Positions 1 through 37,714 of a stretch of 37,714 nucleotides of DNA are shown here, piece by piece. Under the pieces are notes generated by a model. The model was not told the DNA's origin. It did not search any database and was given only the letters and a program-made list of their open reading frames with translations. The stretch is from assembly GCF_000420245.1 (NCBI RefSeq), contig NZ_ATUO01000015.1, forward strand, positions 1-37,714. Reading direction: 5' to 3'. The translations under genes and the position numbers were made by a program. The stretch is from Psychromonas hadalis ATCC BAA-638 (GTDB lineage Bacteria; Pseudomonadota; Gammaproteobacteria; Enterobacterales; Psychromonadaceae). Each line of letters begins with the position of its first letter. Position 1 is the stretch's first letter.

Positions 1-162
1 ATTATTCAAATATTAAAAGGTAATGCAACGCTAACATTTGAATCGGAGATAAGAGAAGTCAGTGCGGGGGCATGGGTACATATGGATGCACGACTTCCCC
101 ATAGCGTCATAGCAAAGACACCTCTTGTGATAATGGTTTATCTATTAAGAGAGCCTAAATAA
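1..162 (+). CDS. Cupin-type protein, C-terminal fragment
   Basis: The first 53 codons are open from the window edge to a TAA stop, so only the C-terminal end is visible. It reads as the last strands of a small beta-barrel: a stretch with LTFESEIREVSAGAWVHMDA followed by LPHSVIA. The spacing of acidic and glycine residues and the LPHSV turn match the second motif of the cupin fold, where a histidine often binds a metal. The protein is convergent with the Crp/Fnr regulator that follows. Cupins beside Crp/Fnr regulators are common in this group, but no specific function can be given from a fragment. The start and first motif lie outside the window. Confidence 0.6.
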   Translation: MIQILKGNATLTFESEIREVSAGAWVHMDARLPHSVIAKTPLVIMVYLLREPK

Positions 163-189
163 TCATTTCATAATAACAACCAAGGCATA

Positions 190-351
190 ATACCAATTGG
201 ATTAAGTATGTGATCTAAATTTTACGCAGGAAAAATAGCTTAATTCAAGGCGAAAGTTGACGTAAATGGTTGTTCCCTTTACGAAACTTACAACGAAGAA
301 GTAAGTTATTTTAACCAGTAAAATAGATCAGCTATTTATTCCGATTGGTAT
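190..351. repeat. MITE-like element with ATACCAAT terminal inverted repeats
   Basis: A 162-bp non-coding segment begins ATACCAATTGGATTAAGTAT and ends with the inverse of ATACCAATCGGAATAAATAG. The two ends match at about 23 of 28 positions as terminal inverted repeats. No ORF lies inside. From general knowledge, elements ending in ATACCAAT are dispersed in many copies in Psychromonas, Shewanella, Colwellia and relatives; I cannot confirm copy number from one window. It lies between the convergent cupin and Crp/Fnr genes, a typical place for such a repeat. Confidence 0.7.
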
Positions 352-362
352 AATGCTACCGC

Positions 363-422
363 GAGAGATTAACGTCGTTAATCTCTCAAAAAGAGCAACT
401 CACACTTTGTTAGTGGTGAGTT
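363..422. terminator. Palindromes between convergent cupin and Crp/Fnr genes
   Basis: There are two hairpins. GAGAGATTAACG at 363-374 pairs perfectly with 376-387 around a single base. AACTCAC at 397-403 pairs with GTGAGTT at 416-422. They lie where two converging genes end, so a bidirectional terminator role is reasonable. Neither has a long T-run, so the call is tentative. Confidence 0.4.
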
Positions 423-454
423 TCCCTGCGCAATACAACCAGTGTTAATCTCTC

Positions 455-1213
455 TTAAAACCATTTCAAGGATAAATTACAGCAACCAAATAACGCTTCA
501 CTGCTTGGCTGTTTTGCTTTATTGCCCGCAATGTACGGAAAATTAGTCAATTTACACATCTGCTCTATATCCAGCAAGACCACCGTTTCACGCTTACCAC
601 TGATGACCCCAGCTTGACGGAAACGTTTAAATAAACGCGATAATGTTTCCGGGGTAATATTAAGTTGCCCCGCTAACACACTGTAACTAACCGGTAATGT
701 TAACCATTCACTCTGTTGCGCATGACGTATTTCCAGTAGATAAGAGACTAAACGCTGCCCGGCATTTTTAAGTGTTAGCTGGTCAACACGGTTTATCGCT
801 TGATGTAATTTATCTGACATAGCAGCTATAATTTGCATCGTAAAACGGGGGTTTTTATAACAATAATCAACAATTGCTTGCTGTGGAAAAACCACCAACT
901 CACAATCGGTTTGTGCTTTAGCGTTAACAGGATAAACCGCGGGTTGCATAAACATCACCGCCTCTGCAAGGGTATCGCCCTCTGTTAAGATTTGAAAGAC
1001 CTTCTCATCCCCCTCAGGAGAGTAGCGATATAAGCTCACCTGTCCCGATTTAATAAAGTAAAAACAATCACCCCGCTCCCCTTCATAAAATAGGTGTTTA
1101 CCTAATTTAACGGTTTTTAACTTGGCATTTCTGCCTATCTCATAAAACTCTGCCATCGAAAATTTATGAAAGAGCAGTGAGTTTTGCAAGTTGTTAGAAG
1201 TGATAGATAACAT
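455..1213 (-). CDS. Crp/Fnr-family transcriptional regulator (non-FeS type)
   Basis: A 252-residue regulator. Residues about 15-125 form the cyclic-nucleotide-binding-like sensor domain (EGERGDCFYFIKSGQVSLYR). A dimerisation helix follows at about 130-150, then a C-terminal winged helix with recognition segment ITPETLSRLFKRFRQAGVI. The E..SR triad in that helix is the one FNR and DNR proteins use to read TTGA half-sites. The N-terminal cysteine cluster that binds the FNR iron-sulfur centre is absent, so a DNR-like or other non-FeS signal is more likely. ATG at 1213 is preferred over the upstream TTG at 1216 because AGGG lies at a suitable distance. It diverges from the CopD-like gene, and the shared gap carries a TTGATAAATGTCAT palindrome that recurs at two nearby promoters, suggesting autoregulation and local control. 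The effector is unknown. Confidence 0.85.
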   Translation of the reverse strand: MLSITSNNLQNSLLFHKFSMAEFYEIGRNAKLKTVKLGKHLFYEGERGDCFYFIKSGQVSLYRYSPEGDEKVFQILTEGDTLAEAVMFMQPAVYPVNAKAQTDCELVVFPQQAIVDYCYKNPRFTMQIIAAMSDKLHQAINRVDQLTLKNAGQRLVSYLLEIRHAQQSEWLTLPVSYSVLAGQLNITPETLSRLFKRFRQAGVISGKRETVVLLDIEQMCKLTNFPYIAGNKAKQPSSEALFGCCNLSLKWF

Positions 1214-1226
1214 CAATTTTCCCTAA

Positions 1227-1286
1227 TTGATAAATGTCATGAGTGATTACTTAAAATCGCGTTAATCTTATTGAGAACCATTATCA
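1227..1286 (+). promoter_or_regulatory. Crp/Fnr-type palindrome plus Fur box, crp/copD promoter region
   Basis: TTGATAAATGTCAT lies at 1227-1240. TAATCT at 1263-1268 could be a -10 element. TGAGAACCATTATCA at 1272-1286 matches 12 of the 14 defined positions of the 7-1-7 Fur consensus TGATAATNATTATCA. The layout fits an activator centred near -41.5 with Fur overlapping the start of transcription of the CopD-like gene. The same palindrome may control the divergent regulator gene. Confidence 0.65.
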
Positions 1287-1344
1287 ATATAACCCAAAAG
1301 AGATAGAATACACAAATTACTTTTTTATTAAGGAAATAAAAAAA

Positions 1345-1785
1345 ATGAGTTATCCACTGTTAGTTACCCTGCACCTTTTATGCGCAACACTGTTCATTGG
1401 CATCGTCGCTTTTGAAGTGTTAATTTTAGAGGGAATACGCTCTCACCTTCCCGCTAAAACTATGTCATTGGTTGAGCAAGGCATTCATCTGCGTGGCAGA
1501 AAAATCATGCCTTGGGTGGTTGTTACCCTTTTTGTTACGGGCATCACGATGGCAACTATCCATTACCGCAACATCGGTTGGCCACTAGAAAGCAGTTTTG
1601 GCACGCTATTAATGGTCAAAATAATTTTAGCAACCAGTGTCTTAGTGCACTTTATTCTTGCCATGAAACATTCCATTTGTGGCGACATGACCAGTAAGCG
1701 TTTCAAATATACCCACCTCAGTGTGTTCTTTCATATGTTACTTATCATCCTGCTTGCTAAAGGCATGTTTTTTATCAGTTGGTAA
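1345..1785 (+). CDS. CopD-like four-helix membrane protein
   Basis: A 146-residue hydrophobic protein with four predicted membrane segments, at about residues 5-28, 54-75, 86-110 and 120-144. Histidines lie in or near the helices (H10, H48, H73, H102, H109, H124, H130), with a FGTLLMVKIILATSVLVHF stretch. This pattern fits the CopD family, a copper-resistance or putative haem/copper membrane fold. The similarly sized HemJ family is a weaker alternative, because its usual motifs are not evident. The start is set by AAGGAAAT just upstream. It is the first gene rightward from the regulator, has its own Fur box and Crp/Fnr palindrome, and precedes the secreted-protein cluster. Handling of copper, haem or electrons for the locus is inference. 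Confidence 0.6.
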   Translation: MSYPLLVTLHLLCATLFIGIVAFEVLILEGIRSHLPAKTMSLVEQGIHLRGRKIMPWVVVTLFVTGITMATIHYRNIGWPLESSFGTLLMVKIILATSVLVHFILAMKHSICGDMTSKRFKYTHLSVFFHMLLIILLAKGMFFISW

Positions 1786-1796
1786 TTTTTTTGTAA

Positions 1797-1853
1797 TTGA
1801 CAAATGTCATGTGTACAGAAAAAATACAGAACAGTTTTCGATAATGATTATCA
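1797..1853 (+). promoter_or_regulatory. Crp/Fnr-type palindrome plus Fur box before 1890
   Basis: TTGACAAATGTCAT lies at 1797-1810 and CGATAATGATTATCA at 1839-1853. The second matches the 7-1-7 Fur consensus at 13 of its 14 defined positions. The palindrome's flank (TTGTAA before, GTGT after) is identical to the copy at 2616. This gives the 1890 gene its own iron-responsive promoter. The -10 element is not obvious; CAGTTT near 1832 is the best candidate by spacing. Confidence 0.7.
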
Positions 1854-1889
1854 ATAAAAGATAAGTCTAATTGTTAAAAAGAGAACAGC

Positions 1890-2438
1890 ATGACATTACA
1901 AAAATCATTCGCTTTAGGTTTGCTATTAGGTTGTGCAAGTAGTACTTCATTTGCTGTCAATGAAGGCACATCAGGGTTAACGGGACAGTATATTGGTAGT
2001 TACCAACTGGAGGTACTTGATAGTAACGGGCAGGTAAAAGCAAACAGTTTACATACCTATAGTTGGCAGTGGGACTTTTATAATAAAACCATCTCAATAG
2101 ACACAGGTAAAATTTATAAAACACCGTTTAAATGGTTACATTTTAACTATGGCATCACGTCGAACATTCCGTTTATTGATAATGGAGATGGTACTTACAC
2201 GGCAAACTACATCTTTAAAGTAAATTACCCGTTCTTTTATAACCCTAAAGCACAGGCTTCAACCACTTTTAGCATTATTGATAACGCTGGTTCACTCACC
2301 ATCAGCAGTGTTGATATCGAATTAGATGGCACAAAAGATGGTTATCCAGGCACTAAAATACACGGTGAATTTCCGAAGATAATCCAACTTAACTGGCAAG
2401 GGAAAGCACAATTCTTTAGTAACGACGGGAATAATTAA
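1890..2438 (+). CDS. Secreted single-domain protein, paralogue 1 of a four-member local family
   Basis: I do not recognise the family. The 182-residue product has a signal peptide ending near SFA/VN (residue 23). One domain of about 145 residues follows. Landmarks shared with the three neighbours at 2704, 3286 and 7018 are: GLTGQYIGSYQLEV near the start; a W-x-WDF core (SWQWDF); DNGDGTYT; an aromatic-Pro stretch (NYPFFYNP); ASTTFSI; a D..DG.PGT.I.G.FP run; and a closing NWQGKA. The alternating pattern suggests a beta-sandwich, and the Asp/Gly loops could bind calcium. It has its own Fur box and Crp/Fnr-type site, so expression under iron limitation is likely. A periplasmic or surface ligand-binding role in iron or haem uptake is inference from context. 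Confidence 0.7.
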   Translation: MTLQKSFALGLLLGCASSTSFAVNEGTSGLTGQYIGSYQLEVLDSNGQVKANSLHTYSWQWDFYNKTISIDTGKIYKTPFKWLHFNYGITSNIPFIDNGDGTYTANYIFKVNYPFFYNPKAQASTTFSIIDNAGSLTISSVDIELDGTKDGYPGTKIHGEFPKIIQLNWQGKAQFFSNDGNN

Positions 2439-2615
2439 TAGCAACCGAGTGCTGAAAATAGTTACTATTATTTAATAAAAACAGTGCATTAACAAACAAA
2501 TGCAAAACAAAAAACATTCAAAAATGCATCAATAATTTTTGAAAAAATATAACTAATGGTTAACCAATGAAATGTACCAAACAACTATCTAAAAAAGCAA
2601 TTTATTTTATTGTAA

Positions 2616-2682
2616 TTGACAAATGTCATGTGTCTTTAAGTTAAATAGCATTAACCTATCAAAATAATGATAATGACTATCA
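2616..2682 (+). promoter_or_regulatory. Crp/Fnr-type palindrome plus Fur box before the 2704 operon
   Basis: TTGACAAATGTCAT lies at 2616-2629, TAACCT at 2652-2657 is a possible -10 element, and TGATAATGACTATCA lies at 2668-2682 (13 of 14 defined Fur-consensus positions; a 19-bp palindrome at 2666-2684). Spacing from palindrome centre to -10 equals that at the CopD-like promoter (29.5 bp). The rest of the 265-bp gap after 2438 is AT-rich and shows nothing else. Confidence 0.7.
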
Positions 2683-2703
2683 TTAAGAAAAGGAGTTACA
2701 CTA

Positions 2704-3204
2704 ATGATTTCAATTAAACGCCCACTTGCTGCAATAATATTCAGCCTATGCGCTTCCACTGCAATTGCAGGTACAGCGGGCTTAACGGGAAAATATGTCG
2801 GTGATTATCAAATGACCGTGCGTACAACAACAAACCAAACGATGGCTAAAACGGTACAAAATTATCGCTGGGTTTGGGATTTTGATGCAAAAACAGCAAC
2901 GATTAACCCCGGTTTTATTAGAAGCCACATGGCACTAATACCTATCGCTTATGCAGCCCATCAGCCTACTACTATTGATGATAATGGTGACGGTACTTAC
3001 ACAGTACATTATATCTTTCAAGCCTATAACCCATTGTTCGGTTTTCCATCTAGCCAAACTAGCACCACCTTTGAAATTACCGATACTGGTTTTGGCTTAG
3101 ATATAAAAACCTTAGATACAGATTCAAATGGTGTACCAGGATCTGCTATCTACGGTATTTTCCCATTTGATATAGAACTTGATTGGCAAGGGTCTGCTAA
3201 CTAA
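2704..3204 (+). CDS. Secreted single-domain protein, paralogue 2 of the local family
   Basis: A 166-residue protein with a clear signal peptide (cleavage near AIA/GT, residue 22), then one copy of the shared unrecognised domain. It carries the same landmarks in the same order as paralogue 1: GLTGKYVGDYQMTV, RWVWDFDAKTATINPG, DDNGDGTYTVHYIFQAYNP, SQTSTTFEITD, the DG.PGS.I.GIFP run and a final DWQGSAN. The protein ends right after the domain, so it is probably soluble and periplasmic or secreted. The start follows a strong AAGGAGTT. It is the first gene of a likely operon running through 8394, behind its own Fur box and palindrome. The ligand is unknown; iron-responsive expression is inferred. 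Confidence 0.7.
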   Translation: MISIKRPLAAIIFSLCASTAIAGTAGLTGKYVGDYQMTVRTTTNQTMAKTVQNYRWVWDFDAKTATINPGFIRSHMALIPIAYAAHQPTTIDDNGDGTYTVHYIFQAYNPLFGFPSSQTSTTFEITDTGFGLDIKTLDTDSNGVPGSAIYGIFPFDIELDWQGSAN

Positions 3205-3285
3205 GTATTCATTCAAAATAACAAACGTTAATCGTTAATAATTAATACAACGCCAGCTGCAAAGTTGGCCATTTCAAGGATACTC

Positions 3286-4884
3286 ATGAACAATAAAAAT
3301 ACACTTAAGCACATATTATTATGTGCTAGCCTCTTTAGCCCACAATTATTAGCGCAGCCACTGCAAGGGCAATATATGGGCCAATTTAGCTTAACCATGA
3401 ATACCCACAAAGATGACGGTATTGCAGGTAATGCTTGGCCTGAAGCAGCTTTAAACGCAGAATATAATGGTATTAAATACAAAAAACTGGGACAAACCAT
3501 TACTGATGGCCTTTGGTTGTGGGATTTTGATAAACAGCAAGTTGTGGTAGGCGGTAGCACCCTGTTTGCACTTGATCTTTTATATGTACCTTTTCAACTT
3601 TATAATCTTAATGAGCTAGAAAATAAACGTTTAGAAAGCTTCCCTGAAATTGCAAGTATTGATGAGATATCTATCCCATTTACCTATAATGCCCAAACAC
3701 AAATCTATACCATCAATTACGCACATAAAATGCACGTTATTCCACCAATAAAAGTAGAAGGTATTGCAGACTACCCAATTGGTGAAGCCACCGCTAATTT
3801 TCATATTACAATCACCAATAATAATGAGATAAAAATCAGCAGTGCTGATATTGAAAATAATGGTGCAGGACCAGATAATGTACCAGGCACTAAAATTCCA
3901 AATATTTTCCCTGCCGTTGTACAAGCACAGTACGAATCTGCAAAACTGTATAGAGATAATGGCATTGACAGTAATAATAATGGCATCTCCGATTTAGCAT
4001 CATATTTTTTAAATTTAAATAAAAAAATAGTCGATACTGATGGTGACGGTATTAATGATATCGATGAGATTGGGGTGTATCTTCGCCCTACCGATAGTGA
4101 TAGAGATGGGGTTGCCGATGTTTATGAGTTTGCTCAAGCTAAAGATGATAATACAATTTTATCTGGCTTTAACTTACAATATGGTGAAACCGTAACAATA
4201 AAATCTAATGATGCATTAGCGTTGACGCTTGCTCGCAGCCATCAAGTTGATCTTTCATTAGCGGAAGCCGCTATATTAGAAGGTGAAGAACCAAGTTTAA
4301 CCAACGAACAAGGTGTTCAATTAAACAATACATTAGGTGCGCTAAGCTTTCTTGTAAATCAAGTGAATACACTAGATACATTAAACTTTGATTTAACTTT
4401 TAAGCAGTTACCACCCGATCTTAAAATCTACCGTAAACAATATCAATTTAGCTTTACCACTTTCAAAAACACACTAACTTATCAACCCGTTAACTGGGTG
4501 GTAGACAGTAATGATATTAATACAATCCACATCGATTTTGCAAAAGCAGCACCAATGGGCTCAGTGGCCGACCAAGTAGAACTTATTCTATTAAATAGCA
4601 AAGACTATTATAAAATAAGTAAGCCTGGCACTGATAAACCAGTAACTGACAAACCAATCACTGATAAACCAGTAACTGACAAACCAATCACTGATAAACC
4701 AGTAACTGACAAACCAATCACTGAAAAGCCAGTTATTGAAGACACAACAACAGTGGAAGAACCAACAACCAGTAACACCAGCGACTCAAAAAGTGGCGGT
4801 AGTATGAACTGGTTCTTTGTGAGCTTATTAGGGTTGTTTGCATTAGGTCGTAAAAAATTAGCCACTGATAAGGCTAGCCGTTAA
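3286..4884 (+). CDS. Surface protein: family domain, Ca-type repeats, TDKP repeats, GlyGly-CTERM tail (paralogue 3)
   Basis: A 532-residue protein starting at the ATG behind AAGGA, not at an earlier in-frame codon at 3265. A signal peptide ends near LLA/QP. Residues about 25-220 hold the family domain, larger than in paralogues 1 and 2, with LWLWDFDK and a VPGTKIPNIFP run. Thrombospondin type-3-like calcium loops follow (DTDGDGIND, DSDRDGVAD; about 255-290). After about 155 residues of unassigned sequence come a Thr-Asp-Lys-Pro repeat linker and a tail SGGSMNWFFVSLLGLFALGR plus basic residues. That tail fits GlyGly-CTERM, which directs type II secretion and rhombosortase processing for surface attachment. 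Its stop overlaps the start of the TonB receptor, suggesting the two act together. Ligand capture for the receptor is inference. Confidence 0.75.
   Translation: MNNKNTLKHILLCASLFSPQLLAQPLQGQYMGQFSLTMNTHKDDGIAGNAWPEAALNAEYNGIKYKKLGQTITDGLWLWDFDKQQVVVGGSTLFALDLLYVPFQLYNLNELENKRLESFPEIASIDEISIPFTYNAQTQIYTINYAHKMHVIPPIKVEGIADYPIGEATANFHITITNNNEIKISSADIENNGAGPDNVPGTKIPNIFPAVVQAQYESAKLYRDNGIDSNNNGISDLASYFLNLNKKIVDTDGDGINDIDEIGVYLRPTDSDRDGVADVYEFAQAKDDNTILSGFNLQYGETVTIKSNDALALTLARSHQVDLSLAEAAILEGEEPSLTNEQGVQLNNTLGALSFLVNQVNTLDTLNFDLTFKQLPPDLKIYRKQYQFSFTTFKNTLTYQPVNWVVDSNDINTIHIDFAKAAPMGSVADQVELILLNSKDYYKISKPGTDKPVTDKPITDKPVTDKPITDKPVTDKPITEKPVIEDTTTVEEPTTSNTSDSKSGGSMNWFFVSLLGLFALGRKKLATDKASR
4630..4719 (+). 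repeat. Three perfect 30-bp tandem repeats inside the coding region
   Basis: Three identical 30-bp units at 4630-4659, 4660-4689 and 4690-4719 each encode TDKPVTDKPI, followed by one diverged half unit. The encoded Pro/Thr/charged linker lies between the folded part of the surface protein and its GlyGly-CTERM tail, where such a spacer would lift the protein off the membrane. Copy number probably varies by slippage without shifting frame. Confidence 0.9.
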
Positions 4885-7007
4885 TGCGACATACTTTAAA
4901 TCACAAACTACTGGTTGCCTTTTTGGCAACCAGTAGTTTTTTTTGTTATGCCGATGACGATATCAATAACAAAAATAATGAAAATACCGAGCGCATCGAA
5001 GTGATTGGTAATGATTCCTCCTTAGAGCAGATTGAGATTGAAGCCGATCTTGATCAAGTTGCTGGTGGCACAAATTTAATCAATCTCGATGCCTTTCATG
5101 GTAGCCAAAGCTCACTTGCCAAAGTGTTAAACTATCAACCGGGCATTGTGGTACAGGAATTTTTTGGCGGTAACGACCAACCACGTATCAATATCCGTGG
5201 CTCAGGCATTCAAGATAATCCTGTTAACCGCGGTATTCAGTTACTTTATGATGGTTTACCACTCAATCAAGCTGATGGCTCGTTTATTATTGGATTATTA
5301 GATCCTGAGCAAGCAAAATTCATCTCAGTATACCGCGGTGCCAATGCGGTGCGTTATGGTGGTACTACGTTAGGAGGGGCGATTAACTTGCACCCTCGTA
5401 ACGCGTTGAATAGCCAACAATCACTTAAACTTGAAACAGGTTCGTTTGGATTATTTAAAGCGGGTATTGCACTGGGTCAACAGCATAAAAACTGGGATTA
5501 TTACCTTAATGCAGCGCATTCTCAGCAACAAGGGTTTCGTAACCACAGTGAGGGTGAACGTAATAATATCGCCTTAAATATTGGTTTTACACAGCAAAAT
5601 TTTGAAAATAGAAGCTACTTTAATTACACCGATAACCAGTTTAATATCCCTTTTCTGTTAACCAAAGAGCAAGCGATAAACAATCCAGAATCGGTGATGG
5701 GCGAAGGTGACACGCCAATGGATACATTATTGGATATCAATATTCGCAAACCACTACGTCACAGTACACAACTGCGTTTTGCCAACAAAAGTAGCTATTT
5801 CAGTGAGTCTTCTAGCCACACATTAGGTGTTTATGCAGAGCATGTTGATGATACTTTTCGTAACCCGCTCACCCATGTGGTCACCACCAATAAAAATATT
5901 GGCGCAGATTACGCCTTTAGCCACCAGCAACTTGATGAGCAATACCGAGAAACCGATTACCTGCTCTTTGCCTCGGCAAATGCGGGCGTTATGCCACGCT
6001 CTTTTCATGCGATTAATCCCATTAATGGCGCACTGATGCAACAGTTTGCCAATATTGATCAGTCAGCCAGCAACCTTATTTTAGGAGGGCAAATAAACTA
6101 TCCATTAACCGATAACATTAAAACATTGGCCTCTTTACAATGGGTTAATAATCGTCGCGTTATAAAAGATCTGCAAAACCCCGGTCTGTTAGACAGTACG
6201 TTTTCTTATACCGTTATTAACCCTAAAGTAGGGCTTATCTACACAACGGATCAGCAACAGCGCTATTTCAGCAACTTCAGCACTAGCTCAGAAGCACCTA
6301 ATTTTTGGCAACTAAGCACGGTGGCAGCCAATCCCAACGATCCACTCAATAACTATGTTTATATCAATGACTTGAAGATGCAAACCGCCTCAACATGGGA
6401 GATTGGCACACAACAGCGCTATCAATCTTTTAATTGGGAACTCACCTACTACTACTCGATAGTTGAAGATGAGCTTATCTCTGTGGTGGGTGATTTTGCG
6501 GTTAATGGCAAAACGATCAACTACGCAGGAGATACCAGCCACCAAGGTGTTGAATTTGCACTTAACAGCCGTTACCAAGCCGTGTTTAGTGATCAGGATG
6601 AGATCGCCACCAAGTTTATTTATAACTACAGTGATTTTCGCTTTGAAGAGGGGCTATATGAGGGCAACCAAATCGCAGGAGTGCCCAACCACCTCATTCA
6701 AACAGAGTTAAGTTATCTGCCTATTAAAAATTGGTCACTGAGTACTAACCTACGCTGGCAACCCACAGATACTTGGGTTGATCATCTGAACAGTGAGTCA
6801 GTAAAACAAGATGCTTACTTTTTATTAGGGCTTAAAAGTAGTTATCAATATAATCAAACATTCAAACTGTTTATCGAGTTTAATAACATCACCAATGAAA
6901 CCTATCAAAGTGCTTATGTTATTCGTGGTCAAAGCGCCCCAGACCTGCCCACTTTTATTCCTGGTGCAGGTTTTAACTTCTCAGCTGGATTCTCTGTTAA
7001 TTGGTAA
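4884..7007 (+). CDS. TonB-dependent outer-membrane receptor
   Basis: A 707-residue receptor. The signal peptide ends near CYA/DD. A Ton box (ERIEVIG) lies at about residues 37-43. The plug domain follows to about 180, with PGIVVQEFFGGNDQPRINIRGSG, a VYRGANAVRYGGTTLGGAINL block and GIQLLYDGLPL. The rest is the 22-strand barrel, ending in a terminal aromatic residue (SAGFSVNW) as the BAM machinery requires. The plug style resembles receptors of the FecA/ferric-chelate class, but the substrate cannot be read from sequence. Its ATG overlaps the stop of the 3286 surface protein (TAATG), indicating translational coupling. Paralogue 4 follows after 10 bp. It probably belongs to the Fur-controlled unit starting at 2704. 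Vitamin, copper-chelate or haem substrates remain possible. Confidence 0.9.
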   Translation: MRHTLNHKLLVAFLATSSFFCYADDDINNKNNENTERIEVIGNDSSLEQIEIEADLDQVAGGTNLINLDAFHGSQSSLAKVLNYQPGIVVQEFFGGNDQPRINIRGSGIQDNPVNRGIQLLYDGLPLNQADGSFIIGLLDPEQAKFISVYRGANAVRYGGTTLGGAINLHPRNALNSQQSLKLETGSFGLFKAGIALGQQHKNWDYYLNAAHSQQQGFRNHSEGERNNIALNIGFTQQNFENRSYFNYTDNQFNIPFLLTKEQAINNPESVMGEGDTPMDTLLDINIRKPLRHSTQLRFANKSSYFSESSSHTLGVYAEHVDDTFRNPLTHVVTTNKNIGADYAFSHQQLDEQYRETDYLLFASANAGVMPRSFHAINPINGALMQQFANIDQSASNLILGGQINYPLTDNIKTLASLQWVNNRRVIKDLQNPGLLDSTFSYTVINPKVGLIYTTDQQQRYFSNFSTSSEAPNFWQLSTVAANPNDPLNNYVYINDLKMQTASTWEIGTQQRYQSFNWELTYYYSIVEDELISVVGDFAVNGKTINYAGDTSHQGVEFALNSRYQAVFSDQDEIATKFIYNYSDFRFEEGLYEGNQIAGVPNHLIQTELSYLPIKNWSLSTNLRWQPTDTWVDHLNSESVKQDAYFLLGLKSSYQYNQTFKLFIEFNNITNETYQSAYVIRGQSAPDLPTFIPGAGFNFSAGFSVNW

Positions 7008-7017
7008 GGAAATTTAA

Positions 7018-8394
7018 ATGTTTAAAACACGAAATTCAGGGCTTATTTTTATCCTGTTCAATCTTTTTTTCGGGCAATTCAATGCACTTGCTCAACCCCT
7101 TGATACCACTAATCTAAGCGGTATATATGTCGGTGATTATCGCATAACCATGCGCGCAGCTCCCACGGGCGCGATTCTAGGTAATGGTGTACATACCGCT
7201 AAATGGCAATGGGATTTTGATACAAACACAGCAACCGTTGAAGGCACCACATTATCCGTTGGTTTTAATTATGCACTTCATGATATTGGCAATGCCAGTG
7301 CAACCGATGAAACGCTTTATTTCGATAATAATGGCGATGGAACTTATCGCCTCTATTATTCATTACAAATTTATCACCCTGGTTTAGGCAACCCAATGGC
7401 AAGTGCATCAACCACCTTTAAAATAACCGCCATCGGTAATCAACTACAGATAAACACCATCGATGCTGAAGATGGACCGCTTGATGGCATTGTTGGCACG
7501 CAAATAGCGGGGGTATTTCCATTGACCATTGAACCCGATTTACGCGGTACGGCGGTACAAAAAGGAGCAGATTCAGACGGAGATGGTTTAAGCGATCAGC
7601 AGGCAATTGAGTTAGGTCTTGAGCCTAATGATAATGACAGTGATAAAGATGGTATCGATAATATCACTGAAATTGGCAATGATGTGAGCAACCCCATCGA
7701 CAGTGATAACGATGGCATCATCGATGCGCTTGAATATGGTGAGGCAGCTAACGATGCCCAAATTGGCATGGGATTAAAACTCGTTTCAGGGGATTTTGTT
7801 GAACTAAAAACAGCATCAAATTGGGCGTTAAAAGCAATTATGTCGGGTGATATGCAACATAGAGTGGATAACCTTGACAGCATTGAAGATATTGCCAATA
7901 CCGACTCAACCTTAGGCGATCCGGGGCTTACTTATCACTATGGCAATATTAGTTTTAACACTTATCAAACTAACAGCGCAAGCACTGATGATAGCAGTAC
8001 CGTTACATTCAACTTCTCAACGGCTCTTCCTGAGAAATTATTGCTTTATAGCATTGAGGCCACAGGAGAAAGCGAACTGTATCGTTTGATGCCAACTTCT
8101 GCTTGGCAACGCTTAGGCACAAACAGCATCGCCATCACTGTCGTTGATGGTAGTGCATCTGATATTGACCAGCAGGTTAATGGCACAATCTCCCTGTCGA
8201 TTGCCATCACAGGGAATAACTTAGGGGATATTCAGCGTAACGATCATGTCAGCGCAGGCAGTTTACATTGGTTACTTATTCTGAGCATGATGCTACTCAT
8301 TATCCTGCGATTTTATAACAAGTCAGCCACCATAAAGGGTTTGATACAAGCCCTCTTGTTTTACAAGCTCACTGTGATTGCCCGATTGTGCTAA
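7018..8394 (+). CDS. Surface protein: family domain, Ca-type repeats, GlyGly-CTERM-like tail (paralogue 4)
   Basis: A 458-residue protein with a signal peptide ending near ALA/QP. The family domain spans about residues 35-180 and carries every landmark: LSGIYVGDYRITM, KWQWDFDTNTATV, DNNGDGTYRLYYS, ASASTTFKIT, DGIVGTQIAGVFP. Acidic thrombospondin type-3-like repeats follow at about 185-240 (DSDGDGLSD, DNDSDKDGID, DSDNDGIID). A region of about 170 residues of unknown fold comes next. Near the end, SAGSLHWLLILSMMLLIILR then FYNK resembles a divergent GlyGly-CTERM sorting tail. Some 25 further residues follow, and this last part overlaps the 3' end of the convergent ABC gene by 72 bp. AAGGAAAT sets the start, 10 bp after the receptor, so it is cotranscribed. 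Confidence 0.7.
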   Translation: MFKTRNSGLIFILFNLFFGQFNALAQPLDTTNLSGIYVGDYRITMRAAPTGAILGNGVHTAKWQWDFDTNTATVEGTTLSVGFNYALHDIGNASATDETLYFDNNGDGTYRLYYSLQIYHPGLGNPMASASTTFKITAIGNQLQINTIDAEDGPLDGIVGTQIAGVFPLTIEPDLRGTAVQKGADSDGDGLSDQQAIELGLEPNDNDSDKDGIDNITEIGNDVSNPIDSDNDGIIDALEYGEAANDAQIGMGLKLVSGDFVELKTASNWALKAIMSGDMQHRVDNLDSIEDIANTDSTLGDPGLTYHYGNISFNTYQTNSASTDDSSTVTFNFSTALPEKLLLYSIEATGESELYRLMPTSAWQRLGTNSIAITVVDGSASDIDQQVNGTISLSIAITGNNLGDIQRNDHVSAGSLHWLLILSMMLLIILRFYNKSATIKGLIQALLFYKLTVIARLC

Positions 8395-10092
8395 GCGACC
8401 ATCTTCTAAGACATAGATAATATCGGCTTGCTTAACGGCTGAAAGACGATGGGCAACAATCAATGTTGTCCTGCCAACCAAAAAGGTTTGTAACGCAAGA
8501 TGTAGTTTTCGCTCGGTACGGGTATCTAATGCCGAGGTGGCTTCATCTAAAATGACTAACTTAGGATCGCTTAACACCATGCGCGCAATCGCCACACGTT
8601 GTCGTTGTCCGCCTGAAAGACGTACGCCACTGCGGCCCAGTTGTGTCTCTAATCCTGCATTGAGCTGTGCTTTTAAGTCTCCTAGCTGTGCAACCTGTAA
8701 CGCATTCCATAACTGTTTATCGGTGTAATCGATGCCTAATGAGAGGTTTTCTCGTAGGCTACCATTAAACAAAATGGGTTGCTGTAAGACCACGGCAATG
8801 TTAGTGCGAATAAGATCAAAACCAATATCTTCACAGCGCTGACCATTAAATAAGATCTCACCACTATTAATAGGATAAAGCCCTAACAATAGCTGTATCA
8901 AGGTAGATTTTCCGCCACCACTTGCCCCCACTAAGGCCACTTTTTTTCCTGCGGGTAGGGTTAAACTGAGATTTTTTAACACCTCACGTTGCTCATTGTA
9001 GCCAAAGCTTACATTTTTAATCTGCACTGAAATAGCGCTGTTATTGATAAAGGGATCCACTTTACTGGGCAGTTTTTTCTCTTCTTCGAGTTGCAGTAAG
9101 GTATTAATGCGTTTAATGGCGGCCGATGCGCTGTACCAAGAGAATTGAATACTCAGCAGCTCTTGTACTGGCGACAACATAAACCATAAATAACCAAATA
9201 CCGCAAACATCTGACCAATGCTTAAATCACTAAACAATACCAACAACATCGCCACCGCACGAAACAGTTCAAACCCTAAGAGAAACAGTAAAAAGGAGAA
9301 ACGATTTACCGCTTCAGATTGCCATGCGTATTTATCGGCACTCTCTTTGATGGCGTCGCTGTCCATTTTTAGTTTATCGATGAATGTTTTTTCTCGATGA
9401 CAAGCACGTAGCTGATAGATAAGATCTAAGGTTTCAATGAGCCTATTTTGAAAGTTTTCAAACGCTTGGTTTTCTCTCTTTTTCAGACGCTGCACACGAC
9501 TGCCTAATAAACGCGAAAAAGCCACCACCATCGGATTGACCAATAAAATAAATAAGCCTAAGCGCCAATCTATCCACAATAAAATAATCGCAGTACCTAA
9601 TACCGTGAGCAGGCTAATTAAAAAACGGCTCACCGTACTACCAATAAATTTATCGATGGTTTCAACATCAGTAATAATGTGTGAACTAATACCGCCACTG
9701 CCACGTAGTTCATATTGTGAGATACTGATCCGGCCTAATTTTTGTAGCAATATATGGCGCATCTGACAGGTGATATTTTTAGAGATAAGGATAAATTGAC
9801 GGCTCTGCCATACCCCCAATAGCAGTGAGATAATACGCATTAAAATGACACAAATAAAGATAGTGACAATATAATAAGCGGGTTGTTGCCAGCTAACAGG
9901 CAGCCATTGATTCATAAAATCGATACCCATATCAGGCTTATTTAACAAGACTTCATCAACCATCAATGGCATCAATAAGGGGATAGGCACACTCACCAAA
10001 GTGGCAATAAGGGCGATAATATTTGCTAACAATAGCCGTTTTTTATGTTGTTTAACCTGCTGAATTAACCAAGCCCAATCAATATTTTTCAT
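8323..10092 (-). CDS. ABC exporter, fused membrane and ATPase domains
   Basis: A 589-residue half-transporter of the MsbA/exporter type that should work as a homodimer. Residues about 15-310 form the six-helix membrane domain. The nucleotide-binding domain from about 350 has all motifs intact: Walker A GASGGGKST (389-397), Q-loop near 438, signature LSGGQ (492-496), Walker B LVILDE with the catalytic glutamate at 517, and the switch histidine in AHRLS (548). No peptidase or lipid-A-specific feature marks its cargo. It points towards the GlyGly-CTERM gene and overlaps it tail to tail. The start follows AAGGA. Only 18 bp separate its start from the hmuY terminator, so either leaky termination or a promoter inside that hairpin must drive it. 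A role in the iron locus is positional inference. Confidence 0.85.
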   Translation of the reverse strand: MKNIDWAWLIQQVKQHKKRLLLANIIALIATLVSVPIPLLMPLMVDEVLLNKPDMGIDFMNQWLPVSWQQPAYYIVTIFICVILMRIISLLLGVWQSRQFILISKNITCQMRHILLQKLGRISISQYELRGSGGISSHIITDVETIDKFIGSTVSRFLISLLTVLGTAIILLWIDWRLGLFILLVNPMVVAFSRLLGSRVQRLKKRENQAFENFQNRLIETLDLIYQLRACHREKTFIDKLKMDSDAIKESADKYAWQSEAVNRFSFLLFLLGFELFRAVAMLLVLFSDLSIGQMFAVFGYLWFMLSPVQELLSIQFSWYSASAAIKRINTLLQLEEEKKLPSKVDPFINNSAISVQIKNVSFGYNEQREVLKNLSLTLPAGKKVALVGASGGGKSTLIQLLLGLYPINSGEILFNGQRCEDIGFDLIRTNIAVVLQQPILFNGSLRENLSLGIDYTDKQLWNALQVAQLGDLKAQLNAGLETQLGRSGVRLSGGQRQRVAIARMVLSDPKLVILDEATSALDTRTERKLHLALQTFLVGRTTLIVAHRLSAVKQADIIYVLEDGRLAQSGNHSELVKQEGLYQTLYGG

Positions 10093-10110
10093 TTTTTTCC
10101 TTAAAACCTA

Positions 10111-10144
10111 AAAACCGCGCGGATAAAATTATCCGCGCGGTTTT
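10111..10144 (-). terminator. Strong hairpin terminator after hmuY
   Basis: A perfect 16-bp inverted repeat (10111-10126 with 10129-10144) has a GC-rich core CCGCGCGG. On the minus strand it is followed by TTTTT. It lies directly after the HmuY gene and 18 bp before the ABC gene on the same strand. Confidence 0.9.
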
Positions 10145-10197
10145 GTTGTTGTATGACTCTGTTCTAGATTAACAAATCATGACAAAGAAAACTTACA

Positions 10198-11316
10198 TTA
10201 CTCAGTGATCTCTTGGTAACGGAAGACTAAGTTAGCACTTGCAAGCTCACCGTTTTCACCATAATTACTCAGCAGTTGCATTTTAAACAGGCGTGTACCG
10301 CTTGCCGCTTCATCTTTAATCAAGTAAGTGGTGAAAGTTGGCCACATTTTGTGTCCACCATCAACTGCATACTGTAGCGGTCCATAATTACCTGGCGCAC
10401 TTAATACACCCGATGCTGAATCGGCAAAGTATTTGTATACTTGTGTTGTATCGACTGGATCCGTAACATCATCAAGCTTGACCATGACAGCACCTGATCC
10501 ACCTTTACCCTCACCAGAAGCACCCCCATTAATTTGCAGTGGGTAATCTCGACCATTTACGGTTAAGCTTAGATCCCAATCAGCATTTTCAGCAACAAGA
10601 GTATTTGTTTCTAAATCCCAAAATACACGCTTACTACTAAAATCTAAAACAGGTGAATCAACAGCAGCGGCAAAGACTGAACCATTCCATAATTCCGTTG
10701 AAAGCGTCACTTTACGTGTAGTCGTTGCACCAAAAGCCACTTCAACTGTTTTCACTTTAACACGTGAATATTCCTTGCCATCCGCAGAGCGAATTATCCA
10801 GCCATTGCCTGCTTTAGCGCTATATACTGGCGCACCTTGACTATAATCAGCATCCAGCCAATTTTCTGTTTTGATGGCTGTTTTAAGGGTATCAAATTTA
10901 AACTCTGTGCAACTACTTGCATCTACTTTGTCAAAATCCGTTAGTGTAGAAGCGTCTGTTAACGCTTTAAATTTATCAACAACCGGATTACCCTCTTTAT
11001 CAAAAAGGTTGCTATATTCATGCGCAACACAACCACTCACTTTGCCGCTCGCTGAAACACCACCATTGAGTTTAAAACCTAAATATTTTTGGTAAGCGAT
11101 TTGCCATGTATCATCTGTCACTGCACTTGCAGAAACAAAGTCTAGTTTTGCAGCTTGGCTACCATCTGTGGCATCAAGTACAACCGTGCTATATTTTGGT
11201 AGTTCAGGTGCAGGTGGATCAGGTGTTTTATCATCACTTGATGAGCTTCCACAGGCACTTAGTAGCGCAGACGAAATAAGGACTGCAAGCAGTTTTTTTG
11301 AGGTTAAAAGGTTCAT
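10198..11316 (-). CDS. hmuY: HmuY-family haem-binding lipoprotein
   Basis: The ATG at 11316 is chosen over an earlier codon because GGAGA precedes it and it opens a proper lipoprotein signal: MNLLTSKKLLAVLISSALLSAC with lipobox LSAC, acyl cysteine 22. The mature part shows the HmuY signature: DDTWQIAYQKYLGFKLNGG at about 68-86, and a second similar block ADWDLSLTVNGRDYPLQING at about 245-264 with a GASGEGKGG loop. The C-terminus FKMQLLSNYGENGELASANL is typical of the family. At 372 residues it is longer than Bacteroidetes HmuY and seems to hold two related halves. Known HmuY proteins take haem from host or environmental haemoproteins and pass it to a TonB receptor. Here the receptor gene lies 59 bp upstream on the same strand, under a Fur-box promoter. 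Haem is the likely ligand but is not proven by sequence. Confidence 0.8.
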   Translation of the reverse strand: MNLLTSKKLLAVLISSALLSACGSSSSDDKTPDPPAPELPKYSTVVLDATDGSQAAKLDFVSASAVTDDTWQIAYQKYLGFKLNGGVSASGKVSGCVAHEYSNLFDKEGNPVVDKFKALTDASTLTDFDKVDASSCTEFKFDTLKTAIKTENWLDADYSQGAPVYSAKAGNGWIIRSADGKEYSRVKVKTVEVAFGATTTRKVTLSTELWNGSVFAAAVDSPVLDFSSKRVFWDLETNTLVAENADWDLSLTVNGRDYPLQINGGASGEGKGGSGAVMVKLDDVTDPVDTTQVYKYFADSASGVLSAPGNYGPLQYAVDGGHKMWPTFTTYLIKDEAASGTRLFKMQLLSNYGENGELASANLVFRYQEITE

Positions 11317-11375
11317 AGTATCTCCATATAGTATAAAAATGTAACGGTTAAAAATCAAAAGCAAGTTAAAAGAGG

Positions 11376-13397
11376 TCAGCCAGTAAAACGCACACCTAAG
11401 TAGATGAAACGGCCACTTTCAGGTCTAAAATCATCACCCGTTAAAGGCACATCACGCGTGGTTCCCATTAAGTTATCAATACCCATAAACAGGGTTAAGC
11501 TATTGCTAATATCGGTGTTTATTTTAAAATCAAAGGTCGAATAAGCAGGTGAAATGATATTGTTATCTGCATCCACAAATTGCTCACTTTGATAATTTCC
11601 ATACAATGAAAAAAGGGTATTGATAGGTTGAACTTGATAGTTCACTTTGAATTTAGCTTGATGTCTTGGACGCTGTGTCAGCTGCTTATCAATTTCTAAA
11701 TTAATGGCATCAAGATAGGTGTAAGAGATATTTGATGATAAAGACTCCGTAAACGCGTACCCGGAAGTGATATCTATCCCTTGGGTACGTGCTTTACCAA
11801 TATTGCTATATTTATAAATACTTAACCCAGTTGCATTGGAGTCTTGTTCATCCAACTCGGTGCTAATGAGATTTTTAATGTCGTTATAGAAGAAATTTAT
11901 ATCGGCATGAAAGTTGTCGTTGTAATTGTATTCTGCGCCCACTTGTAAGCTTGTTGACGTTTCAGGGGTAAGATCTGGGTTGCCTATTACCATATAGCCT
12001 AACGCGCTATGATCAAAAATATAGTGACGCTCTTTTAAGGTGGGTACACGGTAACCACTGCCGATACCAACACGAAATTTCATCTGTTGATCAAGCCAAT
12101 TAGGGGAGTACATCAAATTTATTTTCGGTGCAATATGAGAGCCAAAATCACTGTCATTCTGATAACGAATACCCGGTAGTAGCTCTAACTCATCACCAAT
12201 GAAAATATCGTTTTGTGCATAAAACTCAACACTTGAGCGCGTTTTCTCACCCTGCATCTCATCAACAATCACCACCTCATCAGCCGTTCTTTTAGCTTGT
12301 GTTTGCGATAAACTATTTTGCAGGCCAACAATACCAAAGGTAAGCAACTGATTATCACCTAATGGATGATCAAACTGTACTTCGCCTTTATTAAACTGAC
12401 TCTCACCTAAACGACTTTGATCAATGTAACCGGTCGATAATATATCTTGATCGGTACTATCAGTGAAGTTTTCAAACATATACCAAGCAGAAAGTTCCCC
12501 TTTCTCAAACAGCGGTGTATCAAAGCTAATGCTGATACTTTTACGCTTCGCCTCTTCCAGCTTCTCTTTTTTTACCTCACCAATACCCGGCACATAACTG
12601 CTAAAGTTTTTATTAATATCTTCATGATAATAACTCGGTGCAATCATCAGCTCAGCGCCTGTTGCAAAACGATAACCTAACTGTGCAGAAAGATTGCTTT
12701 TAGTACCTGCATCCCCCTCAAAAGCCCATGTCGAATTGTCTAAATCTGTGCCTTGTTTATAACGCAGATCCGCCATTAACTGACCAAACCAACGACCACT
12801 GTTGTGACTAATAAAAAAGTTAGCATGGCTATTATTAAATGGACTATCACCGACGTTTTGCTCACCATGCGTGCCAGAATCGAGGGTTACCTTATAAGAT
12901 GTACCTATTTTAGCGCGCTTGGTGATCACGTTGATCACCCCACCCATCGCGGAGCTGCCATACAAAGCAGAAACGGAGCCTTTTACTATTTCAATATGCG
13001 CCACATCGGCCACCGCGATTTGACTAAGATCGACACTTGCTCCCGTAGAAGCAGAGACAGGTTTTCCATCAATTAATACCAAAACACGATCAGCATCAAA
13101 CCCTTGTAACCAAACCTCTTGACCGCTTTTTCCATGAATCGGTTTTAACACCACACCCGGGACATTTTGTAATGCTTCAGCGAGATCGCGTGCATGGCTA
13201 TTTTTTAGCTCTTGGGCTGTAACAACTTCAATGCGCACAGGGCTATCTACTAAGCGACGCTCTGTTTTGGTGCCTGTTATGACCAGCGTCTCTTCTGTTT
13301 CACTCTCAGCAAGTAACGGCAAACTTATTGCGACAAGTATGCCTAGCAATAACAAATTTCTTCGGTAATGTTGTTTTAAGAAGTGTCCACTCGCCAT
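11376..13397 (-). CDS. TonB-dependent receptor, haem type (HmuR-like)
   Basis: A 673-residue outer-membrane receptor. The signal peptide ends near LLA/ES, and the Ton box EETLVITG lies at about residues 36-43. The plug domain carries LAEALQNVPGVVL, a VLVLIDGKPV strand and GSVSALYGSSAMGGVINVIT. In the barrel, YRVPTLKERH with a nearby DHS and then GNPDLTPE (about 450-480) resembles the FRAP/His/NPNL arrangement of haem receptors; the RVP and NPDL parts also occur in other receptor classes. The last residues alternate in the usual terminal strand. The ATG at 13397 is preferred to the GTG at 13400. It is the first gene of an operon with the HmuY lipoprotein, behind a Fur box. Transport of haem taken from HmuY is the expected role. 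Confidence 0.85.
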   Translation of the reverse strand: MASGHFLKQHYRRNLLLLGILVAISLPLLAESETEETLVITGTKTERRLVDSPVRIEVVTAQELKNSHARDLAEALQNVPGVVLKPIHGKSGQEVWLQGFDADRVLVLIDGKPVSASTGASVDLSQIAVADVAHIEIVKGSVSALYGSSAMGGVINVITKRAKIGTSYKVTLDSGTHGEQNVGDSPFNNSHANFFISHNSGRWFGQLMADLRYKQGTDLDNSTWAFEGDAGTKSNLSAQLGYRFATGAELMIAPSYYHEDINKNFSSYVPGIGEVKKEKLEEAKRKSISISFDTPLFEKGELSAWYMFENFTDSTDQDILSTGYIDQSRLGESQFNKGEVQFDHPLGDNQLLTFGIVGLQNSLSQTQAKRTADEVVIVDEMQGEKTRSSVEFYAQNDIFIGDELELLPGIRYQNDSDFGSHIAPKINLMYSPNWLDQQMKFRVGIGSGYRVPTLKERHYIFDHSALGYMVIGNPDLTPETSTSLQVGAEYNYNDNFHADINFFYNDIKNLISTELDEQDSNATGLSIYKYSNIGKARTQGIDITSGYAFTESLSSNISYTYLDAINLEIDKQLTQRPRHQAKFKVNYQVQPINTLFSLYGNYQSEQFVDADNNIISPAYSTFDFKINTDISNSLTLFMGIDNLMGTTRDVPLTGDDFRPESGRFIYLGVRFTG

Positions 13398-13404
13398 CAC
13401 TTAG

Positions 13405-13474
13405 CCCTATTTCTATAATGTAAAATCGCGCAGATGATAATAGAAATGATTATCAATTACAATAAGAAATAGGG
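13405..13474 (-). promoter_or_regulatory. Fur-box promoter of the haem receptor, with flanking inverted repeat
   Basis: GATAATAGAAATGATTATC at 13436-13454 matches 15 of 19 bases of the classic Fur consensus. A second, overlapping 7-mer TGATAAT starts at 13435. A 10-bp perfect inverted repeat, CCCTATTTCT at 13405-13414 and AGAAATAGGG at 13465-13474, brackets the box. Unlike the other Fur promoters of the locus, it lacks the TTGACAAATGTCAT palindrome. Confidence 0.75.
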
Positions 13475-13755
13475 TAATGAAGTAAGTTAATTAAGAGCCA
13501 TTCGCTGAGTTCACTAAATAAAAAACATAACCCATTGAAATATATTATTAATATTACTTTGGAGTGGATGGTAATTTATGATTTGGTGGCTAAACATGAT
13601 ATTTAAATATAAAAAGAAATAAAATAATGTTAAATATTGGCAGGTAAATTCAATATAAAAAGCTCATTACCACCTCTACCGTGATAATGATTTACTTTAA
13701 TAGTTTGTTCTTTTTATAGGGTAAGCAGTGATAAATATTTTATTGGAAAGATCGT
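13475..13755. other. AT-rich gap between haem receptor and xerD
   Basis: About 280 bases without a convincing gene, RNA or terminator. It is low in GC with only very short ORFs. GATAATGATTTAC near 13683 resembles half a Fur site but has no symmetric partner. Confidence 0.5.
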
Positions 13756-13920
13756 GGATGATGCTCGGCATGCAGATCTTTCAAACGATCTTGGGCAATA
13801 TGGGTATATATTTGTGTGGTAGAAAGACCACTATGATCTCGGATGATGTTCTGCATGCAGATCTTTCAAACGATCTTGGGCAATATGGGTATATATTTGT
13901 GTGGTAGAAAGATCACTATG
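13756..13920. repeat. Tandem duplication of the xerD 3' end
   Basis: Two 80-bp copies, 13756-13835 and 13841-13920, differ at only three positions and are separated by ATCTC, giving an 85-bp period. The inner copy is the end of xerD from the active-site tyrosine region onward. The outer copy repeats it downstream of the stop in another frame. The outer copy would read to PRSFQ and a stop, whereas the present xerD ends PRS, so the duplication seems to have replaced the last two codons. Confidence 0.9.
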
Positions 13921-14727
13921 TCCGAGTAACATCTGCACCACACGCAGATCAGCCCCATAATTAAGTAGATGAGTGGCAAAGGCATGACGTAAAACGTGTG
14001 GTGAAATAAGGCTTTTATCAATACCACAAACCTGCGCGTAAAACTTTATACGATGCCAAAAAGTTTGCCTCACCATTGCAGTGCCACGGCGACTCGGGAA
14101 TAACACATCACTGCTTTGCCCTTTTAATAATTCACTGCGTATTTCATTTATATAGCGATCTAACCAATAGTTTGCCTCCTCCCCCATGGGGACTAAACGG
14201 GTTTTTCCGCCTTTCCCCGTAACACGTACCACCCCTTGTTGTAGATTTATCTCATCCATCGAAAGTCCTGTTAACTCTGAAACACGCAACCCTGTCGCAT
14301 AGAGCAATTCCAACATCGCTTTATCACGAAACTGCACTGTATCGGTTAAGTCTGGCGCAGAAAGTAGTGCATCTACTTCTGATTCAGAAAGTGATTTAGG
14401 CAATGGTTTAATGGTTTTGGGGCTTTGTAGCTTGGCGCTCGGATCGTCTTCACGCAGTTTTTCTCGACATAAAAACTGATAATAGCGGCGCAATGCACTC
14501 ATTAAACGCGCCGTTGAACTGTTTTTATACTCTATATCGCAATTTAAACGAAAACTAAAATAGTCACTTAAATCCGAATAAGTTGCATCAGCAAGGGGTT
14601 TATTTCTGCCCATCAAAAAATTTTCAACCAAACAAAGATCAAAGCGATAGGAGACAAGTGTGTTTTGCGAAAGTCCTCGCTCTAACCACAATGAATCTAA
14701 AAATTGGTCAATCGTTAATGCTTCCAT
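13831..14727 (-). CDS. xerD: Tyrosine recombinase XerD
   Basis: A 298-residue recombinase that, with XerC, resolves chromosome dimers at dif in FtsK-dependent fashion. The N-terminal SAM-like core-binding domain covers about residues 1-90 and the catalytic domain 110-298. All catalytic residues are present at the same numbers as in E. coli XerD: R148, K172, H244, R247, H270 and the nucleophile Y279. The C-terminal tail LHAEHHPRS is close to the usual LHQQHHPRA. The gene is divergent from fldB with a 39-bp gap, recalling the fldB-xerD neighbourhood of enterobacteria. Its 3' end lies inside an 85-bp tandem duplication that altered only the last residues, so the enzyme should be active. Confidence 0.97.
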
Positions 14728-14766
14728 TACACTCTCTCTACTCTTTGTTTATTAAGGCTTATCAAA

Positions 14767-15285
14767 ATGAAAATTGGTTTATTTTATGGATCTAGTACTT
14801 GCTATACAGAAATTATGGCGGAAAAAATTCAAGCTTTTATTGGTGAAGATCTCATTGATATTTATAACATAAAAGAGGTCGGTTTAAGTAAAACAAGTGA
14901 TTATGATGTGCTTATTTTTGGCATCTCTACGTGGGATTACGGTGAGCTACAAGAAGATTGGGGCGCACTGTGGCATGAAGTCTGTGGTTTAAGTGTCACC
15001 AATAAAATTGTCGCCATTTTTGGTTTGGGTGATCAAGAAGGGTATGGCGAATGGTTTATTGATGCAGTAGGCATGTTGCACGATGAATTAGAGGTGCAAT
15101 CTCCCAAATTTATTGGCCAGTGGCCTATTGAGGGTTACCAATTCAGCGCCTCAAAAGCACTAACAGCAGACAAACAATATTTTTACGGATTAGCCATTGA
15201 TGAAGATTCACAATATGAGCTAAGCGATGAACGTATTGAGCAGTGGTGTTTGCAAATTTTAGAAGAGATACAAACACAGATCTAA
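14767..15285 (+). CDS. fldB: Flavodoxin FldB
   Basis: A 172-residue long-chain flavodoxin. The FMN phosphate loop is GSSTCYTE (residues 8-15), the isoalloxazine-stacking loop contains STWDYGELQEDW (about 54-65), and a FGLGDQEGYGEWFIDAVG block follows. The GSSTCYTE loop, in place of GSDTGNTE, and the C-terminal YELSDERIEQWC mark the FldB rather than the FldA branch. Flavodoxins carry single electrons between reductases and enzymes such as radical-SAM activators. PflA in this window would be one possible user, though FldA is the better-known donor in E. coli. It neighbours xerD as in E. coli, but here head to head. Confidence 0.92.
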   Translation: MKIGLFYGSSTCYTEIMAEKIQAFIGEDLIDIYNIKEVGLSKTSDYDVLIFGISTWDYGELQEDWGALWHEVCGLSVTNKIVAIFGLGDQEGYGEWFIDAVGMLHDELEVQSPKFIGQWPIEGYQFSASKALTADKQYFYGLAIDEDSQYELSDERIEQWCLQILEEIQTQI

Positions 15286-15456
15286 TTTTGATCATTTGCG
15301 TTAATTTGTAACATTAGGCAAATAACATGTTTGTTTAAATTCTAACTTTACCGCACGAATTTTAACCTTTTGGTGCGTTTTACCTCTGTTTTTCATCTCA
15401 TTGATCACACTTATAAAATTACCACTTAGTTATTTAATTACAGCATCGTTACTATT

Positions 15457-15545
15457 CTGATCCAGATCAACCGCCCATTTAACGCTTTCGTTAAGCTAGC
15501 ACCCTTTATTAATAGTCTTCATGAATGATGCTTTTTATTCATGAA
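15457..15545 (+). promoter_or_regulatory. FNR-like box and leader inverted repeat before the DUF3360 transporter
   Basis: This lies in the 314-bp gap between fldB and the transporter. CTGATCCAGATCAA at 15457-15470 differs by one base from the FNR consensus TTGATNNNNATCAA, and TAAGCT at 15492-15497 sits at -10 spacing. TTCATGAAT (15518-15526) and ATTCATGAA (15537-15545) form a perfect 9-bp inverted repeat with a 10-base loop in the presumed leader, a possible operator or hairpin. Anaerobic activation is the likely mode. Confidence 0.6.
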
Positions 15546-15599
15546 TACTATTTATTAAAATTAAGTTAACTTTAAATTACTCACGGAGTACACCTCATC

Positions 15600-17096
15600 A
15601 TGTCGGATGATATAGAAAATAAGAGTTATCGCGAGCTGCATAAACCAGCCAGTGAATTTGAAACTCGCTCAGACTATTTAGATTATGAACTACAAATTAT
15701 GAAACCACGTCGTTGGGCTTTAAATCTGCCTGGTCGTGATTTTAACTTTGAATGGGAAGATTTAGTGCCAGCAATCGCAGGTACTATCGGTATTATCGCC
15801 ATGTACTCAGCGGTAATGATGTCTTGGGCAGAAGGGTTAACGGAGGCTTGGCCACACATTACCTTAGGCAAAGAGTTTGCCATTGAAGTTGCACGTGTTG
15901 AGATGCTTATCCCAGCGCTGCTGTTCTGTATTATTGCCTCAGGCCTCTTAAATCCACGTGCCAATCTTGCCGGTAACCACGGCCCAATGATTCCATTAAT
16001 TGGTGCTATCGCATTAGCCGGCGCTCACCCTCTTGCATTAGCATTGTTGTTAGGTGTATTTGGTTTACTGCTTAGTTACTTTAAAGGTGGTTCTAAATTG
16101 GTTAATTTAACCAGTGAAGGGGTTGCAGGCGGCTTATTGGTATTCCTTGGTTTTACCGGGGCATTCAGCCAAATTGGATACATTCAAGACTGGTCAAAAA
16201 GTATTGATATGGGTCACGTAGGGTTAATCGTATTAGCGGTTAATGTCATTTTATATGCATTCCTTGCAAAAGTCGGCAAACGTTGGTTAGCAATCCCCGC
16301 TTGTGCCATTACAGGTTTATTGATTGCACTCGCCTTTGGTGCAGGTTTTGATCTGCAATTTACTACCGAAATGGGTCTGCCAAATCTGAACCCTGTTTAC
16401 TGGTGGGGAAGCACCACTGAGGGGTGGATGTTAGGGCTACCAAACCTTGAGCATTTCATTGCGTCACTGCCTTTTGCTATTTTAGCCGTTGCGATGTGGT
16501 CACCCGATTTCTTAGGTCACCGTATCTTCCAAGAACTTAACTACCCTAGAAATACCGAAAAAGTATTAATGGATGTTGATGATACAATGACCACCTGTTC
16601 TATCCGTCAAATCGTCGGCACTGCAGTGGGTGGTGGTAACATTACCTCTTCTTGGGGTACGTACATGATCCCCGCTGCTATCGCAAAACGCCCTATTCCA
16701 GCAGGTTCAATTCTGCTTGGTTCACTGTGTATCATTATTGCAATTTTGGGTTTCCCGATGGATGTTGCAGTTTGGCCTCCCGTGATGCGTATTGCTTTGT
16801 TAGTCGGTGTATTCTTACCACTACTTGAAGCGGGTATGCAGATGATTAAAAATACTAAAGATTCTCAATCAGCTGGTATTTGTATCTTCGCTGCCGCGGT
16901 ATTTAACCCAGTATTGGCTTGGGCATTAACCATGATGCTTGATAATAACGGTTTAATTGGCGATAAAGAGCGCGCTAAGAAACTGTCGTTTATCGATAAG
17001 ATTGTTATCCCGGGTGGCGTATTAGTTATCTGTCTAATCGCAATGCTTGCGGTGGGTATGTTTGAATCGAAATATGGTATCCCCGCGTTTCTATAA
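15600..17096 (+). CDS. DUF3360-type multi-pass membrane transporter
   Basis: A 498-residue protein with a polar N-terminus of about 50 residues (containing YLDYELQIMKPRRW) and roughly 12 hydrophobic segments. Characteristic stretches are NPRANLAGNHGPMIPLIGAI and the GGGNITSSWGTYMIPAAIAK loop, placing it by recognition in the DUF3360 family, which is distantly related to SulP/NCS2-type anion or nucleobase carriers. The paired conserved loops with Asn-His-Gly-Pro and Gly-Asn-Ile-Thr could line the substrate site. The substrate is unknown. It is monocistronic, with an FNR-like box upstream and a terminator downstream, so it may serve anaerobic growth. The family assignment is from memory and was not searched. 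Confidence 0.7.
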   Translation: MSDDIENKSYRELHKPASEFETRSDYLDYELQIMKPRRWALNLPGRDFNFEWEDLVPAIAGTIGIIAMYSAVMMSWAEGLTEAWPHITLGKEFAIEVARVEMLIPALLFCIIASGLLNPRANLAGNHGPMIPLIGAIALAGAHPLALALLLGVFGLLLSYFKGGSKLVNLTSEGVAGGLLVFLGFTGAFSQIGYIQDWSKSIDMGHVGLIVLAVNVILYAFLAKVGKRWLAIPACAITGLLIALAFGAGFDLQFTTEMGLPNLNPVYWWGSTTEGWMLGLPNLEHFIASLPFAILAVAMWSPDFLGHRIFQELNYPRNTEKVLMDVDDTMTTCSIRQIVGTAVGGGNITSSWGTYMIPAAIAKRPIPAGSILLGSLCIIIAILGFPMDVAVWPPVMRIALLVGVFLPLLEAGMQMIKNTKDSQSAGICIFAAAVFNPVLAWALTMMLDNNGLIGDKERAKKLSFIDKIVIPGGVLVICLIAMLAVGMFESKYGIPAFL

Positions 17097-17125
17097 ATAC
17101 TAAATAGAAACACAGACATTAAAAA

Positions 17126-17153
17126 GGCGAAGAGTTATCTCTTCGCCTTTTTT
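17126..17153 (+). terminator. Terminator after the DUF3360 gene
   Basis: GGCGAAGAG at 17126-17134 pairs with CTCTTCGCC at 17139-17147 around a TTAT loop. A run of A before it and T after it make it usable from either strand. Confidence 0.9.
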
Positions 17154-17230
17154 GTTATAAGAAACGGGTTCAGCTTTATTTAAAATAAAGTACATCAAAA
17201 TATAAAATCATCACTACCAAATTGTTGTAC

Positions 17231-17270
17231 GACACAAAGAAACGTTCTTCTTCGTGCCTTCGTGGTTAAT
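17231..17270. repeat. Possible remnant of a dispersed CACGAAG-type repeat
   Basis: The minus strand reads ACCACGAAGGCACGAAGAAG and then GTTTCTTTGTG. This short string resembles a repeat I recall from many unrelated bacterial intergenic regions. It holds no ORF. The call is from memory only and needs a genome-wide count. Confidence 0.35.
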
Positions 17271-17329
17271 CGCTTTTAACTCTCTTTAATTACGCTAATA
17301 AAGGTAAAACTAACGTTTTACGTCCATTT

Positions 17330-17830
17330 TTATGCACTTAAATCAATAATCAGATCTTCTGCAATATCTTGTAACGATGCAACCAAACCTGCTTTATCAA
17401 ACTGCTCATCCACCACTATTTTGAAGTGGCTGGTAAACAGTGTGCCACCAATCGCAGGAACACCTAAACGGTTACACTCCATATTTTCAACAATAATGCT
17501 ATTGTCACTGAGCACTTGAGTAATATGGCGAACAAGGCCGGGTCTGTCTTTACCATCGATACAAAGATCAAGGGGGGTTGATTTTTCATGGGTGACACGG
17601 CCTAAATTAACCGCTTCAACATTAATATCTAATGCCTTAAATTCAGCCGTTAGTTTTTCAACGTTATCAGCATCAATCTCTATTTTGATAAGCCCTGCAA
17701 CATAACTATCAATATGGCTAATTTTACTGTTTAACCATTTTCCGCCTAACGCATGCGTCTTATCGGATAATACTCTAATCAGATCCGCTTGATTAGAGCC
17801 ACTTACTGTGACCATTACTTGAACATTCAT
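17330..17830 (-). CDS. GcvR-like protein with two ACT domains
   Basis: A 166-residue protein made of two ACT domains, about residues 1-75 (MVTVSGSNQADLIRVLSDKT) and 88-166 (DLCIDGKDRPGLVRHITQVL). The second has the DRPG turn typical of amino-acid-binding ACT modules. The arrangement matches GcvR, the E. coli accessory repressor of the glycine-cleavage operon, which binds GcvA rather than DNA. Related ACT-only proteins of unassigned role exist, so the name is not applied. ATG at 17830 with GGGGAG upstream is preferred to the TTG at 17845. It is convergent with the DUF3360 gene and divergent from focA, and no gcv genes are in view. Confidence 0.75.
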   Translation of the reverse strand: MNVQVMVTVSGSNQADLIRVLSDKTHALGGKWLNSKISHIDSYVAGLIKIEIDADNVEKLTAEFKALDINVEAVNLGRVTHEKSTPLDLCIDGKDRPGLVRHITQVLSDNSIIVENMECNRLGVPAIGGTLFTSHFKIVVDEQFDKAGLVASLQDIAEDLIIDLSA

Positions 17831-17920
17831 AGACTTACTCCCCAAAAAATACAGCTATCATATTGTTATAAAAAGAAACTTCTACTTTGACTATACATCT
17901 AATCTAATTATAAACCACTA

Positions 17921-18176
17921 CTGAAATAAGGCTCATTAATTGTACAATAGAGAACATGAGTGCAATCACTGTACGGCTGTATTTCAGCGACAAAGCAATG
18001 TTAACAGATCACACAATTAAGAAAATTAGCTACATTTTGGGCGGATTAAGGTAGGGAATTTAACATTTCCGTCACTTATCATGGAATATTCCTATTAAAC
18101 TGTAATAAAATTACAACTAAACTGGCAATTTTGATTTGGATCAACTTTATTGCAGAATCATTTGTTAGACTAATTT
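17921..18176 (+). promoter_or_regulatory. focA upstream region: FNR box and shared TGTAAT palindrome
   Basis: This lies in the 370-bp divergent gap between the GcvR-like gene and focA. TTGATTTGGATCAA at 18131-18144 is a perfect FNR consensus site, with TAGACT at 18166-18171 at -10 spacing. TGTAATAAAATTACA at 18101-18115 is a perfect palindrome that recurs upstream of ackA. GGAATATTCC lies at 18083-18092. An 8-bp inverted repeat CTGAAATA/TATTTCAG (17921-17928, 17980-17987) brackets ATTGTACAAT and may belong to the leader of the GcvR-like gene. Anaerobic activation of focA is well supported. Confidence 0.8.
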
Positions 18177-18200
18177 TGTAGCAAAAGTAGGGATAAAAAC

Positions 18201-19070
18201 ATGAAAGCAGAAAATAAGATTGATGAGTTATTACCTCATCAAATCACAGAAAAAGCGGATGAGATTGCTTACAGTAAAGCAACCAAAGCGTTTCTGTCTG
18301 CTTTTTACCTCGCCATTACCGCGGGTATGTTTATTAGCCTTGCATTTGTCTTCTATATTACCGTCACCACAGGTGCAAACGATCTCCCTTGGGGCATCAA
18401 AAACTTTATTGGCGGTCTGGCATTTAGTCTCGGACTCTTATTAGTTGTTGTTGTCGGAGGTGAACTCTTCACCAGTAGTACCCTTACCCTTATTGCTAAA
18501 GCAAGCCATAAAATTACTACCGCACAGATGTTAAAAAACTGGGCTATTGTCTATTTGGGTAACTATGTAGGCGCCACTTTTTTGGTGTTTTTAGTGTTTT
18601 TTGCGAGCATGTATATGGGTGATAATGGCCAATGGGGGCTCAACGCATTAAACATTGCAGAACATAAACTACACCATTCTTTTACTGAAGCCGTTACGCT
18701 AGGCATTTTATGTAATATTATGGTTTGTTTGGCTATTTGGATGGCTTTTGGCGCACGTAGTGTCACTGATAAAATGTTTGCAGTTTTACTGCCAGTTGCT
18801 ATGTTTGTCTCTTCAGGTTTTGAACACTGTATCGCAAACATGTTTATGGTACCAACAGGCATTATGATTCAACACTTTGCGCCTGCTGAGTTTTGGACTG
18901 TAATAGGTCACTCTGCCCGTGAGTTTTCATATCTAAATAGTAGTAACTTTATTATTAACAATTTAATACCCGTGACTATCGGTAATATTATCGGTGGTGG
19001 CGTTATCGTTGGTTTGATGCACTGGATGATCTATCTTCGTCCCCTGCAAAAAATCAATAAAAAATCTTAA
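18201..19070 (+). CDS. focA: Formate channel FocA
   Basis: A 289-residue inner-membrane protein of the formate/nitrite transporter family, which forms pentamers and moves formate made by pyruvate formate-lyase across the membrane. Six membrane segments are visible. Family signatures include FIGGLAFSLGLLLVVVVGGE followed by LFTSS, a GNYVGA helix start, and the FEHCIANMF stretch with the pore histidine. Length agrees with E. coli FocA (285). It lies 30 bp before pflB in the canonical focA-pflB order, behind a perfect FNR site, so the two should be cotranscribed and induced without oxygen. Confidence 0.97.
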   Translation: MKAENKIDELLPHQITEKADEIAYSKATKAFLSAFYLAITAGMFISLAFVFYITVTTGANDLPWGIKNFIGGLAFSLGLLLVVVVGGELFTSSTLTLIAKASHKITTAQMLKNWAIVYLGNYVGATFLVFLVFFASMYMGDNGQWGLNALNIAEHKLHHSFTEAVTLGILCNIMVCLAIWMAFGARSVTDKMFAVLLPVAMFVSSGFEHCIANMFMVPTGIMIQHFAPAEFWTVIGHSAREFSYLNSSNFIINNLIPVTIGNIIGGGVIVGLMHWMIYLRPLQKINKKS

Positions 19071-19100
19071 CTTTTAATCTAACTATAAAGGTAAATCTTT

Positions 19101-21386
19101 ATGACTAAACTTAACGAAGACTTTGCATCAGCATGGAACGGTTTTGCTGGTGATACTTGGAAAACTGAGGTTAATGTTCGTGACTTCATCCAAAAAAACT
19201 ACACACCTTTTGATGGCGACGAAAGTTTCCTTGCAGGTGCGACTAAAGCAACGGATGAGCTTTGGGAAAATGTAATGGTTGGCATCAAACAGGAAAATGC
19301 TACCCATGCACCTGTTGATTTCGATACAGACGTTATCTCTACGATCACAGCGCATGACGCTGGTTATATCAATAAAGATTTAGAAACGATTGTTGGTCTA
19401 CAAACTGAAAAACCACTAAAACGTGCGATTATCCCTAATGGCGGTATTCGTATGATTGATGGTTCTTGTAAAGTTTACGGTAAAGAGCTTGATGCGGGTA
19501 TCCGCACTATGTATTCAGATCACCGTAAAACGCATAACCAAGGTGTTTTTGATGTGTATACAGGCGACATTCTTAAATGTCGTAAATCAGGTATATTAAC
19601 GGGTTTACCAGATGCTTACGGTCGTGGTCGTATTATTGGTGATTACCGTCGTGTTGCACTGTACGGAATCGATTACCTAATGACTGAAAAATCTAAGCAA
19701 CACAGAAGCTTAGAGAAAGATCTTGTTGCTGGTGAAACGCTTGAAGATACCATGAAATTGCGCGAAGAGATCTTCGAGCAATATCGTGCTTTAGGTCAAA
19801 TGAAAGTAATGGCTGCTAAATATGGCTCTGACATTTCAGGCCCTGCAACCTCTGCACAAGAAGCGATTCAGTGGACTTACTTTGGTTACCTAGCGGCAAT
19901 CAAATCTCAAAATGGCGCTGCAATGTCATTTGGTCGTACGGCGACTTTCCTTGATATCTACCTAGAAAAAGATATCCAAGATGGGAAAATCACTGAGCAA
20001 CAAGCACAAGAGCTTATCGATCACTTGGTAATGAAACTACGTATGGTGCGTTTCCTACGTACACCTGAATATGATGATCTATTCTCTGGTGACCCTATTT
20101 GGGCAACAGAATCTATCGGTGGTATGGGTGTTGATGGTCGTACTCTGGTCACTAAAAACAGTTTCCGTTTCCTACACACACAATACACTATGGGTCCTTC
20201 TCCAGAGCCAAACATCACTGTTTTATGGTCTGAAGAGCTTCCAATCAACTTCAAAAAATATTGTGCAAAAGTATCTATCGATACTTCATCTATTCAATAT
20301 GAAAATGATGATCTAATGCGTAACGATTTCGACAACGATGACTATGCTATCGCTTGTTGTGTATCACCCATGATTGTTGGCAAACAGATGCAATTCTTCG
20401 GCGCACGTGCCAACTTAGCGAAGACGCTTCTGTACGCAATTAACGGCGGTGTTGATGAGAAGTCGAAAGTACAAGTTGGCCCGACGACTATCCCAGCAAT
20501 CACATCTGAAGTATTAGATTTTGATGAAGTTTACACTAACCTTGATCACTTCATGGAATGGCTTGCTGACCAATATGTGACAGCACTTAACTGTATTCAT
20601 TATATGCATGATAAATACAGCTACGAAGCATCACTCATGGCACTACACGACCGTGACGTTGAACGTACTATGGCATGTGGTATCGCAGGTCTTTCAATTG
20701 CAGCGGATTCACTTTCTGCCATCAAATACGGCACCGTTAAACCAATCCGTGATGAAAATGGTATCGCAATTGATTTTGATATCTCGGGTGATTACCCTAA
20801 ATTTGGTAATAATGAATCTCGTGTTGATGATATCGCTTGTGATCTTGTTGAAAGCTTCATGAAGAAAATTCAAGCACGTAAAATGTACCGTAATGCACGT
20901 GCTACACAGTCTATTCTTACTATTACATCAAATGTTGTATACGGTAAGAAAACAGGGACTACACCTGATGGTCGCCCTGCTGGCGCACCTTTTGCACCGG
21001 GCGCAAACCCAATGCACGGACGTGATGAGAAAGGGGCTGTTGCATCATTAACATCGGTTTCTAAACTGCCGTTTGCTTATGCACAAGATGGTATCTCGTA
21101 TACTTTCTCTATCGTGCCAAATGCACTGGGTAAAACAGATGATTCACGACGTTCAAACCTTGCAGGTCTAATGGACGGTTACTTTAAGCACACACCTGAA
21201 ATTGAGGGTGGTCAACACTTAAACGTAAACGTGATGAACCGTGAAATGCTCGTTGATGCGATGGAAAATCCTGAGAAATACCCGCAGTTAACTATTCGTG
21301 TATCAGGTTACGCAGTACGTTTTAACTCGTTGACAAAAGAGCAACAAAACGACGTAATTTCACGCACTTTTACAGCAAGCATGTAA
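19101..21386 (+). CDS. pflB: Formate acetyltransferase (pyruvate formate-lyase)
   Basis: A 761-residue glycyl-radical enzyme converting pyruvate and CoA to acetyl-CoA and formate in anaerobic fermentation. The catalytic cysteine pair lies in IACCVSPM (about residues 418-421). The glycyl-radical loop is VSGYAVRF close to the C-terminus (glycine near 735), followed by the E. coli-like end [19 protein letters not shown]. Length is nearly identical to E. coli PflB (760). The start follows AAAGGTAAA. It sits between focA and pflA, whose product installs the radical, and acetyl-CoA feeds Pta-AckA encoded further right. Its GC-richer codon choice compared with neighbours suggests high expression. 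Confidence 0.98.
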
Positions 21387-21447
21387 AGAGTATTTTGATA
21401 AAAAAGCATAGATAAACAGGTTAACTTTAAACTTACCCTGTTATACT

Positions 21448-21486
21448 AAAAAAGGTTTCATCCGCAAGGGTGAAACCTTTCTTTTT
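21448..21486 (+). terminator. Terminator after pflB
   Basis: AAAGGTTTCA at 21451-21460 pairs with TGAAACCTTT at 21471-21480; the stem extends inward through a wobble pair to a GCAA tetraloop, and CTTTTT follows. It separates pflB from pflA, so pflA likely relies on readthrough or its own promoter. Confidence 0.9.
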
Positions 21487-21551
21487 ATATGAAGAATAAT
21501 TATTTAAGAGTCACTGCGCAGCGATTACATAATTATTTTTAGGAGTTACCA

Positions 21552-22292
21552 ATGTCAGTTATTGGACATATTCATTCTATCGAAACTTGTGGCACCGTTG
21601 ATGGCCCAGGTATTCGTTTTATCATCTTTTTACAGGGCTGTTTAATGCGCTGTAAATATTGCCATAACCGCGATACGTGGGATCTCGATGGTGGTAAAGA
21701 TATGACGGTCGATGAACTGATGACTGAAATGTTGCAATATCGCCATTTTATAGAGGCATCTGGTGGTGGCATTACCATCTCAGGTGGCGAAGCAATGTTA
21801 CAACCTGAATTTGTACGCGCGATGTTTGAAGCGTGTCGTTTAGAGGGCATTCATACTTGCCTTGATACCAACGGTTTTGTACGTCGTATTGATGACACCA
21901 CAAAATCAGTGCTTAATGTGACTGATTTAGTCTTACTCGATATCAAGCAGATGGATAATAAAAAACATATCGACTTGACCCATGTCAGTAATAAATACAC
22001 CCTTGACTTTGCAAAGTATTTAGCCGATCAGAATCAACCTGTTTACCTACGTTATGTGGTTCTCCCAGGTTATACCGACAGTATTGAAGATGTACATGCA
22101 TTAGGTCGCTTTATCGCCCCAATGAAAAATATCGAAAAAATAGAGATGTTACCTTACCATGAACTTGGCAAGCATAAGTGGACGGCGATGGGTGAAATTT
22201 ACCCGCTAGACGGTGTTAACCCACCACCACGTGAGACCATGGAAGAGCTAAAAAACATTCTTCTACAATATAACGATGACGTCCTTTATTAA
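21552..22292 (+). CDS. pflA: Pyruvate formate-lyase-activating enzyme
   Basis: A 246-residue radical-SAM enzyme that uses a [4Fe-4S] cluster and S-adenosylmethionine to create the glycyl radical on PflB. The cluster motif CLMRCKYC (C30, C34, C37) is intact. It is preceded by [13 protein letters not shown], typical of the family, and followed by the [14 protein letters not shown] strand that holds SAM. Length matches E. coli PflA (246). The start is set by AGGAG. It lies 165 bp after pflB, beyond a terminator. Flavodoxin is the usual electron donor. Confidence 0.97.
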
Positions 22293-22308
22293 TAATTTTA
22301 TACGGGAA

Positions 22309-22336
22309 CAGGACTTCAGTCCTGCTCTGTTTTTTA
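22309..22336 (+). terminator. Terminator after pflA
   Basis: CAGGAC (22309-22314) and GTCCTG (22319-22324) pair around TTCA, followed by CTCTGTTTTTT. Confidence 0.85.
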
Positions 22337-22369
22337 ATAAAAGATAAAACACAAAACTAACGAGTCTCC

Positions 22370-23200
22370 ATGACCCCATTTATCTGCCCACTTTGCCAAA
22401 GCACTTTTTCACAGATTAATAACACCCAAATTTGTGAAAATAACCACCACTTCGATATCGCCAAAGAGGGTTATCTCAACCTGTTACCCGTGAATGCAAA
22501 AAATTCTAAAAATCCCGGTGATAACAAAGAGATGATGATGGCGCGCCGTGCTTTTTTAAACAGTGGGAGTTATCTGCCGTTAGCTGAAAAGCTAGCAACC
22601 CTTGTGGGTGACTTACTTAAAAATAAAAGTAAAGCGACACTGCTAGATTTAGGTTGCGGAGAGGGTTACTACACTGATTATTTGGCAAACAGTCTGCCTA
22701 ATTCAACGATCATCAACGCCTTAGATATCTCCAAAGTAGCCGTCCGTTACGCTTCCAAACGTTACAAAAAAATAAACTTTTGTGTTGCCAGTGCTTACGA
22801 TGTCCCACTTAAAGATAACAGCCTCGATGCACTAATCCGTATCTATGCACCATCATTGGACAGTGAACTGCAACGACTGATTAAACAAGATGGTTACCTT
22901 ATTACCGTCACCCCTGCCCCACGTCACCTTTTCGAGTTGCGTGAAAAAATTTATGAGCAGGTTAATGCACATCTTAGTGAAAATGAAGCGCCAGCAGGTT
23001 TTAGCAAGATAGAGCAGATAAACCTCAACTATCCATTAGCGATAAACGAGGCACAGATCTTAAAAGATCTGATCCGGATGACCCCGTTTGCATGGAAGTT
23101 TAATGAGCAGAAGATGCAAAGCTTGCTCGATGAAAAACAGTGGAGAATTGAGTGTGATTTTAATATTGAGGTTTATAAAAAACGGTCGGCAGAAAGCTAA
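22370..23200 (+). CDS. rlmA: 23S rRNA (guanine-N1)-methyltransferase RlmA
   Basis: A 276-residue methyltransferase that modifies G745 of 23S rRNA in Gram-negative bacteria. The N-terminal zinc site is visible as C6, C9, C22 and H26 (CPLC...C...H). NHHFDIAKEGYLNLL and a K.PGDNKEMM.AR.AFL block identify the RlmA family. The Rossmann SAM site is LLDLGCGEGYYTDYL (about 92-106). The remaining domain ends with MTPFAWKF, also typical. It has no functional tie to the fermentation genes on either side and is transcribed alone after the pflA terminator. Confidence 0.93.
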   Translation: MTPFICPLCQSTFSQINNTQICENNHHFDIAKEGYLNLLPVNAKNSKNPGDNKEMMMARRAFLNSGSYLPLAEKLATLVGDLLKNKSKATLLDLGCGEGYYTDYLANSLPNSTIINALDISKVAVRYASKRYKKINFCVASAYDVPLKDNSLDALIRIYAPSLDSELQRLIKQDGYLITVTPAPRHLFELREKIYEQVNAHLSENEAPAGFSKIEQINLNYPLAINEAQILKDLIRMTPFAWKFNEQKMQSLLDEKQWRIECDFNIEVYKKRSAES

Positions 23201-23298
23201 GGGATCGTTACAAAATAACTTGCTATAAATTGTTTCCAAAAAGCCTTAGGGGACTGGCTATTTTAAAAACAAAATCGCAAGTAATATTGAAGCCAATC

Positions 23299-23748
23299 CT
23301 AAATCAATTCATTATTCTGTAAGAAATTATCACCACCACGCTTAAATGCGTTTTTAAGCAACAATGCTAAATCTAAATAACGTGGACGCTGTGCCATCAC
23401 CCGCTCTTTTGTAGACTGATTATTTAAGGTTTTTTCAATGGCGGCATACCAAGGTAACAACTGATTTGGTAAAAAAGTTGCTGAACGCTTACCTAACCAA
23501 TACAACCCTTGCACAGGTAATCCCATCAAAAACAACACTAAGGTAGCAGTAGCGGGCCAATCTAACATCGCGGGAAAAAACATATTCAAGCTAATGATTA
23601 ACATGATAAAAGCGGGAATTACCTTGATTGATAGGCGTGTATAAAAAGCCACCTTACTATCAACAAAAAGACAATTTAAGGTTTTTTGCTTGGGCCAATT
23701 TTTTAGATAAAGGTCGCCCTGTCTAACTACATCAAAAAATAGATTCAA
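23299..23748 (-). CDS. yfbV: UPF0208 membrane protein YfbV
   Basis: A 149-residue protein with two adjacent membrane helices (about residues 40-57 and 65-85), framed by conserved segments DLYLKNWPKQKTLNCLFVD and MGLPVQGLYWLGKRS. Both are hallmarks of YfbV. In E. coli the protein insulates the Left macrodomain from Ter/MatP organisation; the same role here is inference. The start is a TTG at 23748 with a strong AGGAGG five bases upstream, and there is no in-frame ATG before the first helix. It is divergent from ackA, as in enterobacteria. Confidence 0.93.
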   Translation of the reverse strand: MNLFFDVVRQGDLYLKNWPKQKTLNCLFVDSKVAFYTRLSIKVIPAFIMLIISLNMFFPAMLDWPATATLVLFLMGLPVQGLYWLGKRSATFLPNQLLPWYAAIEKTLNNQSTKERVMAQRPRYLDLALLLKNAFKRGGDNFLQNNELI

Positions 23749-23858
23749 AATAACCTCCTAAAATGCCATCTAATCTTAACAAAGATTACCACAAACAGCG
23801 AAAGCTTAAATAGTTAATGGAAAAATTGATTTTAAATAGTTTTTCCCTAAATCTACTT

Positions 23859-23983
23859 TGTAATTTTATTACAGAAGCGTAAACTTTGAAAAATAAAATG
23901 TGATCAGTGTCATACTATCACTTCATCTGTAACCGCCTAGTTTGGTGTGTTAAATCTTCAACTCTCTATTACTGGAATATTCC
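23859..23983 (+). promoter_or_regulatory. ackA promoter region: TGTAAT palindrome and CRP-like site
   Basis: TGTAATTTTATTACA at 23859-23873 is a perfect palindrome with the same half-sites and spacing as the one before focA. TGTGATCAGTGTCATA at 23899-23914 is CRP-like (TGTGA-N6-TCA). GGAATATTCC at 23974-23983 overlaps the ackA ribosome-binding site and also occurs upstream of focA. The palindrome is the strongest sign of shared control of formate and acetate production. Confidence 0.6.
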
Positions 23984-25183
23984 ATGAGCAATAAATTAGT
24001 TCTTGTCCTTAACTGCGGTAGTTCATCTCTTAAATTTGCTGTTATCAACGCCAATAATGGTGACGAAGTGATCAGTGGTCTTGCTGAATGCTTTAATCTT
24101 CCTGATGCACGCATCAAATGGAATGTTTCAGGAAAAAAAGACGCCATTCATCTACCCGCTAATAGCGCTCACTCAGAAGCTATCACTTATATTGTAGAAG
24201 AGATTATCAAAAAAGAGGTCGGTTTAGCAGAACAATTAATTGCTGTAGGTCATCGCATTGTTCATGGTGGCGAACATTTTACACAGTCAGTAATTGTTGA
24301 CAAACAAGTTCTTGCTGAATTAAAACAATGTTCATCACTCGCACCACTACATAACCCAGCGGCTATTTTAGGCATTAAGGCTGCACAAGAGGCTTTTTCA
24401 ACACTTCCTCAGGTTGTTGTTTTTGATACTGCATTTCATCAAACCATGCCTGAAAAAGCATTTATGTACGCACTTCCAAGTCACCTCTATAAAGAAAAAG
24501 GGATTCGTCGTTATGGAATGCATGGTACAAGCCACCTATTTGTCAGCCGAGAAGCAGCTAAAGCACTTAACAAACCACTTGCAGAGACCAATGTCATTAC
24601 TGCTCACCTTGGTAATGGTGGCTCAATAACAGCGGTGAAAGGTGGAAAATCGGTTGATACCAGTATGGGCATGACACCACTTGCAGGAATAGTAATGGGT
24701 ACACGTTGTGGCGATCTAGATCCGAGTATCATTGAATATTTAATTACGCGTGAAGATTACACCCTTGAAACCGTCATGGATATGTTACAAAAACAGAGTG
24801 GTCTGTTGGGTATCTCTGGTATTTCAAGTGACTTCCGTGATGTCGCAAACGCGGCAGCAGAAGGTCATAAAAACGCAAACTTAGCTATCGATATGTTTTG
24901 TTATCGCTTAGCGAAATATATCGCAGCTTATACAGTGCCGTTAGGACGTGTTGATGCGCTTATTTTCACTGGCGGAATCGGTGAAAATTCCGATCTGGTT
25001 CGTGAAAAAGTACTTAACCTATTAACCATTTTTGGTTACCAAATTGATGAGGCAAAAAACAAAGCAACAAAACTAGGCAAACAGGGTATTATCACCCAAG
25101 AAAACTCCCCTATCGCAATGGTTATTCCAACCAATGAAGAGTGGGTGATCGCAGAAGATGCTGCAGCACTTGTTTCAGCTTAA
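23984..25183 (+). CDS. ackA: Acetate kinase
   Basis: A 399-residue kinase that makes ATP and acetate from acetyl phosphate and ADP, the energy-conserving last step of mixed-acid fermentation, reversible during acetate uptake. Family motifs are intact: LNCGSSSLKFAV at the N-terminus, VGHRIVHGG, DTAFHQTMP, YGMHGTSH, THLGNGGS-like AHLGNGGSITAV, and FTGGIGENS near the C-terminus. Length equals E. coli AckA (400). It is followed after 80 bp by pta, with a hairpin between that may lower pta expression. It supplies the sink for acetyl-CoA from pflB. Confidence 0.98.
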   Translation: MSNKLVLVLNCGSSSLKFAVINANNGDEVISGLAECFNLPDARIKWNVSGKKDAIHLPANSAHSEAITYIVEEIIKKEVGLAEQLIAVGHRIVHGGEHFTQSVIVDKQVLAELKQCSSLAPLHNPAAILGIKAAQEAFSTLPQVVVFDTAFHQTMPEKAFMYALPSHLYKEKGIRRYGMHGTSHLFVSREAAKALNKPLAETNVITAHLGNGGSITAVKGGKSVDTSMGMTPLAGIVMGTRCGDLDPSIIEYLITREDYTLETVMDMLQKQSGLLGISGISSDFRDVANAAAEGHKNANLAIDMFCYRLAKYIAAYTVPLGRVDALIFTGGIGENSDLVREKVLNLLTIFGYQIDEAKNKATKLGKQGIITQENSPIAMVIPTNEEWVIAEDAAALVSA

Positions 25184-25209
25184 TCTATAATAGATAAATA
25201 TCTTAATTT

Positions 25210-25238
25210 GGAGAGCGAATACTCTCCTTTCTTATTTT
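25210..25238 (+). terminator. Intercistronic hairpin between ackA and pta
   Basis: GGAGAG (25210-25215) and CTCTCC (25222-25227) pair around a six-base loop, followed by TTTCTTATTTT. It probably acts as a partial terminator or an RNA-processing site inside the ackA-pta operon. Confidence 0.65.
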
Positions 25239-25263
25239 ACATCCTTATTTAAAAGGAATCGTC

Positions 25264-27429
25264 ATGTCCCGCACAATTATGCTCATTCCCATCGGCTCTG
25301 GCGTTGGTGTTACCTCTGTTAGTCTTGGTATGGTTCGCGCAATGGAACGCCAAGGCGTTGCCGTTAATTTCTTTAAACCTATCGCACAGCCTCGCCTGGG
25401 TGATATAGGTCCAGAGCGTTCAACAGCAACACTGCGTAATGGTTCATCAATTAATCCCCCCGAGCCCTTTGCAATGAAATATGCAGAGAATCTTATCTCA
25501 TCAGGCAATACATCTGAACTACTAGAAAATATCGTTGAGCGTTTCCAAGGTTGCACAAAAAACAGTGATGTGATCATTGTTGAAGGACTTGTTCCTACTG
25601 ACAAACATCAATTTGCGAATGAGATAAACTACAGCATCGCTAAAGCATTAAGTGCAGAGATGGTTTTTGTCACACACCCAAGCAATGATTCTTCACAACA
25701 ACTGAAAGAGCGCATGGAAATTGCCATCGCCTCTTTTGGTGGTAAAAAGAATAAGCGCATCGCAGGCTGTATTATTAATAAAGTTGGCGCGCCAATGGAT
25801 GAAAAAGATAAAAATCGTCCTGATATGAGCGAGATGTTTGATATTCCAACCAGTGGATCACATACCAACCTTGAAGTATTACAGATGTTCAGCAAAAGCC
25901 CGCTACCTATCTTAGGTTGTATCCCTTGGAGTGCGGATCTGATTGCGCCACGTGTTAAAGACTTGGCAATACATTTAGAAGCAAAAATATTAAATGAAGG
26001 TGATATCGAACACCGTCGTTTACACAGCGTAACGTTCTGTGCACGTACCATTCCTAACATGGTGCAGTATTTTAAAGCGGGATCAATGCTCGTCACTTCA
26101 GGCGATCGCAGTGATGTGATTATTGCGGCCTGTTTAGCGGTGATGAACGGTATGCAGATCGGCTGTCTATTATTAACCGGCGATTACCCACCTGAAGAAG
26201 AGGTAATGAAACTGTGTGGTCGTGCAATGGAATCAGGTTTACCCATTTTATTGATCAAGAGTAATACATGGCAAACCGCACAGCGCCTACAAAATTTCAA
26301 TATGGAAATTCCTATTGATGATGTTGAACGTATCGAAAAAGTACAAGAGTATATCGCCAGCCATATCGACAAACATTGGTTAAATACGTTAACTGAAGAT
26401 TCTTTATTAACACGTCGTTTATCACCACCTGCATTCCGTTACCATTTAACCGAGCTTGCACGTAAATCGAACCAACGTATCGTTTTACCGGAGGGTGAAG
26501 AGCCACGTACTATTCAAGCGGCACTTATCTGTGCACAACGTGGTATCGCAAAACCCGTATTATTAGGTGATCCAGAAGAGATCCATCGCATTGCAACACA
26601 GCAAGGTATTGAATTAACAGATGATGTAGAAATCATCAATCCAAATGATGTACTTGAAAACTACGTTGCACCTATGGTTGAGCTACGTAAAGCAAAAGGC
26701 TTAACTGAGGTAGTTGCCCGCGAGCAGCTGCAAGATACTGTTGTATTAGGTACGATGATGCTAGCAGAAGAAGAGGTAGCCGGTCTTGTTTCTGGTGCAA
26801 TACACACCACAGCAAACACCATTCGCCCCGCGCTGCAATTAATTAAAACAGCACCGGGTGCGAACCTTGTTTCATCTATCTTCTTTATGTTATTACCTGA
26901 TCAAGTATTGGTTTACGGAGATTGTGCCATCAACCCAGATCCAACGGCTGAGCAACTTGCAGATATCGCTATTCAATCAGCAGACTCTGCTATCGCCTTT
27001 GGTATCGACCCGAAAGTAGCAATGATCAGCTATTCAACAGGTGATTCAGGCGCAGGCAGTGATGTAGAAAAAGTACGTGAAGCCACTAAAATTGCCCAGC
27101 AACGTCGCCCAGATCTATTGATTGATGGCCCTCTACAATACGATGCGGCTGTGATGGAAAATGTTGCTAAGAGTAAAGCGCCAAACTCTAAAGTTGCAGG
27201 TCAGGCAACGGTCTTTATCTTCCCAGATTTAAACACCGGTAACACCACTTACAAAGCGGTACAACGTAGTGCAGACCTGATCAGTATCGGTCCAATGTTA
27301 CAAGGTATGCGCAAACCAGTGAATGATTTGTCTCGTGGTGCATTAGTAGACGATATCGTTTACACTATCGCATTAACGGCAATTCAAGCAACACAAGCAG
27401 CAGAGAAAGCGTTAGCAGCAAAAAGCTAA
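25264..27429 (+). CDS. pta: Phosphate acetyltransferase (long form)
   Basis: A 721-residue enzyme that exchanges CoA for phosphate on acetyl-CoA, giving acetyl phosphate for AckA. The N-terminal P-loop-like dethiobiotin-synthetase domain starts at [20 protein letters not shown], a DRTGG-type regulatory domain lies in the middle (about 220-340), and the catalytic PTA domain occupies the last 330 residues, from [12 protein letters not shown] through [16 protein letters not shown] to a GPLQYDAA block. This long architecture is typical of gammaproteobacteria. The start follows AAAAGGAAT. A strong terminator ends the operon. Confidence 0.98.
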
Positions 27430-27450
27430 GCTATTTTCTCTAAACTAAAA

Positions 27451-27484
27451 AGCCCCGTTATGGTTAACATAACGGGGCTTTTTT
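27451..27484. terminator. Terminator after pta
   Basis: A 12-bp perfect stem, AGCCCCGTTATG (27451-27462) with CATAACGGGGCT (27468-27479), is flanked by A and T runs. It can serve both pta and the fbp remnant from the other side. Confidence 0.95.
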
Positions 27485-27532
27485 ATATTTAATGTTATGA
27501 ATATAGCGCCTTGCACTGCATCAAAGCGAACT

Positions 27533-28538
27533 TTAGTTTAAAGGTTCATCATCGCTAAACTCAGCAATTAAGTTTTGTACCTCCTTGAGCATATTTTTAC
27601 TGCCACAGAAAAAGGCGATGCGTTGGTGTAATTCAGTCGGTTTAACCTCCAGAATACGATTAAAGCCATCACTTGCAATGCCCCCCGCTTGCTCAATCAA
27701 GAATGCCATCGGATTACACTCATACAATAAACGCAACTTTCCTTTCGGTGCAGAAGCGGTAGAAGGGTAGATGTATATCCCCCCCGTGATCAGGTTACGA
27801 TGAAAATAAGACACTAATGAGCTGATATAACGTGAAGTATAAGGTCGTTGGTTCGGCTCATCTATCTCTTGGCAAAATTTCAGGTACTTTTTTATCCCTG
27901 CTGGAAATTTAAGATAATTACCTTCGTTAATGGAATAAGTGTGGCCATTTTCAGGCACCACCATATTTTCGTGAGAAAGATAAAAGGTGCCCAGTGAAGG
28001 ATCGTAAGTAAAGCCATGTACGCCATGTCCCGTTGTATAAACAAGCATGGTTGATGAACCATAAATGATATAACCGGCGACAACTTGCTCAGTGCCAGCT
28101 TGTAAAAAATCAGAAATTACCGCGGGTGTGTCCACAGGACTAATACGTTTGTAGATTGAAAAAATAGTACCAACCGAGACATTCACATCAATATTTGAAG
28201 AGCCATCCAGCAGATCCATTAATACGATATATTTACTGTTGCATCCACGTTCACTGTCGATGACAATAATATCATCTTCCTCTTCTGATGCGATACCACA
28301 GACTTCTCCGCGCGGCTTTGAAAGTGTCATTGGCATACAAATCCATTTTTTGTTGCATTTCACCTTGTACATTTTCAACCCCTGTCGAGCCGACAATATC
28401 AACCAAACCGGCTTTATTTATATCGCGGTTGACGACTTTTGTCGCTAACTGAATCGCCCCCAGTAGCTGTGTAAGTTCACCCGTGGCTTCGGAAAATTGA
28501 TTTTGTTTAGAGATGATATATTCGTCAAGTGTGATCAT
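27533..28538 (-). pseudogene. fbp: Frameshifted fructose-1,6-bisphosphatase (class I)
   Basis: The reading frame is broken into two parts. The 5' part (28538 to about 28300) gives [20 protein letters not shown] through [13 protein letters not shown], a normal Fbp N-terminus. After that the frame runs into [12 protein letters not shown] and stops at 28272. The rest of the enzyme ([13 protein letters not shown] to the end at 27533) continues in another frame. Against E. coli Fbp, about 11 bases seem to be missing at the junction. The metal-site motif DPLDGSSN reads DLLDGSSN here, a change at a very conserved proline. The rest ([40 protein letters not shown]) is well kept, so the break is recent. 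It follows the PTS operon on the same strand. A sequence error is possible but would not explain the proline change. Confidence 0.9.
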
Positions 28539-28599
28539 GCTTATCTTGTGGAAAGTCTATTTACATTTTTATCTGTGGGTATTCGAGTCGAATAAAGAG

Positions 28600-28626
28600 G
28601 CCTGAGTAATAAGAAATTACTCAGGC
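28600..28626 (-). terminator. Terminator after fruK
   Basis: GCCTGAGTAAT (28600-28610) pairs perfectly with ATTACTCAGGC (28616-28626). On the minus strand only a short T-rich tail follows. It separates the PTS operon from the fbp remnant. Confidence 0.7.
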
Positions 28627-28653
28627 TTAGTTCCATTTACTTATTTAGATTAC

Positions 28654-29571
28654 TTATTTGCATTGCTTAATGAGTTCAGTAACCTGCTCTAACGAACCAA
28701 GTTCAGTACCACTGCGACTTGCTGTTGCAGCGCCACAAGCGAGCCCATAAGGTAAGGCTTGTTGCAAAGACTCACCTAAGCTCAAACGCCACACAATACC
28801 AGCGACCATGGAGTCGCCTGCACCAATAGGATTAGCCTCTTTTATAATCGGCGTTTCAACTTTTGAAAAGTCCTGCTCGGTCACCAGCAAGGCTCCTTCT
28901 GCCCCCAAAGAGACCACTAAATTTTTAGGGCCTGAATTAAGTAGTGCTGCACACCAAACACTTGCGTCATCTAGCTGGCGATCAGTCAGTGCTAATAATT
29001 GCTGTGCTTCCTCTAAATTAGGTTTTGCTAACGCAGGTTTTGCTAAACAGCCTAATCGCAATGCTTCACCACTTGAGTCTAAAATGGCAAATGCACCAGC
29101 AGCCTCAATGAGCGCAATCAGATCGGCATAAATACGGTTATCAACACCGGGTGGCAAACTCCCCCCTAAAACCCACCAATCACCTGCTTTAAGATTCTGT
29201 TTTACAGACTTCATTAAACTTGCCAATTCAGCCTTTGAGACTTCTGGCCCAGCTTCATTTACTTTAATATGTCGTGCTTCACCCTGCGCCACAATCGAGA
29301 TATTAGTGCGTGTTTCACCGCTAATTTCAGTAAACTGTGTATTAATACCCTGCTTAGTTAATGTGGCTTTTAAGCGTTGTCCGCTATAACCGCCAACAAA
29401 TCCCATTGCAGTGCTATCGACATTTAAATTCCGTAGCATACGTGAAACATTAAAACCTTTGCCGCCACAGTCCATGCGCGAGCCCAATGCGCGCGAGACA
29501 CTGTCAAATTGAAATTGCTCAATTTTCAACTCCAAATCAACAGCGGGATTCAGTGTTAATGTATAGATCAT
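28654..29571 (-). CDS. fruK: 1-phosphofructokinase (PfkB family)
   Basis: A 305-residue sugar-phosphate kinase starting at the ATG that overlaps the stop of the preceding dehydrogenase (ATGA), so translation is coupled. TLTLNPAVDLEL opens the protein, GGKGFNVSRML (about 36-46) is the first PfkB signature, and NPIGAGDSMVAGIVWRLSLG (about 247-266) the second, with catalytic base D253. These are typical of FruK, which turns fructose 1-phosphate into fructose 1,6-bisphosphate. Tagatose-6-phosphate kinases of the LacC type look similar, so another ketose phosphate cannot be excluded. It is the last intact gene of the PTS operon. Confidence 0.88.
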   Translation of the reverse strand: MIYTLTLNPAVDLELKIEQFQFDSVSRALGSRMDCGGKGFNVSRMLRNLNVDSTAMGFVGGYSGQRLKATLTKQGINTQFTEISGETRTNISIVAQGEARHIKVNEAGPEVSKAELASLMKSVKQNLKAGDWWVLGGSLPPGVDNRIYADLIALIEAAGAFAILDSSGEALRLGCLAKPALAKPNLEEAQQLLALTDRQLDDASVWCAALLNSGPKNLVVSLGAEGALLVTEQDFSKVETPIIKEANPIGAGDSMVAGIVWRLSLGESLQQALPYGLACGAATASRSGTELGSLEQVTELIKQCK

Positions 29572-31310
29572 AACGTGTCCTTTATACATTCTTCAAACAA
29601 TGCATGCTCAGCAGCAATATTCCAAGTATTCCCTTCTCCTAATGCTTTAGCGACCGTAGGCAGTTTCTCTGCTAATTCATCTAAGCCTAATAAGGGTAAA
29701 TCTTCTAGCTGTGGAAAAATTAATATTTTACCGGGGAAACGAGCTGCCATCATAGCTTCAATTCCCTCTTTTGCGACCTTCATGCCCCCAATGGCTGCAA
29801 CGCAAATAGCGGGGGCAATATTGCCCGCTACGGTGTTGTCCATGACCACGGTTTGATCTTCAATGGTTAACCCTGAAGTCCCCGTGTATTGCGAATTGTT
29901 TAAATAAATAGAGCTAAAGTTAACCGGTGCGAGCGTACCGTTAGGAACGCCAGCAAAGCAGACTAACATGCCATCATCTTTCATAAAACTAGATGCCTCC
30001 GCCATAATATCGGCATTAGGAACACAAACAACCACATCATCAGCCCCCTGTCCGTTGTTTTTAGCATGAACAAATTCAGGTAAACTCACTGAATTATTGA
30101 TCGGATTATAAGTGATGAGTTCACAATTGTTTTTTGCCGTTAAGCTTGCAAAACGGGATTCAATTTCAGCTAAACGTTGATCGTTAATATCAGTCACAAT
30201 CACTTGGCTCGGGCCATTTTTTAACTCGATAGCACGTTGTACGTGCATCTGCCCCATTGGCCCACCCGCACCAACAAAAACAGAAAAACCACCTTTGCGT
30301 AAATCACAACGGTTACGTGCTTCACCGTAAGAGTCGGTAATATCAGCGCCATTATTACCAATAAAAGCGACATAATCGTAATGTAGACGACCGACATCCG
30401 CATCAACTAACCCATCAAGGGGTTGCTGACCGACCATATTCATGGTGCCGCGGCGTGCGACATATTTTGCAATCGTGGTGATTACTTGTGCTGAACGTGG
30501 GTCAAGCACCACAATATCATCAAAACCAATACCCGCGGTTAGCTCTTCGCTAGCGACAGCTAAATTCTCCATGGTAATATCATCACGGATAAGCACATTT
30601 TTAGCCTGTTGTTTCACCAGTTTCGTTAATGCATCTGAAACGTTAGTTAATATCACCGTAGCAGGCGAGGTTAACCCTTGGCTAAATTGGTAATCAGTGT
30701 TGTCATCTGCTTGACCAACAATCCACATGATACCTTGTTCTTTTGGCTGTAAGCGACGACGTTGTGTATAAGAAGCCCATACACATCCCCAAGGTTCCAA
30801 CAATGCAGATTCTGCAAACCCTAATTTATCAGATACTTTTAACAAACAAGAGCCTGCATCTGTTTCCAGTACTTCAGGACCCACTAAGTGATATTGTGTT
30901 AACCCACCCGGAACGGTATAACCATAAGCGGTGCTTTTACCATTTTGGTAAATATCGGGTTGTACAGCATAACGTTCACCTACTTTAAAATCATCACCTA
31001 ACTCATCACCCACTTGGATAACGGTGAGCGTGGCTTCATGGCCTAAACGGGTAGGCTCTTTACGCAAATCACGATTATATAATTTAGGATGCTTGCTACC
31101 TTGATTGATTAACTTCACATCAGAAAAACACAGTCCTACCGCATCAACACGCACTAATAACTGATTATCTGCTGGCTCTGGCACGGGAAATAATTCAGGT
31201 TTGTTATCTTTACCGATGTTTTCAACGCCAGCGCCATACATGTTCCAAGTGCTTGTCTGACTTGGAATCGGGTTACTGAGAGCTTGGTATTTTTGGTATT
31301 GAGTGGTCAT
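29568..31310 (-). CDS. SorE-like zinc-type dehydrogenase with inserted Rossmann-like domain
   Basis: A 580-residue medium-chain dehydrogenase/reductase, about 170 longer than the usual form. Residues 20-180 form the catalytic GroES-like part, with C61 (GLCFSDV), GHE at 90-92 and E172 as likely zinc ligands. An extra alpha/beta segment at about 190-335 resembles a degenerate Rossmann fold. The functional cofactor domain starts at FVGAGGPMGQ (about 346-355), with VIVTDINDQRL as the second strand. The later part (GADDVVVCVPN, CFAGVPNGT, QYTGTSG) recalls L-sorbose-1-phosphate reductase SorE. It lies between the fused PTS protein and fruK, to which it is coupled, so it probably interconverts a PTS-delivered polyol phosphate and a ketose phosphate. 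The precise substrate is unknown. The start is set by GAGGTAAC. Confidence 0.75.
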   Translation of the reverse strand: MTTQYQKYQALSNPIPSQTSTWNMYGAGVENIGKDNKPELFPVPEPADNQLLVRVDAVGLCFSDVKLINQGSKHPKLYNRDLRKEPTRLGHEATLTVIQVGDELGDDFKVGERYAVQPDIYQNGKSTAYGYTVPGGLTQYHLVGPEVLETDAGSCLLKVSDKLGFAESALLEPWGCVWASYTQRRRLQPKEQGIMWIVGQADDNTDYQFSQGLTSPATVILTNVSDALTKLVKQQAKNVLIRDDITMENLAVASEELTAGIGFDDIVVLDPRSAQVITTIAKYVARRGTMNMVGQQPLDGLVDADVGRLHYDYVAFIGNNGADITDSYGEARNRCDLRKGGFSVFVGAGGPMGQMHVQRAIELKNGPSQVIVTDINDQRLAEIESRFASLTAKNNCELITYNPINNSVSLPEFVHAKNNGQGADDVVVCVPNADIMAEASSFMKDDGMLVCFAGVPNGTLAPVNFSSIYLNNSQYTGTSGLTIEDQTVVMDNTVAGNIAPAICVAAIGGMKVAKEGIEAMMAARFPGKILIFPQLEDLPLLGLDELAEKLPTVAKALGEGNTWNIAAEHALFEECIKDTL

Positions 31311-31382
31311 GCTGTTACCTCATTAATTAGGTTTAAAATTGTTTTTGAAAATAGATTTTTAATGTGTCTTTGAATAATTTGT

Positions 31383-34013
31383 TTAAAGCAGATCATCATG
31401 TTTTTTGTACATCGCCATCACTGATTCTGAACTACACATTTGCAGTGCTTTTTGTGCTTTTTTCTGCAATTTTTCAAATGAAACACTGCGTATGACATTT
31501 TTAACAGCAGGCACGTCTGCAGGGCTAACTGAAAGTTCATGTACACCTAACCCCACCAGTAAACAGGCAATGTTAGGATCGGCGGCCATGTTTCCGCACA
31601 CCCCAACCCATTTACCATGTTCATCAGCGGCTTTCACTGTCATTGCAATTAAACGTAATAGGCTCGGATGGTAGCTATCAGCTTCATTACATAAGTTAGG
31701 ATTTAATCTATCCATCGCTAAGGTATATTGGGTTAAGTCATTAGAGCCAATAGAGAAAAAGTCGACCTCTTTGGCGAAGTTATCCGCCATTAAGGCAGCC
31801 GAAGGAATTTCAATCATGATACCCAGTGGCAGTACGGGCGCATTGAATTGCACACGAACAGACTCTGCTAAATCACGTGCACGGCGCCACTCTGACATTT
31901 TTGCAATCATTGGGAACATGATATGAATACCACATTTACCGATCTCTTGATGTTGCCAAATAGCGGTGCGATAGATAGCTTCTAACTGACGCTTAAACAT
32001 CTCTTCATGCTCAAAGGATAATCGCACCCCTCGCACACCCAGAAAAGGGTTGTCTTCATGGGGCATGTTCATCCACGAAACAGGTTTATCGCCACCAATA
32101 TCTGCGGTGCGTACCACTAATTTCTGACCTGCTAACTCACTAGAAATAGTTTTTAACGCTTGCATCTGCTCATCTACAGTGGGCTCTTGGGTCGATGCTT
32201 CAAAAAGGAACTCAGTGCGCAACAAACCAGCACCTTCGCCGCCATGCTCTAATATACTGAAAACATCTTGTGGTTTAGCAATATTACAAACAACATCAAT
32301 ACGACGTCCATCGAGCGTGATAGCGGGATCATGTTGCTGTAATGCTTCTTGTTCACGCATCTCCTTCCATGTTTTTAGGCACTGTGTTGCTTGTGTTTGT
32401 GTGGCTTTATCTGGTGTGATAATGACCGTGGCAGCTTGTGGATCAACAATCACTTGCTGATTATCCTCTATCCTCATTAACTGCCCAGCGCCAATACCGA
32501 CAACAGCAGGTATGCCTAACGCGCGCGCTAATATCGCCATATGACTATTTGGACCGCCTAACTCAGTGGCAATGCCTTTAATCGGTAACCCTTCTAACCC
32601 TGCGGTTTGTGACGGAGTAAGATCATTTGCCAATAAAATAAAATCACTTTTTGGGTAAATGATTTCTGTTATCGATGGCTGTAAAACATTAATAACTCGT
32701 TCACGCACATCCGCTAAATCAGCAATACGTGCGCGTAATCGCTCATCTTCCACGCTTGATAATGCTGCAATTTGAGATTCAATCGCTTGTTGCCAAGACC
32801 ATGCTGCGCTATTACCTTGAGAGATGAAGCTATGGCTCTCTTCAACGATAGTTTCGTCGTTGATCAACTGTTTTTGAGCTTTCAAGATAGCCGCTTCATT
32901 GGGCGCTTTTTCTAAGAGTTTTTGATGCAGTAAATCTGTTTGTAATATTGCTTCTGTGCGCGCATGTTGTAATGCGTTCAGTTCTTTATCAGCATCCGAA
33001 GCTTTTTGTATTATTTCTCTGCTTATTTTTTTTAATAAATAGCTTGATGCCAGCGCAATCCCCGGTGAAGCAGCCAGACCTTTTAAAACAGCGTTGCCTA
33101 CTGGCGCGACTAATGCGGGCAATCCTGCCAGAGGATTGTAGTTAGCATTTTCATTGGCATCATCGTTATCTAAACCCGCATTGATAAGCCCTGCTAATGA
33201 TTCCACTGCAATTTGTGCTTGCACGCCTTGTGCAGAAACAACAATAGCGTCTCCTTGTTGCGCCCCCATCGTTAATAGTGCAGCCATCGATTTTGCATTA
33301 GCACTGCGCTTATCATTACGCAGGCGTATTTCAGTATTCTCATATAATGCAGCTTGCTCGGCAAGTAGACTTGCTGGCCGTGCATGCATACCCGCTTCAT
33401 CAACCACTGTTGCGGAGGCTGTAATGGCAAAATCTTTCTTCAGCATCGTTTGCTGAGCAGGCGCGGCACCTAAGGCGTCGATAATTTGCTTAGCATCTAA
33501 CGTATTTGCTAAGCGTTCAGAAAGATCTTCATCCATGACCACAGCAGTGAGTTTTTGCAATAATGACAGGTGATCATCACCTGAAGCTGCGATACCAACA
33601 ACCAGTTTAGCGATATCCCCCTGCGCATTCCAAACAATACCAGCAGGAATCTGCACAATCACCACACCCGTTTTAATCACCAATGACTTAGCCGCGTTAA
33701 CACCATGTGGAATAGCAACACCGTTGATTAAATAGGTGCTAACTTTCTCTTCTCTTTCAGTTAATGCATCAAGGTAGTTATCACTCACAAAACCTAACTC
33801 AGACATACTTTTCGCGATTAAATTAAGCACTTCACTTTTACTGCTGAAGGTCTGTTGCAAGTGTATTTGCTGTGGCTCAACAGTTAACATTTTAGGCGCG
33901 ATGACGGCCACTTTTTGTGGCGCAGTTTCAGGGACTAATGCTAATGGTTCAGAATGTATTTCAGCCTTTGCTTTGCTTGTTGTATTACTGAATAATTTTT
34001 TTAAAAATGACAT
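31383..34013 (-). CDS. Fused PTS protein EIIA-HPr-Enzyme I
   Basis: An 876-residue multidomain phosphotransferase protein carrying a complete phosphorelay. After a variable N-terminus, residues about 50-185 form a fructose/mannitol-type EIIA with active H103 (IPHG). Residues about 196-283 form HPr with H210 (GMHARPAS) and a serine in the NAKSMAALL helix. Residues about 305-876 form Enzyme I with active H491 (GGPNSHMAILAR), the PEP-binding LLRTEFLF and GVRGVRLS blocks, and cysteine 806 in GVCGNMA. Such fusions let a sugar system run independently of the general PtsH/PtsI. It is preceded by a terminator-like hairpin after the EIICB gene, so its level may be set separately from the membrane component. 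Confidence 0.95.
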   Translation of the reverse strand: MSFLKKLFSNTTSKAKAEIHSEPLALVPETAPQKVAVIAPKMLTVEPQQIHLQQTFSSKSEVLNLIAKSMSELGFVSDNYLDALTEREEKVSTYLINGVAIPHGVNAAKSLVIKTGVVIVQIPAGIVWNAQGDIAKLVVGIAASGDDHLSLLQKLTAVVMDEDLSERLANTLDAKQIIDALGAAPAQQTMLKKDFAITASATVVDEAGMHARPASLLAEQAALYENTEIRLRNDKRSANAKSMAALLTMGAQQGDAIVVSAQGVQAQIAVESLAGLINAGLDNDDANENANYNPLAGLPALVAPVGNAVLKGLAASPGIALASSYLLKKISREIIQKASDADKELNALQHARTEAILQTDLLHQKLLEKAPNEAAILKAQKQLINDETIVEESHSFISQGNSAAWSWQQAIESQIAALSSVEDERLRARIADLADVRERVINVLQPSITEIIYPKSDFILLANDLTPSQTAGLEGLPIKGIATELGGPNSHMAILARALGIPAVVGIGAGQLMRIEDNQQVIVDPQAATVIITPDKATQTQATQCLKTWKEMREQEALQQHDPAITLDGRRIDVVCNIAKPQDVFSILEHGGEGAGLLRTEFLFEASTQEPTVDEQMQALKTISSELAGQKLVVRTADIGGDKPVSWMNMPHEDNPFLGVRGVRLSFEHEEMFKRQLEAIYRTAIWQHQEIGKCGIHIMFPMIAKMSEWRRARDLAESVRVQFNAPVLPLGIMIEIPSAALMADNFAKEVDFFSIGSNDLTQYTLAMDRLNPNLCNEADSYHPSLLRLIAMTVKAADEHGKWVGVCGNMAADPNIACLLVGLGVHELSVSPADVPAVKNVIRSVSFEKLQKKAQKALQMCSSESVMAMYKKHDDLL

Positions 34014-34057
34014 AGGTACCTACTTATTTCGTCAAATATGAATGTTCAATATAAGGG

Positions 34058-34088
34058 CTAAAAATCGATGCTGACTTGAGCACCGATT
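34058..34088 (-). terminator. Intercistronic terminator between EIICB and the fused PTS gene
   Basis: On the minus strand AATCGGTGCT pairs with AGCATCGATT (one G-U pair) around CAAGTC and is followed by TTTTT. A true stop would silence the four genes beyond it, so partial termination or conditional readthrough is likely. Confidence 0.75.
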
Positions 34089-34111
34089 AACGCCTTTACC
34101 TGCTTTTTCGG

Positions 34112-35491
34112 TTAACTTAGGCTATCAACTAAGTCATCATAAAACTTGGTATCCATAAAATTACCAATGCTCAAATGGCGTGCACTGGGTAGCTTTAATT
34201 TAGCACGTGCTGATAACTCCTGTTGCGTAATAACAATATCGGCATCAGTCAAATCATTGATGGCAGCATTGGTGACATTAATATTTAACCCGGCTTTTTC
34301 AATTTTTCCACGTAAGACCGTTGCGCCCATTGCCGACGAGCCCATCCCCGCATCACAAGCAACCACGATAGATTTCACTACTGTATTCGCCATGACAGGA
34401 ACCTGACCTTTTGACTCCGCTTTGTTAGCATCAACCAGTGCAGAAGCAGCCGCCAGATCATCTGTTTCAGAGGCATCATTGCGGATGATAATGCTCGCAA
34501 CGATAAATGAAGTGGTCGTCGCAACCGCAATTGAACCTAATGTTAATAAAATGCCCATGCCGCTCGTTGACATAAGTACCAGTGCAAACACAGAGCCTGG
34601 CGATGGTGGACCAACTAACGCATTACCTGTCACCATATTAAATGCCACACCTGCCATACCACCCGCAATGACAGCAATAATTAAACGTGGTTTCATCAAA
34701 ATGTAAGGAAAGTAAATTTCGTGGATGCCACCAAAGAAGTGAATAATTGACGCACCGTATGCTGATTTTTGCGCAGCGCCTTTACCCATGAACATGTAAG
34801 CAAGCAAGATGCCTAAACCAGGCCCAGGGTTTGTTTCGATAAGGTAATAAATTGAAGATCCAATTTCCGCTGACTGTTCAGCACCAAGTGGCGTGAAGAC
34901 ACCATGGTTGATGGCATTATTAAGAAAGAGAATTTTTGCAGGTTCAACAATAATAGAAACAAGTGGTAATAATGATTGCTCTACAATCCAAGCAACCCCA
35001 TCACCTAACGCAGTAGTAACAACAGAAACAATAGGGCCAACAACGACATAAGCAAGTAGCGCAGTGATCATGCCAATAATACCCAGCGAAAAGTTATTCA
35101 CCAGCATTTCAAAACCGGGTTTAATTTTACCGTGCACCATGTTGTCGAATTTAGCAATCGCAATACCACCTAACGGCCCTGCAATCATCGCCCCCATAAA
35201 CATCGGAATCTCAGTCCCAACAATCACCCCCATCGTAGTGATAGCGCCCGCGACTGCACCACGCTCACCACCGACCATTTTACCGCCGGTATAACCAATC
35301 AATAAGGGCAAAAGGTATTTAATCATTGGACCCACAAGTTCCGCTAAACTTGCGTTGGGTAACCACCCCGTTGGAATGAACAATGCAGTGATCAAACCCC
35401 AAGCAATAAATGCCCCGATGTTTGGCATCACCATACCACTTAAAAAACGACCCATTGACTGTACGCCAACCTTCAAATTAATTGCAGGCAT
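34112..35491 (-). CDS. PTS EIICB component, mannitol type
   Basis: A 459-residue permease. The EIIC membrane domain occupies about residues 1-340, with family segments MGRFLSGMVMPNIGAFIAWG, GGKMVGGERGAVAGAITTMG, GTEIPMFMGAMI, and HFFGGIHEIYFPYILMKPRL containing the GIHE substrate motif. The EIIB domain follows, with the phosphorylated cysteine in VVACDAGMGSSAMGA (C379). The C-terminal EIIA domain of MtlA is missing, as in CmtA; a separate EIIA is encoded 15 bp upstream. ATG at 35491 is chosen over GTG at 35494 for its spacing from GGAGA. A hexitol such as mannitol is the likely substrate, but related polyols or ketoses are possible because neighbours are SorE- and FruK-like. Confidence 0.93.
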   Translation of the reverse strand: MPAINLKVGVQSMGRFLSGMVMPNIGAFIAWGLITALFIPTGWLPNASLAELVGPMIKYLLPLLIGYTGGKMVGGERGAVAGAITTMGVIVGTEIPMFMGAMIAGPLGGIAIAKFDNMVHGKIKPGFEMLVNNFSLGIIGMITALLAYVVVGPIVSVVTTALGDGVAWIVEQSLLPLVSIIVEPAKILFLNNAINHGVFTPLGAEQSAEIGSSIYYLIETNPGPGLGILLAYMFMGKGAAQKSAYGASIIHFFGGIHEIYFPYILMKPRLIIAVIAGGMAGVAFNMVTGNALVGPPSPGSVFALVLMSTSGMGILLTLGSIAVATTTSFIVASIIIRNDASETDDLAAASALVDANKAESKGQVPVMANTVVKSIVVACDAGMGSSAMGATVLRGKIEKAGLNINVTNAAINDLTDADIVITQQELSARAKLKLPSARHLSIGNFMDTKFYDDLVDSLS

Positions 35492-35506
35492 CACCTATCT
35501 CCTTGA

Positions 35507-35995
35507 TTATATAATTACGCTAAAATTGGACTGGAAGGCTGCTTGCAAACTATTCAGTATTTGTTGCTGATCGCTTGTGGTTAGCCATAAATCCATGATT
35601 ACTGTATCGCTCATTAATTGAGCTATTGATGAAAAAATATAAGACTGTGATTGCCTTATTTTTTGTAAATCATCTTGCATAGGAACGCAGAGTAAAAAAA
35701 TAATACGTACATCTTGATCGTCTCCCCCCCAAGTAAAGTCTTCGCTTTTAATACGTACAAAACTCAGCGTGGGTTCCGATATTGAACGTGTAATAACATG
35801 AGGAATTGCGACCTGTTGACCCGCAAAAGTACTGACTATATCCTCACGTTTAATGATATCTGCATAAAGACCGCTTGGATCTTGGGTTTTTCTAAGCAGG
35901 AACAATTGTGCGCAAATGCTATACAAAGCATCAACTCTTGAGTCCGCCTCTAAATCCAAAATAACGGTGTCTATGGTGATCAGATTTTCATTCAT
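35507..35995 (-). CDS. PTS EIIA component, mannitol/fructose type
   Basis: A 162-residue soluble phosphocarrier of the PtsN/MtlF/CmtB fold. The active-site histidine lies in QQVAIPHVITRS (H66), with preceding REDIVSTFAGQQ as expected for the family. It would take phosphate from a HPr domain and pass it to the EIIB cysteine of the next gene. The ATG at 35995 has GAGGTAAC just upstream, whereas the longer frame from 36037 has no ribosome site, so the short form is annotated. It is the first gene of the PTS operon. The fused protein downstream contains a second EIIA of the same type, so the operon has two. Confidence 0.9.
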   Translation of the reverse strand: MNENLITIDTVILDLEADSRVDALYSICAQLFLLRKTQDPSGLYADIIKREDIVSTFAGQQVAIPHVITRSISEPTLSFVRIKSEDFTWGGDDQDVRIIFLLCVPMQDDLQKIRQSQSYIFSSIAQLMSDTVIMDLWLTTSDQQQILNSLQAAFQSNFSVII

Positions 35996-36138
35996 TTTTG
36001 TTACCTCTGTGAAACATGTACTGAGTATATGAGGCAATTATTTTTAGTCAAAAGCACTGATTGGAAATGACGTCAAATAGTGAAAGGTTGTTATCCAGTT
36101 GTTAACCAGACGCCAAACTGCGCAACTACAATCATAAT

Positions 36139-36207
36139 CAATCAAATACAATCAAAAGTTATGTGATTTCAGTCACTTTTTACAAAAACCAATCAACTAT
36201 AATCAAA
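36139..36207. promoter_or_regulatory. Divergent PTS/regulator promoter: direct-repeat operators and CRP site
   Basis: CAATCAAATACAATCAAA (36139-36156) and CAATCAACTATAATCAAA (36190-36207) are 18-bp direct repeats with two mismatches, built of CAATCAAA-like units as expected for a DeoR-family operator. Between them TGTGATTTCAGTCACT (36162-36177) fits the CRP consensus. The arrangement implies catabolite activation plus local repression of the PTS operon and of the regulator gene. Confidence 0.8.
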
Positions 36208-36235
36208 TTCCTTCTTTCTAATAATAGGTTTTCAG

Positions 36236-37003
36236 ATGACTGCCAAGGCTCGTCAGCATAAAATAATAGCGTATTTAAAAGAGAACTCATTTGCGAGTGT
36301 GCAGCAATTGACTGACATCGCGCAATGCTCTCCTGCGACGGTGAGGCGTGACATTATTGACCTTGATGGAGAGGGTAAATTAAAAAAAATTCGTAACGGC
36401 GCAGAGAAAATACTCGCGCCAAGTACAGATCCTTCCATTGGCATGGCAGGATTTTATCCTAACATTTCAGATTACCGCAATTATGAAGAGTCAGATCTGA
36501 TTGCTCAAAAAGCCGTTGAACTGTGTGAGGTCAGAGATAATATTTTTGTGGGCGAAGGACAAATCCCCTTTCTCTTGGGAAAATATTTAGTGGGCAGTAA
36601 TATCCATGTGTTTTCCAACTATTTACCCTTACTGAGTTATCTGATTATCGAAGATTATCCTCACTTAGTAGTATTAGGTGGGCAATATATTAAAAGCCAA
36701 AACATGCTGGTTTCACCAGAGCCACATGTAACTTACCAAGGTCGATATTTAATTGTTGGGGGCGATGGTTTAACGGAAGCAGGGTTAACCAAATCAGCGG
36801 TATTAACCTTTATGGAAGAGAAGAAAATGCTCCAATATGCAGATAAAGTCGTCGCGCTAGTGGAATCAGAAAAAGTCGGTGTATTTGGTGGCGTTGGATT
36901 ATTTACCTTAGATCAAATTGATATCGTGATCACAGGTAAAAATGCCAATCCAACCATTATAGATCTACTGATTGCGAAAAACATTCAAGTGTACTTAGTC
37001 TGA
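36236..37003 (+). CDS. DeoR-family repressor, UlaR-like
   Basis: A 255-residue regulator. The N-terminal winged helix-turn-helix (residues about 5-55) carries SPATVRRDIIDLDGEGKLKK, the DeoR-family recognition helix and wing. A sugar-phosphate-binding DeoR C-terminal domain follows from about 80 to 250. Close likeness to E. coli UlaR is seen in KLKKIRNGAE, NYLPLLSYLI, VLGGQYIKSQ and QIDIVITGKNANP; UlaR itself controls L-ascorbate use. Here the linked transporter is mannitol-type rather than ascorbate-type, so only the regulator class is inferred. It is divergent from the PTS operon across a gap with paired CAATCAAA repeats, its probable operator. The inducer should be a sugar or polyol phosphate. 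Confidence 0.88.
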   Translation: MTAKARQHKIIAYLKENSFASVQQLTDIAQCSPATVRRDIIDLDGEGKLKKIRNGAEKILAPSTDPSIGMAGFYPNISDYRNYEESDLIAQKAVELCEVRDNIFVGEGQIPFLLGKYLVGSNIHVFSNYLPLLSYLIIEDYPHLVVLGGQYIKSQNMLVSPEPHVTYQGRYLIVGGDGLTEAGLTKSAVLTFMEEKKMLQYADKVVALVESEKVGVFGGVGLFTLDQIDIVITGKNANPTIIDLLIAKNIQVYLV

Positions 37004-37012
37004 GAGCTTTCT

Positions 37013-37091
37013 TGGTGGCCGAAGAAGCAGCCACCAGCAACACTTAACCATCATGTATCCCTCCATATTCGGAATAGGAACACAATCAAAA
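37013..37091 (+). promoter_or_regulatory. Hairpin and CAATCAAA operator-like site before the last gene
   Basis: TGGTGGC (37013-37019) pairs with GCCACCA (37030-37036), a possible terminator of the regulator gene without a T-run. ACAATCAAAA at 37082-37091 repeats exactly the core of the operator at 36148-36157, suggesting that the next gene belongs to the same regulon. Confidence 0.45.
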
Positions 37092-37141
37092 CAAACTTAA
37101 TTTAACTTAACTTACAGCCAATAATTCACAAAAAGGTAACT

Positions 37142-37333
37142 ATGAATACAGAAGCACTGATCATCGACTATTACACCGATATTTTTGGTGATGTTGCCAC
37201 AAAAATGGAAACACAGTGGCAAGAAAAAGGCGCTTATTTCGGTTTTGCAGAGCATCTACAACATGCGGCCACTCAATTTGAACATGCACCCGTGCATAAT
37301 CTGAAGTGCGCCCTAAAACATCTATACCCATGA
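37142..37333 (+). CDS. Short unknown ORF, probably interrupted
   Basis: A 63-residue frame with a good ribosome site (AAAAGGTAACT) and an operator-like CAATCAAA motif upstream. The product MNTEALIIDYYTDIFGDVAT onward is mostly helical and acidic; I do not recognise it. The last codons (CTA TAC CCA TGA) belong to the 76-bp duplicated segment that leads into the IS630-type transposase. The natural gene therefore probably ran further and was cut by the insertion. By position and operator it may have been a metabolic gene of the PTS regulon, but this is only inference. Confidence 0.5.
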   Translation: MNTEALIIDYYTDIFGDVATKMETQWQEKGAYFGFAEHLQHAATQFEHAPVHNLKCALKHLYP

Positions 37334-37478
37334 TCTTTGAAAAGACTTCTCATTTAGGAAAATTAAGTTGAAATTTAAATTTAAAAGATCAAACTGTCTA
37401 TACCCATGATCTTTGAAAAGACTTCTCATTTAGGAAAATTAAGTTGAAATTTAAATTTAAAAGATCAAACTGTCTATA
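37321..37478. repeat. Perfect 76-bp tandem duplication at the IS boundary
   Basis: Two identical 76-bp units lie at 37321-37396 and 37397-37472, followed by a further TCTATA. Each unit contains an 8-bp inverted repeat TGATCTTT/AAAGATCA (37331-37338 and 37384-37391 in the first). The unit ends where the transposase frame begins, so it is probably the left end of the element duplicated in place. The TA-rich junctions suit IS630-family targeting of TA. Confidence 0.85.
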
Positions 37479-37714
37479 TGCAAATATCATTATCCTATCA
37501 GCAAAAAAAGATTTTAGAATCTCGCCATAAAATGAGCAGGGATAAGCGCGAGTGCGATAGAATAAAAGCGATTTTATTATCTGCTGAAGGTTGGTCTGAG
37601 GAGTTAATATCTCAGGCGCTACGAAAACACAAAACAAGTATTACTCGACATTTAAATGATTATGTCACCAGTCAAAAAATAACATCGGATAATGGTGGTT
37701 CTGAGGGCTACCTT
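37478..37714 (+). mobile_element. IS630-type transposase, N-terminal part (cut by window end)
   Basis: An open frame of 79 codons from the ATG at 37478 to the window edge. It reads MQISLSYQQKKILESRHKMS, then RDKRECDRIKAILLSAEGWS and EELISQALRKHKTSITRHLNDY. This is the helix-turn-helix DNA-binding head found at the N-terminus of IS630/Tc1-type transposases, with the typical R.K.R...RI.A.LL...GWS pattern and a following GG.E.YL. The catalytic DDE domain would lie outside the window, so whether the copy is intact is unknown. Confidence 0.8.

Follow-up and report, generated by a model that had tools for sequence, protein, structure and literature searches.

A probable TonB uptake module, rare and probably dually regulated, apparently inherited as a unit in a few marine bacteria

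Results

The window, a 37,714-nucleotide stretch of Psychromonas hadalis ATCC BAA-638 (contig NZ_ATUO01000015.1), contains a block of genes for a Crp/Fnr-family regulator, a CopD-like membrane protein, four predicted exported proteins and a TonB-dependent receptor (Table 1). The original prediction had placed four paralogous exported proteins around one receptor. The four open reading frames on which it rested (named here by their first positions, 1890, 2704, 3286 and 7018) are real, and the receptor, which matches Pfam plug and barrel families, does lie between the two long proteins; its ATG shares one base with the long protein 1 stop codon.

Table 1. Genes and sequence elements of the block, in window coordinates
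Feature	Position	Strand	Evidence or remark
Crp/Fnr-family regulator gene	455..1216	-	divergent from block; cNMP_binding and HTH_Crp_2 over cut-off
TTGATAAATGTCAT near-palindromic box, 14 bases	1227..1240	.	sequence match
Fur-like box, 2 mismatches to 7-1-7 consensus	1272..1286	.	sequence match
CopD-like small membrane protein, several conserved His	1345..1785	+	PF05425 below cut-off
TTGACAAATGTCAT box, first copy	1797..1810	.	sequence match
Fur-like box, 1 mismatch	1839..1853	.	sequence match
Bare-domain exported protein 1 (predicted export)	1890..2438	+	domain alignment
TTGACAAATGTCAT box, second copy	2616..2629	.	sequence match
Fur-like box, 1 mismatch	2668..2682	.	sequence match
Bare-domain exported protein 2 (predicted export)	2704..3204	+	domain alignment; structure model
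Long protein 1: domain, Asp-rich repeats, Lys/Pro/Thr/Asp repeat linker, GlyGly-CTERM tail	3286..4884	+	TIGR03501
TonB-dependent receptor, FFGGxDQPR plug type	4884..7007	+	Pfam plug and barrel; model
Terminator-like hairpin, 15 pairs and T run, within receptor signal-peptide codons	4905..4939	+	
Long protein 2: domain, Asp-rich repeats, choice-of-anchor U, GlyGly-like tail below cut-off	7018..8394	+	NF041766

One domain is common to all four exported products, as had been proposed: pairwise BLAST among the 1890, 2704 and 7018 domains gave 118, 103 and 93 bits, the 3286 domain scored 33–46 bits against the other three, and 20 of 211 columns were invariant in a joint alignment, W-x-WDF among them. 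The landmarks described beforehand are shared with small departures. NGDGTY occurs in three of the four products, exactly as claimed; LxGxYxGxY reads LxGxYxGxF in the 3286 product, and the PGT/VGT run is present but reads PGS in 2704 and VGT in 7018. Profile searches of the four products against Pfam and NCBIfam returned no family for the shared domain, in line with the expectation that it had no name, and none of the barrel proteins matched, at E ≤ 1, the HmuY family that we take Pfam to contain. A PDB sequence search with the domain gave only 10 weak matches, filamin-type and others (best E 0.029). A model of the 2704 domain, of the kind called for at the outset, was all beta (pLDDT 91.2, pTM 0.84), and Foldseek found no PDB match to it at E ≤ 0.001 among the matches listed, where the weak ones included the C-terminal barrel of NHBA (E 0.042). 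Judging from the model, the domain would resemble lipocalin-like and NHBA-type barrels only loosely. Foldseek results throughout are the best 50 of 750 and the best 50 of 814 matches.

Because no His, Cys or Met falls in a conserved column of the domain alignment, the domain offers no obvious metal or haem ligand, and a binding site is not readable from its conserved residues. A conserved Tyr could serve as a haem ligand. By eye, the 1890 product contains LLGC, a possible lipobox; the 2704, 3286 and 7018 products have none. In a domain tree, the long protein 1 and long protein 2 domains formed well-supported clades and the bare domains a weaker one, with the bare protein of locus L019 as nearest kin of the 1890 product. 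Since these three types group separately, the paralogue duplications seem to predate the spread of the block.

The Asp-rich repeats ascribed to the long proteins are visible in both, with a weak Pfam TSP3 match in the 3286 product only (10.8 of 25 bits). The ascribed surface tails fared less evenly: the 3286 product passed the GlyGly-CTERM cut-off (TIGR03501, 17.7 versus 15.5 bits), whereas the 7018 product fell short (12.8 bits) and passed that for choice-of-anchor U (NF041766, 43.6 versus 32 bits). GlyGly-CTERM exceeded its cut-off in two of 10 long proteins scanned. A PF05568 match in the 3286 repeat linker (residues 447–484, 26.1 bits versus a cut-off of 23.6) lies outside the domain, and we take it for a match of composition. 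Rhombosortase was over cut-off in all five genomes in which the domain is linked to a receptor, P. hadalis included, and not in G725, the domain bearer without this link.

Plug (PF07715, 50 bits) and barrel (PF00593, 103.3 bits) matches over cut-off, together with the model (pLDDT 83.5), identify the 4884–7007 product as a TonB-dependent receptor; its plug carries the motif FFGGxDQPR. Of solved structures, the PQQ receptor PqqU (YncD) is nearest to it in sequence (E about 6e-21) and, among the Foldseek matches listed, in fold (TM 0.82/0.84), with siderophore and ferric-citrate receptors next in the fold matches listed. The receptor scored below the cut-offs for PqqU (NF041535, 80.6 versus 1200 bits), siderophore receptors (TIGR01783, 111.2 versus 223.5) and haem receptors (TIGR01785, 75.8 versus 316.85). 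Haem receptors carry a His between their FRAP and NPNL boxes, and the receptor alignment has no conserved His between the corresponding regions. We know of no secreted partners of PqqU. PQQ as cargo was rejected: the published PqqU signature (PMC12124388) is Y99, R304 and R365, an aromatic residue at the first position and arginines at the other two, whereas the window receptor has P, V and F in these columns, and H1, H6 and H9 likewise lack the signature.

The receptor-gene hairpin has a z score of −6.29. Uninterrupted hairpins of other sequence occupy the same place in the receptor genes of L020 and L021, and an interrupted one that of L019; L037 has none at the matching place.

Three promoters in the window combine a 14-base near-palindrome with a Fur-like box 42–52 bases further on, and the pattern TTGAYAAATGTCAT has three exact occurrences in the 3.98 Mb genome, all within the block. 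Taking as a pair any box (≤1 mismatch) that lay no more than 70 bases from a Fur site (≤2 mismatches), we counted three in the window and none in any of 300 window shuffles; pairs recur in three other blocks, with two in L019 and one each in L020 and L021. An exact 14-mer lies between the Crp/Fnr and CopD-like genes in four of four blocks, 41–45 bases from a Fur site, and the exact box of L020 runs into the beginning of the Crp/Fnr reading frame listed there. L037 has no 14-base box and only Fur-like sites with 3 mismatches. A classical Crp box was rejected as the motif, its 17 sites over the window (1–2 mismatches) all falling outside the intergenic regions of the block. The regulator itself (cNMP_binding 72.6 bits, HTH_Crp_2 59.1 bits) has an E-x-x-S-R recognition helix (PETLSRLFKRF), a CC near its C-terminus that is kept in four blocks and, by eye, no N-terminal Cys cluster. 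On these sequences, promoter control is probably dual, Fur-like and Crp/Fnr. The name CopD proved loose for the small membrane protein, which is CopD-like but scored 19.9 bits against a PF05425 cut-off of 32.1. It is 73–95% identical in the three other blocks, and no such (P0007-like) gene accompanied this regulator at E ≤ 1e-5 in loci L066–L070, of which L066 and L070 break off at a contig end next to the gene.

Gene neighbourhoods were surveyed in mutually overlapping drawn samples with one genome per species. The domain occurred in six genomes, adjacent to a close receptor type in all but G725. Four keep one order (Crp/Fnr, CopD-like, bare domain, long protein 1, receptor, long protein 2), and with it the Crp/Fnr–CopD co-occurrence asked about beforehand: P. 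hadalis and G014 of one genus, G024 of another family, where the receptor is split over two frames, and a Vibrio. In G737, the fifth receptor-linked genome, long protein and receptor genes overlap by 11 bases. The regulator (E ≤ 1e-40) was found in two of 24 genomes of the genus, exactly the two domain carriers. Among 369 genomes of the class, 10 others had receptor matches at E ≤ 1e-60, and only G737, whose match at 50% identity was the one close relative of the receptor in this sample, had the domain; no such barrels lay near remote receptor relatives in 9 loci, nor in 3 further loci. The association with TonB receptors and Fur boxes on which the uptake reading depended was thus recovered, the Fur-like boxes being present in all four full blocks. 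That reading needs one reservation: the G725 set (L036) has no receptor, Crp/Fnr regulator, CopD-like gene or box pair in 19.5 kb, so the domain's link to uptake is not an exclusive one. Spread of the domain by plasmids was rejected, as neither the 2704 nor the 7018 product had a match among 72,556 plasmid records.

The G014 block adjoins genes for HutX, HutZ and a haem ABC ATPase, all over cut-off, in a neighbourhood that also has a TonB C-terminal domain over cut-off and FecCD/BtuC-type permease and ExbD-like genes below it. A cupin fragment takes this place in the window, and other genes do so in L020 and L021. Genes for an HmuY-like lipoprotein and a second receptor lie at 10198–13400 in the window and also after the G014 block, and the L020 block has SCO1 and PCuAC genes upstream, separated from it by two others.

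Plasmid receptors of Diaphorobacter, Providencia and Azospirillum share the FFGGxDQPR motif, and the first two have a local Crp/Fnr gene, as in the block. In Providencia the exact 14-base box stands upstream of a receptor of 31–32% identity whose neighbour is a Crp/Fnr gene of 33% identity, and a Fur-like site with 3 mismatches follows 54 bases past the box (no shuffle control for this locus). The Azospirillum locus carries NnrS genes; ABC-transporter genes occur in all three loci and cupin genes in two. Unlike the block, they lack the barrel domain (best 1.2 bits).

Discussion

Together, these results incline us to regard the block as a self-contained TonB-dependent uptake module, responsive to Fur and Crp/Fnr, in which barrel capture proteins feed the receptor. 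It is rare and probably dually regulated, and the gene set is apparently inherited as a unit in a few marine bacteria. Iron starvation would release Fur and allow expression, while the Crp/Fnr protein would read a second signal, for which the neighbours of its relatives make low oxygen or nitric oxide likeliest. All four domain proteins would be exported: the long ones may leave by type II secretion and then be anchored by rhombosortase, and the bare barrels may be released or kept periplasmic. The barrels would capture a ligand that is scarce and probably contains iron, and hand it to the receptor, which the hairpin may keep scarcer than the capture proteins.

An iron-bearing ligand is favoured because of the Fur boxes, and haem would be one case of it. 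A cargo of haem or some other tetrapyrrole, with the barrels as haemophores of an accessory system, seems to us rather unlikely: the haem genes beside the G014 block, the HmuY-like and second receptor genes near two blocks and the position of the Diaphorobacter receptor relative near cobN speak for it, but the haem cluster adjoins the block in G014 only, the receptor scored far below the haem-receptor cut-off and lacks the conserved His, and the domain has none either, though its Tyr could serve. Copper, imported as a chelate and moved inward by the CopD-like protein, is less probable still. Fur-like boxes in every full block, the sub-threshold CopD match and barrels without conserved Cys, His or Met oppose it, despite the SCO1 and PCuAC genes near the L020 block, PepSY_TM genes in L051 and L054, and DUF2946 beside the remote receptor of L054. 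In PMC9426467, DUF2946 is the family of the leader that senses copper in the Bordetella bfrG operon, but this neighbour belongs to a receptor of only 28% identity.

The barrels might instead protect or modulate the receptor, with phages or bacteriocins as possible threats, or be general surface proteins that merely share its regulation, as the G725 domain, with no receptor in 19.5 kb, and the absence of a readable binding site would allow. We think this improbable, since three paralogue types arranged in order round the receptor under shared Fur-like control suit uptake better.

An uptake module of this kind would parallel TbpA/TbpB, haemophilin HphA, HmuY/HmuR and BtuB/BtuG, in which a receptor is paired with a surface or secreted partner; here, likewise, exported partners lie beside a TonB receptor. 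The surface capture proteins known to feed such receptors are mainly lipid-anchored, many of them from host-associated bacteria, and Slam/T11SS surface lipoproteins have a lipobox, a C-terminal 8-strand barrel and a DUF560 translocon. The block differs in having three paralogue types per receptor and in export that would use type II secretion and rhombosortase rather than a lipid anchor and Slam, and Pfam and the PDB revealed no sequence relation of its barrels to known receptor partners. The GlyGly-CTERM/rhombosortase surface protein VesB has the same tail type as long protein 1 but is a protease (PMC6219818). Judged by titles and the openings of abstracts, the papers listed for this sorting system together with TonB do not treat a TonB partner of such a kind, and we found no paper on the shared domain or the block. 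Only tentatively do we propose that the barrels, calycin-like in fold, form a new class of TonB partner, which would use type II secretion and rhombosortase, be inherited together as three types per receptor and answer jointly to iron and Crp/Fnr through a private box, with a hairpin setting the capture-to-receptor ratio.

New in this analysis is the pairing of a 14-base box with a Fur-like box at three promoters. If the uptake reading is true, the block would be a marine version of receptor capture with another route of export and anchoring, in which several barrels serve one receptor and the regulator is dedicated to the module; an unnamed domain would gain a testable role, and the unassigned FFGGxDQPR receptor branch would be tied to Fur-like and Crp/Fnr-type control.

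Four predicted secreted proteins share a domain around one TonB receptor

The window makes up a single contig, C15, in a genome of 3.98 Mb. Its four open reading frames at 1890, 2704, 3286 and 7018 encode a common domain on proteins with signal peptides (by eye). Reading frames and domain alignment bear out the original prediction that these proteins surround a single TonB receptor, and searches of Pfam and NCBIfam returned no family for the domain, as had also been proposed. The start of the receptor gene shares 1 base with the stop codon of the first long-protein gene (3286), and the second long protein (7018) starts 10 bases past the receptor gene.

Downstream, a second TonB receptor gene adjoins a lipoprotein gene. 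The lipoprotein, which resembles HmuY by motif, matches PDB 8b6a weakly (E 5e-4) and has no Pfam match at E ≤ 1; two 3-mismatch Fur-like sites (13441 and 13682) lie upstream of the pair, and counterparts of both genes follow the block in the congeneric genome G014. The cupin fragment at the contig edge shares 34% identity across 53 residues with a protein annotated as a cupin and encoded near a Providencia receptor relative.

Features of the window and of related loci
Location	Strand	Feature	Remark
Window 1-162	+	End of cupin-type protein (by eye)	Truncated at contig edge
Window 4884-7007		TonB receptor gene	Between the two long-protein genes
Window 4905-4939		15-pair hairpin with T run	Inside receptor signal-peptide codons; z -6.29
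Window 10198-13400	-	HmuY-like lipoprotein (by motif)	Beside second TonB receptor gene
Window 18201-27429	+	Fermentation-type genes	Formate/nitrite transporter, pyruvate formate lyase-like, radical SAM protein, acetate kinase, phosphate acetyltransferase
L019 (G014) 633-8390		Haem uptake/use cluster adjoining block	TonB-like, ExbD-like, haem ABC, HutX, HutZ
L021 (G024) 9703-11873		Receptor gene in two overlapping pieces	Different frames
L036 (G725) 9019-12255	-	Small domain protein, tail resembling VPLPA-CTERM signal (by eye)	Neighbour is a two-domain protein bearing choice-of-anchor D and U regions
L054 5007-9150	-	Remote receptor	DUF2946 and PepSY_TM neighbours

The domain is rare and usually accompanies the receptor

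Searches with the domain alignment, in genome samples that overlap one another, found bearers in 3/60 relatives, 3/394 genomes of the order, 3/369 of the class and 1/398 of the phylum (own genome counted in each), and in 1/11 of the genus of G024 (own genome not counted); a scan of genome contigs gave two loci, one of them on a G014 contig. The total is six genomes: the window's own, G014, G024, Vibrio G759, G737 and G725. The first four share one gene order (divergent Crp/Fnr, CopD-like, bare domain, long protein 1, receptor, long protein 2), with two bare-domain genes in the window. The split receptor of G024 may reflect a broken gene or an error in the sequence. In G737, at the end of a contig, the receptor and long-protein genes overlap by 11 bases. 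The predicted association of domain and TonB receptor thus held in five of six homologous sets, but not in G725, which encodes the small domain protein and an 810-residue two-domain protein; the 19.5 kb fetched there contained no receptor, regulator, CopD-like or second-receptor match at E ≤ 1e-3.

Viewed from the receptor, 11 of 369 class genomes, the window's own among them, had matches at E ≤ 1e-60. The domain bearer G737 was the one close match (50% identical); the other nine were 28-34% identical, and the 10-15 kb fetched around each lacked the domain (best score 3.3 bits). The regulator matched at E ≤ 1e-40 in 2/24 genus genomes, both domain bearers. Among 340 class genomes, 5 others had relatives of the CopD-like protein (37-53% identity), and three of these five loci hint at nitrate or nitric oxide physiology because genes nearby encode NnrS with a bacterial globin (L068), NorB (L069) or a HisKA_3/LuxR-type pair (L067).

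Surface-sorting tails had been proposed for both long proteins. The first has a GlyGly-CTERM tail above cut-off, whereas the GlyGly-like tail of the second falls below it and a choice-of-anchor U region scores above. Only 2 of 10 long proteins scanned passed the GlyGly-CTERM cut-off (the window's long protein 1, P0003, and that of G024); by eye, most tails combine Gly/Ser with a hydrophobic stretch and basic residues. Rhombosortase (TIGR03902) was above cut-off in the window's genome, G014, G024, G737 and G759, not above it in G725, and below it in all 14 control genomes (0/14 above). In Vibrio cholerae, VesB, a GlyGly-CTERM protein, reaches the surface by way of rhombosortase and type II secretion (PMC6219818).

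Paired candidate promoter boxes and a hairpin

Each of the intergenic stretches 1217-1344, 1786-1889 and 2439-2703 contains the 14-mer TTGAYAAATGTCAT, followed 45, 42 and 52 bases downstream (start to start) by a Fur-like box. The exact 14-mer has three sites in the genome, all within the block; allowing one mismatch adds seven, which are noise, since a backward control at the same setting yields six. At ≤ 2 mismatches, three 14-mer matches were reached in 10/100 shuffles of the window (the real three are exact), and the three Fur-like sites, all of the window's and every one in these stretches, in 2/100. Pairs (14-mer with ≤ 1 mismatch and Fur-like site with ≤ 2, ≤ 70 bases apart) numbered three in the window, two in G014, and one each in the Vibrio and G024 loci, against 0/300 shuffled windows; the G725 and G737 loci had none.

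The exact 14-mer stands between the Crp/Fnr and CopD-like genes in 4/4 blocks, its distance to the Fur site being 45, 41, 44 and 45 bases; the Vibrio copy overlaps the listed start of the Crp/Fnr frame. G737 has a perfect FNR-type palindrome upstream in its place. A Providencia plasmid carries the exact 14-mer before a receptor relative (31% identical in alignment) that adjoins a Crp/Fnr gene, with a 3-mismatch Fur-like site 54 bases further. The Diaphorobacter stretches examined had a two-mismatch FNR/DNR-type site as their sole site and no Fur-like site, and the Azospirillum stretch a one-mismatch FNR/DNR-type and a four-mismatch Fur-like site. FNR/DNR-type half-sites are read by helices of the pattern E-x-x-S-R; the recognition helix ETLSR, present in 6/6 aligned regulators, fits such a half-site.

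At the place of the window's hairpin, the Vibrio and G024 loci show uninterrupted hairpins of 8 and 9 pairs that are unrelated in sequence (one G-U pair in Vibrio), so that 3/5 receptor loci passed the uninterrupted-stem scan, against a background of 0.05-0.06 per 100 bases (window, Vibrio, G024). G014 has an interrupted hairpin with a 9-pair outer stem, not counted by the scan, and G737 none at the receptor start. Beyond the window, z-scores are modest (-1.4 to -1.8; 0.9 in G737). Judged from sequence, the hairpin could be an attenuator or processing signal, which would yield less receptor than capture protein.

Predicted folds and candidate cargo

Structure prediction gave the 2704 domain an all-beta fold (pLDDT 91.2, pTM 0.84, from 17 sequences), for which Foldseek returned no PDB structure at E ≤ 0.001. 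In the 50 rows listed, probabilities were highest for BcnB (0.98; TM 0.48/0.42), followed by the NHBA C-terminal barrel (0.97 and 0.89), a designed membrane barrel (0.96), a PBP2a fragment (0.91), OmpA (0.87 and 0.85) and retinol-binding protein (0.77). As a lead, the model can be read as a small lipocalin-like or NHBA/TbpB-like barrel, TbpB being linked with the NHBA type. Across 17 domain rows G7, G11, W34, D37, F38, D116 and G124 are invariant; no His, Cys or Met occupies an invariant or near-invariant column.

The receptor model (pLDDT 83.5) is nearest, among the rows listed, to PqqU (TM 0.82/0.84), followed by siderophore receptors and FecA; the first OprC match stands at rank 38, and the 50 rows listed include no haem receptor. 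PQQ was rejected as cargo: the window receptor lacks the PqqU signature.

We infer an uptake role for the block and regard a ligand that carries iron as the more likely cargo, haem being one option. The Fur-like boxes point to iron, as do the G014 haem cluster (HutX, HutZ and haem ABC ATPase above cut-off) and a gene next to the Providencia receptor relative that is annotated as an iron ABC permease; no haem-receptor region was found in the receptor. Copper is a possible but less favoured cargo; pointing to it are a DUF2946 gene next to the remote L054 receptor, PepSY_TM genes there and at a second remote receptor (L051), and SCO1 and PCuAC genes near the Vibrio block. The L054 arrangement resembles the Bordetella copper operon (PMC9426467).

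Each position in the block seems to have its own domain lineage

The original reading of a real, unusual module was well judged in its general nature; computation shows the association, the control signals and the separate paralogue lineages. When 17 domains were placed in a maximum-likelihood tree (midpoint root, four rows outside any group), support was 100/99 for long protein 1, 98/94 for long protein 2 and 85/87 for the bare domains, the last under the starred level. Because a single label change suffices for each group, the duplications look old, and each position seems to have kept its own domain lineage across families, as would be expected of parts with separate jobs.
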